64,000 bases of DNA from Cellulomonas fulva (GTDB taxonomy: Bacteria; Actinomycetota; Actinomycetes; Actinomycetales; Cellulomonadaceae): the NCBI RefSeq assembly GCF_018531375.1, contig NZ_JAHBOH010000001.1, positions 1,798,001-1,862,000 of the forward strand, in the 5' to 3' direction. This document shows, piece by piece, positions 1-64,000 of the stretch. Numbering within the stretch: the first letter of the stretch is position 1; each line of letters begins with the position of its first letter. The position numbers and the translations under genes were made by a program. Below the pieces are notes generated by a model that saw only the letters and a list, made by a program, of their open reading frames with translations, was not told the DNA's origin and made no database searches.

Positions 1-68
1 GGGCGTGTCACGTCGAGTGAGCCCGGACCGGGCCCCGAGCACCCAGGTGCGTGGGGGAGACTGACCCC

Positions 69-812
69 ATGGTCGCGACCACCGTCCACCTCATGCGCCA
101 CGGTGAGGTCCACAACCCCGACGGTGTCCTGTACGGACGCCTGCCCGGCTACGTCCTGTCCGAGCGCGGGCGCGCGATGGCCCGCGTCGTCGCGGCGTAC
201 CTGTCCGGCCGCCGGTACGACGGAGAGTGGCTCAGCGAGCAGGGCCAGGAGGACCGGGCCGCCGACGGCGTCGTGACGCCGCAGGTCGCCGAGGCGGTGC
301 CCAGCGGCCCGCGCCGCGACGTCGTGGCCGTGGTCGCCTCCCCCCTCGAGCGCGCGCAGGAGACCGCCGCGCCCATCGCCGCCGCCTTCGGGCTCGAGGT
401 CCGCACGGACCCGCGGCTGATCGAGGCCGAGAACCACTTCCAGGGCATGACGTTCGGCGTGGGCGACGGCTCGCTGCGCCACCCGCAGCACTGGCCCCAC
501 CTGCGCAACCCGTTCCGGCCGTCCTGGGGCGAGGCCTACCAGGGCCAGGCCGACCGGGTGCTCGCGGCCGTCGCGGACGCGCGCGACGTCGCGCGCGGGC
601 ACGAGGTCGTGCTCGTCTCGCACCAGCTGCCCGTCTGGGTGACACGCCTCTCGCTGGAGAACCGGCGCCTGTGGCACGACCCGCGGCGTCGGCAGTGCTC
701 CCTCGCCTCGCTCACCTCGCTGCACTACGAGGACGACCGCCTCGTGTCCATCGGTTACAGCGAGCCGGCGGCGGCGCTGCTGCCGGGCGCCGCGACCGTC
801 CCGGGGGCCTGA
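69..812 (+). CDS. Histidine phosphatase (phosphoglycerate mutase-like) family protein
   Basis: About 247 residues. The family signature RHGE lies near the N-terminus (LMRHGEVHNP) and the second catalytic histidine is in LVSHQLP, so a two-histidine phosphatase fold is clear. I chose the ATG at 69 because a GGGGGAG ribosome site ends ten bases before it; an in-frame GTG at 51 would place that site inside the gene. It is followed after one base by a thioredoxin lipoprotein and the cytochrome c maturation genes. The same neighbour is seen in M. tuberculosis (Rv0525 before Rv0526-0529), so it is probably part of this operon. Its substrate is unknown and a glycolytic mutase role is unlikely. Confidence 0.85.
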   Translation: MVATTVHLMRHGEVHNPDGVLYGRLPGYVLSERGRAMARVVAAYLSGRRYDGEWLSEQGQEDRAADGVVTPQVAEAVPSGPRRDVVAVVASPLERAQETAAPIAAAFGLEVRTDPRLIEAENHFQGMTFGVGDGSLRHPQHWPHLRNPFRPSWGEAYQGQADRVLAAVADARDVARGHEVVLVSHQLPVWVTRLSLENRRLWHDPRRRQCSLASLTSLHYEDDRLVSIGYSEPAAALLPGAATVPGA

Positions 813-813
813 C

Positions 814-1458
814 GTGGTGCGTCCGGCTCTGGTGACCCGTCCCGGCCCGACGAGCGCGCGCGGGCGTGGCCGGCGCCGCACCCCGCTCGCCGCGGGCCTC
901 GCCGTCGTCGGGCTCGTCGTGGGCCTCGCCGCCTGCGCCCCCACGTCGACCGCGGACGACGTGGCGGACCAGGGCTACCAGTCCGGTGACGGCAGCGCGA
1001 CGACGTGGCCGGCCGGGGACCGCCAGGGCCCGGTCGCGGTCGCGGGCACGGACTACGAGGGCGCGGAGCAGGACGTCACGCAGTGGGTCGGCGACGTCGT
1101 GGTCCTCAACACCTGGTACGCCGCGTGCCCGCCGTGCCGCGCGGAGGCGCCGGACCTCGCGGCGTTCGCGACGGACTACGCCGACCAGGGCGTCCACGTG
1201 CTCGGCATCAACTCGACCGACGCGGCCGGGGCGGCCGTGCCGTTCCAGACGACGTTCGACATCCCGTACCCGAGCATCGAGGACACCGACGGCGCGGCGG
1301 TCGCCGCGCTCCAGGGTGTCGTGCCCGTGAACGCCGTGCCCACCACCGTCGTGCTGGACCAGGAGGGCAAGGTCGCCGCGCGGATCCTGGGCCTGGTCGA
1401 CCCCTCGACCCTGCGCTCCGTGGTCGACGAGCTGCTCGACGAGCCGGCGGCGACGTGA
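814..1458 (+). CDS. resA: ResA/TlpA-type thioredoxin lipoprotein
   Basis: 214 residues. An arginine-rich start and hydrophobic stretch end in a lipobox with Cys at about residue 41 (GLAAC), so it should be a lipoprotein on the outer face of the membrane. The thioredoxin-fold active site is CPPC (Cys105 and Cys108, in [11 protein letters not shown]). ResA-type proteins reduce the haem-binding cysteines of apocytochrome c, taking electrons from CcdA. CcdA and the haem ligation proteins follow directly; the ccdA start overlaps this stop codon, which suggests translational coupling. The GTG start lies one base after the preceding stop. Confidence 0.9.
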
Positions 1459-2381
1459 GCGCCCTGGTGACGGACGCCGGCGCGGCCTTCGGCCAGGCCG
1501 CCATGGGCGGGTCCCTGCTGCTGGCGGTGCCGGTCGCGGTGCTCGCCGGCCTGGTCTCGTTCGCGTCACCGTGCGTGCTCCCGCTGGTGCCCGGGTACGT
1601 GGGGTTCCTCGGGGGCATGGCGGGCGCGGGCAGCCGTCCCGCCGCCGCCGCACCCGTCCGCGGTCTCGCCGGCGTCCCTGTGGCGCCCGGCGTCGTCGGC
1701 CCGGCGGGCTCGACGGGCACAGCGGGCACCTCGGGCACGGTCCCGCCGGTGGCAGGCGCGGCGTCCGGGGCGCCCGACGAGCGAGCGGCGGACGCCGCCG
1801 ACCGGCGCCGCCTGCTGCTCGGCGTCGGGCTGTTCGTCGCCGGCTTCACGCTCGTCTTCGTCGTCCTGGGCGTGCTCGCGGGTACGGTCGGCGCCGCGCT
1901 GGTGCAGTGGTCCGACGTCGTGTCCCGCGTCCTGGGCGTCGTCGTGATCCTCATGGGCCTGGCCTTCTGCGGGCTGGTGCCGCTCCTGCAGTACGAGAAG
2001 CGGCTGCACCTCGCCCCGCGTGCGGGGCTGTGGGGCGCGCCGCTGCTCGGCATCACGTTCGGCCTCGGCTGGACCCCGTGCATCGGCCCGACGCTCGCCG
2101 CGATCTACGCGCTCTCGCTGGACCAGGCGTCCGCGGCACGCGGCGCGCTCCTCGCGGTCGCGTTCTGCATCGGGCTCGGGCTGCCGTTCGTGCTGGTCGC
2201 CCTCGGGGTCGAGCGGTCGACGCGGGCGCTCGCGTTCCTGCGCCGGCACCGGGTGGCGATCATGCGCTTCGGTGGCGCGATGCTCGTCGTGCTCGGCGTC
2301 GCGCTCGTGACGGGCGTGTGGGGCCAGTGGGCGCAGTGGCTGCAGGGCCTGTTCACCGACGACTTCGTGCCGGTGGTGTGA
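1455..2381 (+). CDS. ccdA: Cytochrome c biogenesis protein CcdA (thiol-disulfide transporter)
   Basis: 308 residues from the GTG that overlaps the resA stop. It is a polytopic membrane protein of the CcdA/DsbD family that carries electrons from cytoplasmic thioredoxin to ResA. Both redox cysteines sit in family motifs: [14 protein letters not shown] in the first membrane helix and [11 protein letters not shown] in the fourth. Odd point: about 65 residues of Ala/Pro/Gly/Thr-rich, low-complexity sequence (roughly residues 58-120) separate the first two helices, where most CcdA proteins have a short loop. The next gene, resB, starts one base after the stop. Confidence 0.92.
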
Positions 2382-2382
2382 C

Positions 2383-4140
2383 GTGACCACCTACCGCCCC
2401 GAGGGTCTCGAGGACTCCTTCGTCCCCGCGAGCGACGCGACCCAGGACGCGAGCCCGGACGGTGCCGGCGGCACGACGAGCGGGTCGACGAGCGGTGCCC
2501 CGCCGCAGCTGCCGACGCTCGGACCGGTCGGCTGGCTGCGCTGGGCGTGGCGCCAGCTCACCAGCATGCGGGTGGCGCTCCTGCTGCTCATGCTGCTCGC
2601 CGTCGCGGCGGTGCCGGGCACGATCTTCCCGCAGAACGCGCAGGACCCGGCCAAGGTCGCCGAGTACGTCGCGGACCACCCGTCGAGCGGGCCGTGGCTC
2701 GACCGCCTGGGCTTCTTCGACGTCTACTCGTCGGTCTGGTTCTCGGCGATCTACCTCATGCTGTTCGTCTCGCTGGTCGGGTGCATCCTGCCGCGCACGC
2801 GCGTGCACCTGTCCGCGGTGCGCGGGCGGCCCCCGCGCACACCGCGCCGCCTGACGCGGTTCCCCGCGCAGGCCCAGGGCACCGCCGCGGCGAGCCCGGA
2901 GGAGGTCGCCCGTGCGGCCGCCGCCGCGATGCGGCGAGGCTGGGGCTGGCTGCCGGTCGTGCGCACGTACCGCGTCGACGTGCACGACGAGGGGAACGGC
3001 ACCTGGTCCGCGGCGGGCGAGCGCGGCTACCTGCGCGAGACCGGCAACCTCGTCTTCCACCTGGCGCTCGTCGGGCTGCTCGTGTCCATCGCGGCCGGCC
3101 AGATGCTGCACTACCGGGGTCAGGCGCTCGTCGTGCAGGGCCGGGGGATGGCGAACTCGGTGCAGGCGTACGACACGTTCGAGAAGGGCACCGCGTTCGA
3201 CGCGTCCTCGCTCGAGCCGTTCACCCTCGAGCTCGGCGACTTCGAGTCGGTGTTCGACCCGGACACGCTGGAGCCCCGCGACTTCACCGCGCACGTCACC
3301 GTGACGGACCCGGACGGCACCGCCGAGCAGGACACCATCAAGGTCAACCACCCGCTCGAGCGCGACGGCGCCAAGATCTACCTGCAGGGCAACGGGTACG
3401 CACCCAGCATCACGGTGCGGGACGCGGCCGGCGAGGTCGCGTTCGCGGGCGACGTGCCGTTCCTGCCGCAGGACGAGGTCTACACCTCGCGCGGCGTGGT
3501 CAAGGTGCCCGACGTGTCCGGCGGGCAGGACCAGATCGGCCTCGTCGGGTACCTGCTGCCCACGGCGCAGGAGATCACGGACGGCCTGTACCGCTCGTCG
3601 AACCCGCAGCCGGACGACCCGATGCTCGTGCTGTCGGTGTGGTCCGGCAACCTCGGCCTCGACACCGGGGTGCCGCAGAACGTGTACCAGCTCGACGAGT
3701 CGCGGATGGAGCAGGCGTCCGACGCCGACGGCGCGGCCGTCACGCTCTACGTGCGCCCGGGCGAGACCGTGGACCTGCCGGACGGGCTCGGCACGGTGAC
3801 GTTCGACGGGCTCCAGCGCTACGTGGCCCTGGACCTGCGGCACGACCCCGCGCTGCCGTTCGTGCTCGTCTTCGCGCTCGCCGCGTTCGCCGGGCTCGCG
3901 TGCTCGCTCTTCGCACCGCGTCGGCGCCTCTGGGTCCGGGCCTCGCCCGCCGGCTCGTCGGAACCCGCCGGTGCGTCGGACCCTGCCGGCTCGTCGGACC
4001 CTGCCGGCGGGCGGCCATCTACAGTGGTGACGGCCGCCGGCCTCGCGCGCGGCGACGACGTCGGCCTGCAGCCCGAGCTCGACCGCGTGCTCGACGCCAC
4101 CCTGACGTCCCTGGAGGGAAGCAGCCATGGAGACCGGTGA
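2383..4140 (+). CDS. resB: Cytochrome c biogenesis protein ResB
   Basis: 585 residues. ResB (Ccs1) pairs with CcsB to form the system II haem exporter and cytochrome c synthase. It has an N-terminal cytoplasmic Gly/Thr-rich leader of about 50 residues, three membrane helices in the first ~240 residues, a large extracytoplasmic domain and a final helix near residue 490-510 (the LPFVLVFALAAFAGLACSLF region). The C-terminal tail has three near-copies of AG(S/A)S(E/D)P coded by 18-bp repeats at about 3948-4010. The GTG start lies one base after the ccdA stop, and the gene end overlaps ccsB by 14 bases, so the operon is tightly coupled. Confidence 0.92.
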   Translation: MTTYRPEGLEDSFVPASDATQDASPDGAGGTTSGSTSGAPPQLPTLGPVGWLRWAWRQLTSMRVALLLLMLLAVAAVPGTIFPQNAQDPAKVAEYVADHPSSGPWLDRLGFFDVYSSVWFSAIYLMLFVSLVGCILPRTRVHLSAVRGRPPRTPRRLTRFPAQAQGTAAASPEEVARAAAAAMRRGWGWLPVVRTYRVDVHDEGNGTWSAAGERGYLRETGNLVFHLALVGLLVSIAAGQMLHYRGQALVVQGRGMANSVQAYDTFEKGTAFDASSLEPFTLELGDFESVFDPDTLEPRDFTAHVTVTDPDGTAEQDTIKVNHPLERDGAKIYLQGNGYAPSITVRDAAGEVAFAGDVPFLPQDEVYTSRGVVKVPDVSGGQDQIGLVGYLLPTAQEITDGLYRSSNPQPDDPMLVLSVWSGNLGLDTGVPQNVYQLDESRMEQASDADGAAVTLYVRPGETVDLPDGLGTVTFDGLQRYVALDLRHDPALPFVLVFALAAFAGLACSLFAPRRRLWVRASPAGSSEPAGASDPAGSSDPAGGRPSTVVTAAGLARGDDVGLQPELDRVLDATLTSLEGSSHGDR

Positions 4141-5173
4141 CCTGAGCACCCTGCTGGTGTGGGCCGCGGCGACGGCCTTCACGATCGCGCTCGTCGCGTA
4201 TGCCGTCGACCTCGCCCGGCTGGCGGACAACGCGCAGCGCCGCCCGGTCGCGCCGGCGCGCGTCGCCGAGCTCGCCGGCGTGACAGCCGGTGGGTCGGCC
4301 CGGACCGGCGCGGCGGACTCCGCCGTCGCGGGCTCCACCGCCGACGCCGCGCCGGGCCGGTCCCCGCGTGCCGAGGGGATCGCGCGCACCACGACGTACC
4401 TCGGGATCGCGCTGCTGTTCGTGGCGATCGTGCTGCGCGGCCTCGCCGCGGGCCGCTGGCCGACCGCGAACATGTACGAGTTCACGCTCGTCGGCGTCCT
4501 GGTCGCGACCACGGCGCTGGCCGTCCTGCAGCGTCGCCGGGTCATCGCGTTCCTCGGCGTGCTCGTCATGGGCATCGCGGTCGCGGCACTCGTGTTCGCG
4601 CTCGAGCAGCTCTTCGTCCGCGCCGACGCCGTGCGGCCCGCGCTGCAGAACTACTGGCTGGTGCTGCACGTCGGCGTGGCCATCACGGCGACCGGCATCT
4701 TCACGGTCGCGTTCGCCGCGGCCGTCCTGCAGGTCATGCGGGACGCACGGGAGACCGGCCGGTCCCACCTCGACCACGCCTGGCAGCGCGCCGACGGCCT
4801 GCGCCGCGTGTTCTCCGGTGCGGCGGTGACCGGCCCGCGGTTCCGCTGGCTCGAGCAGGTGCCCGACGCGCGGCGCCTCGAGGCGATGTCCTTCCGGCTC
4901 AACGCGGTCGGGTTCGTCCTGTGGACCCTGACCCTCATCGGCGGCGCGATCTGGGCCGAGGACGCCTGGGGTCGGTACTGGAACTGGGACCCCAAGGAGG
5001 TCGGCACCTTCATCGCGTGGGTGGTGTACGCGGCCTACCTCCACGCGCGCACGACCCGAGGCTGGAGCGGGCGCAAGGCCGCCTACTTCGTGTTCGTCGG
5101 CTACGCCGCCGTCATCGCCAACTTCACGGTCGTCAACCTCTTCGTCACGGGCCTGCACTCCTACGCCTTCTGA
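4127..5173 (+). CDS. ccsB: Cytochrome c biogenesis protein CcsB (haem handling protein)
   Basis: 348 residues with about eight membrane helices. The tryptophan-rich haem-binding signature of the CcsA/CcsB/CcmC family is present near the C-terminus (WGRYWNWDPKEVGTFIAW). Histidines in HVGVAI, in LHARTT and in the closing LHSYAF are candidate haem ligands. An Ala/Gly-rich variable stretch lies between helices 1 and 2. The ATG start is inside the resB end. It closes the cytochrome c maturation operon and is followed by a long inverted repeat in the convergent intergenic region. Confidence 0.92.
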   Translation: METGDLSTLLVWAAATAFTIALVAYAVDLARLADNAQRRPVAPARVAELAGVTAGGSARTGAADSAVAGSTADAAPGRSPRAEGIARTTTYLGIALLFVAIVLRGLAAGRWPTANMYEFTLVGVLVATTALAVLQRRRVIAFLGVLVMGIAVAALVFALEQLFVRADAVRPALQNYWLVLHVGVAITATGIFTVAFAAAVLQVMRDARETGRSHLDHAWQRADGLRRVFSGAAVTGPRFRWLEQVPDARRLEAMSFRLNAVGFVLWTLTLIGGAIWAEDAWGRYWNWDPKEVGTFIAWVVYAAYLHARTTRGWSGRKAAYFVFVGYAAVIANFTVVNLFVTGLHSYAF

Positions 5174-5185
5174 CTGACGCGGTCG

Positions 5186-5254
5186 TCACTGAATCCGTGG
5201 TTGTGCGACACGCCGCGGGATGTGCGGCGCGTCGCACCACCACACGTTCAGTGA
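5186..5254. repeat. Long imperfect inverted repeat between convergent genes
   Basis: Two 31-base arms (5186-5216 and 5224-5254) pair at 26 of 31 positions around a 7-base loop. The outermost eight bases, TCACTGAA, are perfectly mirrored. It lies 12 bases after the ccsB stop and before the stop of the opposing membrane protein gene, so it may act as a bidirectional terminator, but no T-tract follows. The remaining sequence up to 5403 is GC-rich with no gene that I can support. Confidence 0.7.
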
Positions 5255-5403
5255 ATGCGGCGCGGGCGGACGGCGGCGCGGAGGCGCAGGCGGCACCAGC
5301 CGAGCCGAGGATCGGGCGGCGCCTGCCGGGGCGGAGGCAGGGGGGTCCCGGTGGGCTGCGGCCGCGGGATCAGCGGGCGGGCGCGGGGTGTGCGGCCGTG
5401 GGG

Positions 5404-5754
5404 TCAGGCCGGGGCAGTCGGGTCGCGGGGCGGGTCGTCGGGGTGCTCGGTGGGGGACTGGCGCTTGCGCTCCTGCTCGAGGCGCCAGAGGAACTCCTCG
5501 TCGTCGTCCGGCGCGCTGGGGCCGGCGGCGGAGCGGGTGCTCGGGCCCCAGCCGGCGCGGGCGGGGCGGACCTGGGCGCGTCGCGCGCGGCTGACCGCGA
5601 GCCACACGATCGACCCGAGCACGGGGAGCAGCACCACGAGCAGCACCCAGAGCGCGGGGTGCACGCCGAGGCGCTCGTCGTCCGTGCTGCGGACGATGTC
5701 GATCACGCAATAGACGACGAGCCCGATCACCAGCAGGTAGCCCAGGTACCTCAT
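5404..5754 (-). CDS. Small membrane protein with PLDc_N-type domain
   Basis: 116 residues. Two hydrophobic segments (about residues 3-20 and 35-57) are joined by a short loop with the pattern typical of the phospholipase D nuclease N-terminal (PLDc_N) domain, a small membrane module common in actinobacteria with no assigned reaction. The tail is hydrophilic and charged (DDDEEFLWRLEQERKRQ). The ATG is preceded by a -10-like TAGGGT six bases upstream, which suggests a leaderless transcript. It is divergent from the DUF4229 gene across 53 bases. Confidence 0.75.
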   Translation of the reverse strand: MRYLGYLLVIGLVVYCVIDIVRSTDDERLGVHPALWVLLVVLLPVLGSIVWLAVSRARRAQVRPARAGWGPSTRSAAGPSAPDDDEEFLWRLEQERKRQSPTEHPDDPPRDPTAPA

Positions 5755-5807
5755 GACCGAACCCTAACCGTCGCGGGGCACCCGGTCGGGGCGCCTACCC
5801 TGGAGGT
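5755..5807. promoter_or_regulatory. Divergent leaderless promoters (PLDc_N gene and DUF4229 gene)
   Basis: On the minus strand TAGGGT (5766-5761) lies six bases from the ATG at 5754. On the plus strand TACCCT (5796-5801) lies six bases from the GTG at 5808. Both match the actinobacterial -10 pattern TANNNT, and their spacing puts the expected transcription start at or next to the start codon. No clear -35 was seen. Confidence 0.55.
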
Positions 5808-6089
5808 GTGCCCGTCGTCATCTACACCGCGCTGCGCCTGGCGCTGTTCCTGCTCGCCACGGGACTGCTGTGGTGGGTCGGCATGCGCTCCTGGCTCGCG
5901 CCGCTCGCCGGGCTGTTCGTCGCCTGGGCGCTGTCCTACGTGCTGCTCGGCGGCTTCGGCGCGAAGGCGGCCGCGTACGTCGAGGAGCGGTCGCGGGCGC
6001 GCTCGTCGTCCCGACGCACCCGGGCCGACGAGGACGCGAGCTACGAGGACGCGATCGACGACGCGAACCGCGGCGAGCACCCGGCCTGA
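5808..6089 (+). CDS. DUF4229 family small membrane protein
   Basis: 93 residues with two membrane helices (about residues 5-25 and 28-48) and a charged C-terminal tail rich in Arg, Asp and Glu. Its length and arrangement fit DUF4229, a family often found beside menA in actinobacteria. No function is known. The GGAGG directly before the GTG is too close to serve as a normal ribosome site, and a -10-like TACCCT six bases upstream suggests leaderless translation. It converges on menA with an 18-base gap. Confidence 0.7.
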   Translation: MPVVIYTALRLALFLLATGLLWWVGMRSWLAPLAGLFVAWALSYVLLGGFGAKAAAYVEERSRARSSSRRTRADEDASYEDAIDDANRGEHPA

Positions 6090-6107
6090 GCCGACCGGTC
6101 GCCGCGC

Positions 6108-6977
6108 CTAGAGCGCGAGGCCCAGGCCCAGCAGCACGCCGAACGCGAGCTCGAGCATGCCGGTCCCGGCGAGCACGGGCACCAGGGCGCGGCCGCGCGC
6201 ACCGAGCTGCACGACCACCGCGAGCACGATCGCGGGGGCCAGGAGCACCAGCACCAGCAGCGCCCACGGCGAGCCCGCCGAGCACACCGCGCCCAGCAGC
6301 ACCGGCACGATCACCATCGCCGAGTAGACGCGCCGCGCGCGGTGCTCGCCCAGCCGGACCGCGAGCGTCCGCTTGCCGACCAGCGCGTCCGTGGGGACGT
6401 CGCGCAGGTTGTTGACCATGAGCAGCGCGCACGCGAGCAGGCCCACGGCGACCGCGCCCACCCACGCCTGCCAGGACAGCTCACCGGCCTGCGTGTAGGT
6501 GGTGCCGAGCACCGCGACGAGCCCGAAGAAGACGAAGACGCCGACCTCGCCCAGGCCCAGGTAGCCGTACGGCTTCCTGCCGCCGGTGTAGAACCACGCC
6601 GCGACGATCGCGACGGCGCCGACGGCCAGCAGCCACCACGCGCCGCTCAGCGCGACGAGCCACACGCCCAGCAGCGCGGCGACGCCGAACGCGGCGAACG
6701 CCGCCCTCCGGACCTCGCTGGGCCGCGCGGCGCCGGACGCGGTGAGCCGCATCGGCCCGACGCGGTCCACGTCGGTGCCGCGGATGCCGTCGGAGTAGTC
6801 GTTGGCGTAGTTGACGGCCACCTGCAGCGCGAGCGCGACGCCGGCCGCCAGCAGCGCCCGGCCGATCCGCGCCTCGCCCAGCTCCGCGGCGGCGCCCGTG
6901 CCGACCAGCACGGGTGCGGCGGCGGCGGGCAGCGTGCGCGGGCGCGCGCCGGCGACCCATTCCTGCGGCGTGGTCAC
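6108..6977 (-). CDS. menA: 1,4-dihydroxy-2-naphthoate polyprenyltransferase
   Basis: 289 residues, an UbiA-superfamily membrane protein with about eight or nine helices. It joins the polyprenyl tail to 1,4-dihydroxy-2-naphthoate to give demethylmenaquinone. The two Asp-rich Mg-diphosphate motifs are visible: NDYSDGIRGTD in the first half and NNLRDVPTD in the second. The GTG start overlaps the menE stop (GTGA), so it is coupled to menE. The tail substrate is probably made by the polyprenyl diphosphate synthase at 36.3 kb, and the product is methylated by MenG at 17.3 kb. Confidence 0.93.
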   Translation of the reverse strand: MTTPQEWVAGARPRTLPAAAAPVLVGTGAAAELGEARIGRALLAAGVALALQVAVNYANDYSDGIRGTDVDRVGPMRLTASGAARPSEVRRAAFAAFGVAALLGVWLVALSGAWWLLAVGAVAIVAAWFYTGGRKPYGYLGLGEVGVFVFFGLVAVLGTTYTQAGELSWQAWVGAVAVGLLACALLMVNNLRDVPTDALVGKRTLAVRLGEHRARRVYSAMVIVPVLLGAVCSAGSPWALLVLVLLAPAIVLAVVVQLGARGRALVPVLAGTGMLELAFGVLLGLGLAL

Positions 6978-8284
6978 GGGCGGCTCCCTGGTTCGGTGGT
7001 GAGATCCGGTTCGGTGGTGAGATCCGGTTCGGTGGTGAGATCCGGTTCGGTGGTGAGATCCGGTTCGGTGGTGAGATCCGGTTCGGTGGTGCGATCTGGT
7101 GCGGTGGCGACGCCGGGTGCGGCGACGTGCGGGACGGCGTGCGGCTGCTGGACGACGAGCCGTGCGGCGGCCCGGTCGGGCTTGCCGGGTCCGCGCAGGG
7201 GCAGCGTGTTCACGACGACCAGGCGACGGGGCGCGTGCGCGGCACCGAGCCGGCCGGCGACGTGCGCGCGCACCGCGTCGAGGCCCGGCACCTCGGCGCC
7301 GGCGACGGGGACCACGAGCGCGGTCACCAGCTCGCCCCACTCGGCGTCGGGCACGCCCACGACGCACGCCTCGGCGACCGAGGGCAGCGCCACGAGCGCG
7401 TCCTCGACGGCCGCGGGGGCGACGTTGACCCCTCCCGTGAGGATCACGTCGTCCGCGCGGCCCAGGACGGTCAGCACGCCGTCGTCGAGCCGGCCGAGGT
7501 CGCCCGTGCGCAGGTGCCGCTCGCCCGCGACGTCGACGAACGGGGACGGGTGCTCCAGGTAGCCCGCCGCCAGCACGTCGCCCGCGACGAGCACGCGCCC
7601 GTCGTCGTCGAGCCGCACGCGGACGCCGTCGAGCGGGACGCCGTCGTACACGCAGCCCCCGCACGTCTCCGTCATGCCGTAGGTGGTGACGACGCGCAGG
7701 CCGGCGTCGCGAGCGCGTTCGAGGAGCGGGGCGGGTGTCGCGGCGCCGCCCAGCAGGATCGCGTCGAACGCCGCGGCGGCCCGGGTCGCCGCGGGGTCGT
7801 CGAGGACGCGGACCAGCTGCGTGGGGACCAGGGAGGTGTAGCGGACCGGGCCGGTGAGGCGGGCCGCGGCCTCGACGAGCAGGTCCGGCGTGAACCGGCC
7901 CGCGGCGGCGAGCACCGGCCGCGTCCCCGCGAGGACCGAGCGCACCAGCACCTGCAGCCCGGCGACGTGGTCGACCGGCAGGACCAGGAGCCACTGCCCC
8001 GGCCCCGCGAGGCGCGCGTGCGTCGCGCGTGCCGAAGCGGCGAGGGCCCCGGCCGTCAGCAGCGCGGTGCGCGGCGTCCCCGTGGACCCGGACGTGGCGA
8101 CGGCGAGCGCGAGGTCGTCGGGGGCGTCGGGCACCACGGCGGGCTCGTCGGACGGCGGGTGCGTGCCGGACGGGCCGGCCGCCGGCAGGACGCGGAGCGC
8201 GGCGCCGCCGCCGTCGAGCGCGGCAGGCAGCAGGTCGAGGACCCGCGCCGCGTCGGCGGGCACGTCGCGCAGCAGCCGGCTCAC
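6974..8284 (-). CDS. menE: o-Succinylbenzoate-CoA ligase
   Basis: 436 residues, an adenylate-forming acyl-CoA synthetase acting in the cytoplasm. Motifs in order: the P-loop TSGSTGTPRT (A3), TYGMTETCGG (A5), RTGDLGRLDDG (A7/A8) and the C-terminal catalytic lysine in GPGKPDR (A10). The protein is shorter at its N-terminus than many MenE proteins, like other actinobacterial versions. After the A10 motif an unusual tail carries six DLTTEP-type hexapeptides coded by an 18-bp minisatellite. The tail runs to the stop, which overlaps the menA start. The GTG start is preceded by TAGGCT six bases upstream. Confidence 0.92.
   Translation of the reverse strand: MSRLLRDVPADAARVLDLLPAALDGGGAALRVLPAAGPSGTHPPSDEPAVVPDAPDDLALAVATSGSTGTPRTALLTAGALAASARATHARLAGPGQWLLVLPVDHVAGLQVLVRSVLAGTRPVLAAAGRFTPDLLVEAAARLTGPVRYTSLVPTQLVRVLDDPAATRAAAAFDAILLGGAATPAPLLERARDAGLRVVTTYGMTETCGGCVYDGVPLDGVRVRLDDDGRVLVAGDVLAAGYLEHPSPFVDVAGERHLRTGDLGRLDDGVLTVLGRADDVILTGGVNVAPAAVEDALVALPSVAEACVVGVPDAEWGELVTALVVPVAGAEVPGLDAVRAHVAGRLGAAHAPRRLVVVNTLPLRGPGKPDRAAARLVVQQPHAVPHVAAPGVATAPDRTTEPDLTTEPDLTTEPDLTTEPDLTTEPDLTTEPGSRP
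6990..7097 (-). repeat. 18-bp minisatellite in the 3' end of menE
   Basis: Six tandem 18-bp units. Five are identical (6990-7079) and the sixth (7080-7097) has two changes. The next 18 bases look like a decayed seventh unit. Each unit codes for DLTTEP (DRTTEP in the variant). The length is a multiple of three, so a change in copy number would keep the menE frame and would not move the overlapping menA start. Confidence 0.9.
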
Positions 8285-8296
8285 CGGTCCAGCCTA
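8285..8296 (-). promoter_or_regulatory. menE: Leaderless-type promoter of menE
   Basis: TAGGCT (8296-8291) lies six bases before the menE GTG (8284). It matches the actinobacterial -10 pattern and the spacing repeated at other genes in this window. No clear -35 was seen. Confidence 0.5.
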
Positions 8297-8424
8297 CGGC
8301 GGCGGGGACGGGCCGCCGGCGGCTGCGCGGGCCCGTCCGACCGGTCCGCGGGCGGTGCGGCGTGACCGGCGCGCCGTGGTGGCGTGGCACCCTGGTTCCC
8401 GCACACCACCGGGGGGAGTCACCC

Positions 8425-9525
8425 ATGACGTCCAGGACCATCCGTCGCGCTGCCGTCGCGCGCACCAGCGGGCTGCGGGCCGCCGCCCTGCTCGGCGCCC
8501 TCGCGCTCGCCCTGACCGCCTGCTCGGGCGACCCGGAGCCGACGCCCAGCGCGCCGACGCCGGTCACCGTGGGCCCGACGATCGACGCCGACAAGGGTCC
8601 CGTCCCGACTCCTTCGATCGCGCCGACGTGGCCGCTGACCGGCGTCGTGGCCGACGGCGAGCCCGAGAACCGCCCGGCGCTCGCGGTCAAGATCGAGAAC
8701 ACCTCGGCCGCCCGGCCGCAGACCGGCCTCGAGGACGCCGACGTCGTCTGGGAGACGATCGTCGAGTTCCAGGTGTCGCGCTTCATCGCGGTCTACCACT
8801 CGAAGGTGCCCGACGAGGTCGGCCCGATCCGGTCGGTGCGCCCGATGGACCCGCTGATCCTCGCGCCCACGCACGGGCTGCTCGCGTTCTCGGGCGGCCA
8901 GACCGGCATCCTCGAGCTCGCCCAGGCCTCCGGCCTGCAGCTGCTCAGCAACGACGCGGGCGTGCCGGGCATGTACCGCTCGAGCGCGCGCTCCGCGCCG
9001 CACAACGTCTACGCCGACCCCACGACCCTCTGGGACCAGGCGAACTCGACGCACGCGGACTCGCCCGGGACGCAGTTCCAGTTCGCGGCCGACGCCGCGG
9101 GCTCGACCGCGGTGGCCGACGGCAAGGCCGCCACGTCCCTCGACTTCCGGCTCTCGTCCGCCTCCTCGCCGTCCTGGGCCTGGAGCTCGTCCTCACGGAC
9201 GTGGCTGCGGTCGGAGGGCTCGGCGCCCGCGGTGGGGGCGAGCGGCGACCGGCTCTCCGCGGTCAACGTCGTCTCGATCGTGGCCGACCACCCGGACACC
9301 CGGTTCCCCGCGCAGGGCGGCAACCGCGTGCCCACCTACGACCTGGTCGGCGAGGGCGAGGGCACCATCGCGACGGGCGGCAAGACCATCGAGGTGACCT
9401 GGAAGAAGAAGGCGCAGGACTCGCCGCTGCGCCTGTTCTACGACGGCAAGCCGGCGCTGCTGGCGCCCGGCAACACGTGGGTCGAGCTGGTGCCCCGGGG
9501 CTCCGGCTCGCTCACCGTCGGCTGA
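8425..9525 (+). CDS. DUF3048 (YerB-like) domain lipoprotein
   Basis: 366 residues. A basic N-terminus and hydrophobic helix end in a lipobox with Cys at residue 33 (LALTAC), followed by a Pro/Thr-rich spacer, so it should be anchored outside the membrane. The body has DUF3048 features, including a stretch around NRPALAVKIEN, DVVWETIVEF and GPIRSVRPMD. The function is not established. The ATG is preceded by GGGGGGAG (8411-8418), a clear ribosome site, so unlike its divergent neighbour menE it is not leaderless. An inverted repeat (8306-8314 with 8330-8338) lies in the divergent region. A strong terminator follows. Confidence 0.85.
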   Translation: MTSRTIRRAAVARTSGLRAAALLGALALALTACSGDPEPTPSAPTPVTVGPTIDADKGPVPTPSIAPTWPLTGVVADGEPENRPALAVKIENTSAARPQTGLEDADVVWETIVEFQVSRFIAVYHSKVPDEVGPIRSVRPMDPLILAPTHGLLAFSGGQTGILELAQASGLQLLSNDAGVPGMYRSSARSAPHNVYADPTTLWDQANSTHADSPGTQFQFAADAAGSTAVADGKAATSLDFRLSSASSPSWAWSSSSRTWLRSEGSAPAVGASGDRLSAVNVVSIVADHPDTRFPAQGGNRVPTYDLVGEGEGTIATGGKTIEVTWKKKAQDSPLRLFYDGKPALLAPGNTWVELVPRGSGSLTVG

Positions 9526-9565
9526 CGGCGGCCTGACCGGCACCTCGCCGGTGCCCGGCCCGCTT

Positions 9566-9595
9566 GACGGGGTCCACCCTGGGGTGGACCCCGTC
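9566..9595 (+). terminator. Hairpin terminator after the DUF3048 gene
   Basis: A perfect 13-bp stem (9566-9578 with 9583-9595) closes a four-base loop, 40 bases after the stop. No T-run follows, as is usual in high-GC actinobacteria. Confidence 0.75.
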
Positions 9596-9689
9596 GGCGT
9601 CTCGGGGCGCCCTTCGTCGTACCCCGCGGGCGCCACGACGGCACCGCAGGCCGACGCGCCCGGGTCCGTCCGAGGACGAGCCTGGTCGC

Positions 9690-9845
9690 ATGACCACACA
9701 CGACATCCACGAACCCGTCGAGCACGACACCGCGGGGGTCGGCGCCGTCGTCGCGGCAGGCGTCGTCCTGCTGGCGCTCGTCGTCGGAGCGGCCGCGCTG
9801 GTGGCGCAGGTCGTCGACCTGGCCACGTGGGTCGCGACCCCCTGA
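9690..9845 (+). CDS. Small single-helix membrane protein, hypothetical
   Basis: 51 residues. A hydrophilic, His/Glu/Asp-rich N-terminus (about residues 1-15) is followed by one long Ala/Val/Leu-rich helix (about 17-41). I do not recognise a family. Support comes from the good ATG, a GAGGA element (9672-9676) at suitable distance, an acidic/hydrophobic composition that fits a real small protein, and its position after a terminator. The stop lies 18 bases from the menB stop on the other strand. It could still be a chance reading frame. Confidence 0.45.
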   Translation: MTTHDIHEPVEHDTAGVGAVVAAGVVLLALVVGAAALVAQVVDLATWVATP

Positions 9846-9863
9846 GCCGCCCGCGGGTCGCGG

Positions 9864-10808
9864 TCAGTAGGCGTACGGGAAGCCGGACCAGTCCGGCTCA
9901 CGACGCTGCAGGAACGCGTCGCGCCCCTCGACCGCCTCGTCGGTCATGTAGGCCAGCCGCGTCGCCTCGCCCGCGAACACCTGCTGCCCGGCCAGGCCGT
10001 CGTCGGCGAGGTTGAACGCGAACTTCAGCATGCGGACCGCCTGCGGGGACTTGGTCGCGATGATCCGCGCGTACTCCAGGCCCGCGTCCTCGAGCTCGTC
10101 GTGCGGGACCACGTCGTTCACCGCGCCCCACGCGTGCGCCTGGTCCGCCGAGTACTCGCGCGCGAGGAAGAAGATCTCGCGCGCCCGCTTCTGGCCCACC
10201 TGCCGGGCGAGCAGCGCCGAGCCGTACCCGCCGTCGAACGAGCCGACGTTGGCGTCGGTCTGCATGAACCGCGCGTGCTCGCGCGAGGCGATCGTGAGGT
10301 CCGCGACGACGTGCAGCGAGTGCCCGCCGCCCGCGGCCCAGCCGTTGACGAGGGCCACCACGACCTTCGGCATGGTCCGCATCAGCCGCTGCACCTCGAG
10401 GATGTGCAGGCGCCCGGCGCGCGCGGGGTCCACGGCATCCGCGGTCTCGCCCTCCGCGTACCGGTAGCCGTCCCGGCCGCGGATCCGCTGGTCGCCCCCG
10501 GAGCAGAACGCCCAGCCGCCGTCCTTGGGGCTCGGCCCGTTCCCCGTGAGCAGCACCGTGCCGACGTCCGACGACATGCGCGCGTGGTCGAGCACGCGGT
10601 ACAGCTCGTCGACCGTGTGCGGGCGGAACGCGTTGCGCACCTCGGGCCGGTCGAACGCGACGCGCACCACCGGGAGGTCCCGCTCGTCGGACCCCGTGCG
10701 GTCCACGCCGCGGTGGTAGGTGAGGTCCGTCAGGCCCTCGAACCCCGCCACCTCGCGCCAGCGCGCGGGGTCGAACGTCGCGGACACGCGGGCAGGCTCG
10801 GCACTCAC
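9864..10808 (-). CDS. menB: 1,4-dihydroxy-2-naphthoyl-CoA synthase
   Basis: 314 residues, a crotonase-fold enzyme that closes the second ring of the naphthoquinone from o-succinylbenzoyl-CoA. Family stretches are plain: VRNAFRPHTVDELYR, TGNGPSPKDGGWAFCSGGDQ, NGWAAGGGHSLHVVADLT, QTDANVGSFDGGYGS and a C-terminal WSGFPYAY. I chose the GTG at 10808 because TAGGGT lies seven bases before it, within a 45-base gap to the divergent menC. Its length fits actinobacterial MenB. Confidence 0.94.
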   Translation of the reverse strand: MSAEPARVSATFDPARWREVAGFEGLTDLTYHRGVDRTGSDERDLPVVRVAFDRPEVRNAFRPHTVDELYRVLDHARMSSDVGTVLLTGNGPSPKDGGWAFCSGGDQRIRGRDGYRYAEGETADAVDPARAGRLHILEVQRLMRTMPKVVVALVNGWAAGGGHSLHVVADLTIASREHARFMQTDANVGSFDGGYGSALLARQVGQKRAREIFFLAREYSADQAHAWGAVNDVVPHDELEDAGLEYARIIATKSPQAVRMLKFAFNLADDGLAGQQVFAGEATRLAYMTDEAVEGRDAFLQRREPDWSGFPYAY

Positions 10809-10853
10809 GCGGCCCACCCTAGGTGCCAGGGTCGCCGCGCGTAGCCTGGGGCG
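10809..10853. promoter_or_regulatory. Divergent leaderless promoters between menB and menC
   Basis: The whole menB-menC gap is 45 bases. On the minus strand TAGGGT (10821-10816) is seven bases from the menB GTG. On the plus strand TAGCCT (10842-10847) is six bases from the menC GTG. The expected -35 region of each promoter falls on or near the -10 of the other, so polymerase binding could be mutually exclusive. Confidence 0.55.
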
Positions 10854-11825
10854 GTGGTCGCGCCGGACGTCGTCGTGTGGTCGGTCCCGCTGCGCACCCG
10901 GTTCCGAGGGCTGACGTCGCGGGACGGCGTGCTGGTCCGCGGGGACGCCGGGTGGGCCGAGTTCTCGCCCTTCTGGGACTACGACGACGAGGAGTCGTCG
11001 GCCTGGTGGCGCGCGGCGCGCGAGGCGGCCGACCTCGGCTGGCCGGAGCCCGTGCGGGACGCCGTGCCGGTCAACGTGACCGTCCCCGCCGTGGACGCCG
11101 TGACCGCGCACCGCATCGTGACCGCGTCCGGCGGCTGCCGCACCGCCAAGGTCAAGGTCGCCGAGCGCGGTCAGGACGTGTCCGACGAGATCGCGCGGCT
11201 CGAGGCCGTGCGGGACGCGCTGGGCCCGGGCGGGGCGGTCCGGGTCGACGCGAACGCGGCCTGGGACGTCGACGAGGCCGTGCGCCGCCTGGCCCTGCTC
11301 GACCGCGCGGCGGGCGGGCTGGAGTACGCGGAGCAGCCGGTGCCGGGCGTGCCGGACCTGGCGGCGCTGCGGCGGCGCACGACGGTGCCGATCGCGGCGG
11401 ACGAGTCGATCCGCCGCGCGGCGGACCCGCTCGCGGTCGCACGGGCGCACGCCGCCGACGTCGTGGTGCTCAAGGTGCAGCCGCTGGGCGGCGTGCGGGC
11501 GTGCCTCGAGCTCGCGGAGCGGATCGGGCTGCCGGTCGTCGTGTCCTCCGCGCTGGAGTCGTCGATCGGTCTCGCCGCGGGCGTCGCGCTGGCCGCCGCG
11601 CTGCCCGAGCTGCCGTACGCGTGCGGGCTCGCCACGGCGCAGCTGCTCACCGCGGACCTGGCCGCCGACCCGCTGCTCCCGGTGGACGGCGCCCTGCCCG
11701 CGCGCCGCCCGCGACCGGACCCCGCGCTTCTGGCCGAGGCCGCCGCGCCCGCCGCCCTGCGTGAGCGGTGGGAGGCCCGCGCGGCCGCGGTCCGGCTGCT
11801 CGCGGACGCCCGCGAGCAGGCATGA
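10854..11825 (+). CDS. menC: o-Succinylbenzoate synthase
   Basis: 323 residues, an enolase-superfamily dehydratase that makes o-succinylbenzoate from SHCHC. The catalytic pieces appear in order: the KxK motif in TAKVKVA, metal ligands in RVDANAAW, LEYAEQP and IAADESI, and the second-side lysine in VVLKVQP. Length is normal for the actinobacterial form. It is followed seven bases later by menD on the same strand, and its product is the substrate of MenE. Confidence 0.92.
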   Translation: MVAPDVVVWSVPLRTRFRGLTSRDGVLVRGDAGWAEFSPFWDYDDEESSAWWRAAREAADLGWPEPVRDAVPVNVTVPAVDAVTAHRIVTASGGCRTAKVKVAERGQDVSDEIARLEAVRDALGPGGAVRVDANAAWDVDEAVRRLALLDRAAGGLEYAEQPVPGVPDLAALRRRTTVPIAADESIRRAADPLAVARAHAADVVVLKVQPLGGVRACLELAERIGLPVVVSSALESSIGLAAGVALAAALPELPYACGLATAQLLTADLAADPLLPVDGALPARRPRPDPALLAEAAAPAALRERWEARAAAVRLLADAREQA

Positions 11826-11832
11826 TGGCGCC

Positions 11833-13713
11833 GTGAGCTCACCCGCCGTCGCCGCCGCACGCGTGCTGGTGCAGGCGTTCGCGGCCCTCGGCGTCCAGGA
11901 CGTGGTGCTGGCGCCGGGCTCGCGGAGCGCGCCGCTGGCGTACGCGCTCGCGGACGCCGCGGCGCCGGACGGCGAGCGGCCCGAGGGTGCACCCGCGCTG
12001 CGGCTGCACGTGCGCGTCGACGAGCGCTCGGCGACCTTCCTGGCGCTCGGGCTCGCGCGCGGCTCGGCCTACGGGGACACCGGCGAGGGCCCGACGAGCG
12101 CGGCCCGCCCGGTGCTCATGGTGACCACGTCCGGCACCGCGGCGGCGAACGCGCACCCGGCGGTGCTCGAGGCGCACCACAGCGGCGTCCCGCTCGTCGT
12201 CGTGACGGCGGACCGGCCGCACGAGCTGCGCGGCACGGGCGCGAACCAGACCACCGAGCAGGCGGGGCTGTTCGGCGGGGCGGTGCGGCTCGCGCTCGAC
12301 GTCCCCGCACCCGTGGGTCTGCCCGACGAGCCGCGCGACCTGCGCCGTCTGGCGACGCGGGCCGTGGCCGCGGCGACCGGCGCGCGCACCGGCGACCCGG
12401 GACCGGTCCACCTCAACCTCGCCTTCCGTGACCCGCTGGTGCCCGACGACGAGCCGTGGCCGGCCGCCGCGGCCACGGGGCTCGCCGTGGTGCCGGGTCC
12501 GGTGGTGGGCGTCCCGACGAGCACGGGGGCGACTCCGGCGGTGACCGCGCGCGTGACCGAGCGAGCCACCGAGCGGGCGACCGAGCGGGCGACCGAGCGA
12601 GCTGCTGAGCGGACGCACGAGCGGCTCGCCGATCGGTCGTCCCGGCGCGGCGGCGTCCCGACCGTCGTCGTCGCCGGGGACGGAGCCGGGCCGGCCGCGC
12701 GCCGCCTGGCCGAGGCGAACGCCTGGCCGCTGCTCGCCGAGCCGTCGTCGGGGGCGCGCGGCGGCCCGTGCGCGATCGCGGCCTACCGGCTCCTGCTGGC
12801 ACGCGAGGACCTCGGGGGGCGGGTCCGGCGTGTCGTCGTGCTGGGCCGGCCCACGCTGTCGCGGCCCGTGCAGCGGCTGCTCGCGCGCGAGGACGTCGAG
12901 GTGCTCGTCGTCGCACCGCGCGGGGCCGACTGGCCCGACGCCAGCCGCAGCGCGGACCAGGTGCTCACCGAGGTGCCGGCGCGCATGCGGCACGGCCGCA
13001 CCGCCGGCCCGGCCGGCTGGCTCGAGGACTGGCGGGCCGCGGACGCGCGCGCCGCGGCCGCGATCGACGACGTGCTCGACCACGGGCCGGAGGCCGCCCG
13101 CGGCCGACGCTCGCGCACCGGCGCCCGCGTCACCGGGCCGGTGCTCGCGCGCGTCGTGGCCGCGGTGAGCGAGCCGGACGACGTGCTCGTCGTCGGCTCG
13201 TCGAACCCCGTGCGCGACCTGGACCTGGTCGCCCGGTGGGACCGGCCGCCGCTCGTGCTGGCGAACCGCGGGCTCGCAGGCATCGACGGCACGATCGCGA
13301 CGGCCACGGGCGTGGCGCTCGCGCTGCCGCGGCGTCGGGTGCGCGCCCTCGTCGGCGACCTGACGTTCCTGCACGACGTGGGCGCGCTGCTGCGCGGGCC
13401 GCTCGAGTCACCCGTGGACCTGCAGGTGGTGGTGGCGAACGACGACGGCGGCTCGATCTTCGCGACGCTCGAGCACGGCGAGCCCGCGCGGGCGCACGTC
13501 TTCGAGCGGGTGTTCGCGACGCCGCACGGGGCGGACCTCGCGGCGCTGTGCGCGGGGTACGGCGTGCGGCACACGCGGGTGGTGGACGCCGACGGGCTGC
13601 TGCCCGCGCTCGCCGCGCCGGGCACGGGCGTCAGCGTCGTCGAGGTCCGGGTGGACCGGACGGGGCGGCGGGCGCAGGGCGAGCGGATCACCGCCGCCGT
13701 CGCCGCCGGCTGA
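11833..13713 (+). CDS. menD: SEPHCHC synthase (2-oxoglutarate decarboxylase/carboligase)
   Basis: 626 residues, a thiamine-diphosphate enzyme that adds a succinyl unit from 2-oxoglutarate to isochorismate. Recognisable stretches are VLAPGSRSAPLAYA with the following RVDERSATFLALG, the TTSGTAAANAHPAV region, ANRGLAGIDGTIATATG and the ThDP-binding NDDGGSIFATLEHG. An unusual string of xxER tetrapeptides (about residues 237-268) is inserted between the N-terminal and middle domains. I chose the GTG at 11833. CATGAT lies six bases upstream and overlaps the menC stop, so a separate leaderless start may exist. Confidence 0.93.
   Translation: MSSPAVAAARVLVQAFAALGVQDVVLAPGSRSAPLAYALADAAAPDGERPEGAPALRLHVRVDERSATFLALGLARGSAYGDTGEGPTSAARPVLMVTTSGTAAANAHPAVLEAHHSGVPLVVVTADRPHELRGTGANQTTEQAGLFGGAVRLALDVPAPVGLPDEPRDLRRLATRAVAAATGARTGDPGPVHLNLAFRDPLVPDDEPWPAAAATGLAVVPGPVVGVPTSTGATPAVTARVTERATERATERATERAAERTHERLADRSSRRGGVPTVVVAGDGAGPAARRLAEANAWPLLAEPSSGARGGPCAIAAYRLLLAREDLGGRVRRVVVLGRPTLSRPVQRLLAREDVEVLVVAPRGADWPDASRSADQVLTEVPARMRHGRTAGPAGWLEDWRAADARAAAAIDDVLDHGPEAARGRRSRTGARVTGPVLARVVAAVSEPDDVLVVGSSNPVRDLDLVARWDRPPLVLANRGLAGIDGTIATATGVALALPRRRVRALVGDLTFLHDVGALLRGPLESPVDLQVVVANDDGGSIFATLEHGEPARAHVFERVFATPHGADLAALCAGYGVRHTRVVDADGLLPALAAPGTGVSVVEVRVDRTGRRAQGERITAAVAAG
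12541..12636 (+). repeat. 12-bp repeats inside menD
   Basis: Eight 12-bp units code for VTAR, VTER, three ATER, AAER, THER and LADR. The central units differ by only one or two bases. They lie in an interdomain linker of MenD and keep the frame. Confidence 0.8.
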
Positions 13714-13751
13714 CCGCTGCCGGCCTGTCGGTGGCTTCTGATCGAGGGCTT

Positions 13752-13777
13752 CCAGGAACTCCCAGGGAACTCCCAGG
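13752..13777 (+). promoter_or_regulatory. Tandem direct repeats upstream of the HtrA-type protease gene
   Basis: Two perfect adjacent copies of GAACTCCCAGG (13756-13766 and 13767-13777) are preceded by a further CCAGG (13752-13756), giving three CCAGG elements about one helical turn apart. This spacing is typical of OmpR-family response-regulator sites. In mycobacteria the HtrA-like pepD gene is controlled by MprA through direct repeats, so envelope-stress control is a reasonable inference. The site lies 66-91 bases before the start codon. Confidence 0.45.
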
Positions 13778-13842
13778 CTCTGTGAAGGGTGTGCCCAGGG
13801 GCGCGGCGCAGGATGGAGCTCGACTTGAGGAGGACACCCGAC

Positions 13843-15534
13843 ATGACCACCCCTGCTCCCGAGAACCACCCCCAGGCAGCGCCCACCGAGCCGCTGTCGC
13901 CCGTCCCCGCGCCGCCGGCCACCCCGGCGCCCGCCGCGGCGACGCAGCCCCACGAGCCCGTCGCCGCCACGCAGCAGATGGCCGCGCAGCCGCCGTCCAC
14001 GCCGACGTACGCCCAGCCGTACGGCCCCGGCGGCGCGGCTCCGGCACAGACTCCCGCGCAGACCCACGCACAGACTCCCGCTCACGCCCCCGCGGGCTAC
14101 GGCCACGCCTTCGGCGCCCCGCAGCCGCAGCAGGCTCCGCCCGCCCCGCCGCAGGGGCCGTGGGGCTTTGCGGCCGAGGGCGCCCCGGCCCCGCAGCCCG
14201 TCCGCGGCGAGCGCAAGCGCCGCATCTGGATCCCCGTGACCGCGGCGGCCGCCTCCGCGCTCGTGCTCGGTGCCGCCGCCGTGGGCGTCGCCTACGGTCT
14301 GGACGAGGACGGCCCGAGCGCCGGCACCGCGTCGGGCTCGTCGTTCGCCGACCTCGGGCAGACCTCGACCGACACCGTGCCGGTGTCCGGCTCGAACAGC
14401 GACGCCCCGGACTGGGAGGCCGTCGCCGCGGCCGTGCAGCCGTCCGTGGTCGCGATCCAGACGACCACGCAGTCGGGCAGCGCGCTCGGCTCCGGCGTCG
14501 TGATCGACGACGCCGGCCACGTGGTCACCAACAACCACGTCGTCGCCGGCGCGCAGGACGACCAGGTCCAGGTCACGCTGTCCGACGGACGGATCTTCAC
14601 CGCCGACGTCGTGGGCACCGACCCGACGACCGACCTCGCCGTGATCAAGCTCGTCGACCCGCCGCAGGACCTCTCGCCCGCCGCGCTCGGCAGCTCGGCC
14701 GACGTCAACGTCGGCGAGTCCGTGATGGCCGTCGGCAACCCGCTCGGCCTGCAGAGCACCGTCACCACCGGCATCGTCTCCGCGCTCGACCGCCCGGTCA
14801 CGACGCAGGGTGAGGACGGCTCGTCGACCACCGTGACGAACGCGATCCAGGTCGACGCGTCGGTCAACCCCGGCAACTCCGGCGGGCCGCTGTTCGACGC
14901 GCAGGGCCGCGTCATCGGGATCAACTCGTCGATCGCCACGCTCTCGAGCGAGTCGGGCTCGATCGGCCTCGGCTTCGCGATCCCCGTCGACCTGGTCAAG
15001 AACATCGCCGGCCAGCTCATCGACGACGGCACCGCGGAGCACGCGTTCCTCGGCGTCGGCCTGAACGACGGCACGGCGACCGTGGACGGCGTCACGCGCG
15101 CCGGTGCCGTGGTCGAGCAGGTCAGCGACGGCTCGCCGGCCGCGAAGGCGGGGCTCGAGAACGGCGACGTGATCGTCGGCATCGACGGCGACGCCGTCGG
15201 CGGCGCCGAGTCGCTCACGGCGTACGTCCGCTCCTACGCCAGCGGCACCAAGGTGCAGCTCACGGTGGTCCGCGACGGCGCCTCGAAGGACATCGAGGTG
15301 ACCCTCGCGACCAAGGAGGACACCGCGACGTCGCAGGGTGACCAGGGCCAGGGCACGCTCCCGGGGCAGGGCGACCAGGGGCAGGGCACCGTGCCGGACC
15401 AGGGCCAGGGCGACCAGGGCCAGGGCGACCAGGGCCAGGGCGACAGCCAGGGCCAGCAGATGCCCGACCTGCAGAACATGACTCCCGAGGAGCTGTGGCA
15501 GTGGCTCCAGGAGCACCAGGGCGAGCAGGGCTGA
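13843..15534 (+). CDS. HtrA/DegP-type membrane-anchored serine protease with PDZ domain
   Basis: 563 residues. Order: a disordered, Pro/Ala/Gln-rich cytoplasmic N-terminus (about 1-122); one membrane helix (about 126-152); an extracytoplasmic trypsin-like domain with the triad His232 (TNNHVVAG), Asp264 (TDLAVIKL) and Ser346 (GNSGGPL); one PDZ domain (about 395-490); and a Gly/Gln/Asp repeat tail (GDQGQG units) ending in a Trp-containing acidic segment. This is the layout of actinobacterial surface quality-control proteases. The ATG follows a GAGGAGG ribosome site. Direct repeats upstream suggest stress control, and a 14-bp-stem terminator follows. Confidence 0.92.
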   Translation: MTTPAPENHPQAAPTEPLSPVPAPPATPAPAAATQPHEPVAATQQMAAQPPSTPTYAQPYGPGGAAPAQTPAQTHAQTPAHAPAGYGHAFGAPQPQQAPPAPPQGPWGFAAEGAPAPQPVRGERKRRIWIPVTAAAASALVLGAAAVGVAYGLDEDGPSAGTASGSSFADLGQTSTDTVPVSGSNSDAPDWEAVAAAVQPSVVAIQTTTQSGSALGSGVVIDDAGHVVTNNHVVAGAQDDQVQVTLSDGRIFTADVVGTDPTTDLAVIKLVDPPQDLSPAALGSSADVNVGESVMAVGNPLGLQSTVTTGIVSALDRPVTTQGEDGSSTTVTNAIQVDASVNPGNSGGPLFDAQGRVIGINSSIATLSSESGSIGLGFAIPVDLVKNIAGQLIDDGTAEHAFLGVGLNDGTATVDGVTRAGAVVEQVSDGSPAAKAGLENGDVIVGIDGDAVGGAESLTAYVRSYASGTKVQLTVVRDGASKDIEVTLATKEDTATSQGDQGQGTLPGQGDQGQGTVPDQGQGDQGQGDQGQGDSQGQQMPDLQNMTPEELWQWLQEHQGEQG

Positions 15535-15625
15535 CCCCCGCGCCCCGACTGCCCGGCCGGCGCACCCCCTGACGTCGGCCGGGCCCCGCGGAGTCCGTCA
15601 CCCCCCTGGACGGACCACCGCCGGC

Positions 15626-15669
15626 CGAGCCCCGGCCGGATCGGCGACGACCGACCCGGCCGGGGCTCG
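15626..15669 (+). terminator. Hairpin terminator after the HtrA-type gene
   Basis: A perfect 14-bp stem (15626-15639 with 15656-15669) encloses a 16-base loop in which TCGG and CCGA can pair further. It lies about 90 bases after the stop. Confidence 0.75.
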
Positions 15670-15714
15670 ATGCCGTCCCGCGCGCGATGTCCGAGCCGCC
15701 GGCTCCCGCTCGCT

Positions 15715-15801
15715 AGATCTCCGCGAGGTCGTCAGAACGACCGTGCCTCGTCGCAGATCTCTGACGAGCTGCACGGACATCTGACGACCTCGTGGGGATC
15801 T
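15715..15801. repeat. Nested palindrome abutting the menF stop codon
   Basis: Outer arms of 22 bases (15715-15736 and 15780-15801) match at 20 of 22 positions. Inside, CCGTGC/GCACGG (15741-15746, 15771-15776) and CTCGTC/GACGAG (15747-15752, 15763-15768) form a second hairpin. The outer arm ends one base before the menF stop on the minus strand. It may serve as the menF terminator, but its two-storey structure goes beyond a simple terminator. Confidence 0.65.
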
Positions 15802-17142
15802 TCAGTCCGACGAGAGTGCGGTGCGCATGGGCACGAGCTTCGCCTCGGACTCGGCGAGCTCGGCGGCCGGGTCGGAGGCGGCGACGATGCCGCAGCCGGC
15901 GAACAGGCGGACGCGGTGCGGGTCGGCCGGGTCGGTCTGCGCCGAGCGCAGCGCGATGCCCCACTCGCCGTCGCCGTCCGCGCCGAACCAGCCGACCGGC
16001 CCGGCGTACCGCGCGCGGTCCATGCCCTCGAGGCGCCGGATGAGCTCCGCGGCGGCGCGCGTCGGCGTCCCGCAGACCGCGGCGGTCGGGTGCAGCGCGG
16101 CGGCCAGCGCGAGCGACGACGGGTGCCCGTGCGCCTGGCCCCCGAGCACGCCGGTGACGTCCGAGGCCAGGTGGAGCACGTTGGGCAGGTGCAGCACGAA
16201 CGGCACGTCCGGCACGTTGGTCGACGAGCAGAACGGCTCGAGCGCGTGCGCCACGGAGGTGACCGCGTACTCGTGCTCCTCGAGGTCCTTCGACGAGTGC
16301 GCCAGGATCGCGGCGCGCGCGACGTCGGCCTCGTCGTCCCCGGTCCGCCGGATGGTGCCGGCGAGGACGCGGGAGGTCACCAGTCCCTTCTCGGAGCGGA
16401 CCAGCAGCTCGGGCGTCGCGCCGAGGAGGCCGTCGACGCTGAACGTCCAGCACGAGGGGTACGCGGACGCGAGCCGCTGCAGCGCCCACCGCACGTCGAG
16501 CGGCTCCGCGGTCCGGGCGACGACGTCGCGCGCGAGCACGACCTTCTCCACGCGTCCGGCGCGCACCTCGGCGATGCCGGCGGCGACGACGTCGCGCCAG
16601 CCCTCCGCGGTCACGGCCCCGTCGGTGTAGGTCACCGCGCCGGGCGAGGCGGGCGGCACGTGCTGTCCGACGAGCTCGTCGAGCACGGGTGCCGGTCCGA
16701 GGTCGGGTCCCGCCGCCATCGTCGTGAGCCACGCGCGTCCGGCGCGCCGGCCGACCACGACGCGCGGCACGACGATCACGCCACCGGCCGCGGACTCGTC
16801 GTCGAACGCGAACGACCCGAACGCGACCGGGCCGGAGCCGGGCACCTGCACCTCGTCGCGCACCACGGCGCGGGCCAGCACCTCGCGCCACACGGCCTCC
16901 GCGTCGGCGAACCGGGCGGCGCCGGTGACCTCGAGGCGCAGCACCTCACCCCAGGCGACCAGGCCGTCGCCGCGCCGCACCCAGGCGAGCGGCGTGCCCT
17001 CGCGCGCGGCCGGGGGCAGGAGGTCGAGCAGGTCCGCGGGATCGGCCGCGTCACCCGCGCGCGTCGGCAGGTCGAGGGCGACCGTCCGCACGACGAGGGG
17101 GTGGGGGAGCCGGTCCGCGGGCGCGGAGGTCAGCGTGCTCAT
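15802..17142 (-). CDS. menF: Isochorismate synthase
   Basis: 446 residues, a chorismate-binding enzyme that converts chorismate to isochorismate at the head of the menaquinone pathway. The C-terminal two thirds carries the conserved core: [76 protein letters not shown] and [19 protein letters not shown]. The ATG at 17142 was chosen because TACGCT lies seven bases upstream. An isochorismate synthase acting in siderophore synthesis is possible in principle, but the menaquinone context argues for MenF. Confidence 0.88.
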
Positions 17143-17256
17143 CCCGACCAGCGTATGCCCGCCCACCCGGTGCCACGCGCCAGCCGCTGCGCACCCCCGG
17201 CGTGCACCCGCCGTCGGCCCGTCGTGGGTCCACGCGGGGGGTGGCACGATGGGCGC
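17143..17256. promoter_or_regulatory. Divergent leaderless-type promoters of menF and menG
   Basis: On the minus strand TACGCT (17155-17150) is seven bases from the menF ATG. On the plus strand CACGAT (17245-17250) is six bases from the menG ATG. The second is a weaker match to the -10 pattern. No -35 elements were clear. Confidence 0.45.
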
Positions 17257-17952
17257 ATGGCGCGTGCGAGCTTGGCCAAGAACCCCGACGAGGTCGCGAC
17301 GATGTTCGACTCCGTCGCGCACCGGTACGACCGGACCAACGACGTGCTGTCGATGGGGCAGGACCGGCAGTGGCGCCGCGCGACGATCGCCGCGCTCGAC
17401 GCCCAGCCGGGGCAGACGCTGCTGGACCTCGCGGCGGGCACGGGCACGTCGTCGGAGCCGATCGCGGACTCGGGCGTGCTCGTCGTCCCGTGCGACCTGT
17501 CCGAGGGGATGCTGGGCGTCGGCAAGACGCGACGCCCGGACCTGCCGTTCGTCGCGGGCGACGCGATGCACCTGCCCTTCGCGGACGAGTCGTTCGACGC
17601 GGTGACGATGTCGTTCGGCCTGCGCAACGTGCCCGACGTCCCGGCGGCGCTCGACGAGCTGCTGCGGGTCACCAAGCCGGGCGGCCGCCTGGTGGTGTGC
17701 GAGTTCTCGCGACCCACCTTCGCGCCGTTCCGGGCGGTCTACACGGGGTACCTGACGCACGCCCTGCCGCGCGTCGCGCGCGTGGTCAGCAAGGAGACCG
17801 ACGCGTACACGTACCTCGCCGAGACCATCCGCGACTGGCCGGACCAGCGCGAGCTCGGTCTGATGATCAAGCGCGCCGGCTGGGAGAAGGTCGCCTTCCG
17901 GAACCTCTCCGGCGGGATCGTCGCGCTGCACCGCGCAACCCGCCCCGCCTGA
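17257..17952 (+). CDS. menG: Demethylmenaquinone methyltransferase
   Basis: 231 residues, a class I SAM methyltransferase of the UbiE/MenG family that methylates demethylmenaquinone in the last step. The SAM-binding motif I is [13 protein letters not shown]. The family block [14 protein letters not shown] and the C-terminal [10 protein letters not shown] are present. The short N-terminus ([25 protein letters not shown]) is typical. It is next to the menJ-like gene and nuo operon, which use the product. Confidence 0.93.
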
Positions 17953-18025
17953 GCGCCGGACGTCCCGCGGGACCCGACAGGGGGCGGAGCCCGTGTTCAT
18001 GCGGTGTTCCGAGGGTCGACGTCCC

Positions 18026-18040
18026 AGGTGAGGCAAGCCT
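18026..18040 (+). promoter_or_regulatory. Candidate DtxR/IdeR-type iron box
   Basis: AGGTGAGGCAAGCCT matches the core of the DtxR/IdeR consensus, as I recall it, at 12 of 15 positions, with both AGG and CCT ends kept. It lies about 27 bases upstream of the likely -10, so a bound regulator would cover the -35 region. The downstream nuo operon encodes many iron-sulfur subunits. This is a by-eye match only. Confidence 0.35.
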
Positions 18041-18066
18041 TCGCAGACACCCCGGTCGGGCCTCGT

Positions 18067-18072
18067 TACACT
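18067..18072 (+). promoter_or_regulatory. -10 element of the menJ-nuo transcription unit
   Basis: TACACT fits the TANNNT pattern and predicts a start near 18079, giving a leader of about 36 bases. The -35 is weak, which would fit an activated or regulated promoter. Confidence 0.5.
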
Positions 18073-18085
18073 CGCCGGAGTCGCA

Positions 18086-18101
18086 CGTGAACAACGTCAC
18101 A
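18086..18101 (+). promoter_or_regulatory. Crp/GlxR-type palindrome in the menJ-nuo leader
   Basis: CGTGA-N6-TCACA matches nine of ten defined bases of the Crp consensus TGTGA-N6-TCACA, bound by the actinobacterial Crp/GlxR family. It lies just downstream of the predicted transcription start, a position that would usually repress. Confidence 0.5.
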
Positions 18102-18114
18102 AGTGGAGTGACCA

Positions 18115-19407
18115 GTGGTGGTGAGGACCGATGACGCGGACGTCATCGTCGTGGGCGCGGGCCCTGCGGGTGCCGCGACCGCCTACCACTGCGCACGTGC
18201 GGGCCTCGACGTCCTGCTGCTCGAGAAGGCGTCGTTCCCGCGGGACAAGGTCTGCGGAGACGGTCTGACGCCGCGGGCGGTCGCGGAGCTGGTGCGGATG
18301 GCCGTGCCGATCCGCGAGCAGGACGGCTGGATCCGCAACGAGGGGCTGCGGGTGCTCGGCGGAGGGCACCGCCTCGAGCTGCCGTGGCCGGAGATCTCGT
18401 CGTACCCGTCCTACGGCCTGGCGCGCTCCCGGATGAGCCTCGACCACCTGCTGGCGGACCACGCGCGGGCCGCAGGCGCCAAGCTGCACGAGCGGACGAA
18501 CGTGACGGGCGTCGTGCGCGACGAGCGCACGGGTCGCGTCGCGGGCGTGACGGCGCGTCCCGTCGACGACGACGGCCGACGCGCGGGCGACGAGGTGACC
18601 TACCGGTCGCGCGTCGTGGTGGCGGCCGACGGCGTGAGCGCCCGCATCGCGACGGGCGTGGGCCGCACCAAGCGCGACGACCGGCCCATGGGCGTGGCCG
18701 TCCGCACCTACTTCCGCACCCCGCGGCACGACGACGCGTGGATGGAGTCGCACCTCGAGCTGTGGGACGGCGAGCCCGGGAAGTCGAACCTGATGCCGGG
18801 CTACGGCTGGATCTTCGCGCTCGGGGACGGCACCGCGAACGTGGGGCTGGGCTCGGTGAGCTCGACGGCCGCCGCGACGAAGGTCGACTACAAGGCGCTG
18901 TTCGCGGCGTGGATGGCCAACGCACCCGCCGAGTGGGAGTTCACGCCGGAGAACCAGGTGGGCCCGGTGCGCGGCGCCGCGCTGCCGATGGGGTTCAACC
19001 GTGGCCCGCTGTACGCTGACGGCCTGCTCCTGGCGGGCGACGCGGCGGGCATGGTGAGCCCGTTCAACGGCGAGGGCATCGCGTACGGCCTGCAGGCGGG
19101 CCGGGTCGCGGCGGACGCGATCTCGCAGGGCCTCGCCCGGGGCACGGCTGCCGGCCGCGAGCGCGCGCTCGCCACCTACCAGCGCCGCATGAAGGACGAC
19201 CTGGGCGGCTACTACACGCTCGGGCGCGTCTTCGTGAAGCTCATCGAGCACCCGGAGGTCATGCGGCTGTGCACGCGGTACGGCCTGCCCCGGCCGCTGC
19301 TGATGAAGTTCGTGCTCAAGCTCCTGTCCGACTGCTACGAGCCGCACGGCGGCGACGTGGTGGACCGGACGATCTCCGCTCTCGCCCGGATCGCTCCGGC
19401 GGCCTGA
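18115..19407 (+). CDS. menJ: Geranylgeranyl reductase-family flavoprotein, MenJ-like menaquinone reductase
   Basis: 430 residues. The N-terminal FAD-binding signature is [16 protein letters not shown], and the second FAD motif is GDAAGMVSPFNGEGIAYGLQ; both are typical of the geranylgeranyl reductase family. In M. tuberculosis the family member Rv0561c (MenJ) saturates one isoprene unit of menaquinone and is also encoded near menG and a polyprenyl synthase, so the same role is inferred here. A function in archaeal-type lipid reduction is less likely. A GGAG site (18105-18108) precedes a run of three GTG codons from 18115; I used the first. Confidence 0.82.
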   Translation: MVVRTDDADVIVVGAGPAGAATAYHCARAGLDVLLLEKASFPRDKVCGDGLTPRAVAELVRMAVPIREQDGWIRNEGLRVLGGGHRLELPWPEISSYPSYGLARSRMSLDHLLADHARAAGAKLHERTNVTGVVRDERTGRVAGVTARPVDDDGRRAGDEVTYRSRVVVAADGVSARIATGVGRTKRDDRPMGVAVRTYFRTPRHDDAWMESHLELWDGEPGKSNLMPGYGWIFALGDGTANVGLGSVSSTAAATKVDYKALFAAWMANAPAEWEFTPENQVGPVRGAALPMGFNRGPLYADGLLLAGDAAGMVSPFNGEGIAYGLQAGRVAADAISQGLARGTAAGRERALATYQRRMKDDLGGYYTLGRVFVKLIEHPEVMRLCTRYGLPRPLLMKFVLKLLSDCYEPHGGDVVDRTISALARIAPAA

Positions 19408-19412
19408 CCCGC

Positions 19413-19451
19413 ATGACCACCCAGACCTCAGCGCCGAGGAAGGACGCCTGA
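19413..19451 (+). CDS. Possible 12-codon leader peptide before nuoA
   Basis: An ATG at 19413 opens a 12-residue frame (MTTQTSAPRKDA) whose TGA shares its last base with the nuoA ATG. Its length and coupling suggest a leader peptide or chance; the GAGGAAGG that serves nuoA lies inside it. Confidence 0.2.
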   Translation: MTTQTSAPRKDA

Positions 19452-19813
19452 TGACCAACCCGTACGTGCCCCTCCTGTGGCTCATGGGCATCGCCGCGGT
19501 CCTCGCCCTCGGCGGCGTCGGCGCCAGCGCGATCATCGGCCCCAAGCGGTACAACCGCGCCAAGCTCGAGGCGTACGAGTGCGGCATCCAGCCCACCCCG
19601 CACGCGATCGGCGGCGGACGCTTCCCGATCAAGTACTACCTGGTCGCGATGACGTTCATCGTCTTCGACGTCGAGGTCGTCTTCCTGTACCCGTGGGCCG
19701 TGAGCTTCGTGGAGCTCGCGCTGTTCGGGCTGGTGGCGATGCTCGGCTTCCTGGTGCTGATCACCGTGCCGTTCGTCTACGAGTGGCGGCGCGGGGGCCT
19801 CGAGTGGGACTGA
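19451..19813 (+). CDS. nuoA: NADH-quinone oxidoreductase subunit A
   Basis: 120 residues with three membrane helices. The conserved loop YECGIQPTPHAIGGGRFPIKYYLVAMTF is the NuoA/ND3 signature, including the cysteine of the loop near the quinone site. It opens the 14-gene nuo operon. GAGGAAGG lies nine bases before the ATG. Confidence 0.95.
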   Translation: MTNPYVPLLWLMGIAAVLALGGVGASAIIGPKRYNRAKLEAYECGIQPTPHAIGGGRFPIKYYLVAMTFIVFDVEVVFLYPWAVSFVELALFGLVAMLGFLVLITVPFVYEWRRGGLEWD

Positions 19814-19903
19814 GGTCACGACGAGCCGGTGCCACGCAGCGGACCATGACGGCTGAGGCCGGGACGACGAGCACGACGAGCACTTCGACGAGGAGGTCCT
19901 GAG

Positions 19904-20455
19904 ATGGGGATCGAGGAAGCACCCTCGGGTTTCCTGCTGACGACGATCGAGGACCTGGTCGGCTACTTCCGCAAGGGATCGCTGTGGCCGGTCACGTTCG
20001 GTCTCGCGTGCTGCGCGATCGAGATGATGTCCGCCGGCGCGCCGCGCTACGACCTGTCGCGGTTCGGGATGGAGGTCTTCCGCGCGTCCCCGCGCCAGGC
20101 CGACCTGATGATCGTCGCGGGCCGGGTGAGCCAGAAGATGGCCCCCGTCGTCCGGCAGGTCTACGACCAGATGTCGGCGCCCAAGTGGGTCCTGTCGATG
20201 GGCGTGTGCGCGAGCTCGGGCGGCATGTTCAACAACTACGCGATCGTCCAGGGCGTCGACCACATCGTGCCGGTGGACATCTACCTGCCGGGCTGCCCGC
20301 CGCGGCCGGAGATGCTCATCAACGCGATCCTCACGCTGCACGACCAGATCCAGAACGAGCCGCTGGGCGTGAACCGCAAGGAGGCCGCCGCGGCGGCCGA
20401 GGCGGCGGCGCTGGCGGCGACGCCGACGTCGCACATGACGGGGCTGCTGCGATGA
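19904..20455 (+). CDS. nuoB: NADH-quinone oxidoreductase subunit B
   Basis: 183 residues. Holds the N2 [4Fe-4S] cluster next to the quinone; the cysteines are in [23 protein letters not shown] and LPGCPPRPE. An Ala-rich tail follows the core. A GAGGAGG site precedes the ATG. The 90-base gap after nuoA holds short GACGAGCAC repeats but no gene. The stop overlaps nuoC. Confidence 0.96.
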
Positions 20456-21252
20456 GCGACGAGAAGGAGCTGAAGCAGGACGCCGCCGACGCCGCGAAGC
20501 CGGGGGAGGGCACCACCGCCGCCCAGCCGGCGACGCAGGCGGCACTGGAGGCGGGCGGCCAGAACATCCCCGCGCAGGCGCCGCGCACCCCGCTCGAGGT
20601 CGTGGACGTGCGGCACGGCCTGTTCGGCGTGCACGGGTCGGGCGACACCAGCGGCTACGGCGGCCTGGTGACCACCGTGATCCTGCCGGGACCGAGCGAG
20701 CGGCCGTACGGCGGCTGGTTCGACGAGGTGGTCGACGTCCTGGCCGAGCTCCTCGACGAGTCCGGGACGGGGTACGCGAACGCGGTCGAGTCCGTGGTCG
20801 TGGACCGCGGCGAGCTCACGCTCTTCGTGGTGCGCGACCACCTGGTCGAGGTCTGCCGGCACCTGCGGGACGACCAGGACCTGCGGTTCGAGCTGGGGCT
20901 CGGCGTCTCCGGGGTCCACTACCCGCACGACGAGGGGCGCGAGCTGCACGCCGTGCTCCACCTGACGTCGGTGACGCACTCGCGCAGCCTGCGGCTCGAG
21001 GTCGCGGTGAGCGACGCCGACCCGCACCTGCCGTCGACGACGAGCGTCTACCCGGGCCACGACTGGCACGAGCGCGAGACGTTCGACTTCTTCGGGATGG
21101 TCTTCGACGGCCATCCTGGGCTCGCCCGCATCGAGATGCCCGACGACTGGCCCGGCCACCCCCAGCGCAAGGACTACCCGCTGGGCGGCATCCCGGTCGA
21201 GTACAAGGGCGCGACCGTCCCGCCCGCGGACCAGCGGAGGTCCTACAGCTGA
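20452..21252 (+). CDS. nuoC: NADH-quinone oxidoreductase subunit C
   Basis: 266 residues. An N-terminal disordered extension of about 55 residues (Ala/Thr/Glu-rich) precedes the 30-kDa subunit domain, whose signature is [16 protein letters not shown] followed by the C-terminal [16 protein letters not shown]. It forms the peripheral arm with NuoD and NuoB. The ATG overlaps the nuoB stop (ATGA) and its own stop overlaps nuoD. Confidence 0.95.
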
Positions 21253-22610
21253 TGAGCACCACACGCCCCGCCCCCACCCCCCGCTCGACCGGTCACATCG
21301 TCGACGACGAGACCGCGGGCGTCCGCTCGTTCGAGGCGTCCGGCGGCGACTGGTCGGACATCGCCGAGGAGGCCGCCCGCCTCGGCGAGGAGCGCATCGT
21401 CGTCAACATGGGTCCGCAGCACCCGTCCACGCACGGCGTGCTGCGGCTGATGCTCGAGATCGACGGCGAGACCGTCACCGAGGCGCGCGCCGGAATCGGA
21501 TACCTGCACACCGGCATCGAGAAGAACATGGAGTTCCGCACCTGGACCCAGGGCGTGACCTTCTGCACGCGCATGGACTACGTGGCGCCGATCTTCCAGG
21601 AGGCGGCGTACTGCCTGGCGGTCGAGAAGCTGCTGGGCGTCACGGACGACATCCCGGAGCGCGCGAGCATCATCCGCGTCCTGATGATGGAGCTCAACCG
21701 CATCACGTCGCACCTGGTGTGCATCGCCACGGGCGGCAACGAGCTGGGCGCCACGACGATCATGACGGTCGGCTTCACGGCGCGCGAGGAGCTGCTGCGG
21801 ATCTTCGAGCTCATCTCCGGGCTGCGGATGAACCACGCGTACATCCGGCCCGGCGGCGTCGCGCAGGACGTGCCCGCGGGCGGCGTCGAGGCCACGCGTG
21901 AGGCGCTGGTCAAGGTCGAGCACTACCTGCGCCAGCTCGAGGACCTCATGCTGGCGAACCCGATCCTGCACCTGCGGCTCAAGGACGTCGGGCACCTCAA
22001 CCTCGCCGGCTGCATGGGCCTGGGGATCACCGGCCCGATGCTCCGTTCGGCGGGCCTGCCGTACGACGTGCGCAAGACCGCGCCGTACTGCGGGTACGAG
22101 ACGTACGACTTCGACGTCCCCACCGCGACGAGCGCCGACGCGTGGGGCCGGATCGAGGTCCGCCTCGAGGAGATCTACCAGTCCATCAAGATCTGCCGGC
22201 AGGCGCTGGACCGGCTCGAGAAGACGCCCGGCCCGGTGATGGTCGCGGACAGGAAGATCGCCTGGCCCGCGCAGCTCGCGATCGGCAGCGACGGCATGGG
22301 CAACTCGCTCGCGCACATCAAGGAGATCATGGGCACCTCCATGGAGGCGCTGATCCACCACTTCAAGCTGGTCACCGAGGGCTTCCGGGTCCCGGCCGGC
22401 CAGGTGTGGCAGACGGTGGAGCACCCCCGCGGCGAGCTGGGTGTGCACCTGGTCTCGGACGGCGGCACGCGGCCGTACCGCGCGCACTTCCGGGACCCGA
22501 GCTTCAACAACCTGCAGGCCACGTCGATCATGTGCGAGGGCGGTCAGGTGGCGGACGTCGTCGTCGCCGTCGCGTCGATCGACCCGGTGCTCGGAGGGGT
22601 GGACCGCTGA
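21252..22610 (+). CDS. nuoD: NADH-quinone oxidoreductase subunit D
   Basis: 452 residues. The 49-kDa subunit that forms the quinone pocket with Nuo[13 protein letters not shown] holds the conserved quinone-site histidine, and the C-terminus keeps [11 protein letters not shown] and the closing DPVLGGVDR. About 45 residues precede the family core. Start and stop overlap neighbours by one base each. Confidence 0.96.
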
Positions 22611-23488
22611 TGTCCGTCGAGGAGCTGGTCCCGCGCGGCGAGGGCCGGGCGCACCGCACGTCGTACGACGAGCAGACGCTCGCGCGGCTGTCCGCCGACG
22701 CGGCGCAGGTCGTCGCGCGCTACCCGCAGGAGCGCTCCGCGCTGCTGCCCCTGCTGCACCTGGTGCAGGCCGAGGACGGCTACGTCAGCCCGCGCGGCAT
22801 CGCGTTCTGCGCCGCGACGCTGGGCCTGACGACGGCCGAGGTGTCCGCCGTGGCGACCTTCTACACGCAGTACAAGCGTCACCCCAACGGCGAGTACACC
22901 GTCGGCGTGTGCACCAACACGCTGTGCGCCGTCATGGGCGGCGACGCGATCTGGGAGCACCTGTGCGACCACCTCGGCGTGGGCCACGACGAGACGACCG
23001 AGGACGGCAAGGTCACGCTCGAGCGCGTCGAGTGCAACGCGGCGTGCGACTACGCGCCGGTCGTGATGGTGAACTGGGAGTTCTTCGACAACCAGACCCC
23101 GGAGTCGGCCGCCGACGTCGTCGACCGGCTCCGGTCCGGGCAGGACGTGGCGCCGACGCGCGGGGCGGACAAGGTCGTCACCTTCCGCGAGATGTCGCGT
23201 GTGCTCGCGGGCTTCGCGGACGGGCGGGCCGACGAGGGCATCGGGGCGGGCGAGGCGACCCTGCGGGGCACCCTGCTGGCCCGCGACGAGGGCTGGACGG
23301 CCCCGCCGTTCCCGGGCGACGAGGAGCCCGCGGGCTCGTCCTCCGGCGCGACCGGCGCCCGGGGCGAGGTCCCACCCCGGACCGGCGACGAGCAGTCGAG
23401 CGCCGAGCGCCCCGCGACGACCGCGGGCGACGTGTCGCCCGCGCAGCAGGAGAAGAAGCAGGCCGCGTCGGATGCGAAGGAGGACTGA
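22610..23488 (+). CDS. nuoE: NADH-quinone oxidoreductase subunit E
   Basis: 292 residues. Thioredoxin-like [2Fe-2S] subunit (N1a): the cysteines lie in VGVCTNTLCAVMGG and VECNAACDYAPV. The core ends near residue 175. A long acidic, low-complexity C-terminal extension follows (Gly/Ser/Thr/Glu-rich, ending in lysines and KED), making the protein much longer than the E. coli subunit. Its start overlaps the nuoD stop. Confidence 0.94.
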   Translation: MSVEELVPRGEGRAHRTSYDEQTLARLSADAAQVVARYPQERSALLPLLHLVQAEDGYVSPRGIAFCAATLGLTTAEVSAVATFYTQYKRHPNGEYTVGVCTNTLCAVMGGDAIWEHLCDHLGVGHDETTEDGKVTLERVECNAACDYAPVVMVNWEFFDNQTPESAADVVDRLRSGQDVAPTRGADKVVTFREMSRVLAGFADGRADEGIGAGEATLRGTLLARDEGWTAPPFPGDEEPAGSSSGATGARGEVPPRTGDEQSSAERPATTAGDVSPAQQEKKQAASDAKED

Positions 23489-23489
23489 G

Positions 23490-24826
<1,337 letters not shown>

Positions 24827-24830
<4 letters not shown>

Positions 24831-27433
24831 CGATCACCTCGGACCGCTCGTCGGCCCGGGCCGCGGCGGCCGGGACGCCCCTGGTGCCCGCCGCTCCCGT
24901 CCCCGTCCCGGCGGAGCCGGACGCCACGGTCACGTTCAGCATCGACGGCATCGAGACGACCGTGCCGAAGGGCACGCTCGTCATCCGTGCCGCCGAAGAC
25001 CTGGGCATCCAGATCCCGCGGTTCTGCGACCACCCGCTGCTCGCGCCCGCCGGCGCGTGCCGGCAGTGCCTGGTCGAGGTCTGGGCGCCCGGGCGCGACG
25101 GCAACCTGGCCAAGATGCCCAAGCCTCAGGCCTCGTGCACCCTCGAGGCCGGCCCCGGCATGCAGGTCAAGACGCAGCACACGTCCCCCGAGGCGGACAA
25201 GGCGCAGCACGGAGTGATGGAGCTGCTGCTCATCAACCACCCGCTCGACTGCCCGGTGTGCGACAAGGGCGGCGAGTGCCCGCTGCAGAACCAGGCCATG
25301 AGCAACGGCCGGGCGGCGACGCGCTTCGTCGACGTCAAGCGGACGTTCCCCAAGCCGATCGCGATCTCGACGCAGATCCTGCTGGACCGGGAGCGCTGCG
25401 TCCTGTGCCAGCGCTGCACCCGGTTCTCGGAGGAGATCGCGGGCGACGTGTTCATCGACCTGCAGAAGCGCGGCGCGCAGCAGCAGATCGGCACGTTCGA
25501 CGTCGAGGTCCTGGGCTTCGCGGGCGAGACGCCCGTCGGCGCCTCGGCGCTCGACACGAGCGGTCGCCCGTTCGCGTCCTACTTCTCGGGCAACACGGTG
25601 CAGATCTGCCCGGTCGGCGCGCTGACGTCGGCCGCCTACCGGTTCCGCTCGCGGCCGTTCGACCTCGTCTCGACGCCCGGTGTCTCCGAGCACGACTCGC
25701 AGGGCTCGGCCATCCGGGTCGACCACCGTCGCGGCGTCGTGATGCGGCGCCTGTCCGGCGACGACCCGGCCGTCAACCAGGAGTGGATCAGCGACAAGGA
25801 CCGGTTCGCGTTCCGGTGGCAGTCGTCGCCCGACCGGATCGCGACGCCCCTGGTGCGCGAGCGCCTGGCGGACGGCACGCGCGGCGAGCTGCGGCCCGCG
25901 AGCTGGGTGGAGGCGTTCGGCGCCGCCGCGGCGGGCCTGCGGACGGCGTTCGGCGCGGGCGGCGTGGGCGTGCTGCCCGGCGGCCGCGTGACGCTCGAGG
26001 ACGCGTACGCGTACGGCAAGCTCGCGCGCGTCGCGCTCGGCACCAACGACGTGGACCACCGCGCGCGGCCGCACTCGGACGAGGAGGCCGCGTTCCTGGG
26101 CCACCACGTCGCCGGCCGGACGCTCGAGGTCACGTTCGCGGACCTCGACCGGGCCCCCGCGGTCCTGCTCGTCGGGCTCGAGCCCGAGGAGGAGGGCGGC
26201 ATCCTGTTCCTGCGGCTCCGCCAGGCGACGGTCGCTCGTCGGACGCGCGTGCTCGCGGTCGCACCGCTCGCGAGCCGCGGGCTCGAGCGGCTGTCCGGCA
26301 CGCTGCTGGCCGCCGCCCCCGGTACGGAGGCGGAGGTCCTGGACGCGCTCGTCGCGGACGCGGACGACGACGAGCTCGCGGCGGCCGCCGAGGCGATCGC
26401 CGCCGACGGCGCCGTGATCCTGGTCGGCGAGCGCGCGGCCTCCTCTGCCGGTGCGCTGAGCGCGGTGCTGCGCCTCGCGGAGCGCTCCGGCGCGCGCCTG
26501 GCGTGGGTGCCGCGGCGCGCGGGGGAGCGCGGCGCGGTCGAGGCCGGCACGCTGCCCACCCTGCTGCCGGGCGGGCGCCCGGTCGCGGACGCGGCCGCGC
26601 GCGTCGACCTCGCCGCCGTGTGGGGCGTCGACCAGCTGCCCGCCACGCCCGGCCGGTCGGTCTCCGAGATCGTCGCCGCGGCGCGCGACGGGCGCCTGGG
26701 CGGGCTCGTCGTCGGCGGCGTGGACCCGGCGGACCTGCCGGACCCGGCGCTGGCGCGCGACGCGCTCGACAAGGTCGGCTTCGTCGTCTCGCTCGAGGTC
26801 CGCTCGTCGGACGTGACCGACCGGGCGGACGTCGTCCTGCCGGTGGCACCCCCGGTCGAGAAGCCGGGCACGTTCGTCACCTGGGAGGGCCGCCCGCGGC
26901 CGTTCCCGCAGGCGCTCGTGTCCCACGCGCTGCCCGACCACCGGGTGCTGCACAACCTGGCCGAGGCGCTGGGCGTGGACCTGCGCCTGGGCAGCGTCGC
27001 CGACGTGCACGCCGAGCTCGACCAGCTCGGCGGCTGGGACGGCGCGCGCGTGGCCGCCCCGGACGTCGCGCCCGCCGAGCCGCCCGCGGTCCCGCCGGGC
27101 CACGCGGTGCTCGCGACCTGGCACCACCTGCTGGACGCGGGCCGCCTGCAGGACGGCGAGCCGCACCTGGCCGGCACCGCCAAGCGCGCGGTCGCGCGCG
27201 TCTCGGCCGGCACCGCGCAGGCGGTCGGGGTGGCCGACGGCGCGCCGCTCGCGGTCTCGACCGACGCCGGCACCGTCACGCTTCCGGCGCTGGTCACCGA
27301 CATGCCGGACTTCGTCGTCTGGCTGCCGACGAGCTCGCCCGGCTCGGCCGTGCGGGACACGCTGCACGCGGTCGGCGGGGACCTGGTCCGGCTCACGCCG
27401 GGCGCGGCCGCCGGCCCGGACGAGGAGGTCTGA
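24827..27433 (+). CDS. nuoG: NADH-quinone oxidoreductase subunit G
   Basis: 868 residues. The N-terminal ferredoxin domain holds the N1b [2Fe-2S] ligands (FCDHP, GACRQC). The N4 and N5 [4Fe-4S] ligands are in [26 protein letters not shown] and [10 protein letters not shown]. The C-terminal two thirds is a degenerate molybdopterin-oxidoreductase domain without obvious cofactor use, as usual in NuoG. About 45 Ala/Pro-rich residues precede the ferredoxin domain. It passes electrons from NuoF to NuoI. Confidence 0.95.
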
Positions 27434-27434
27434 C

Positions 27435-28805
27435 ATGCGCACGCAGCTGCTCGCCGAGCCGATCGCGCCCGTCACCGCGGACTTCAGCAACGACACGTGG
27501 TGGATCTGGCTGATCAAGGCCGTGGTGATCCTGGCGTTCCTGCTGACCAGCGTGCTGTTCGCGATCTGGTTCGAGCGCAAGGTCGTCGCGCGCATGCAGG
27601 TGCGGCCCGGTCCCAACGTGCACGGCCCGTTCGGCCTCCTGCAGTCGCTCGCGGACGCCATGAAGCTCCTGTTCAAGGAGGACATGACGGTCAAGGCGGC
27701 CGACAAGGTCGTCTATATCGTCGCGCCGATGATCGCGGTGTTCTGCTCGCTGCTGACGTTCGCGGTGATCCCGCTGGGGCCGTCGGTCAGCATGTTCGGG
27801 ATCGAGACCCCGCTGCAGCTCACCGACTTCCCGGTCGCGGTGCTCTACATCCTGGCCTGCGCGTCGGTCGGCGTGTACGGCATCGTGCTCGGCGGCTGGT
27901 CCTCGAACTCCACCTACCCGCTGCTCGGCGGGGTGCGCTCCACGGCGCAGGTGATCAGCTACGAGCTCGCGATGGGCATGTCCCTGGTCAGCGTGTTCCT
28001 GCTCGCGGGCTCGATGTCCACGTCGCAGATCGTCGACTCGCAGACGCAGATCTGGTGGTTCCTCCCGCTGCTCCCGGCGTTCGTGATCTACGTGGTCTCG
28101 ATGGTCGGCGAGACCAACCGCCTGCCGTTCGACCTCCCCGAGGCCGAGGGCGAGCTGGTCGGCGGGTACATGACCGAGTACTCGTCGATGAAGTTCGCCT
28201 GGTTCTTCCTGGCGGAGTACATCAACATGCTCAACGTCTCGGCCGTCGCCACCACGCTCTTCCTGGGCGGCTGGCGCGCCCCCTTCATCCCGGCGGACAG
28301 CTTCCTGCAGCAGGGCTGGTGGCCCGTGCTGTGGTTCCTGGCCAAGCTCTGGGCGCTGATGTTCTTCTTCGTGTGGGTGCGCGGCTCGGTGCTGCGGTTC
28401 CGGTACGACCAGTTCATGAAGCTGGGCTGGAAGGTCCTCATCCCCGCGTCGCTCGTCTGGCTCGTGTGCGTCGCCGTGGTGCAGGGCCTGCGCCAGTTCC
28501 CGGAGTTCGACGACGTGGAGCTCAACACGATCCTGTTCGTGCTGGCCGGCATCGTGCTGGCGGGCGTCGTGGTGTCGCTGTTCATCCCCGAGAAGAAGCC
28601 CGAGCCGGAGCCGGAGCCGTCCCGCGTGCTCGACGCGTTCGCCGACGGCTACCCCGTGCCCCCGCTGCCCGGCCAGGTGCTGCCCCCGTCGCCCCGCGCC
28701 GGACGCGTGCCGGTGGCCGCCACGGTCGGTGCGCCGGCCGGCGCGGACGGCCCGTCGACGGACGACCCGACCGAGACCGACCCGAAGGAGGTGCACGGTG
28801 GCTGA
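27435..28805 (+). CDS. nuoH: NADH-quinone oxidoreductase subunit H
   Basis: 456 residues. ND1-type membrane subunit with about eight helices that forms the quinone tunnel. Signatures: [22 protein letters not shown] in the first loop and [20 protein letters not shown] in the third. The C-terminal ~75 residues are a Pro/Glu-rich cytoplasmic extension. Start one base after the nuoG stop. Confidence 0.96.
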
Positions 28806-29625
28806 CCCGCAGAAGCGCCCGGCGCCGCGCCCGCAGAAGCCTGCCGGCTCGTCGGCGCGACCGGCGGCGGCCGGCAAGGCCGTCTCCCCGCGCCCGCCCG
28901 CGGGCGAGGTCGGCGCGCCGGCGACCCCGCAGTACGAGTCGCTGATCCCGCGGTCGACCGGCCTGCGCGCCCTGCTCGCCCCCGTGGGCGGGTTCGGCGT
29001 GACGCTGTCGAACATGTTCCGCAAGACGGTCACCGAGCAGTACCCGCGGGAGACCGTCCCGACGAAGCCGCGCTACCACGGGCGGCACCAGCTCAACCGG
29101 TACGCCGACGGGCTGGAGAAGTGCATCGGCTGCGAGCTGTGCGCGTGGGCGTGCCCCGCGGACGCGATCTACGTCGAGGCGGGCGACAACACGCCCGACG
29201 AGCAGTACTCGCCCGGTGAGCGGTACGGGCGCGTGTACCAGATCAACTACCTGCGCTGCATCTTCTGCGGGCTGTGCATCGAGGCCTGCCCGACGCGCGC
29301 GCTGACGATGACGAACGAGTACGAGCTCGCGGGTCCGACGCGCGCCGGGATGATCTACGAGAAGGACGACCTTCTGGCGCCGCTGCGGTCCGGCATGCTC
29401 GCCGCGCCGCACCCGATGGTGGAGGGCACGACCGACACCGAGTACTACCGCGGCCAGGTGACCACGGCCACCGACGCGCAGCGGGCGTGGGTGCGCGAGC
29501 AGCGGCCCGACGACCCGACGCTGCCGGAGGGCGCGGGCCTCGAGGCCGCGAACGTGCCCGGGCCCACCGCGGCGCTCATGGCGGAGCACGTCGCGGGCGC
29601 GCGCCGGCAGGGGGGTGCCCGGTGA
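28798..29625 (+). CDS. nuoI: NADH-quinone oxidoreductase subunit I
   Basis: 275 residues. Two [4Fe-4S] ferredoxin motifs, [12 protein letters not shown] and [12 protein letters not shown], carry clusters N6a and N6b. The GTG at 28798 overlaps the nuoH end by eight bases. An N-terminal Pro/Ala/Lys-rich segment of about 50 residues and a C-terminal extension of about 80 residues make it longer than the E. coli subunit (about 180). Confidence 0.95.
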
Positions 29626-30581
29626 GCGCACTGCTCCACACGGCGCTGCACACGGCCGTGGACGCGGGTGGCGACGCGACGACCGGCGAGGCCGTGCTGT
29701 TCTGGATCCTCGCCCCCGTCATGGTGATCGCGTCGCTCGGCCTGCTGTTCGCGCGCAAGGCGGTGCACGCGGCGCTGGCCGTGATCCTGGTGATGATCTG
29801 CCTGGCGTTCATGTACGTCGCGCAGGGGGCGCCCTTCCTGGGCGTCGTCCAGGTGGTCGTCTACACCGGCGCGATCATGATGCTCTTCCTGTTCGTCCTC
29901 ATGCTCGTGGGCGTCGGCAGCGCGGACTCCCTGGTGGAGACGCTGCGCGGCCAGCGCTGGATCGGCTGGCTGGCGGGGCTCGGCCTGGTCGTCGTGCTCG
30001 CGGGCGTGATCGGCACCGTCTCCTACCCGTCGCCGACGGGTCTGGCGAGCGCGAACGAGAACTCGAACCCCGAGGGCATCGCCCACCTGATCTTCGGCGA
30101 GCACGTGTTCGCCATGGAGGTGGTGGGTGCGCTGCTCGTGACCGCCGCGCTCGGTGCGCTGGTGCTCACGCACCGCCGCCGGCTGACGCCGCACGTCGGG
30201 CAGAAGGAGCGCGCCGCGGCGCGCGTCCGCGAGGGCCACCACCTCGCGCCCCTGCCCGCGCCGGGCGTGTACGCCAAGCACAACGCCATGGACGTGCCGG
30301 CGCTGGACCCGTACGGCCGGCCGATCGAGAGCTCGGTGCCCCGCGTGCTGCGCGTGCGCGGGCAGGAGGCCGACGCCGACGAGTACGCCGCGCGCATCGG
30401 GCGCGTCATCGCCGGCCGCGCCGCCGCGGACCGCGGCACGGGCGCCGACGGTGTCGACGGCCAGCACGGCAACCCCCCGCCGCAGGCCGACCCGGAGGGC
30501 GCCGACGTCGGCGCCCCGTGGATCGGCGACGCGGTCGCGGGCACCGACGCCTCGGCACCGGACTCGGAGGAGGGCAAGTGA
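29622..30581 (+). CDS. nuoJ: NADH-quinone oxidoreductase subunit J
   Basis: 319 residues. ND6-type membrane subunit with five helices in the first ~185 residues ([20 protein letters not shown] is the conserved third helix). A long hydrophilic C-terminal extension of about 130 residues with no recognisable domain follows. Overlaps at both ends (GTGA). Confidence 0.93.
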
Positions 30582-30877
30582 CGCTCACCCACTACCTGGT
30601 GCTCTCGGGGATCCTGTTCTCCGTCGGGGCCACCACGGTGCTGCTGCGGCGCCAGGCGATCATCGCGTTCATGGGCATCGAGCTCATGCTCAACGCGACC
30701 AACCTCGCCCTGGTCACGTTCTCCCGCATCCACGGCTCGCTCACGGGGCAGGTCCTCGCGTTCTTCGTCATGGTCGTGGCCGCCGCCGAGGTCGTCGTCG
30801 GCCTGGCGATCATCGTGGCGATCTTCCGTACCCGCCGGTCGGCCTCGGTCGACGACGTCAACCTGCTGAAGAGCTGA
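30578..30877 (+). CDS. nuoK: NADH-quinone oxidoreductase subunit K
   Basis: 99 residues with three helices, normal for ND4L/NuoK. The conserved proton-path glutamates are in [13 protein letters not shown] and [11 protein letters not shown]. The GTG overlaps the nuoJ stop. Confidence 0.96.
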
Positions 30878-30887
30878 GGGAACGCGC

Positions 30888-32885
30888 GTGCACACCCTGA
30901 TCTCGCTCGCCGGCCCGCTGCCGCAGGCGCTCGGCACCGAGACCCTCGCCCCTGCCGGCGAGACCGTCTCCGGCGGCATCTTCGCCGTCGCGCCGCTGCT
31001 CGTCGGCATCCCGCTGGCCTCCGCGGCGATCCTCCTGCTGCTCGGGCGGCGGTCCGACCGATGGGGCCACTGGCTCGGCGTGCTCGCCTCGGCGGCCGCG
31101 TTCGTCGTCGGGCTCCTGACGTTCCTGCGCGTCCTGGACCGCCCCGCGGACAGCCGGGTGCTCGACGTGCGCCTGGGGACCTGGATCGACGCGGGCGCGC
31201 TGCACGTGGACGCGGGGATGCGGCTCGACCCGCTCTCGCTCACGTTCGTGCTGCTGGTGACGTTCGTCGGCACGCTCATCCACGTGTACTCCGTGGCGTA
31301 CATGGACCACGACCGCGACCGGCGCCGGTTCTTCGCGTACCTGAACCTGTTCGTCGCGGCGATGCTGATCCTGGTGCTCGCCGACTCCTACCTCCTGCTC
31401 TTCGTCGGCTGGGAGGGCGTGGGTCTCGCGTCGTACCTGCTCATCGGGTTCTGGAACCACAACACGCCCTACGCGGTGGCGGCCAAGAAGGCGTTCGTCG
31501 CCAACCGCGTCGGTGACGTCGGCCTGCTGGTCGCGATGGGGCTGATGTTCGCCCACTTCGGGTCGCTGGACTTCGGCACCGTGCTCGCCGACCCCGGGTC
31601 CGCCGCGAGCGAGGGCACGCTGACCGCGATCGGGCTCATGCTGCTGCTCGCCGCGTGCGGCAAGTCGGCGCAGTTCCCGCTGCAGTCCTGGCTCGGTGAC
31701 GCGATGGCGGGTCCCACGCCCGTGTCGGCGCTCATCCACGCCGCGACCATGGTCACCGCGGGCGTGTACCTGATCGTGCGTTCCGGGGCCGTCTTCGAGG
31801 CCGCGCCCACCGCGCAGCTCGTCGTCGTGATCATCGGGGCGATCACCCTGCTGTTCGGGGCGATCGTGGGCTGCGCCAAGGACGACATCAAGAAGGCGCT
31901 GGCCGCCTCCACCATGTCGCAGATCGGCTACATGGTGCTCGCCGCCGGTCTGGGCCCGATCGGCTACGCGTTCGCGATCTTCCACCTGGTCACGCACGGC
32001 TTCTTCAAGGCCGGCATGTTCCTGGGCGCCGGCTCCGTCATGCACGGCATGGACGACCAGGTCGACATGCGGCGGTTCGGCGGGCTCGCGCGGTACATGA
32101 AGATCACCTGGCTCACCTTCATGATGGGCTGGCTCGCGATCCTCGGGATCCCGCCGTTCTCCGGGTTCTTCTCCAAGGACAAGATCATCGAGGCCGCCTT
32201 CGTGCCCGTCGACGGCGCCGAGTGGCGCGCCTGGGTGTTCGGCACCGTCGCGCTGCTGGGCGCCGGCATCACGTCCTTCTACATGTCCCGGCTGTTCTTC
32301 ATGACGTTCGAGGGCGACCGCCGGTGGACGACGAGGAAGGACGGCAGCGAGCAGCACCCGCACGAGTCCCCGGCACTCATGACCTGGCCGATGATCATCC
32401 TCGCGGTCGGCTCGGTCGGTCTGGGCCTGGTGCTCGCGGTCGGGGACCGGTTCGTCGACTGGCTCGAGCCCGTGACCGGCCACGCCGAGCACGGCGAGCC
32501 CGTGCTGCCGGCCTGGTCGCTCATCGCCATCACGCTCGCCGCGGTCGTCGTCGGCCTGGTGCTCGCGTGGCGCCGGTACGCGGTCTCCACGGTGCCCGTG
32601 GTCCCGCCGCTGGGCACCACGCTGACCCGCGCCGCGCGCGTCGACCTCTACCAGGACGCGGTGAACGACGCGCTCCTGGTCGAGCCGGGCCAGCACCTGA
32701 CCCGGTCGCTGGTCTACGCCGACCACGCGGTCGTCGACGGCGGGTCCAAGGGCCTCGCGCACACGACCGTCGGTCTGGGCGCCCTGCTCCGGCGCGCCCA
32801 GACCGGTTACGTCCGCACCTACGCCGCAACGATGCTCGGAGGCCTCGTGGTCCTCCTGGTCGTCGTGCTGGCCGTCCAGAGCTGA
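30888..32885 (+). CDS. nuoL: NADH-quinone oxidoreductase subunit L
   Basis: 665 residues. Antiporter-like ND5 subunit with about 16 helices. Signatures include [57 protein letters not shown] and [19 protein letters not shown]; the last helices lie near residues 510-560 and 645-665, linked by the lateral helix region. GTG start ten bases after the nuoK stop. Confidence 0.96.
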
Positions 32886-32893
32886 GGAGAGCG

Positions 32894-34453
32894 ATGTCGC
32901 CCGACTTCCCCTGGCTGACCACGCTCGTCGCGTGGCCGGTGCTCGGTGCGCTGCTGCTGTGGTTCGCACCGAGGGCGCTGCGACCGCGGGCCCGTGCGCT
33001 CGCGCTCGGCATCGCGCTCGTCGAGCTCGTCGTCGCCGTCCTGGCCTTCACCGCGTTCGACACCGCGGACGCCGGCACGGTCCAGCTGACCGAGACGCAC
33101 CAGTGGATCCCCGCCATCGGCGCGTCGTACGCGCTCGGGGTCGACGGCGTGGGTCTCGCGCTGATCGGCATGTCCGTGCTGATCGTGCCGCTCGTGGTGC
33201 TGGCGGCCTGGCGCGAGCAGGGCTCGTCCGGCGGCTCGTCGGCCGGCACCTCGGACGCGCTGCGCCGCTACCTCGCGCTCGCGATCGTGCTCGAGGCGTT
33301 CATCGTCGCGGTGTTCGCCGCGCGGGACGTGTTCCTGTTCTACGTGCTGTTCGAGGCCATGCTCGTCCCCGTCTACTTCATGATCGGCGGGTTCGGGGGA
33401 GCGGGCCGGCGCTACGCCGCGGTCAAGTTCCTGCTGTACTCCCTGGCGGGCGGGCTGATCATGCTCGTCGGCGTCATCGCGCTGTACCTGCAGGGTCCGG
33501 GCGGCCCCGACGGGTTCCTCACCGACAAGCTCACCGGCGTCGCGCTGGACCCGACCACGGAGAAGTGGCTGTTCATCGCCTTCTTCGTGGCGTTCGCGAT
33601 CAAGGCGCCCATGTTCCCGGTGCACACCTGGCTGCCGGACGCCGCGGAGCAGGCGCCGGCCGGCACCTCGACCCTGCTGGTCGGCATCCTCGACAAGGTC
33701 GGGACGTTCGGCATGCTGACGCTCTGCCTGCCGCTGTTCCCGAACGCGTCGCGGTGGGCCGCGCCGTTCGTGATCGTGCTCGCCGTGGTCTCGATCCTCT
33801 ACGGGGCGCTGCTCGCGATCGGGCAGAAGGACCTCATGCGGCTGATCGCCTACACGTCGGTCTCGCACTTCGGGTTCATCGTGCTGGGCATCTTCGCGTT
33901 CACGTCGACCTCGGTCGCCGGCTCCTCGTTCTACATGGTGAACCACGGGCTCTCGACCGGAGCGCTGTTCCTCGTCGCCGGGTTCCTGGTCGCGCGTCGC
34001 GGCTCGCAGCAGATCGCCGACTTCGGCGGGCTGCAGAAGATCGTGCCCGTGCTCGCCGGCCTGTTCCTGGTCGCGGGCCTGTCCGCGCTCTCCCTGCCGG
34101 GGCTGTCGACGTTCGTGTCCGAGTTCATGGTCATCGTCGGGACGTTCGCGCGGCACCCGGCCGCCGCGGTCGTCGCCACGCTGGGCGTGGTGCTCGCCGC
34201 GATCTACGTCCTGTGGACCTACCAGCGGGTCTTCACCGGCCCGCCGCGCGACGACCTCGCGGCCATGCCGGACGCGCGGGCGTCCGAGCGCTGGGCCGTC
34301 GGCCCGCTGCTGGTCGCGATGCTCGTCCTCGGGTTCGTGCCCGGGCCGGCGCTCGACCTCGTCCGGCCGCCGGCAGGCGTCACGCTCGAGCAGGTCGGCG
34401 TCGCCGACCTGCCCGCCGACGCGCACTCCGCCGCTGAAGGGAGCGACCAGTGA
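32894..34453 (+). CDS. nuoM: NADH-quinone oxidoreductase subunit M
   Basis: 519 residues. Antiporter-like ND4 subunit with about 14 helices. Conserved FYVLFEAMLVPVYFMIG, KAPMFPVHTWLPDAAEQAP and QKDLMRLIAYTSVSHFGFI carry the proton-channel Glu, Lys and His residues. GAGGAGAG lies just before the ATG. The stop overlaps nuoN. Confidence 0.96.
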   Translation: MSPDFPWLTTLVAWPVLGALLLWFAPRALRPRARALALGIALVELVVAVLAFTAFDTADAGTVQLTETHQWIPAIGASYALGVDGVGLALIGMSVLIVPLVVLAAWREQGSSGGSSAGTSDALRRYLALAIVLEAFIVAVFAARDVFLFYVLFEAMLVPVYFMIGGFGGAGRRYAAVKFLLYSLAGGLIMLVGVIALYLQGPGGPDGFLTDKLTGVALDPTTEKWLFIAFFVAFAIKAPMFPVHTWLPDAAEQAPAGTSTLLVGILDKVGTFGMLTLCLPLFPNASRWAAPFVIVLAVVSILYGALLAIGQKDLMRLIAYTSVSHFGFIVLGIFAFTSTSVAGSSFYMVNHGLSTGALFLVAGFLVARRGSQQIADFGGLQKIVPVLAGLFLVAGLSALSLPGLSTFVSEFMVIVGTFARHPAAAVVATLGVVLAAIYVLWTYQRVFTGPPRDDLAAMPDARASERWAVGPLLVAMLVLGFVPGPALDLVRPPAGVTLEQVGVADLPADAHSAAEGSDQ

Positions 34454-36198
34454 GCTTCACCGCACCGGACATCGCCTGGGGGCCGATGGCGCCCGTCGCG
34501 ATCGTCCTCGGCGCCGCGATCCTCGGCGTGCTCGTCGAGGCCTTCGTGCCCGAGCGCGCCCGGCGGACCGTCCAGCTGGTGCTCGCGTTCGGCGCGCCCG
34601 TCGGTGCCGTCGTCGCCGTCGCGGCCCTGTGGTCCGGGGTGTCGTCGTCGGGCGGGCACGAGGTGCTCGGCGGCTCGCTCGTCGTCGACGGCCCGACCCT
34701 CGTGCTGCAGGGCTCGATCGCCGTGCTCACGCTGCTCTCGGTGCTCGTGATCGCCGACCGCACCGCGACGGGGGAGGACGCGTTCGCCCCCACCGCCGCC
34801 TCGGTCCCGGGCTCCGACTACGAGGAGCTCGCGCGGCGCAAGGGGCTGACGCAGACCGAGGTGTTCCCGCTGGTGCTGTTCGCGGCCGGCGGCATGCTGA
34901 TCTTCCCGGCGACGGCCGACCTGCTGACGCTCTTCGTCGCGCTCGAGGTGCTGTCGCTGCCGCTGTACCTGCTGACCGGCATGGCGCGGCGCCGTCGCCT
35001 GCTGTCGCAGGAGGCGTCGCTCAAGTACTTCCTGCTCGGGGCGTTCGCGTCCGCGCTGCTGATCTTCGGCATCGCGCTCGTCTACGGGTACAGCGGGTCG
35101 CTGCACTACACGGACATCGCGACCGCGACCCTGGCCCCGTCGGCGCTCGACCCGCTGCTGCTCGTCGGGTCGGTGCTCGTGCTCGTCGGGCTGCTGTTCA
35201 AGGTCGGCGCGGTGCCGTTCCACATGTGGACGCCCGACGTGTACCAGGGCGCCCCGACCCCCATTACGGGGTTCATGGCGGCGTGCACCAAGGTCGCCGC
35301 GTTCGGTGCGCTGCTGCGGTTCTACTACGTCGTGGTGCCCGGCCTGCAGTGGGACCTCGACGTGGTCATGTGGACCGTCGCGATCGCCACCATGGTGGTC
35401 GGCACCGTCGTCGCGCTGGTCCAGACGGACGTCAAGCGCCTGCTCGCGTACTCCTCGATCGCGCACGCGGGCTTCGTGCTCACGGGCGTCATCGCGCTCG
35501 ACGAGTCGGGCATCACCGCCGTGCTGTTCTACCTGCTCGTCTACGGGGTCGCCACGGTCGGGGCGTTCGGCGTCGTCTGGCTCGTGCGCGAGCGCGCGGC
35601 CGGCGGCGACGAGGACGACCCCAGCTCGGTCCTCGGCGAGGCCACGCACCTGTCGCAGTGGGCGGGCCTCGGCCGCACCCACCCCGTGCTCGCCGGCGCG
35701 TTCGCGCTGTTCCTGCTCTCGTTCGCGGGCATCCCGCTCACGGCGGGCTTCATCGGGAAGTTCGCCGTGTTCTCCGCGGCGGTGGAGGGCGGCGCGTGGC
35801 CGCTCGCGCTCGTCGGCGTGCTGAGCTCGTCGGCCGCGGCGTTCTTCTACGTGCGCGTCATCGTGCTGATGTACTTCACGGACCCGGCGACGCCCGTCGT
35901 CGCGCCCGTGGTGACGACCGTCGAGCCCGTCGAGGGCGCGTCGGCGGGCGCGGGCGAGACCGGGGGTGCCGTCACCACGGCGCCCGAGCAGGGCGTCGAC
36001 GTCGCGGTCGCGCCGGGCGGTGCGGCGGTCGCGACGCTCGTCGAGACCCGCGCGCCGAGCACGACCACCACCGTCGTGCCGTCCGAGGGCCTCGCCGTCG
36101 TCGCGATCGGGGTGTGCGCCGTCCTCACCGTGGTGCTGGGCGTCTTCCCGACGCCGGTGCTCGACCTGATCGGCGACGTCGCGTCCTTCCTGCCGTGA
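34450..36198 (+). CDS. nuoN: NADH-quinone oxidoreductase subunit N
   Basis: 582 residues. Antiporter-like ND2 subunit with about 14 helices; FKVGAVPFHMWTPDVYQGAPTPITGFMA and VKRLLAYSSIAHAGF are diagnostic. A hydrophilic insert of about 65 residues (Gly/Ala/Thr/Val-rich, about 483-545) separates the last two helices. It ends the nuo operon. No clear hairpin terminator follows, only short GTGAC repeats. Confidence 0.95.
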   Translation: MSFTAPDIAWGPMAPVAIVLGAAILGVLVEAFVPERARRTVQLVLAFGAPVGAVVAVAALWSGVSSSGGHEVLGGSLVVDGPTLVLQGSIAVLTLLSVLVIADRTATGEDAFAPTAASVPGSDYEELARRKGLTQTEVFPLVLFAAGGMLIFPATADLLTLFVALEVLSLPLYLLTGMARRRRLLSQEASLKYFLLGAFASALLIFGIALVYGYSGSLHYTDIATATLAPSALDPLLLVGSVLVLVGLLFKVGAVPFHMWTPDVYQGAPTPITGFMAACTKVAAFGALLRFYYVVVPGLQWDLDVVMWTVAIATMVVGTVVALVQTDVKRLLAYSSIAHAGFVLTGVIALDESGITAVLFYLLVYGVATVGAFGVVWLVRERAAGGDEDDPSSVLGEATHLSQWAGLGRTHPVLAGAFALFLLSFAGIPLTAGFIGKFAVFSAAVEGGAWPLALVGVLSSSAAAFFYVRVIVLMYFTDPATPVVAPVVTTVEPVEGASAGAGETGGAVTTAPEQGVDVAVAPGGAAVATLVETRAPSTTTTVVPSEGLAVVAIGVCAVLTVVLGVFPTPVLDLIGDVASFLP

Positions 36199-36270
36199 CG
36201 CTCGCCCCGTGACGCTCGCCCCGTGACGTTCGCCGCTGCCGTGACGTCGGCCCCTGCCGTGACCGCGGCC
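36195..36270 (+). repeat. GTGAC direct repeats after nuoN
   Basis: GTGAC recurs at 36195, 36209, 36223, 36241 and 36259, with spacings of 14, 14, 18 and 18 bases. The first two 14-base units are identical and the third shares 11 bases. The first overlaps the nuoN stop. Function unknown; the next gene starts at 36329. Confidence 0.6.
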
Positions 36271-36315
36271 GACCGCACGGGTGCGTCCGGTGCGGTCGTC
36301 GGCGGCCGGTCGGGA

Positions 36316-36328
36316 TAGGTTCGACCCC
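36316..36328 (+). promoter_or_regulatory. Leaderless-type promoter of the polyprenyl synthase gene
   Basis: TAGGTT (36316-36321) lies seven bases before the GTG at 36329, the same arrangement as at the men genes. This supports that start over an in-frame ATG at 36281. Confidence 0.5.
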
Positions 36329-37336
36329 GTGACTTCGACCGCGGCCATCCCGTTGGCCGACCCGGACCTCTCCGACCGGCTCACCGCACGTCTCGCGCTC
36401 GTCGAGGAGGCGCTGCGGTCAGCCGTCGCACACGCTGACGCGCTGGCCGACGAGGCCTCGCGCCACCTGGTCAACGCGGGCGGCAAGCGTCTGCGCCCGC
36501 TGCTCACCCTGCTGGTCGCCGAGCTCGGGGACGGCTCGCGCCGCGAGGTCATCGACGCGGCGGTCGTCGTGGAGCTGACGCACCTGGCGACGCTGTACCA
36601 CGACGACGTCATGGACTCCGCGCCGCTGCGACGCGGGGCGCCGGCGGCGCACGAGGTCTGGGGCAACTCGGTCGCGATCCTCACCGGCGACCTGCTCTTC
36701 GCGCGTGCGTCCTCCACCGTGGCGGGCCTGGGACCCGAGGCGGTGCGGATCCAGGCGCGCACGTTCGAGCGGCTGTGCCTGGGCCAGCTGCACGAGACGG
36801 TGGGTCCGCGCGCGGACGACGACCCGGTGGCGCACTACCTGCAGGTGCTCGCGGACAAGACCGCGTCGCTGATCGCGACCTCGGCACGGCTCGGGGCCAT
36901 GTTCGCCGGGTGCCAGCCCTCCGTGGTGGAGACGGTCACGGCGTTCGGCGAGCGGATCGGCGTGGCCTTCCAGCTCGCCGACGACGTGATCGACCTGACC
37001 TCGGACGGTACGCAGACCGGCAAGACGCCCGGGACCGACCTGCGCGAGCACGTGCCCACGATGCCCGTGCTGCTGCTGCGCGAGCGGTGCGCCGGCCCGG
37101 ACGCGACCGAGGAGGACCGCGCGCTGCTCGCGCGGCTGGACGGCGACCTCTCGCAGGACGCGGACCTGGCGGACGTCGTCGCCGCGCTGCGCGGGCACGC
37201 CGTGGTCGCCCAGACGCGGGACCGCGCCGTGGGCCTGGCGCACGACGCGGTGCGCGAGCTCGCGCCGCTGCCCGACGGGCCGGTGAAGGACGCGCTGGTG
37301 TCGTTCGCCGACGTGCTGGTCGACCGCGCCTCCTGA
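36329..37336 (+). CDS. Trans-polyprenyl diphosphate synthase (menaquinone side chain)
   Basis: 335 residues, an E-type prenyltransferase. The two Asp-rich Mg-diphosphate motifs are LYHDDVMDSA (about residue 89-97) and FQLADDVIDLT; GGKRLRPLL is the conserved substrate-binding segment. The bulky-residue pattern before the first motif (THLATLYHDD) fits long-chain enzymes. By position it corresponds to GrcC1 of M. tuberculosis, which lies between menJ and htpX, so it probably makes the menaquinone tail used by MenA. Chain length cannot be read from the sequence. Confidence 0.88.
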   Translation: MTSTAAIPLADPDLSDRLTARLALVEEALRSAVAHADALADEASRHLVNAGGKRLRPLLTLLVAELGDGSRREVIDAAVVVELTHLATLYHDDVMDSAPLRRGAPAAHEVWGNSVAILTGDLLFARASSTVAGLGPEAVRIQARTFERLCLGQLHETVGPRADDDPVAHYLQVLADKTASLIATSARLGAMFAGCQPSVVETVTAFGERIGVAFQLADDVIDLTSDGTQTGKTPGTDLREHVPTMPVLLLRERCAGPDATEEDRALLARLDGDLSQDADLADVVAALRGHAVVAQTRDRAVGLAHDAVRELAPLPDGPVKDALVSFADVLVDRAS

Positions 37337-37476
37337 CGTCGCCCCGCAGCGCACAGGGGCCGCGCGGCAGACCGGTGACGGCGCGGACGGCGCGGTGGAC
37401 CGGCGAGGTCGGACGACGTGGGTTCTGGCACGATGCAGGCGGGCGTCGTCGCCAGGAGGACGCCGAGGAGGAGCTG

Positions 37477-39339
37477 GTGAGCGCACGGGTCTGCGGTACC
37501 TGCGGAGCGGAGCTCGAGCAGGGTGCGATGTTCTGCGCCGAGTGCGGCGCCCGCGTGGGCGCGGCCCCGCAGCAGGCGACCGGTCCGGTGCCGCCGCCGC
37601 CAGGAGCCGTGAGCACCGCCCCGCCAGCGTACGGCCCCACGTCGGCGCCGCTGCCGGCCGTCCCCCCGGCCGCCGTCGCCCCTGCCCGCCCCGGTGCCGT
37701 GCCTCCACCGGCCCCGGTGGCCCCGGCGGCCCCGGCGGACCTGCCGGCAGCAGCCGCGGCGCCCGGCTCGCCGTCCCTCGCCGCGCCGCCGCCACCCGCG
37801 GCCGAGGCCGCAGGCCCGGAGACCGGCGGCCGCCGCGCGACCGCCGCCCGGCCGACGGGCGAGTTCCCCGTCGTGCCCGGCAGCGTCGCGCCGGTCGGGC
37901 GTCGCGTCGCCGCGTACGCGATCGACCTCGTCGCGGTCGCCGTGCTCGGCGGCATCGGGCTGGGCATCGCGCTCGCCGTCACCGGCACCCCGGAGCCGGG
38001 CGAGGTGCCCGACGTCAGCGGCGCGCTCGTGCTGCCGTACGTGCTGAGCGGCCTGGGCGGACTGGCCCTGTGGATCAGCGAGTCGGTCACGGGCGCCACC
38101 CTGGGCGGAGCGGTGCTGGGGATCCGGACGGTCTCCGCGCGGACGGGTCGCCCCGCGGGTCTGCTCGCGATCTTCCTGCGCTCGCTGGTGGTCGGCGTCG
38201 GCAGCCTGGCGTGCGGCGTCGGCAACTGGGTCGTCGCGGCCTCGGGCGCCTTCGACAAGACGCCGGCGCAGCGTGGCTGGCACGACAAGGCCGCCGGGAC
38301 GATCGTGCTGCGCGCGGCGGCAACCGGTGTCGCCCGCACCGCGACGGACCCGGACGCCGCGTGGGACGACGCGGTGGCCCGTGCGGTCGGCGGGCACCGC
38401 GCGCCCACGGGTCCGATGGGTACGGGTCGGATGGGTACAGGTCCGTTGGATACAGGTCCGACGAGCGCCGGTACGGCGTCGGCGTCGCTCCCGGTGCCGC
38501 CCCCGCCGCCCGGCCCGGCCGCGCCCTCGTTGGCGCCGCCGCCCCCCGCTGCTCCTGCTCCCGTACCTGCTCCTGCTCCTGCTCCTGCGGCCGGACCTGC
38601 GCGTACGGCCGCCGTCGCGCCGGCAGCTCCCGCGGACGCGACGGCAGGAGGCCCGGCGCGCGACGCCGGGACCACCGAGGCCGGCACCACCGTGGCCGGG
38701 ACCACCGAGGCCGACGGCACCGTCGGTCAGGTGATCGGCCTCGTGCCGCTGCCCCCGGGCGTGGGCGCGCAGCGTGATGCTCCCCGCAGCCCCGCGGAGG
38801 GTCTGATCACCGGGCTCCCGCGCTCGGCGGCGGACGCGCCGCCCTCCGCCGACGCCTCCGCACCGGAACCGGCCGCTCCTCCCGTCACGGCGCAGGACGC
38901 TCCCGCAGGACGTCCCGCGGGGCCGCGCCGCGACCTCGTCGAGGACTTCGACGAGCTCGAGCTGACGCGCATGCGCACGTCCGACGACCTCCACCCCACG
39001 CCCGCGGTGCAGGGGCTGCGCCTGGTGTTCGACACCGGTGAGCGCGTCGACGTCGTCGGCGACGGCGTCGTCGGCCGCGCACCGACCCCGCAGCCGGGCG
39101 TGGACCACGTCGTGGCGATCGACGACCCGGCGCGCTCGGTGTCGAAGGTGCACCTGGCGTTCGGGCCGACCGAGGGCACCGAGGAGCTCTGGGTGATGGA
39201 CCGCGGATCCACCAACGGCACGGTCGTCGTGCGCCCGGACGGCACCGCGGCGACGCTGCCCGAGGGCGCGCGCGCGACCGTCGGCCCGGGCTGGACCGTC
39301 CGCTTCGGCGAGCGGTCGGTCACGATCGAGCGCCGCTGA
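37477..39339 (+). CDS. Zinc-ribbon / RDD membrane / FHA domain protein (1)
   Basis: 620 residues. Order: a four-cysteine zinc ribbon (CGTC and CAEC, residues 6-24); a Pro/Ala linker (about 25-140); an RDD domain with about four helices (VGRRVAAYAIDLVAV to GWHDKAAGTIV, about 145-285); a second long low-complexity linker with short repeats; and a C-terminal FHA domain (about 510-620) with the phosphothreonine-site residues in VVGRAP, SVSKVH and STNGTVV. It is paired in design with the gene at 44917, and both flank eccC/eccD of the type VII locus. It may recruit Thr-phosphorylated partners to the membrane. The GTG follows a GAGGAGGAG ribosome site. Fifteen-bp repeats lie at 38410-38454. Confidence 0.82.
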   Translation: MSARVCGTCGAELEQGAMFCAECGARVGAAPQQATGPVPPPPGAVSTAPPAYGPTSAPLPAVPPAAVAPARPGAVPPPAPVAPAAPADLPAAAAAPGSPSLAAPPPPAAEAAGPETGGRRATAARPTGEFPVVPGSVAPVGRRVAAYAIDLVAVAVLGGIGLGIALAVTGTPEPGEVPDVSGALVLPYVLSGLGGLALWISESVTGATLGGAVLGIRTVSARTGRPAGLLAIFLRSLVVGVGSLACGVGNWVVAASGAFDKTPAQRGWHDKAAGTIVLRAAATGVARTATDPDAAWDDAVARAVGGHRAPTGPMGTGRMGTGPLDTGPTSAGTASASLPVPPPPPGPAAPSLAPPPPAAPAPVPAPAPAPAAGPARTAAVAPAAPADATAGGPARDAGTTEAGTTVAGTTEADGTVGQVIGLVPLPPGVGAQRDAPRSPAEGLITGLPRSAADAPPSADASAPEPAAPPVTAQDAPAGRPAGPRRDLVEDFDELELTRMRTSDDLHPTPAVQGLRLVFDTGERVDVVGDGVVGRAPTPQPGVDHVVAIDDPARSVSKVHLAFGPTEGTEELWVMDRGSTNGTVVVRPDGTAATLPEGARATVGPGWTVRFGERSVTIERR

Positions 39340-39343
39340 CGCG

Positions 39344-39369
39344 GGCGCCCGGCCTGACGACCGGGCGCC
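39344..39369. terminator. Bidirectional hairpin between the FHA gene and eccC
   Basis: A perfect 9-bp stem (39344-39352 with 39361-39369) and 8-base loop lie in the 36-base gap between two converging stop codons. Confidence 0.65.
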
Positions 39370-39375
39370 ACGGGC

Positions 39376-42300
39376 TCAGACGGTCGGCGGCGTCCAGGCG
39401 ACCTGCACGACCTGACGCCCGCCCTCGCGCGTGACGAGCTGCGCCCGTCCGGGCACGGCCTGCACGGGGCGCGCGCCGCCGATGAGCGGACCCTCGTCGG
39501 GGCTGCCGGACAGGAGCAGGCCGGGTGCGGCGAGGTCCCGCACGGCCTGGATCACCGGGTCGTAGAGCGCGCGCGACGCACCGCCGGAGCGGCGGGTGAG
39601 CACCAGGTGCAGACCGACGTCGCCGGCCTGGGCGAGCAGCGGGACCAGCGCGCCGACGGGGTTGCCGGTGGACGTGGCGACCAGGTCGTAGTCGTCGACG
39701 AGCACGTAGACCTCGGCGCCGGTCCACCAGGAGCGGGCGCGCAGCTGGTCGGGCGTGACGTCGGGCCCCGGCAGCCGGCCGCGCAGGTAGGAGGCGAGGT
39801 CGGACAGCTCGGTGGTCGCCTGCTCCTGGGTCGTCAGGTAGCTGGTGAGGTAGGGCTCCGGGATCTCGCCGAGCAGGGCACGGCGGAAGTCCACCGCGAT
39901 GATCTGGGCCTGCGCGGGCGTATGCCGGCGCTGGACCTCCTGCGCGACCAGCCGGAGCAGGCCGGACTTGCCTGAGCCGGCGTCGCCGAAGGCGTAGAGG
40001 TGGTTCTCCTCGGCCAGGTCGACCTGCACGGGTGCGAGGGCGGCCTCGTCGATGCCGAGCAGGAAGCCGGGCGCGTCCGGCACGCGCTCGCGCAGCTGGG
40101 CGAGCGTGACCTGCTCGGGGAGCAGCCGGAGCTTGGGGGGAGGCGCGCCCTGCCACGAGCGGGCGACGGTCTCCACCAGGTGCTCCACGCCGGCGCCGAG
40201 CGTGCCCGCCGACCCGTCGCCGTCGATCCGCGGCAGCGCGGTGAGCACGTGGTGCTTGGACGCGACCAGGCCGCGGCCCGGACGCTCGCGCGGCACGGCG
40301 GCGGCGACCTTGCGGTCGATCTCGGAGTCCGTCGGGTCGCCGAGCCGCAGCTCGAGGCGGGTCCCGAACAGGTCCTTGATCTGGGTGCGGAAGTCCATCC
40401 ACCGGCTGGCGGCCGCGAGCAGGTGGATGCCGAAGGTCAGCCCGCGCCCGGCGAGCGCCTGCAGCCGCTGCTCGAGCTCGTCGAACTCGGCCCGGATCGT
40501 CGACCAGCCGTCCACGACCAGGAAGACGTCGCCGTACCCGTCGTCGGCCCGGCCCTGCGCACGGCGGGTGCGGTAGGTCTCGACGGAGTCGATGCCCTGG
40601 GCCCGGAAGTACCGCTCGCGCGCGTCGACGATGCCCTCGACCTCGGCGACGACTCGGCGCACCACGTCGGGCTCCGAACGCGTCGCCACGCCCGCGACGT
40701 GCGGCAGCCCGACGAGCGGCGTGAACGTGCCGCCACCGAAGTCGAGCACGTAGAACTGCGTCTCGAGCGGCGTCCGGGTCAGGGCCAGGCCGGTGACCAC
40801 CGACCGCAGGACGGTGCTCTTGCCCGAGCGCGGCCCGCCGACGACGGCCATGTGCCCGCCGGCGCCCGCGAGCGAGATCGCGAGGTTCTCGCGGCGCTGC
40901 TCGAGCGGGCGGTCGACGATGCCCAGGGGGAACGTGAGGGTCCCGGCGTCGCGCCAGCCGCGCGAGACGAGCCCGAGCTCGGGGTCGGCGGCGAGGTCCG
41001 GCATCAGGCGGTCGTACGTCTCGGGGACGACGAGCGGCGGCAGCCACACCTGGTGCGCCGCGGGACCCTGCCCGCGCATCAGCGAGACCGCGATGTCGAA
41101 CGTCGCGCGCCGCTCCTCCTCGTCGAGCAGGTCCGGCTCGTCGGGCTCGTCGCGGCCGCCCGTGGCGGACAGGACCGGGGCAGCGGTGAACGACTCGAGG
41201 CGGGTCTGCCGCGTCGCGGTCGCCGGTCCACCCGTGAGGCGGCGACGGCGCGCCTTGGGCGGGCCGGAGACGTAGGACGCGCGGAACTGGACCATGGTCG
41301 TCGGGTCCGGCTTGAGGTAGCCCATGCCGGGGACGGGCGGGAGCTCGTACGCGTCGGGGACGCCCAGCACGGTGCGCGACTCCGCCGCGGAGAACGTGCG
41401 CAGGCCGATGCGGTAGGACAGGTGCGACTCGAGACCGCGCAGGCGCCCTTCCTCGAGCCGCTGGCTCGAGAGCAGCAGGTGCATCTGCAGCGACCGGCCC
41501 AGGCGGCCGATCGCGACGAACAGGTCGACGAACTCGGGCTTCGCCGCGAGCAGCTCGGAGAACTCGTCGGCGACGATCAGCAGCGCGGGCAGCGGGGCGA
41601 GGTCGGGCCGGTCCGTGCGCCGCGCCTTCTCGTAGTCGGCGACGTTCGCAAAGTTGCCGGCGGCGCGCAGGAGCTCCTGGCGGCGGACCATCTCGCCCTG
41701 CAGCGCGTCCTGCATGCGGTCGACGAGCGTGAGCTCCTCGCCCAGGTTGGTGATGATCGCCGAGACGTGCGGCATGTCCGCCATGCCCGCGAACGTCGCC
41801 CCGCCCTTGAAGTCGACCAGGACGAAGTTCAGGTCCTCCGAGGAGTGGGTCAGCGCGAGCGCGAGCACGAGCGTGCGCAGCACCTCGGACTTGCCCGAGC
41901 CGGTCGCCCCGATGATCAGGCCGTGCGGCCCCATGCCCTGCTGCGCGGACTCCTTGATGTCGAGCGAGACCGGCTGGCCCTGCGGCGTCAGGCCGATCGG
42001 CACGCGGAGCCGGTCGCGGGGGAGCCGCGGCTTCCACGCCCGCGCGAGGTCCAGGTCGCGGACGTCGCCGAGGCCCAGCAGGTCGACCAGCTCGGAGGAC
42101 ACCTGGCCCTCCTCGCGCTGCGGGCCCGCGTCCACGTACAGCGGCAGGAGCCGGCGCGCGGTGGCCTCGGCCTCGGCGACGGAGAGCTGGTCGCCCCGCA
42201 GCCGCGTCGGCTCCAGGCCCAGGCGCAGCACCTCGACCGGCACGCCGCCGTCGGGCAGCGCCGAGCCCAGCAGGAAGCGCAGCACGTTGGGGTCCTCGAG

Positions 42301-43344
42301 GTCGTCCCAGCGCTCCGGGAGCTCGAGGACGGTGATCCCGAGGACGCCGTCGTTGGTGAGGATGCCGTTGCCGACGGGCACGTGGCCGCCGTCGACGACG
42401 ACGAGGAGGTGGGGCGTGGGCGTCCCCAGACCCTGCCGCCCGTACCGGGGCCGGTCGGCGAGCCCCTCGGGGAGCAGGCTCTCGATCTCGCCGAGCGTGG
42501 TGCCCATCATGCGGGCCGCGCCGACGGCGTCGCGCTCGCGGGTCGAGTGCGCGTGCGGGAGCCACTTGACCCAGTCCCACGCGGGCATCGCCCGGTCGCT
42601 CGCGATGACGGCGACCTGCAGCTGGTCGGGGGAGTGGAACGCCGCGAGCTGCGCGACGACGGCGCGGGCCAGGCCGCGCGCCTCGTGCTCGGTGCCCGCC
42701 ACCTCGATGCGGGCCGCGCTGCGCACGTCGACGGACAGCGGGATGTCCTGCTGCACGCGGTGCGTGACCAGGAAGCGGTGCGCCGCGGAGGCCGCGACGG
42801 GGTCCAGCTGCGCGAGGGGAGGGGTCTGGGGTGCCTCGAGCTGCAGCGAGAGCAGCTGTGGCCCGGTGCCGACGCGGGCCCGGAGGAACTCCGGGTGGTC
42901 GCTCGTACGCTCCCACGCCCGGCTGCGCTCCTCGACGAGCGCGGGCAGCGCCCCGGGGGCCGGCGCGAACCACTGCGCGGCCCGCCGCTGGGCGCGTCCG
43001 GCCTGGCGCACCGTCCGCCGCAGGTCGGCCAGGTACGCGAGGTACTCGCGCCGTGCCCCGATCACCTGCGCCTGGTGCTGCGCGCGCTGGCGCCAGCCGT
43101 TGACGACCACGAAGCCGAGCGACGCCACCAGGAACATGCCGCCGGCGACCATGCCCGTGCCGTTGGGCTGCGCGAGCGCGATGAACAGGATCGAGCCGAC
43201 GCTGCCGAGCATCGGGATGATGCTCGACAGCACGCCGCTCACGCCGTCGGACGGCTGGATCTCCGGCGGAGGCTGCATCACGATCTGCCCGGTCGGGACG
43301 GCCGGCGGGCCCGTCGGCGCGCTGCGGTCGGCGGCGATCGACAT
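39376..43344 (-). CDS. eccC: Type VII secretion ATPase EccC (FtsK/SpoIIIE family)
   Basis: 1322 residues. Two N-terminal membrane helices (about 35-85) are followed by a linker domain and three FtsK/SpoIIIE ATPase domains. Walker A motifs are GATGSGKS (near 478), GGPRSGKS (near 838) and GDAGSGKS (near 1121). The first domain also has a full Walker B (LLIVADEF); the second and third show LVVDGW and VLVDDYD. EccC powers and selects substrates in ESX systems, with WXG100 proteins binding the last ATPase domain. Here all three domains are in one chain, unlike the split EccCa/EccCb of ESX-1. The ATG follows a GGAGG six bases upstream, and the gene is divergent from eccD across 184 bases. Confidence 0.93.
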   Translation of the reverse strand: MSIAADRSAPTGPPAVPTGQIVMQPPPEIQPSDGVSGVLSSIIPMLGSVGSILFIALAQPNGTGMVAGGMFLVASLGFVVVNGWRQRAQHQAQVIGARREYLAYLADLRRTVRQAGRAQRRAAQWFAPAPGALPALVEERSRAWERTSDHPEFLRARVGTGPQLLSLQLEAPQTPPLAQLDPVAASAAHRFLVTHRVQQDIPLSVDVRSAARIEVAGTEHEARGLARAVVAQLAAFHSPDQLQVAVIASDRAMPAWDWVKWLPHAHSTRERDAVGAARMMGTTLGEIESLLPEGLADRPRYGRQGLGTPTPHLLVVVDGGHVPVGNGILTNDGVLGITVLELPERWDDLEDPNVLRFLLGSALPDGGVPVEVLRLGLEPTRLRGDQLSVAEAEATARRLLPLYVDAGPQREEGQVSSELVDLLGLGDVRDLDLARAWKPRLPRDRLRVPIGLTPQGQPVSLDIKESAQQGMGPHGLIIGATGSGKSEVLRTLVLALALTHSSEDLNFVLVDFKGGATFAGMADMPHVSAIITNLGEELTLVDRMQDALQGEMVRRQELLRAAGNFANVADYEKARRTDRPDLAPLPALLIVADEFSELLAAKPEFVDLFVAIGRLGRSLQMHLLLSSQRLEEGRLRGLESHLSYRIGLRTFSAAESRTVLGVPDAYELPPVPGMGYLKPDPTTMVQFRASYVSGPPKARRRRLTGGPATATRQTRLESFTAAPVLSATGGRDEPDEPDLLDEEERRATFDIAVSLMRGQGPAAHQVWLPPLVVPETYDRLMPDLAADPELGLVSRGWRDAGTLTFPLGIVDRPLEQRRENLAISLAGAGGHMAVVGGPRSGKSTVLRSVVTGLALTRTPLETQFYVLDFGGGTFTPLVGLPHVAGVATRSEPDVVRRVVAEVEGIVDARERYFRAQGIDSVETYRTRRAQGRADDGYGDVFLVVDGWSTIRAEFDELEQRLQALAGRGLTFGIHLLAAASRWMDFRTQIKDLFGTRLELRLGDPTDSEIDRKVAAAVPRERPGRGLVASKHHVLTALPRIDGDGSAGTLGAGVEHLVETVARSWQGAPPPKLRLLPEQVTLAQLRERVPDAPGFLLGIDEAALAPVQVDLAEENHLYAFGDAGSGKSGLLRLVAQEVQRRHTPAQAQIIAVDFRRALLGEIPEPYLTSYLTTQEQATTELSDLASYLRGRLPGPDVTPDQLRARSWWTGAEVYVLVDDYDLVATSTGNPVGALVPLLAQAGDVGLHLVLTRRSGGASRALYDPVIQAVRDLAAPGLLLSGSPDEGPLIGGARPVQAVPGRAQLVTREGGRQVVQVAWTPPTV

Positions 43345-43442
43345 GTGCCTCCTTGCGGATCGGTCCCGGGCGCCCCTGAGCGCGACGTGGACGGCGGCCC
43401 GGGGCGCGCCGGGTGCGGGCACGGTCCGCCGTGCCCCGGGCA

Positions 43443-43489
43443 ACGCTACCTGGACCGGCCGCGACCCGGATGATCCGGACCCGTAGCAT
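43443..43489. promoter_or_regulatory. Divergent promoters and palindrome between eccC and eccD
   Basis: On the minus strand TAGCGT (43448-43443) faces eccC; on the plus strand TAGCAT (43484-43489) faces eccD. Between them lies the perfect dyad CCGGAT-G-ATCCGG (43466-43478), a candidate operator that could control both directions. The -10 calls rest on the TANNNT pattern only. Confidence 0.45.
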
Positions 43490-43528
43490 GTGGGCGATCC
43501 TGGACGCCGCAGATGCAGGGGAGGTCGA

Positions 43529-44917
43529 GTGTCGGCAACCGCCGCTGCGCGTGTGCGCTCCGCGCCGGTGCGGCTCGCCGTCGCGGTGGGCGTCGACCGC
43601 CGGGACGTGGCGCTGCGCGCCGACGTCGTGCTCGCGGACGCGCTCCGGGCCGCGCTCGTACCTGTCGGCGAGCCGGGCACGGTGGTGCTCGACTCGAGCG
43701 GACGCCGCCTCGACCTGGCCGCCGCCGTCGGCGACCAGCTCGTGGACGGGTCCGCGGTGCACGTGCTGCGCCCCGCGCCGGCACCCCGGGGCCGGCACGG
43801 CCGCACCCTCGACCCCTCGACGCTCTCCCGCCGGCCCTACCCGCGCGCCGGCCTGCTGGCGATCGCGGGGGGCGTGGGCCTCGCGCTGCTCGTCGTCGCC
43901 CTGCTGGGGCCGTCGGGGCAGCCGCCCGCCGTGCCGACGGCTCTCGCGACCGCACTCGTCGTGGCCGCGCTCGTCGTCGCCGGGACCGGACGGCTGCGCG
44001 GACGGGCGACCACCCCGTCGGTCGCCGTCGCCGCGACGGTCGCCGCGCCGCTCCTGGCGGCCGCCGCCGGCGCCTGGGCGGTGCTGCCGGCCGACGCCGT
44101 CGAGCGACGCCTCGCCGTCACCGTCGCCCTCGTCGCCGCCGCCACGGCGGCCGGCGTGCGCTCGGTCGTCGCGCTCGCGGCACGGGTGGGGGACGACGAG
44201 GCCGTCGTGGTGCTCGCCGCGCTCGTGGTGGTCGCCGCCACCCAGGTCGCCGGCCTCCTGCTCGGCCTGCCGGGCGGCACCGCTGCCGCCGTCGTCGTCG
44301 GGCTCGGCCCGCTCATGCTGCGCCTCGCGCCGCGGTACGCCCTCGCGGTGCCCGACGAACAGCTCGTCGACCTGTCGCAGGTCTCCCGCACGGCCGACTC
44401 GGTGCGGGCGCCGCGCCCGCGTGCGCTCGGCCGCGTGAGCGAGCGTCTGGTAGCGCGGACCGTCGCCGGGGCCGAGCGTCGGGTCGCGGCCGCGTGCGTC
44501 GCCGCGTGCGTCGCGACCGTCGTCCTGGTCCCCGTCGTCCTGGCGGCCCCCGAGCCGGGGAGCATCGCGCGGCCGGCGTCGTACGCGCTCGTCGTCCTCG
44601 TCGTGCTCGCGCTCGTGCTGGTACCGCGCGTCACCCGCGACCCGTTGATCCGGTGGGCGCCACGGCTCGCGGCCGGAGCGCTCCTGGTCGAGCTCGCGCT
44701 CGGCATGCCGGCGGGCTGGCGGGCGTCCGCCGCGGCCCTCGCGATCCTGCTGCTCCTGGTCGTCGCCGGTGTCGGCGCCGCCCTCGCCCGGGGCTGGCGG
44801 TCGGTGGTCGCGTCGCGCGTCGCCGACGTGGTCGAGAATCTCGCGGTCGTGCTGTCCCTCCCCGTCGCGATCGCCGCCGGCGGGCTCGTCGAGATCCTCC
44901 GAAGGGCCGTGTCGTGA
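43529..44917 (+). CDS. eccD: EccD-like type VII secretion membrane protein (1)
   Basis: 462 residues. The first ~85 residues look like the ubiquitin-like (YukD/EccD N-terminal) domain, with the pattern VRLAVAVGVDRRDVAL ... LDLAAAVGDQLVDGSAVHVL. About eleven membrane helices follow to the C-terminus, with a cytoplasmic loop around residues 275-320. This is the EccD layout. GGGGAGG lies just before the GTG. The stop shares one base with the start of the zinc-ribbon/FHA gene. The second EccD in this locus (51620) is clearly divergent in sequence. Confidence 0.8.
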   Translation: MSATAAARVRSAPVRLAVAVGVDRRDVALRADVVLADALRAALVPVGEPGTVVLDSSGRRLDLAAAVGDQLVDGSAVHVLRPAPAPRGRHGRTLDPSTLSRRPYPRAGLLAIAGGVGLALLVVALLGPSGQPPAVPTALATALVVAALVVAGTGRLRGRATTPSVAVAATVAAPLLAAAAGAWAVLPADAVERRLAVTVALVAAATAAGVRSVVALAARVGDDEAVVVLAALVVVAATQVAGLLLGLPGGTAAAVVVGLGPLMLRLAPRYALAVPDEQLVDLSQVSRTADSVRAPRPRALGRVSERLVARTVAGAERRVAAACVAACVATVVLVPVVLAAPEPGSIARPASYALVVLVVLALVLVPRVTRDPLIRWAPRLAAGALLVELALGMPAGWRASAAALAILLLLVVAGVGAALARGWRSVVASRVADVVENLAVVLSLPVAIAAGGLVEILRRAVS

Positions 44918-46188
44918 TGACCACCCCGACCACGTGCGTGGCCTGCGGCCGACCCCTGCGCGAGGGGGCCCGGTTCTGCACCGGGTGCGGCACGCCTGTG
45001 ACCCCCGTCGTGGTGGTCGAGGCGCAGCCTCCGGTGCGGTCACGCCGCGCCACGCCGCGCCCGGCCACGTCCGGTCAGCGTGCCGGTCAGCGCGCCACCG
45101 GCGCGGCCACCGCCGGAGCGGTGCCGCTCGGGGTGGCGTTCGACGGCGTCCGCACCGTCCCGGTGGGGCTGCGCCTGGCGGCCTACCTGGTCGACGCCCT
45201 CGTCGTGCTGGCCGTGGCCGCCGCGGTCCTGCTGGCGACCGGTCGCCTCGGTTACGCGGTCCTCGCGGCCGCCGAGCTCGTGATCGGCCTCGTCGTCTGG
45301 GAGGCGCGGACGGGCTGCACCTTCGGCAACCTGGCGCTCGGCCTGCGTGCCGCGCGCGCCGAGGCACCGTACGCGCCCGGGCTCGGCCGCGGCGCGCTGC
45401 GCTCGCTGGTGCTCCTGGCCGGCCACGCGGTGGCGGGCGTCGGTCAGCTCGTCGTCCTCGGCTCGGCCGGGTTCGACCGGTCCGGGCTGCGGCAGGGGTG
45501 GCACGACCGCGCGGGCCGCGCGGTCGTCGTCGACGTCCGTGGACCCCGGACGACCGGTGCCGGCCTGCGGGCGCCCGTCGCGGCCGGCGCGGCACCCGGC
45601 GTGACGCCGACGCCGCGACCGGCTGTCGACGGGGCCGCTGCCTACCCCTCCGCCGTCGCCCCGCCAGCCGCCGTCCCGGGTACGGCCGCGGCGGTCGCGC
45701 CGGTGCTGCCGGGCTCAGGTGGGACGGCCCCCGCACCCTGGGCCCCGGCCGTCCCGTCGGGAGCGGGCGGATCTCCGTCCGCGTCCTCCGCGTCCTCAGG
45801 GCCGGCCGCGTCGTCCGGGCCTGGGCCGGGGTCGCGCCCGAGCGCCCCGACGGTCTTCGTGCTGACGCTCGACACCGGCGAGGCGATGACGGTCAGCGGC
45901 CCGGGCGTGATCGGGCGTGCGCCCCGGCCGATCACGGGGGAGCGGTGCGACCACGTCGTCGTCATCGACGACCCCGAGCGCTCCCTGTCCCGTACGCACG
46001 CCCGCTTCGGGATCGACGCCCGCGGGTTCTGGGTGGCCGACGCGGGCTCGGGCAACGGCACGGTCGTCGTGCTGCCGTCGGGGCAGACGGCCGTCGTCGA
46101 GGCGGACCGACCCGTGCCGGTGCCGTCGGGCTCGACCGTCCGGCTCGGCGACCGCGAGGTCGTCGTCGAGGCGCTCCGCGCGGCCTGA
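44917..46188 (+). CDS. Zinc-ribbon / RDD membrane / FHA domain protein (2)
   Basis: 423 residues with the same order as the gene at 37477 but shorter linkers: zinc ribbon (CVAC and CTGC, residues 7-24), RDD-type membrane domain (VGLRLAAYLVDALVV to GWHDRAGRAVV, about 80-205), Pro/Ala/Ser linker, FHA domain (about 310-423) with VIGRAP, SLSRTH and GSGNGTVV. Its start is coupled to eccD, placing it in the secretion machinery. A 16-bp-stem hairpin follows. Confidence 0.82.
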   Translation: MTTPTTCVACGRPLREGARFCTGCGTPVTPVVVVEAQPPVRSRRATPRPATSGQRAGQRATGAATAGAVPLGVAFDGVRTVPVGLRLAAYLVDALVVLAVAAAVLLATGRLGYAVLAAAELVIGLVVWEARTGCTFGNLALGLRAARAEAPYAPGLGRGALRSLVLLAGHAVAGVGQLVVLGSAGFDRSGLRQGWHDRAGRAVVVDVRGPRTTGAGLRAPVAAGAAPGVTPTPRPAVDGAAAYPSAVAPPAAVPGTAAAVAPVLPGSGGTAPAPWAPAVPSGAGGSPSASSASSGPAASSGPGPGSRPSAPTVFVLTLDTGEAMTVSGPGVIGRAPRPITGERCDHVVVIDDPERSLSRTHARFGIDARGFWVADAGSGNGTVVVLPSGQTAVVEADRPVPVPSGSTVRLGDREVVVEALRAA

Positions 46189-46299
46189 GGCCGCCCACGG
46201 CGTCCGCGCGGCGAACGTCGTGCGCTCGCGTCGGGCGCTCGCGTCGTGCGACCGCGTCGTGCGACCGTGACGAGCGCCCGTGAGATGGGCGGGTGAACG

Positions 46300-46338
46300 C
46301 CGCAGGGCACCGCGACTGGTGCTCGCGGTGCCCTGCGG
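46300..46338. terminator. Bidirectional hairpin with 16-bp perfect stem
   Basis: Arms 46300-46315 and 46323-46338 are perfectly complementary around a 7-base loop, between converging genes. The rest of the 180-base gap holds short GCTCGCGTCG/GTCGTGCGACC repeats and no gene. Confidence 0.8.
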
Positions 46339-46368
46339 GACTGCCTTCTCAGCCGGATAGCCGAGTGG

Positions 46369-47853
46369 TCACCAGGTCTCGTCGTCGTCCGACGCCGAGG
46401 ACGCGACGACGTCCGGACGGTCCTCGCGCGAGCCGCTGCGCATGCCCGCGGCCCGCCCGACCGGCGACTCCTCGTCGTCGAGCTCCGGCGCGAGGTACCC
46501 GAGCGAGCCGGCCCGCTTCTTCTTGGACGTCGAACCGGCTCCACCGGCGCCGCCCGCACCGCCACCGACCATGCCGGTGGCTCCGGGCCGGCCGCCTGCT
46601 GCGCCGCCCGCACCACCCGCGCCGCCCGCGCCGACGGGAGAGCCCATCGGGCCGGCCATGACCGCCCCGCCGCCCAGCGCGCCGGCAGGCGTGCCGAGGC
46701 CACCGGCGGTGCCGGAGAGCCGCGAGCCACCGACCGCGCCGAGCGCCGTTCCGCCGACCGCGAGGCCGCCGGCGAGCGCTCCGCCGACGACGCCACCACT
46801 GCCGGGCGCGGTGCCGCCGGGCAGGGTTCCCTGGCCCGGGCCGCCGTTGCCCAGCCCGCCGCCGAGGTTCGGGTTCGGTCCGCCGATCGGTCCGGGGCCG
46901 TAGGGCGTGCCGGCGCCCGGCCCGTCGCTGTGCACGTCGCCGCCGCCGTACTGCCACGGCGGCGTCGTCCCGTCCCCGGGATAGGTCGGGTCCGACCCGC
47001 CCGGACCGTCGCCTGGGTCGGGGTAGCCCGGGTCCGTCGGGTCGGGGTAGCCGGGGTCCGTGGGGTCGGGGTAGCCGGGGTCCGTGGGGTCGGGGTAGCC
47101 GGGGTCCGTGGGGTCGGGGTAGCCGGGGTCCGTGGGGTCGGGGTAGCCGGGATCGGTCGGGTCCGGGTAGCCGGGGTATGGCGGGTCCGTCGGTCCGCCG
47201 ACGTCCGGGGGCTGGTAGTTCCCGGACGGGGGCGGCACCGAGCCGATCGGAGGCACGCCCCCGCCGGGGGGCGGGGTGCTGCCATTCGGTCCGGGAACCG
47301 AGGGGATCGTCGACGGGGTCCTGCCGCCCGGGGTGGCGGGATCGTCCTCCGGGACCCGGTACTCCTCGACTCGCTCGTTGAGGGAGAGCATGCGCGCCTG
47401 CAGGTCGTTGAGGTCGTTCGACATGCTCGTGAGCGCCTTGTCGGCCTCGTTCTCCCGCTGCTGGGCGCGGGCCTGCTCGATGTAGGTGATGCCCGGTCCG
47501 GCGCCGGCCTCCTCGTACTCCCGGCGCTCCCACGAGCTGAGCTGGCCGGACGGGAGCTGCTGGTACTCGGTCTGGGCGCGCGACACGATGCCCGCGGCGC
47601 TCTGCGCGACGCCGGCGGCGTCCACGACGACGTCGGCGTGCGCCTTGAGCTTGCGGACGATCTCGAGGATCTTCTCGTCGGCGGCCTCGGCCACCTTGCC
47701 CGAGACCCCCAGCTCGCCGCTCATCGCCCCGAGCCGCTCGCTGATCTCCTCGAGCGGCGTGGTCAGCTTGCGCAGGTCCATCGCGTCGTCGACGGCGAGG
47801 TCCGGCGCGGCGTCGAGCGTCTTCGCGAGCTCGGCGGCCTTCTCCCTGTCCAT
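46369..47853 (-). CDS. Long helical type VII secretion-associated protein with Pro/Tyr and Gly repeats
   Basis: 494 residues. An all-helical N-terminal region (about 1-185, heptad-like, with Trp near residue 108 in SSWERREYEE) resembles the helical hairpins of ESX substrates, and YRVPE (near residue 165) fits the YxxxD/E export signal. A Pro-rich stretch follows, then seven GYPDPTDP-type octapeptides coded by 24-bp repeats, a Gly/Ala-rich region with hydrophobic character and a charged tail ending DDDETW. I infer a secreted or surface-exposed substrate, loosely comparable to PPE or EspB proteins, but no family is recognised. It starts two bases after the mycosin gene, so it is in the same operon. 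Confidence 0.7.
   Translation of the reverse strand: MDREKAAELAKTLDAAPDLAVDDAMDLRKLTTPLEEISERLGAMSGELGVSGKVAEAADEKILEIVRKLKAHADVVVDAAGVAQSAAGIVSRAQTEYQQLPSGQLSSWERREYEEAGAGPGITYIEQARAQQRENEADKALTSMSNDLNDLQARMLSLNERVEEYRVPEDDPATPGGRTPSTIPSVPGPNGSTPPPGGGVPPIGSVPPPSGNYQPPDVGGPTDPPYPGYPDPTDPGYPDPTDPGYPDPTDPGYPDPTDPGYPDPTDPGYPDPTDPGYPDPGDGPGGSDPTYPGDGTTPPWQYGGGDVHSDGPGAGTPYGPGPIGGPNPNLGGGLGNGGPGQGTLPGGTAPGSGGVVGGALAGGLAVGGTALGAVGGSRLSGTAGGLGTPAGALGGGAVMAGPMGSPVGAGGAGGAGGAAGGRPGATGMVGGGAGGAGGAGSTSKKKRAGSLGYLAPELDDEESPVGRAAGMRSGSREDRPDVVASSASDDDETW
47017..47184 (-). repeat. 24-bp minisatellite in the helical ESX-associated gene
   Basis: Seven tandem 24-bp units. Four (47041-47136) are identical; the flanking units at 47017, 47137 and 47161 carry two to five changes. 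They code for GYPDPTDP-type octapeptides and keep the frame. Confidence 0.92.
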
Positions 47854-47855
47854 GG

Positions 47856-49232
47856 TCACCCTCCCCCTGTCTCGTGTGGTCGGTGCGGGTCGTCGGTGCC
47901 GCCGTCGGTCACGGCGGCGGTCGGTGCGTCGGCGGCAGCGCCGCGGCGTCGTGCGACGAGGATGAGCGCGGTGGCGACGGCAGCCAGCGCGACGCCGCCC
48001 AGCCCGGCCCAGGCGAGCGGCGCGGCCGATCCGTCGTCGGCGTCCTCGGCGGCGGGGGGTGCGGCGCTCGGCGCGGCGGAGGGCTCCGCGGTCGCCCCCG
48101 CCGTGGCGGCGGGCGTCGCGCTCGGCGTCGGCTCGGCGCTGGGCGTCGTGAGCGCCATGACCTGCTCGTAGGTCGGCACGCTCAGCTCGTCGTGGTCGAG
48201 GAACGGGCTCTCGTCGGGGTACTTCGCGGGGTCCTGCTCGAGCATCTGCCGGACGTTGACGGTGCCGAAGCCGTAGAAGTCGTCCCGGTAGATCTCGTGC
48301 TCCTCGCCGTTGGTGTTGCGCACCAAGGCCTGCAGGAGCTGGTTCGTCGTCGCGTCGGGGTACGCGGACTTGACGAGCGCGAGCGCGCCCGCGGTGTACG
48401 CGGTCGCGTTCGACGACCCGCTGCGCTCGGAGTAGCCCGCCAGGTCGTCGTCGAGCTGGTGGATGTCCTCCCCGGGGGCGACGACGCCCGTGCCGGACGG
48501 CGCGCCGCCCCAGACCTTCCCGTCGGGGCCGATCGAGTCGACCGCGACCACGCCGTTGAACTGGGCGGGGTAGCCGAGCGCCGGGCTCTTCTCGTCGGAC
48601 GTCACCGCGGCGACGATGATCGCCCCGGACGCCAGAGCGGGAGCGATGCCCTCTTCGCCCCAGCCGCCGGTGGAGTTCAGCGAGATCGAGATGATGTCCG
48701 CGCCGTCCTCGACGGCCTGCAGGATCGCGAGGTCGAGCTCGTTGTTGGTGCGGCCCTCGAACGGCTCGCAGACACCCTTCTCGGTGCCCTCGGGGCCGAC
48801 GAGCGCGGAGTAGAAGGTGACGGTCGCGTCGGGGGCGATCCCGAGCGTCCCGGGCTCCCCGTCCAGCCCCTTCCCGGTCCCGACGACGAGCGCGCTCATC
48901 CCGGTGCCGTGCGCGGCGGCGGGCGTGTCCTGCGCAGCGGGCAGGCGGTCGCCGCCCCGCTCCTCGGCGCAGAAGGACGGCTCGTGGACCGTCAGGTCGG
49001 CACCGCGCAGGTCTCCCGAGTCCGGGGCGATCGCGGTGTCGATGATCGCGACGTGCACGCCCTTGCCCGTGGTGCGCTCGTGGATGGCGTCCATGCCGGT
49101 CTTCGTGAAGTACCACATCCCGCCGTCCGAGTCGCCGGCGGCCGTCGCCGGGGCGACGCCGAGGCAGCCCAGCGCCGCCGCACAGGCGAGCGCGGCCACC
49201 GAGCGACGACGGAGGAGCGGGCGTGCGGTCAC
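47856..49232 (-). CDS. mycP: Mycosin-type subtilisin-like protease (1), type VII secretion
   Basis: 458 residues. Signal peptide (about 1-32), subtilisin (S8) domain, Pro/Ala linker and a C-terminal membrane helix (about 405-430), the mycosin layout. Triad: Asp65 (AIIDTAIAP), His108 (AAHGTGMSA) and Ser274 (GSSNATAY). Odd point: where other subtilisins have the oxyanion-hole Asn (AGN), this protein reads AAVTSDE, so that residue seems to be missing and activity may be low. The start overlaps the upstream helical gene (GTGA). Confidence 0.87.
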   Translation of the reverse strand: MTARPLLRRRSVAALACAAALGCLGVAPATAAGDSDGGMWYFTKTGMDAIHERTTGKGVHVAIIDTAIAPDSGDLRGADLTVHEPSFCAEERGGDRLPAAQDTPAAAHGTGMSALVVGTGKGLDGEPGTLGIAPDATVTFYSALVGPEGTEKGVCEPFEGRTNNELDLAILQAVEDGADIISISLNSTGGWGEEGIAPALASGAIIVAAVTSDEKSPALGYPAQFNGVVAVDSIGPDGKVWGGAPSGTGVVAPGEDIHQLDDDLAGYSERSGSSNATAYTAGALALVKSAYPDATTNQLLQALVRNTNGEEHEIYRDDFYGFGTVNVRQMLEQDPAKYPDESPFLDHDELSVPTYEQVMALTTPSAEPTPSATPAATAGATAEPSAAPSAAPPAAEDADDGSAAPLAWAGLGGVALAAVATALILVARRRGAAADAPTAAVTDGGTDDPHRPHETGGG

Positions 49233-49651
49233 GAGTAGTTGTTCTCCGACGGGGGAGAGGCGTACGGCCCGGACGGCGGGTACGGGCCGTAGGGCGGGTA
49301 CGGGCCGTAAGGGGTCGGGGGGTGCAGCCGCTCGTCGAGGTCCGCGAACAGGGCGCGGACGTCCTCGTCGTGCGCCGCCAGGTCGGCCTCGGTGTCCTTG
49401 AGCGCGACGCGGAACGTCTCGATCTGCGACTGGAGCGCGCGCAGGTTGTCGGAGACGTCGCGGAGCAGCAGGCGGTACTGGCGCGAGAAGTCGACCGCGG
49501 AGCCCACGGCGGACCACGTCGGGCTGTACTGCCGGCCCAGGATGTTCGTCGCCTCGGTGCGCACGTCGTCCACCAGGTCGTACAGCTCGATCAGCGTGCC
49601 GAGGCGCTTCTTGAGCACCTCGCTCTGGATCTCGAGGTCGTCGGTCGGCAC
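49229..49651 (-). CDS. Small helical (WXG100-like) type VII secretion-associated protein
   Basis: 140 residues. About 110 residues of amphipathic helix with a Trp at a likely turn (QYSPTWSAVGSA), then a Pro/Tyr-rich tail with repeated YGPYPP units. It is longer than WXG100 proteins and lacks a strict WxG, but length, helix content and position between the WXG100 genes and the mycosin suggest an ESX partner or substrate. The GTG follows a GAGGGGGGAA ribosome site. No named family is recognised. Confidence 0.6.
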   Translation of the reverse strand: MPTDDLEIQSEVLKKRLGTLIELYDLVDDVRTEATNILGRQYSPTWSAVGSAVDFSRQYRLLLRDVSDNLRALQSQIETFRVALKDTEADLAAHDEDVRALFADLDERLHPPTPYGPYPPYGPYPPSGPYASPPSENNYS

Positions 49652-49688
49652 GGTTCCCCCCTCGTGGTCGTCAGTGCGCTGGGCGTGG

Positions 49689-49728
49689 GTCCGGGCCGTG
49701 GCGGGGAGGTCCCTGCCACGGCCCGGAC
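49689..49728 (-). terminator. Hairpin between WXG100 genes and downstream genes (copy 1)
   Basis: Perfect 14-bp arms (49689-49702 and 49715-49728) around a 12-base loop, just after the WXG100 stop. It could cap or stabilise an abundant short WXG100 transcript and let part of it read through to the mycosin operon. Confidence 0.65.
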
Positions 49729-49734
49729 TCGGGG

Positions 49735-50019
49735 TCACCAGCGGGCGGCGTTGGCGCGCTCGGTGGCCTGGTAGTCCTCGTTGGACGTGGAGACCGCGGT
49801 GCCGATCTCGGCGAGCAGCGCCTTCATGTCCGTGATGGCCGAGGTCCACTTGGCGCGGGCCGCCTCGTAGGAGGTCGACGCCTCGCCGGACCAGTTGGCG
49901 CGCAGCGGCTGCAGCGACTGGTCCATGTCGTTGAGCCGGCCCTCGATCTGGGAGGCGCCGGCCTGGATGTCGGCGGCGGCCGTGGACAGGCCGCCGAAGT
50001 TCACCTTGAGGTCGCTCAT
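49735..50019 (-). CDS. WXG100 family protein, 94 residues (copy 1)
   Basis: Helical hairpin protein with the central WSG (ANWSGEAS) and a C-terminal YQATE that fits the YxxxD/E export signal. It probably forms a dimer with the 103-residue WXG100 protein encoded 17 bases upstream and is exported by the EccC-EccB-EccD system. Identical in protein sequence to the copy at 50681. Confidence 0.93.
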   Translation of the reverse strand: MSDLKVNFGGLSTAAADIQAGASQIEGRLNDMDQSLQPLRANWSGEASTSYEAARAKWTSAITDMKALLAEIGTAVSTSNEDYQATERANAARW

Positions 50020-50036
50020 GATGATGCTTCCCTTCG

Positions 50037-50348
50037 TCAGCCGAGGCGCCCGGACAGGCGCGAGAACGTGGACTGCTGCTGGTCGTCGGACGCCGTGTAG
50101 GTCGACTGCGACGTGAGCAGGTTCTGCTCGAACTCGTTGAGCGCCGAGACGATCTTGGTCGCGTCCTCACGCCACCGGACCATCAGCTGGTTGAACGCGA
50201 CCGCGCCCTGGCCCTGCCAGTGCGACCCGATCCCGGCCAGCTTGCCCTCGAGCGAGCCCAGCTCCTTCTGCAGCTCACCACGCGTCCGGGCGACGACGTC
50301 CGCTCCCTGCTTGATCGCACCATCAGCTGCGGAGACCTCTCCTGCCAT
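50037..50348 (-). CDS. WXG100 family protein, 103 residues (copy 1)
   Basis: Helical hairpin protein with WQG at the turn (GSHWQGQGAV) and a C-terminal YTASD that fits the YxxxD/E export signal. It is first in the pair. A GGGGGAGG ribosome site precedes the ATG. Protein identical to the copy at 50983; the only DNA difference is a silent Gln codon. Confidence 0.93.
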   Translation of the reverse strand: MAGEVSAADGAIKQGADVVARTRGELQKELGSLEGKLAGIGSHWQGQGAVAFNQLMVRWREDATKIVSALNEFEQNLLTSQSTYTASDDQQQSTFSRLSGRLG

Positions 50349-50408
50349 GACACCTCCCCCATGCCCGACCCGTCCGGGCCGATGCCGGGCACGACCCCGG
50401 ACAGGGCC

Positions 50409-50634
50409 ACGCCAGTTCCGGCGAATGTTCGCGAAACCGACCGCACCATATCCGACACCCCCCAGGTCCGTCCTGCCGAGCAACCATCCTGTGGACGGCC
50501 CGGACGATCGCGTCGCGGCCTGCGCTCGACGGGGAAATGCCTGGTCGGGAGAGGCGTGGACGCCCCCGAGCCGGACCGTCGGAGCGAGGACGGCCGTTCG
50601 GACAATCACCCGGACGGGCGGGACGCCCGCGTGG
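50409..50634 (-). promoter_or_regulatory. Unique spacer between the duplicated WXG100 pairs, with promoter of copy 1
   Basis: Within the 332-base gap 50349-50680. TATGGT on the minus strand (50450-50445) is a good -10 candidate and predicts a leader of about 90 bases for the copy-1 pair. The palindrome TTCGCGAA (50428-50435) sits just downstream of the predicted start and may be an operator. The rest of the spacer shows no gene. Confidence 0.4.
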
Positions 50635-50674
50635 GTCCGGGCCGTGGCGGGGAGGTCCCTGCCACGGCCCGGAC
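50635..50674 (-). terminator. Hairpin after WXG100 genes (copy 2)
   Basis: Identical to the hairpin at 49689-49728 (14-bp arms 50635-50648 and 50661-50674). Here it separates the second WXG100 pair from the first. Confidence 0.65.
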
Positions 50675-50680
50675 TCGGGG

Positions 50681-50965
50681 TCACCAGCGGGCGGCGTTGG
50701 CGCGCTCGGTGGCCTGGTAGTCCTCGTTGGACGTGGAGACCGCGGTGCCGATCTCGGCGAGCAGCGCCTTCATGTCCGTGATGGCCGAGGTCCACTTGGC
50801 GCGGGCCGCCTCGTAGGAGGTCGACGCCTCGCCGGACCAGTTGGCGCGCAGCGGCTGCAGCGACTGGTCCATGTCGTTGAGCCGGCCCTCGATCTGGGAG
50901 GCGCCGGCCTGGATGTCGGCGGCGGCCGTGGACAGGCCGCCGAAGTTCACCTTGAGGTCGCTCAT
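50681..50965 (-). CDS. WXG100 family protein, 94 residues (copy 2)
   Basis: Identical in DNA and protein to the gene at 49735, with WSG turn and YQATE tail signal. It is second in the duplicated pair. Confidence 0.93.
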   Translation of the reverse strand: MSDLKVNFGGLSTAAADIQAGASQIEGRLNDMDQSLQPLRANWSGEASTSYEAARAKWTSAITDMKALLAEIGTAVSTSNEDYQATERANAARW

Positions 50966-50982
50966 GATGATGCTTCCCTTCG

Positions 50983-51294
50983 TCAGCCGAGGCGCCCGGA
51001 CAGGCGCGAGAACGTGGACTGCTGCTGGTCGTCGGACGCCGTGTAGGTCGACTGCGACGTGAGCAGGTTCTGCTCGAACTCGTTGAGCGCCGAGACGATC
51101 TTGGTCGCGTCCTCACGCCACCGGACCATCAGCTGGTTGAACGCGACCGCGCCCTGGCCCTGCCAGTGCGACCCGATCCCGGCCAGCTTGCCCTCGAGCG
51201 AGCCCAGCTCCTTCTGCAGCTCACCACGCGTCCGGGCGACGACGTCCGCTCCTTGCTTGATCGCACCATCAGCTGCGGAGACCTCTCCTGCCAT
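50983..51294 (-). CDS. WXG100 family protein, 103 residues (copy 2)
   Basis: Protein identical to the gene at 50037, with one silent change (CAG to CAA, Gln). WQG turn and YTASD tail signal are kept. First gene of the second pair, divergent from the eccD-eccB operon. Confidence 0.93.
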   Translation of the reverse strand: MAGEVSAADGAIKQGADVVARTRGELQKELGSLEGKLAGIGSHWQGQGAVAFNQLMVRWREDATKIVSALNEFEQNLLTSQSTYTASDDQQQSTFSRLSGRLG

Positions 51295-51354
51295 GACACC
51301 TCCCCCATGCCCGACCCGTCCGGGCCGATGCCGGGCACGACCCCGGACAGGGCC

Positions 51355-51619
51355 GTGCCGGTGCGGCGACTGCGCGTCGCACCGAGGACCACACAAGCAC
51401 GGCGGCCCGGTCCGCGGCGGGCGGCACCCGCCGGCTGTGGACGGGTGGTCGTCCGCGGGCGCCGACCGCTCTCCTGGTTATGCTGACCGACGCGTGCCGG
51501 ATGCCCCGACCCGCGCCGACCTGCACCGCGGCCGCGCCGCGGACCGCCGGCACGGGGGAGCCCGGGGAGCAGGCACGCCGGAGACCCGAGAGACCCGCCC
51601 GACCGACCCGAGGACGTCG
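51355..51619 (+). promoter_or_regulatory. Divergent region between WXG100 copy 2 and eccD (2)
   Basis: Part of the 325-base gap 51295-51619. TATGCT (51479-51484) is a good plus-strand -10 and predicts a leader of about 130 bases for the eccD operon. No equally good minus-strand -10 was found for WXG100 copy 2. No gene seen. Confidence 0.4.
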
Positions 51620-52966
51620 ATGACCGAGAGCACGCCGACGAGCCCCGTGGGCACGCTGCTGCGGATCTCGGTCACGTGCGGTGACCGGCGCGTCGACCTC
51701 GGCGCCCCCGGCAACGTCGCGGTCGTGGAGATCGTGCCCGGCCTCGCGCGGTCCCTCGGGGTCCTCGACGCGGGCGCCGTGTACGGCGGCTACCGGCTCG
51801 TCACCCCGACGGGCGAGACGCTGGACCCCGCCCGGTCGCTGCTCGCCGCCGGCGTCGAGGACGGCGAGGTGCTCACGCTCGAGTCGGGTGCGGCGCAGCC
51901 CGAGCCCCGCGTGTACGACGACGTCGTCGAGGCCGTCGCGGACGCCGTGGAGGACCGGTTCCGGCCGTGGACGCCGCACGACAGCGCGCTGGGCGCCGCC
52001 TGGGGCGCCGCCGCGCTCGTCGTCGCAACCGGTCTCCTCCTGCTCGGCGCGCCCCTCGCGGAGCCGCTGCCGCCCGTCGCCGCCGCGGTCGGTGCCCTGC
52101 TGGCCGTGGCCGCCGGCGCGGTCGTCGCGCGGGTGGGCCGGGACGCCGTCGCGGGCCGGGTCCTGGTCCTCGCCGGTGGGTTCCTGGGCGCCGTCGCGGG
52201 CCTGACCGTGGGGACCGCAGCGCCGTCGTGGGGCTGGCCCGCCGCCGCGGCCGGGGCGGGCCTCGTCGTCGTGGCGGCGCTCGCGCTGGCGGCGCTGCCG
52301 GAGGGCCGCGAGGTCGCCGTCGGCCCCGCCGCCCTGGGACTGGCCCTCGCGGTGGTGGGGACCACCGTGGAGCTCGGCGGCTCGGCGCCGGCCGACGTGC
52401 TCGCGGTCGTGGTCGCCGTCGTGCTCACCGCGAGCATCGGCGTGCCGTGGCTCGCGCTCGCCACCACCCCGCTGCGCGTGGTGTCGCCGCGCAGCGACGC
52501 GGAGATCCTGCTCGACCCCGTGCCGATCGACCCGGACCGGGTGCGGCGCCAGCTCGACAGCGGCTACCGGGTCCAGCTCGCGCTGCGGGTCGCCGTGGGC
52601 GTCGTGACCCTCGTCGCGACGCCCACGCTCGTCGGCGGCGGGCTCGCGGCGTCGCTGCTCGTCGTGGTCGGCTGGGTCGGGCTGCTGCTGTCGACGCGCC
52701 AGTCGTACACGCGCGCCGACGTGCTCGTCGTCGTCGCGATGGGGATCACCGGGCTCGCCCTGGCGATCCTGAGCGCCGCGCTGCTGCACCCGGGCTGGCG
52801 CACCGCGCTCGTGTGCGCGGCGGGTGCCGCGGTCGTCCTGCTCGTCGGGCTCGGGCTCGTCGCACCGCGGCGCCGCGTCGCGCTGGCGCGCACCGGCGAC
52901 GTGCTCGAGATGCTGTCCCTGGCCGTCCTGCTGCCGCTCGGCGTGGCCGCGGCCGGCCTGGTCTGA
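51620..52966 (+). CDS. eccD: EccD-like type VII secretion membrane protein (2)
   Basis: 448 residues. N-terminal ubiquitin-like domain (about residues 10-95: LLRISVTCGDRRVDL to DGEVLTLESG) followed by about eleven helices from residue 125 to the end. The domain layout matches EccD and the gene at 43529, but the sequences are far apart. It is the first gene of an eccD-eccB-mycosin-PP2C operon. The ATG follows a GAGGAC element. Confidence 0.85.
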   Translation: MTESTPTSPVGTLLRISVTCGDRRVDLGAPGNVAVVEIVPGLARSLGVLDAGAVYGGYRLVTPTGETLDPARSLLAAGVEDGEVLTLESGAAQPEPRVYDDVVEAVADAVEDRFRPWTPHDSALGAAWGAAALVVATGLLLLGAPLAEPLPPVAAAVGALLAVAAGAVVARVGRDAVAGRVLVLAGGFLGAVAGLTVGTAAPSWGWPAAAAGAGLVVVAALALAALPEGREVAVGPAALGLALAVVGTTVELGGSAPADVLAVVVAVVLTASIGVPWLALATTPLRVVSPRSDAEILLDPVPIDPDRVRRQLDSGYRVQLALRVAVGVVTLVATPTLVGGGLAASLLVVVGWVGLLLSTRQSYTRADVLVVVAMGITGLALAILSAALLHPGWRTALVCAAGAAVVLLVGLGLVAPRRRVALARTGDVLEMLSLAVLLPLGVAAAGLV

Positions 52967-52985
52967 CGGGCGGTCCGCGCGCACC

Positions 52986-54296
52986 ATGGCAGCCAAGCGC
53001 GACCTCGTCGAGGCGCAGACCTTCAGCCGTCGTCGCCTGCTCACCGCGTTCCTCAGCGGAGCCCCGGGCGGCCAGGAGCTCGAGCCCACGAAGCCGCTGC
53101 GCGGGGTGGTCGCCGGCATCACGCTGAGCGTGATCGTCGTCCTCGGCTCGCTGGGCTGGGGGATGCTGCAGCGTGACCCGACGGGGTGGGAGAACGAGCG
53201 GCTCGTCGTCGTCGAGGACGTGGGCACGCGCTACGTGTCGAGCGACGGCACGCTCTACCCGGTGCTGAACGCGACCAGCGCGCGCCTGGCGATCCCCGCG
53301 ACGTCGTTCGACGTGGTGCAGCTCGGCGCGGACGTGATCGCGGACGCCCCGCGCGGGCCGACCATCGGCATCCCCGGCGCCCCCGACGCGCCCCCGGCGG
53401 CCGCGTCGCTCGTCGGCACGGGCTGGTCGTCGTGCGTCGCGGGCGACGGGGTGGCGACGAGCGTGGGCGTCGACGTCGCGACCGAGCCGGAGGACGCCGT
53501 CGCGGTCGTCGTCCAGGACCGCACGTTCGTGGTCGCCGACGGCGTGCGGCACCTGGTGCCGGCCGACCAGGTCGCGGCCGTGCTGCGCGCCACCGGGCTC
53601 GACGCGCAGGCGCCGGTCGAGGTCCCCGCCCGGTGGCTCAACCTGTTCCCCGAGGGGACCGACCTGGTCCCGCTGACCGTGGCGGGTGCCGGTGAGCCGG
53701 CACCGTCCGGGACCGGGCTGCGCGCGCTCGACGTGGGCACGGTCGTCAGCGTGACGACCGTGGGACAGGAGGACCGCTCGTACGTCGTGCTGGAGGACGG
53801 CACGCTCGCCGAGCTGAGCCCGTTCGCGACCGGCCTGTACGCGCTCGGGTCCGGTGCGGGCGCGCAGGAGGTCGAGATGAGCGCGGCGCAGGTCGCGCGG
53901 GCGGGCATCGGCGAGCCGGTCGCCCCCGCGGACTGGCCGGTGGACAGCGTCACCGCGCTGCCGGGCGACCGGGCGGCGTGCGCCGTGCTCACGACGGGGG
54001 CCCGAGCGGGTGTCGCCCTGGTCTCGGCCGAGCCGCCCGCCGCGGCGGGCGTCGCGATCGTCCCGGGCGGCGGCGCGCTGTTCCTCGCGCAGTCCGCTCC
54101 CGACGCCGCGGGCGCGTACGGACTCGTCGACGAGACCGGGCTCCGGTACGGGCTGCCCGGCGCCGACGAGGAGACGCTCGCCCGTCTGGGGTACGCGCCC
54201 GACGACGTCGTCGTCGTGCCCCCGGCGTGGGCGGAGCTCTTCGGGACGGGACCGGACCTCACGACGACGGCCGCGACGATCCCGAGCGTGCCGTGA
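52986..54296 (+). CDS. eccB: Type VII secretion protein EccB
   Basis: 436 residues. A short cytoplasmic N-terminus with the EccB-type start (KRDLVEAQTFSRRRLLTAFLSG), one membrane helix (about 42-62), then a large extracytoplasmic repeat domain (GWENERLVVVEDVGTRYV ... LYPVLNATSARL). EccB forms the outer face of the ESX membrane complex. Start 19 bases after eccD; the stop overlaps the mycosin gene (GTGA). Confidence 0.93.
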   Translation: MAAKRDLVEAQTFSRRRLLTAFLSGAPGGQELEPTKPLRGVVAGITLSVIVVLGSLGWGMLQRDPTGWENERLVVVEDVGTRYVSSDGTLYPVLNATSARLAIPATSFDVVQLGADVIADAPRGPTIGIPGAPDAPPAAASLVGTGWSSCVAGDGVATSVGVDVATEPEDAVAVVVQDRTFVVADGVRHLVPADQVAAVLRATGLDAQAPVEVPARWLNLFPEGTDLVPLTVAGAGEPAPSGTGLRALDVGTVVSVTTVGQEDRSYVVLEDGTLAELSPFATGLYALGSGAGAQEVEMSAAQVARAGIGEPVAPADWPVDSVTALPGDRAACAVLTTGARAGVALVSAEPPAAAGVAIVPGGGALFLAQSAPDAAGAYGLVDETGLRYGLPGADEETLARLGYAPDDVVVVPPAWAELFGTGPDLTTTAATIPSVP

Positions 54297-55567
54297 CCAC
54301 CGCGTCGGTCCCGCCGGCGCGCCGGGTGACGGGCACGGCCCTCCTGGTGCTCGCGGTGGGCGTGCTGACGGGTGCCGGCGTCGCGGCGGGCCCGGCTGCG
54401 GACGCCGCGGAGCGGACCGCCGCGACCGAGCAGACGTGCGGCGACCAGCCGGAGCGGCTCGAGACCGCGGCACCGCCCGCGCTGACCTGGCTGGCGGCGG
54501 ACCAGGCATGGGCGACCGCCACGGGCGCCGGCGTCGTCGTGGCCGTCGTCGACTCCGGCGTGGACGTCCGCAACCCGCACCTCGCGGACGCCGTCGAGAA
54601 GGGCACGGACGTCGTCGGGAAGTCGAAGGACGCGACCGGCCGCACGGACACGTGGTCGCACGGCACCGCGGTCGCCGGGATCATCGCCGCGCGCGAGGTC
54701 CAGGGCTCGGGCGTGGTGGGCCTCGCCCCGGACTCGACCATCCTGCCGGTGCGCGTCTACTACGGCGACGACGAGCAGTGGAACGACGCAGGGCTCGGGC
54801 CGACCGCCGCACGCATGGCCGACGGCATCCGGTGGGCGGCCGAGCACGGCGCGGACGTCATCAACGTCTCGATGTCGGCCAGCACCGACGACCCGGACCT
54901 GCACGCGGCGGTGCGCGAGGCGACCGCGGCGGGTGCGCTCGTGGTCGCGAGCGCGGGCAACCGGCAGACGGCGGACGACACGAGCGACCGCCCGCGCTAC
55001 CCGGCGGCGTACCCGGAGGTTCTCGGCGTGGCCGCGGTCGGCTCCGACCTGCAGCCGTCGGGGGAGTCGATCCACGGCGAGCAGGTCGGCGTCGCCGCAC
55101 CCGGCCAGCAGGTGCTGTCCGTCTTCCCCGGCGAGGGCGACTGCTGGTACGCCGCCGACGCGGCCTCGTCGAGCTGGTCGACGGCGTACGTGAGCGCGGC
55201 GGCGGCGCTGGTCGCGGAGCGGTTCCCGGACGAGTCCCCCGCGCAGTGGGCCTACCGCCTGCAGGTGACGGCTGCGCGCGCGTCGGCCGGGGAGCGCACG
55301 GACGAGGTGGGCTGGGGCGTGGTCCGGCCGGACCAGGCGCTCGTGTTCGTCGACGACGGCACGGCGGTGGGCCCGCCGAACCCGGCCGCCACCCCGACGC
55401 CGGCAGCGGCGGCGCCCACGCCCGTGCAGGTGGCGCCCGCGGTCGACCCGCTCGCGCCCGTCCGGGACGCGGCGGTCTGGTGGGCGCTCGCAGGCGCCGC
55501 GGTGGTCACGCTCACCGCGCTGGCGTGGCGCCTGGTGCCCCGCGGCCCGTCCCGGCGGGTGCCGTGA
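54293..55567 (+). CDS. mycP: Mycosin-type subtilisin-like protease (2), type VII secretion
   Basis: 424 residues. Signal peptide (about 1-38), S8 domain and a C-terminal membrane helix (about 393-412). All catalytic parts are present: Asp87 (AVVDSGVD), His123 (SHGTAVAG), the oxyanion Asn223 (ASAGN) and Ser294, followed by STAYVSAAAALV. Ser294 sits in SSS rather than the usual GTS. This is the better candidate for the active mycosin of the system. Overlaps eccB and the PP2C gene. Confidence 0.92.
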   Translation: MTTASVPPARRVTGTALLVLAVGVLTGAGVAAGPAADAAERTAATEQTCGDQPERLETAAPPALTWLAADQAWATATGAGVVVAVVDSGVDVRNPHLADAVEKGTDVVGKSKDATGRTDTWSHGTAVAGIIAAREVQGSGVVGLAPDSTILPVRVYYGDDEQWNDAGLGPTAARMADGIRWAAEHGADVINVSMSASTDDPDLHAAVREATAAGALVVASAGNRQTADDTSDRPRYPAAYPEVLGVAAVGSDLQPSGESIHGEQVGVAAPGQQVLSVFPGEGDCWYAADAASSSWSTAYVSAAAALVAERFPDESPAQWAYRLQVTAARASAGERTDEVGWGVVRPDQALVFVDDGTAVGPPNPAATPTPAAAAPTPVQVAPAVDPLAPVRDAAVWWALAGAAVVTLTALAWRLVPRGPSRRVP

Positions 55568-56298
55568 GCTCCGGGGCGCGCGTCCGCTGGGGCGCCGCGA
55601 CCTCGCCCGGCGGCCGCGCCGGCAACGAGGACGCACTGCTCGCGCAGGACGACGTGTTCGTCGTGGCCGACGGCATGGGCGGGCACGACGCGGGGGAGGT
55701 GGCCAGCGCGGCCGCGGTGGCCTCGCTGCGCGCGCTCGTCGGACGCGGCGCCGGTCCCGACGAGGTGCACGACGCGCTGCTCGCGGCGCACCAGGCGGTG
55801 CGTGCCGTCCCGTCGACCAGCGACCGTCGCCCGGGGACCACGGTGTCCGGTGTCGTCCTGACCGTGCACGACGGCACGCCCTGCTGGGTGGTGCTGAACG
55901 TGGGGGACTCGCGGACCTACCGGATGGCGGGAGCGGTGCTCGAGCAGGTGACGCGCGACCACTCGGAGGTCGCGGAGCTCGTCGCGGACGGGCTGCTGCT
56001 GCCCGACGAGGCGGCGCGGCACCCGTGGCGGCACGTCGTGACGCGCGTGCTGGGTGGTGGGGCGACCGCGGTCGACCCCGACGTCCTGGTGATGGCGGTG
56101 AGCCCGGGGGACCGGATGCTGGCCTGCACCGACGGGCTCACCGACGCGCTGCCGGACGCGCGCATCGAGGCCGAGCTCAAGGCCGAGCCGGACCCGCAGG
56201 CCGCCGCGGACCGGCTGGTCGCCACGGCCGTCGCCGCGGGCGCGAGCGACAACGTCACGGTCGTCGTGGTGGACGCCCAGCCGCGTCCGGCGCGCTGA
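55564..56298 (+). CDS. PP2C-type Ser/Thr protein phosphatase
   Basis: 244 residues. Metal-binding motifs of the PPM/PP2C family are visible: GNEDALL, VVADGMGGH, NVGDSRTYR, CTDGLTD and SDNVTVVVV. No membrane helix, so it is cytoplasmic. It is translationally coupled to the mycosin gene in the secretion operon, which suggests that it removes phosphates from Ser/Thr-phosphorylated parts of the system, such as ligands of the two FHA proteins. No kinase gene is in the window. Its last 44 bases overlap the 3' end of rarD on the other strand. Confidence 0.9.
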   Translation: MSSGARVRWGAATSPGGRAGNEDALLAQDDVFVVADGMGGHDAGEVASAAAVASLRALVGRGAGPDEVHDALLAAHQAVRAVPSTSDRRPGTTVSGVVLTVHDGTPCWVVLNVGDSRTYRMAGAVLEQVTRDHSEVAELVADGLLLPDEAARHPWRHVVTRVLGGGATAVDPDVLVMAVSPGDRMLACTDGLTDALPDARIEAELKAEPDPQAAADRLVATAVAAGASDNVTVVVVDAQPRPAR

Positions 56299-57259
56299 GC
56301 TCGCCGCCGTCGCCCGGTCCACGGCCGGGTCCGCTGCCGGGTCGGGCGACCGCGCCGGCACCGACCCGCCGCGCCCCGCGGCCGGCACGTAGCCCGTCGA
56401 CCGTGAGGACGGTGAGCGCGACCCACACCAGCGCGAACCCGGCCCAGCGCGCCGGCGGCATGCGCTCCCCGAGCAGCGCGACGCCGATCACGAAGTGCAT
56501 CACCGGCGTCACGTACTGCAGGAGCCCGACGACGGTGAGCGGCAGGACGCGGGCCGCGGCGTTGAACAGCAGGAGCGGGACGGACGTCAGGACCCCGGAC
56601 AGGGCGAGCAGCGCGGCGTGCCCCCATCCGTGGCCCAGGAAGGTCCCGTGCCCCTGGGCGTGCAGCACCAGCAGGAACGCGAGCGCGAGGGGCGCCAGGA
56701 CCAGCGTCTCCGCGGCGAGACCGGGTGCCGCGGCCACGCCCCGGACGCCGCGGTTCTTGATGAGCCCGTAGAGCCCGAACGACGCGGCGAGGACCAGGGC
56801 GATCCAGGGCACCTGTCCGTAGCCCACGGCCAGCACGACGACGGCGAGCGCCCCGAAGCTGAGCGCGACGACCTGCGCGCGGCGCAGCCGCTCGTGCAGC
56901 ACGGTCACCGCGAGCGTGACGGTGACGAGGGGGTTCACGAAGTACCCGAGCGAGGCGTCGACGACGCGGTCCGTCTGCACGCCGAGCACGAAGACCAGCC
57001 AGTTCGTCGCCAGCAGCACCGCGGCGAGGGCGAGGAGACCGAGGGTGCGCGGTGAGCGCAGGACGACCACGAGCTCGCGCCAGGTCCGGGTGACGGTCAG
57101 CACCGCGGCGCAGAAGACGAGCGACCACAGAGCCCGGTGCGCCACGACCTCGGCCGGGCCCGCGGGCGCCAGCACGGTGAAGTACAGCGGCAGCAGGCCC
57201 CAGAGCACGTACGCGCCCAGGCCCGCTCCGAGTCCGCGCCGCGGGTCGAGGTCCGTCAC
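56255..57259 (-). CDS. rarD: RarD-type EamA family transporter
   Basis: 334 residues with ten predicted helices. The N-terminal GLGAYVLWGLLPLYF and the LLATNWLVFVLGVQTDRVVDASLGYFVNPL block are characteristic of RarD, a drug/metabolite-superfamily permease whose substrate is not settled. A charged, Gly/Arg-rich tail of about 40 residues runs over the end of the PP2C gene. The GTG start is preceded by TAGGGT six bases upstream (57271-57266), so it is probably leaderless. Confidence 0.9.
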   Translation of the reverse strand: MTDLDPRRGLGAGLGAYVLWGLLPLYFTVLAPAGPAEVVAHRALWSLVFCAAVLTVTRTWRELVVVLRSPRTLGLLALAAVLLATNWLVFVLGVQTDRVVDASLGYFVNPLVTVTLAVTVLHERLRRAQVVALSFGALAVVVLAVGYGQVPWIALVLAASFGLYGLIKNRGVRGVAAAPGLAAETLVLAPLALAFLLVLHAQGHGTFLGHGWGHAALLALSGVLTSVPLLLFNAAARVLPLTVVGLLQYVTPVMHFVIGVALLGERMPPARWAGFALVWVALTVLTVDGLRAGRGARRVGAGAVARPGSGPGRGPGDGGELSAPDAAGRPPRRP

Positions 57260-57361
57260 CCCAGCACCCTAGGTGGGCGCTCGGACACGGACGCCGCCCG
57301 GCTCGTCGGACGGGTCTCCCCCGGGTACGGAAGTAGCCCCGACCGGTGCGCGGACGAGCGG

Positions 57362-57390
57362 TTGACGCTCCGGGCGCGCGCCCCTAGTGT
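57362..57390 (+). promoter_or_regulatory. Sigma-70-type promoter of the alpha-amylase gene
   Basis: TTGACG (57362-57367) and TAGTGT (57385-57390) are separated by 17 bases, the best promoter match in the window. The predicted start near 57397 leaves a leader of about 220 bases. The 357-base gap 57260-57616 otherwise holds the rarD promoter and the operator-like repeats below, and no gene. Confidence 0.7.
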
Positions 57391-57393
57391 CCG

Positions 57394-57434
57394 TTTGCAG
57401 CAAGTTGCCGTCGTTCTTGCGGCGGTCTTGCAGC
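57394..57434 (+). promoter_or_regulatory. Operator-like TTGCAG/CTTGC repeats at the amylase transcription start
   Basis: TTTGCAGCAAGTTGCC (57394-57409) contains the overlapping dyads TTGC-A-GCAA and GCAA-G-TTGC; CTTGC recurs at 57416-57420 and CTTGCAGC at 57427-57434. Position over the transcription start and CTTGCA-type half-sites resemble operators of LacI-family maltose/starch regulators at streptomycete amylase genes. Confidence 0.45.
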
Positions 57435-57616
57435 ACTGGAGACGCGCTCCGGGTGGCGACACCGCAGGTCGTCGCCCGGGCACCTCCTCCACGCCGGGAA
57501 CGGCGTGGCGTCTCCGGAGCGGGTCGGTCGGGTCACCGGCCGACGAACGGACGTCGCGACGGTGCGACGTCCGCGACGCCCGACGACGACGTCGGGCCCG
57601 AACCGAGGAGGACGTC

Positions 57617-59839
57617 GTGCTCTCGACCCCGAACCCCGCCCCGCCCGCACGCGAGCCCGACGCGACCGGCGCCCGCCGGGTGCTGCGCGCGGTCGCCGCG
57701 TTCGCCGTCGCGGTGCTCGCCCTGACCGGTGTCGGCACGGCCGTCACGGTCGGCGGCGCACCGCCCGCGGACGCCGCCCCGCCCGGAGCGCGCAACGTGG
57801 GCGTCAACCTCTTCCAGTGGACGTGGAACGCCATCGGCCGCGAGTGCACCGAGCACCTGGGCCCCGACGGCTACGCGTGGGTGCAGACGTCGCCGCCCAA
57901 CGAGCACCCGGTGCTCGCCGGGCAGTGGTGGACCTCCTACCAGCCGGTGAGCTACCGGATCGAGTCCAAGCTCGGCACGCGCGCGGAGTACGCCGCGATG
58001 ATCGCGACCTGCAAGGCCGCGGGCGTCGAGGTCATCGCCGACGTCGTGATCAACCACATGTCCGGCCAGACCAGCGGCACGGGCTGGGCGGGCACGGTGT
58101 TCACCGAGGAGCGGTACCCCGGTCCGGCGGGCGGCTACTCGCCCGCGGACTTCCACAGCTGCCGGACCAACATCGCGAGCTACGGCGACCGGTACCAGGT
58201 GCAGAGCTGCCGGCTCGTCGGGTTGCAGGACCTCGACACGGGCGCCGAGTACGTCCGCCAGGAGATCGCCGACTACCTCAACGACCTGATCTCGCTGGGC
58301 GTGCGCGGCTTCCGCGTGGACGCCGCCAAGCACATCGCGGCGAGCGACCTCGCCGCGATCAAGGCGAAGCTCTCCGACCAGAGCGTCTACATCGTCCAGG
58401 AGGTCATCGGCGCCGGCGGGGAGCCGGTGCAGCCCAGCGAGTACCTGGGCGTGGGCGACTCGCACGAGTTCAGCTACGCCCGCCACCTCAAGAGCGTGTT
58501 CTCCGGCGGGAACCTGACGTCGCTGCAGGGCCTGGCCGGCGCGTCGTGGCTGCTGCCCTCGGACAAGGCGGGCGTGTTCGTCGACAACCACGACACGGAG
58601 CGCAACGGCGAGACGCTGAGCTACAAGAACGGCTCGACCTACCGCCTCGCGAACGTCTTCATGCTCGCGTACCCCTACGGCTGGCCCACGGTCTACTCCG
58701 GCTACGCGTTCTCGAACAACGACGCGGGCGCCCCGCAGTCCGGCAGCGGCGAGGTGACCGACGCGGTCTGCGGCCAGGGCACCTGGACCTGCGCCCACCG
58801 CTGGAACGAGACCGCGCACCTGGTGGGCTTCCGCAACGCGGTCGCCGGGACCGCGGTCACCGGGTGGTGGGACAACGGGTACGACCAGATCGCCTTCGGC
58901 CGCGGTGACAAGGGGTACGTCGCGATCAACCGGTCCGGGAACCCGCTGACGCGCACGTTCGCGACGAGCCTGCCCGCGGGCCGGTACTGCGACGTCGTGT
59001 CCGGCTCCGCGGGCTCGTCGTGCACGGGCACTACCGTCACCGTGGACGGCGGCGGAAACGCGACCTTCACGGTGCCGGCCGCCGGCGCGGTCGCGCTGCA
59101 CGTCGCCGCCCGCCCCGGCACGACGACGAGCCCGTCGCCCACGACGAGCGCGCCGGCGGGCCAGGACACGACGGTCTACTACGCGACGACGAAGGGGTGG
59201 CCGGCGTACCGCGTCCACTACCGCGTCGGCACCGGCGCGTGGACCGCCGTCCCCGGCGTGGCGCTCACGGCGGCGTGCACCGGCTGGGTGTCCCGCACGA
59301 TCGACAACGACGGCGTGCCGATCACGGCGGCGTTCACCGACGGGGCCGGCTCGTGGGACAACAACGGGTCGCGCGACTACACGCTCACGGGTGCGGTGGC
59401 CGCGGTCTCCGGGGGGACCGTCACGACGAGCGACCCGTGCGGCGGCACCGCGACACCGACCTCGTCGCCGACCTCCACCCCGACCTCCACCCCGACCTCC
59501 ACGCCGACCGCCACGCCGTCGCCCACGGCGAGCCCGACGAGCGCGGCCTCGGCCGTGTCCTTCGGCGTCACCGCGAGCACGACGTGGGGGCAGGAGCTCT
59601 ACGTCGTGGGCGACGTCGCGGCGCTCGGCGCCTGGTCGCCGGCCCGGGCCGTGGCGCTCTCGTCGTCCGCCTACCCCGTCTGGCGGGCGTCCGTGACGCT
59701 GCCCGCGGGAACGGTCGTGCAGTACAAGTACGTCCGCAAGGACGCGTCCGGCGCGGTGACGTGGGAGAGCGGCGCGAACCGCGCCGTCACCGTGCCGGGC
59801 AGCGGCGTGCTCACGCTGCACGACACCTGGCGCGGCTGA
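57617..59839 (+). CDS. Secreted alpha-amylase (GH13) with starch-binding modules
   Basis: 740 residues. Order: signal peptide (about 1-58, cleavage near ADAAP), GH13 catalytic barrel with the nucleophile Asp235 (GFRVDAAKH), acid/base Glu262 (YIVQEVIG) and Asp326 (VDNHDTE), C-terminal beta domain (to about 498), a CBM25/X25-like starch-binding module (about 514-605: TTVYYATTKGWPAYRVHYR), a Thr/Pro/Ser linker with 12-bp repeats, and a C-terminal CBM20-type module (about 643-740: VSFGVTASTTWGQELYVVGD). It should hydrolyse internal alpha-1,4 bonds of starch outside the cell. The GTG follows GAGGAGG (57605-57611). Independent of the secretion locus; probably Sec-exported. Confidence 0.93.
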   Translation: MLSTPNPAPPAREPDATGARRVLRAVAAFAVAVLALTGVGTAVTVGGAPPADAAPPGARNVGVNLFQWTWNAIGRECTEHLGPDGYAWVQTSPPNEHPVLAGQWWTSYQPVSYRIESKLGTRAEYAAMIATCKAAGVEVIADVVINHMSGQTSGTGWAGTVFTEERYPGPAGGYSPADFHSCRTNIASYGDRYQVQSCRLVGLQDLDTGAEYVRQEIADYLNDLISLGVRGFRVDAAKHIAASDLAAIKAKLSDQSVYIVQEVIGAGGEPVQPSEYLGVGDSHEFSYARHLKSVFSGGNLTSLQGLAGASWLLPSDKAGVFVDNHDTERNGETLSYKNGSTYRLANVFMLAYPYGWPTVYSGYAFSNNDAGAPQSGSGEVTDAVCGQGTWTCAHRWNETAHLVGFRNAVAGTAVTGWWDNGYDQIAFGRGDKGYVAINRSGNPLTRTFATSLPAGRYCDVVSGSAGSSCTGTTVTVDGGGNATFTVPAAGAVALHVAARPGTTTSPSPTTSAPAGQDTTVYYATTKGWPAYRVHYRVGTGAWTAVPGVALTAACTGWVSRTIDNDGVPITAAFTDGAGSWDNNGSRDYTLTGAVAAVSGGTVTTSDPCGGTATPTSSPTSTPTSTPTSTPTATPSPTASPTSAASAVSFGVTASTTWGQELYVVGDVAALGAWSPARAVALSSSAYPVWRASVTLPAGTVVQYKYVRKDASGAVTWESGANRAVTVPGSGVLTLHDTWRG

Positions 59840-59903
59840 CCGCGCACCGCGACCGCCGGGCCGGCCTGCCTCCGGACGTGGGGTCGGCGGGCTCGGCACG
59901 GGC

Positions 59904-59939
59904 GGGTGGTGCGTGCGCGTGGAGGTGCGCGCGCCACCC
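59904..59939 (+). terminator. Hairpin terminator after the amylase gene
   Basis: A 13-bp stem with two G-T pairs (59904-59916 with 59927-59939) lies 65 bases after the stop. The remaining sequence to 60130 has no gene; TAAACT (60014-60019) is a possible -10 for fprA. Confidence 0.55.
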
Positions 59940-60130
59940 GTCCACCCCGGCCCCGGGTGTCCACGGCTGTCCGCATGCTGGCGCGGAGGCGAGGAACGGA
60001 CGTGAGGTCGTCCTAAACTGACCGGCAGCACCGCCCTGCCCGCCGCGACCCGCCCCTGGCGAGGTGCAGCGATCCCGCCCCTCGAGGGCGCGGGACGGCA
60101 GGGCCCTGGTCCCGATCGGAAGGTCCGCCC

Positions 60131-61507
60131 GTGAGCACCCCGACCCTGCGCGTCGCCGTCGTCGGCGCCGGCCCCGCCGGCATCTACGCGTCCGACATCC
60201 TGTCCAAGACCGACCTGGACGTGAGCATCGACCTGTTCGAGCGGCTCCCCGCGCCGTTCGGCCTGGTGCGCTACGGCGTGGCGCCGGACCACCCGCGCAT
60301 CAAGCAGATCATCGTCGCGCTGCACAAGGTCCTCGAGCGCGGTGACATCCGCCTGCTCGCGAACGTCGACTACGGCACCGACGTCAAGCTCGACGACCTG
60401 CGCCAGTTCTACGACGCGGTGATCTTCTCCACGGGCTCCATCCGGGACGCCGCGCTCCCGATCCCGGGCATCGAGCTGGACGGCTCCTACGGCGCCGCGG
60501 ACTTCGTGTCCTGGTACGACGGTCACCCCGACGTCCCGCGCACCTGGCCGCTCGACGACACGCAGGTCGCGGTGCTCGGGGCGGGCAACGTGGCGCTCGA
60601 CGTCGCGCGCATCCTCGCCAAGCACGCGGACGACCTGCTCCCGACCGAGGTCCCGGCGAACGTCTACGACGTCCTGAAGGCGAGCCCGATCACCGACGTG
60701 CACGTGTTCGCGCGCCGCGGGCCCGCGCAGGTCAAGTTCTCGCCGCTGGAGCTCCGCGAGCTCGGGCACGTGCCGGACGTCGACGTGATCGTGTACCCGG
60801 AGGACTTCGAGTTCGACGAGGGCTCCATGGCCGCGATCCACTCGTCGAACCAGACCAAGCAGGTCGTCAAGACCCTCACGGACTGGACGCTCAAGGAGCC
60901 CGAGGAGTTCACCGCCTCGCGCCGCATCCACCTGCACTTCCTGCACAAGCCGGCCGAGATCCTCGGCGAGGACGGCAAGGTCGTCGGGATCCGCACCGAG
61001 CGCACGGCGCTCAACGGCGACGGCAACGCGACCGGCACGGGGCAGTTCCACGACTGGCCCGTCCAGGCCGTGTACCGCGCGGTCGGCTACTTCGGCTCGC
61101 CGCTGGTCGACATCCCGTTCGACGACGTCGCAGGCGTCATCCCCAACCGCGAGGGCCGTGTGGTCGACGTCGACGGCGAGCACCTGCCCGGCGTCTACGC
61201 GACCGGCTGGATCAAGCGCGGCCCGGTGGGGCTGATCGGGCACACCAAGTCGGACGCGTCGGAGACGATCCGTCACCTCGTCGAGGACGCGCAGGCCGAG
61301 GGCTTCGTGAGCGCGACCGACCGCGACCCCGCCGCCGTGACCGAGTTCCTCACCTCGCGCGGCGTGGACGTCATCGAGTGGGGCGGCTGGGAGCTGCTCG
61401 ACGCCTACGAGCGCGGGCTCGGCGAGCCGCACGGGCGTGAGCGGGTCAAGCTGGTCCCGCGCGAGGAGATGGTCGACGTGGCGCTGGGCCGCTCCGCCGC
61501 GCGCTGA
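60131..61507 (+). CDS. fprA: FprA-type NADPH-ferredoxin reductase
   Basis: 458 residues, close to the 456 of mycobacterial FprA. FAD-binding [15 protein letters not shown] at the N-terminus and NADP-binding [15 protein letters not shown] in the middle; conserved [12 protein letters not shown] and the C-terminal [21 protein letters not shown] are typical of the adrenodoxin reductase-like family. It moves electrons between NADPH and ferredoxin in the cytoplasm. GGAAGG precedes the GTG. A strong terminator follows. Confidence 0.93.
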
Positions 61508-61531
61508 CCGCGCGCACCACGCACCACCCGG

Positions 61532-61576
61532 GAACGGTGGTCCGTCCAGGGACGTTGCCTGGAGGGACCACCGTTC
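61532..61576 (+). terminator. Rho-independent-type terminator after fprA
   Basis: Arms of 19 bases (61532-61550 and 61558-61576) match at 18 positions around a 7-base loop, followed by TTCTTTCGCTTC, the only T-rich tail seen after a hairpin in this window. It lies 41 bases before the htpX start, so it also sits in the htpX upstream region. Confidence 0.85.
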
Positions 61577-61616
61577 TTCTTTCGCTTCCCGACGAGCACG
61601 CACAGGCAGGACACCG

Positions 61617-62501
61617 ATGACGACGCGGCACCACTTCAACGGCCTCAAGACGGCGGCGCTCTTCGGCGTCATGTGGGCCGTCCTGCTCGGACTCGGCTGG
61701 GTGCTGGGCGGGGGCACGTCGAAGTTCCTGCTCGTCTTCACGGCGCTCGGGCTCGTCGGGACGGCCGTCAGCTACTGGAACTCGGACAAGATCGCGATCC
61801 GCACCATGCAGGCCGTGCCCGTCACCGAGGCGCAGCAGCCCGCGATGTACCGCATCGTGCGCGAGCTCTCGACCCAGGCACGCCAGCCCATGCCGCGCCT
61901 GTACGTCTCGCCGACCATGGCGCCCAACGCGTTCGCCACCGGCCGCAACCCGCGCAACGCCGCGGTCTGCTGCACGGCCGGCATCCTGCAGCTGCTCGAC
62001 GAGCGCGAGCTCCGCGGGGTCCTGGGCCACGAGCTGCAGCACGTCTACAACCGGGACATCCTCACGTCGTCCGTCGCCGCCGCGGTGGCCGGCGTGATCA
62101 CCTCGCTCGCGCAGATGGCGCTGTGGTTCGGCGGGGGAGACCGGCGCGAGGGCGGCAACCCGCTCGCCGGCCTGCTGCTGCTGTTCCTGGCGCCCTTCGC
62201 CGCGATGCTGATCCAGATGGCGATCAGCCGCACGCGCGAGTACGACGCCGACGAGGACGGCGCCGCCCTGACCGGCGATCCCCTCGCGCTCGCCTCCGCG
62301 CTGCGCAAGCTGGAGAGCGGCACCAAGGCGCGCCCGCTGCCGCAGGACCAGAAGCTCGAGAACGTCTCGCACCTGATGATCGCGAACCCGTTCCGCGGCG
62401 CCGGCATGGCGCGCCTGTTCTCCACCCACCCGCCGATGGCGGACCGCATCGCACGCCTCGAGGCGCAGGCCGGCACCATCGGCGGCATCACGCGCTACTG
62501 A
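61617..62501 (+). CDS. htpX: Membrane zinc metalloprotease HtpX
   Basis: 294 residues. M48B family: the zinc motif HELQH is in [14 protein letters not shown], and the third ligand is the Glu in [13 protein letters not shown]. Helices lie at about 11-29, 32-50, 150-170 and 180-200. It degrades misfolded membrane proteins. CAGGA before the ATG is the likely ribosome site. Its place next to yajQ matches the mycobacterial order. Confidence 0.94.
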
Positions 62502-62544
62502 GGACGGCGCGGGCGCGGGCGGCGGCTACCTCGGGGCCGGAGCT

Positions 62545-62584
62545 GACGAGAGGGCGCGCCCCGGCCGGGGCGCGCCCTCTCGTC
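62545..62584. terminator. Perfect 40-bp palindrome between htpX and yajQ
   Basis: Two 20-base arms are exactly complementary with no spacer, ending eight bases before the yajQ stop. It can act as a terminator in both directions. Confidence 0.8.
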
Positions 62585-62592
62585 GTCCCGCG

Positions 62593-63090
62593 TCAGCGGT
62601 AGTTCACGAACTGCAGCGCGGCGTCCACGTCGGCGCCCTTGAGCAGGGCGATCGCGGCCTGCAGGTCGTCGCGGCTCTTGCTGGTCACCCGCAGCTCGTC
62701 GCCCTGGATCTGCGTCTTGACGGTCTTGGGGCCCTCGTCGCGGATGATCTTGGCGAGCTGCTTCGCGATCTCCGTCGACAGCCCCTCCTTGATGCTCGCG
62801 GCGAGCCGGTACTCCTTGCCCGACGGCTTGGGCTCGCCGTCGCCCGTGTCGAGCGCCTTGAGCGAGATGCCGCGCTTGATGAGCTTGGACTGGAAGACGT
62901 CGAGCACCGCGAGCACCCGCTCGGAGGAGTTGGCGACCATGAGCACCGACTCCCCGCTCCAGGTGATCGACGCACCGACGCCCTTGAAGTCGTAGCGCTG
63001 CGCGATCTCCTTCGAGGCCTGGTTGAGCGCGTTGTCGACCTCCTGCCGGTCGACCTTGCTGACGACGTCGAACGACGAGTCGCTCGCCAT
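62593..63090 (-). CDS. yajQ: YajQ family nucleotide-binding protein
   Basis: 165 residues, the usual length. Family blocks: [53 protein letters not shown] and the C-terminal FVNYR. Two ferredoxin-like subdomains; members bind nucleotides, and cyclic di-GMP binding has been shown for some. The ATG follows a GGAGGGG ribosome site. Confidence 0.95.
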
Positions 63091-63150
63091 GTGGCACCCC
63101 TCCGATGTCCGTTCCGTGCCTGTGTCACCCGGCTGTCCACCCGTCGTTTT

Positions 63151-63178
63151 CTCGACCGGCCCCGGGTGTTGCTATCCT
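63151..63178 (+). promoter_or_regulatory. Likely promoter of tRNA-Tyr
   Basis: TATCCT (63173-63178) is a good -10. CTCGAC (63151-63156), 16 bases upstream, is a fair -35. The predicted start leaves a 5' leader of about 77 bases before the tRNA. Confidence 0.5.
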
Positions 63179-63261
63179 TCCACGGCACGCTGCGCGAGCG
63201 GCGGTCGGGATGCACGACGACCTCGTCGGCCCGGCCCCTGATCGCACGGCGGCACCACCCC

Positions 63262-63343
63262 GGCGGGTTACCCGAGTGGCCAAAGGGGGCTGACTGTAAA
63301 TCAGCTGGCAACGCCTACGGGGGTTCGAATCCCTCACCCGCCA
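63262..63343 (+). tRNA. tRNA-Tyr (GTA anticodon)
   Basis: 82 bases without encoded CCA. Acceptor arms GGCGGGT and ACCCGCC pair fully, with discriminator A at 63343. The anticodon stem GCTGA/TCAGC encloses CTGTAAA with anticodon GTA (63296-63298). The long variable arm and TTCGAAT loop fit a bacterial type II tRNA-Tyr. Confidence 0.95.
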
Positions 63344-63350
63344 CGTTGCC

Positions 63351-63378
63351 GAAGGGGCGCCCCACGGGGCGCCCCTTC
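63351..63378 (+). terminator. Hairpin terminator after tRNA-Tyr
   Basis: A perfect 13-bp stem (63351-63363 with 63366-63378) and two-base loop start seven bases after the tRNA, followed by GCTTTCCC. Confidence 0.85.
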
Positions 63379-63479
63379 GCTTTCCCATCCCGCGCCGCCC
63401 ACCCCCGCCCCCACCCGCGAGCGGTCACGCTCCGCACCCCCGCGGCCCGGGCACCCCGCCCACCCGCCCTCGCACACCT

Positions 63480-63522
63480 CACCCCCCCCACCCCGCACCC
63501 CCCACCCCCACGCCCCCCACCT
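63480..63522 (-). other. G-rich tract with quadruplex potential (minus strand)
   Basis: The plus strand has at least five runs of four to eight C separated by one to three bases, so the minus strand has matching G-runs with very short loops, the classic G-quadruplex pattern. Confidence 0.55.
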
Positions 63523-63599
63523 CCCGCGAGCGCGGACGGTGCGTGCCGAGCGCGCCCGTTGACCGTCCGCGCTCACCCGGCACCGTCCGCGCTCGCGGG
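63523..63599. repeat. Structured intergenic element, copy 1
   Basis: Perfect 20-bp outer arms (63523-63542 and 63580-63599). A second, internal match to the left arm, CCGTCCGCGCTC (63563-63574), allows an alternative hairpin, so the left arm can pair with either of two right arms. Confidence 0.8.
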
Positions 63600-63697
63600 C
63601 ACGTGCGCGCGGTTACCTGCGCGACCGCGGACCTGCGCGCCCTGACCGCTCGCCCCCCGGCACCGCCCCACCCCACCCCACCCGGGCGTGCCTCCCC

Positions 63698-63772
63698 CCG
63701 CGAGCGCGGACGGTGCGTGCCGAGCGCGCCCGTTGACGGTCCGCGCTCGACCTGTACCGTCCGCGCTCGCGG
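63698..63772. repeat. Structured intergenic element, copy 2
   Basis: Perfect 17-bp outer arms (63698-63714 and 63756-63772) and the internal competing arm GGTCCGCGCTC (63738-63748). The core from the left arm to the internal arm is nearly identical to copy 1. Confidence 0.8.
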
Positions 63773-63800
63773 TTGGTGTGCGCGCGGTTGGTGTGCGCGC
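63771..63800 (+). repeat. 15-bp tandem repeat
   Basis: Two perfect adjacent copies of GGTTGGTGTGCGCGC (63771-63785 and 63786-63800), directly after copy 2 of the structured element. Confidence 0.85.
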
Positions 63801-63874
63801 CGGGGGGTGTGCACGCGGGACTGGTGCGCGGCCGGGGGCGCGCGCGGTACGCCCCACGGCACTTCACCTCATCG

Positions 63875-63949
63875 CCGCGACTGCGGACGGTGTGTAGCGA
63901 GCGTGACTGTTGATCGTCCGCGCTCACCTCTTGCTGTCCGCGGTCGCGG
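63875..63949. repeat. Structured intergenic element, copy 3 (diverged)
   Basis: 18-base outer arms (63875-63892 and 63932-63949). Most changes relative to copies 1 and 2 keep pairing or give G-T pairs. The internal arm CGTCCGCGCTC (63915-63925) is also kept. Confidence 0.7.
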
Positions 63950-64000
63950 GTCGGGGCGTGGACGGTTCGGGTCGCGATCGGTACTGACGTTGGGTTCGGG

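Follow-up and report, generated by a model that had tools for sequence, protein, structure and literature searches.

Recurrent gene conversion probably keeps two WXG100 gene pairs identical in an ESX locus of Cellulomonas fulva

The ESX locus of Cellulomonas fulva harbours two nearly identical copies of a WXG100 gene pair. Comparison with related genomes leads us to the view, held with good confidence, that the two pairs are old paralogous loci which recurrent gene conversion keeps identical, a case of concerted evolution. The window, i.e. the whole stretch of DNA analysed, comprises 64,000 nt of this genome (G000; 3.74 Mb in three contigs). It contains a 726-bp repeat in two copies, U and D, each with the WXG100 genes A and B (together AB). 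The repeat region is composed as follows:

51355..51619, no strand assigned: region between copy U and eccD, without TANNNT at the aligned place
50629..51354, minus strand: repeat copy U, 726 bp, adjoining eccD
50983..51294, minus strand: gene A of copy U, EsxB-like WXG100 protein of 103 aa (translation; Pfam and NCBIfam on the identical copy)
50681..50965, minus strand: gene B of copy U, WXG100 protein of 94 aa (translation; Pfam and NCBIfam on the identical copy)
50635..50674, minus strand: hairpin 3' of gene B in copy U (inverted repeat I4)
50409..50628, minus strand: spacer of 220 bp between U and D, containing the upstream region of copy D
50445..50450, minus strand: TATGGT, putative -10 box for copy D (from the alignment)
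49683..50408, minus strand: repeat copy D, 726 bp, adjoining the cargo genes
50037..50348, minus strand: gene A of copy D, 103 aa (Pfam and NCBIfam)
49735..50019, minus strand: gene B of copy D, 94 aa (Pfam and NCBIfam)
49689..49728, minus strand: hairpin 3' of gene B in copy D (folding)

The initial annotation had described a 726-bp duplication with one silent C/T change, in which each copy holds both WXG100 genes and a hairpin while the upstream regions differ. Direct comparison of 49683-50408 with its counterpart at an offset of 946 confirmed this description. The only mismatch is 50307 (C) versus 51253 (T), which corresponds to CAG and CAA in the codon for Gln14 of gene A and is thus silent, so that U and D encode identical protein pairs. 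A match of 726 bp far exceeds chance. A search of the own genome revealed no third copy and otherwise returned short hairpin self-matches alone. The identity of U and D begins 60 bp upstream of the start codon of A and the sequence beyond differs; thus, the ribosome-binding region is common to both copies, and the upstream regions are indeed different as sequence. Both proteins exceed the cut-offs of Pfam PF06013 (A 57.3 bits, B 72.0 bits; cut-off 27.3) and NCBIfam TIGR03930 (A 55.4, B 76.2; cut-off 44.85), and a hairpin of 40 nt follows gene B. The translations show the W-x-G motif (HWQGQ and NWSGE) and, at the C-terminus, YTASD in A and YQATE in B, which match YxxxD/E, the secretion motif of WXG100 or Esx proteins. 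In a sequence-based match, the profile of A finds EsxB structures. A and B may form a secreted Esx heterodimer.

The surrounding genes are:

54305..55567, plus strand: second, more typical mycosin; start approximate (TIGR03921, 272.5 bits)
52986..54296, plus strand: EccB (NCBIfam 184.6, above cut-off)
51620..52966, plus strand: EccD (Pfam 97.9; cut-off 30)
49229..49651, minus strand: cargo gene C, 140 aa, without Pfam or NCBIfam match
47886..49238, minus strand: cargo mycosin-like subtilase; start codon approximate (TIGR03921, 133.1 bits)
46369..47853, minus strand: cargo proline-rich protein PP, without family match; start approximate
44950..46188, plus strand: RDD and FHA domain protein; start approximate
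43490..44917, plus strand: second EccD-like membrane protein
39376..43344, minus strand: EccC ATPase (NCBIfam 921 and 840 bits, above cut-offs)

With EccC, EccB, EccD, mycosin-like proteins and an Esx pair present, this is an ESX type VII secretion locus. EccD reaches 94.6 in NCBIfam, where the cut-off is 94.95, and both mycosin-like proteins stay under the TIGR03921 cut-off of 278.75. A PP2C protein is also found among the locus proteins, beside the FHA protein. In having EccB, EccC, EccD, an Esx pair and mycosin-like proteases, it agrees with other actinobacterial ESX loci; it differs from these in a second AB and in an extra set of genes behind AB, in the order gene C, divergent mycosin and PP downstream of copy D. 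Several further repeats exist in the window: 24-bp tandem repeats within the PP gene (46991-47206), which encode the repeat GYPDPTDP; 18-bp tandem repeats at 6954-7140; and, at 63491-63949 near the window end, three direct copies of about 101 nt (69-100% alike) together with two inverted 109-nt segments (72% complementary).

Among relatives, 58 genomes were screened for gene A, and 221 of the family for the repeat DNA. The repeat search scored two candidates per genome, so a third copy could escape, and AB was counted when a match was long, with at least 70% identity over most of the pair, or was cut by a contig end. In the genus, AB was found in 19 genomes. Six of them carry two copies (G000, G021, G032, G014, G094 and G034), which is a lower bound, since drafts with one copy may have had the repeat collapsed in assembly. 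G021, G032 and G014 are single-contig genomes; four other one-contig genomes of the genus (G008, G027, G090 and G107) have a single pair. AB was also present in 14 genomes of other genera of the family, in one copy each. Two long-diverged pairs, the refuting result named in the initial annotation, were seen in none of the six two-copy genomes of the genus, of which two (G094 and G034) have copies cut by contig ends.

In a wider search with the profile of A (E-value of 1e-15 or better), 43 of 396 genomes from the order were matched, five of them twice, and both scores were equal in all five. Among 394 genomes of the class, a draw which overlaps that from the order, there were 20 matched genomes and three with two matches: G000 and G606 with equal scores, and G592 with unequal ones (128.4 and 69.9 bits). 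Over both draws, scores were equal in six of the seven distinct two-match genomes. The exception, the distant G592, carries two unequal A-type genes in adjacent positions (L132:6982-7790).

For alignment, we took eight two-copy genomes in which neither copy is truncated, four of this genus and four of other families; this count leaves out G094 and G034, whose copies are cut by contig ends. The two AB copies of a genome differ by 0-2 substitutions over 610-649 bp in all eight: 1/614 in G000, 0/611 in G032, 2/610 in G021, 1/614 in G014, 0/625 in G427, 1/619 in G457, 1/625 in G468 and 0/649 in G606. Besides, G606 has one single-base indel between A and B, and G468 and G457 have one extra substitution each in the tract outside AB. 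The flanks diverge with a sharp edge. Over up to 150 columns per side (20 columns only for the downstream flank of G032), their identity is 40-65% in 8/8 genomes, close to the background level of GC-rich sequences once aligned; the maximum, 65% in G468, belongs to a flank that runs into related cargo genes. The ends of the identical tract differ from species to species, with the reservation that the alignment script trims them by up to about 15 bp (in the window, 712 bp versus 726 bp by direct comparison). In the cut genomes, the second copy of G094 shows no difference at its visible 5' end and, judged by eye, likewise none at its 3' end, while the copies of G034 differ by two bases in the 5' part and one base past the stop codon of B.

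These pairs are far less alike between species. In 11 of 14 alignment rows (G027, G090 and G107 being left out), AB copies are 10-27% apart between genomes, and the difference at fourfold sites is 21-58%; G107 is likewise absent from a separate set of pairwise distances. Within a genome, the fourfold differences amount to 0/117 in G000, 1/116 in G021, 0/118 in G032 and 1/123 in G014. Thus, AB copies of the same genome are more alike than orthologues, silent sites included. It could be argued that purifying selection alone holds two old copies the same, and protein A is indeed well conserved across species. However, selection on the protein does not fit with silent sites which are identical within the genome of the window and strongly different between genomes, and we consider this explanation highly improbable.

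A technical origin would be conceivable as well, since a near-identical direct repeat of 726 bp exceeds the short-read length, and an assembler could have duplicated a single pair or misjoined the flanks. Against this, the same state is seen in G021, G032 and G014, each on one contig, and the flanks of U and D, which both lie on contig C1 of G000, are different. Moreover, the drafts of C. persica (G094) and C. triticagri (G034) have contigs ending inside the AB repeat, as is the case with true repeats. An assembly artefact is therefore very unlikely.

The distance between the copies varies greatly, from 0.9 kb (G000 and G032) and about 4 kb (G021, G427 and G606) to 73.5 kb (G468), 130 kb (G457) and 851 kb (G014). 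Copies as far as 73-851 kb apart could point to a mobile element that carried the pair. However, no transposase was detected with Pfam and NCBIfam among the neighbouring window proteins scanned, and flanking repeats of at least 16 bp are absent from the window besides the two copies and their hairpins. Further, the identical unit follows the gene pair and has different ends in each species. On the proteins and repeat lengths covered, transfer by a mobile element seems very improbable.

The genes linked to AB bear on the question whether the copies are young. In G000 and G032 the second AB adjoins the first, whereas in G021, G427 and G606 it lies past the cargo, which is thus flanked by direct AB repeats. 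In C. persica, a fragment at L078:10050-10394 separates the two copies; it agrees with the C-terminal region of that genome's own mycosin at 18/27 residues (12/25 for the window mycosin), and we read it as a mycosin remnant. At the remote sites, AB is accompanied in G014 by its own C, two mycosins and PP, in G468 by a glycine-rich cargo protein which PP does not match, and in G457 by no recognised cargo. In G014 and C. triticagri, each AB heads its own cargo. The two pairs of G014, 851 kb apart, are each followed by C and mycosin genes, and between the loci the C proteins are 41% identical and the first mycosins of each array 46%. In C. triticagri, the last part of B and the DNA that follows, as far as the C start codon, are identical except at one base; C diverges right from its start, and the mycosins are 59% identical. 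Conversion predicts this, identical AB beside strongly diverged partners, whereas recent copying of AB and cargo together would not produce it. G468 is mixed, since its cargo proteins differ N-terminally and have the same C-terminal tail at both loci; parts other than AB can thus be held alike too.

Two observations on the cargo are added here. The tail of the G468 cargo proteins (L129:8799-10772 and L130:8824-10704) ends in GEDW, and the PP proteins of the window and of G021 end in DDETW. The mycosin-like genes of G014 form tandem arrays of three and two genes (L036:10532-14166 and L037:10807-13426); these arrays are mosaic repeats in which some stretches are far more alike, mostly toward the C-terminal part.

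The remaining alternative is recent, perhaps repeated duplication, in which AB is copied anew in each lineage and soon lost, so that only young copies are seen. It would account for the near-total identity of the copies, for their different places in different genomes and for the scattered occurrence of duplicates on the tree. The diverged C and mycosin genes behind each AB in G014 and G034 argue against it. In addition, the spacer of a recent tandem copy should match one of the flanks. As a copy of the downstream flank the spacer was rejected (score equalled in 110/500 and 271/500 shuffles); a match to the upstream flank appeared under soft scoring only (1/500), was lost under strict scoring (376/500 shuffles), and with dinucleotide shuffles 36/500 reached the score.

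The history of the locus also bears on this question. A tree of EccD and EccB groups the genomes as ((G000,G021),(G032,G094)) with G010 outside, and these forks are well supported; G027 is left out of the trees, as its eccD match is in two pieces. In the AB tree, the sequences cluster by genome in all five two-copy genomes placed (G000, G021, G032, G014 and G427). The order eccD-U-D-C is found in G000 and G032 and, with the mycosin remnant separating U from D, also in G094, where a contig break interrupts the D pair and the link between the two contigs is inferred. This layout is thus present on both sides of the species split, against what is expected if duplication was recent.

Upstream regions outside the identical tracts (named by genome and copy) were compared using 500 dinucleotide-preserving shuffles. 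G000_D resembles G032_D (z 9.5), G032_U (5.9), G094_D (5.2) and G094_U (3.9), all with 0/500 shuffles, and G021_U (z 5.0, 1/500). G032_U resembles the upstream region of the single pair of C. composti (G010; z 13.1, 0/500), which resembles neither G000_D (107/500) nor G032_D (70/500). Since G032_U but not G032_D is similar to G010, the nearest relatives of the two G032 upstream regions differ. Even so, the U and D types overlap to some extent, as G000_D also resembles G032_U and G094_U, less strongly than the D regions. Between U and D of the same genome there is no resemblance in G021 (321/500) and G094 (448/500), and a weak one in G032 (45/500) and G000 (36/500). Under softer scoring and with simple shuffles, U and D of G000 came out more alike (1/500), which would fit an old duplication including the upstream region; the stricter test did not uphold it. 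G000_U resembles G032_U weakly (28/500), and part of this similarity comes from the eccD upstream region common to both. Locus layout and, less clearly, upstream regions suggest that the duplication is older than the species split; for copy U of G000, whose age is indicated by the layout and by the similarity between G032_U and G010, the case is weaker. G034 sits among single-copy relatives in the tree, and since duplicates are scattered, some duplications must be younger.

Taken together, recent duplication appears unlikely, and the repeat in the window is probably not a very recent duplication. The initial annotation had left the choice between very recent duplication and gene conversion; related genomes favour the second, with copies that are near-identical within a genome and have diverged flanks. 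Counted against conversion are the scattered duplicates, the overlap of the upstream types, the weaker case for the age of copy U in G000, the unequal A genes of G592 and the cargo tail of G468, which is alike too. It should be noted that the genome collections contain one genome per species and conversion is read from comparison between species.

The 40-nt hairpin after gene B has a predicted energy of -40.2 kcal/mol, and none of 200 shuffles was equally stable. Long, near-perfect hairpins were found 3' of B also in L034, L078, L040, L035, L038, L124, L036, L037 and L129. In 10 of 11 folded stretches 0/200 shuffles fold as well; the one of G427 is weaker (2/200). Since the stem sequences are very different between species, and even between the two G014 loci, structure rather than sequence seems to be kept. 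A scan revealed no terminator-like U-tract at the hairpin. As a guess, it may cause partial termination or protect the mRNA, favouring AB over the cargo. Known RNA families at the hairpin or leader gave two matches far under the gathering scores, and the 5' leader was rejected as a stable structure (z -0.90; 35/200 shuffles equally stable).

Since a scan for consensus promoters and terminators was empty, our statements on promoters are drawn from the alignment. The spacer region upstream of copy D resembles the AB upstream regions of G032, G094 and G021. A TANNNT-like element, which in the window reads TATGGT and which may be a -10 element, is located about 100 bp upstream in eight of nine aligned upstream regions, counting both G021 regions, which fall inside the identical tract of that genome and are not independent. 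The sole region without it belongs to copy U of the window, on the eccD side. Copy U may therefore be weakly expressed, rather than the two copies following two expression programmes, and copy D, adjacent to C, is probably the main copy.

Based on these observations, we propose the following course of events. The ESX locus of an ancestor would have gained a second AB, either alone or together with cargo (C, mycosin and proline-rich protein). The cargo would later have been lost or moved: deleted in G000, reduced to a mycosin remnant in C. persica, and retained in G021, G427 and G606, where the AB pairs enclose it. Meanwhile sequence exchange among the AB blocks would have continued, with ends varying by species; RecA-dependent recombination is the probable route. 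In G000, the outcome would be one identical Esx heterodimer behind two upstream regions, which could provide extra dosage and a back-up copy. The RecA-dependent mechanism is inferred, and so is the benefit, be it dosage or an unchanging partner for diverse cargo. If directly repeated AB copies recombined, either the cargo or one of the pairs would be removed; the loss of one pair, already considered in the initial annotation, is plausible, as single-pair relatives exist, and genomes such as C. composti could be products of such a deletion. It is tempting to speculate further, although we regard this as a rather doubtful extension, that in this part of the Actinomycetes the Esx pair is a shared, actively homogenised module heading exchangeable cargo cassettes, and that its copies serve both as the constant partner of every cargo and as recombination sites for duplication, swap and deletion of cassettes.

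Concerted evolution of repeated bacterial genes is well known from rRNA operons and tuf genes. As in these, copies of the same genome are closer than orthologues and flanks diverge; unlike these housekeeping translation genes, AB encodes a pair of secretion substrates, and the genes linked to it vary. A closer parallel is M. tuberculosis, for whose esx genes gene conversion was reportedly described by Uplekar et al. in 2011. The esx paralogue pairs of M. tuberculosis (esxK-L, esxM-N, esxO-P and others) exchange sequence by gene conversion (PMC13061034; PMC12046097). Within-species events among several esx members are on record there and have been taken to generate diversity. Both systems have adjacent, ESX-attached WXG100 pairs in several copies with transfer between copies. 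Unlike in M. tuberculosis, there are here two copies, near identical over the whole pair and with diverged linked genes, and they occur in Cellulomonas and other families, compared by one genome per species. A limited literature search found no report of the present case; what looks new is the regularity in other actinomycetes, with AB constant beside diverging linked genes.

In practical terms, the repeat is a warning that one AB copy can be missing or broken in draft assemblies. In M. tuberculosis, conversion of esx genes is interpreted as a source of antigen diversity. Near-perfect homogenisation in Cellulomonas and three other families, over distances of up to 851 kb and beside diverged linked genes, suggests that conversion may be a feature of the secretion system rather than of a pathogen adapted to its host. 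Thus, Cellulomonas offers an environmental genus in which to ask why the Esx partner stays constant.
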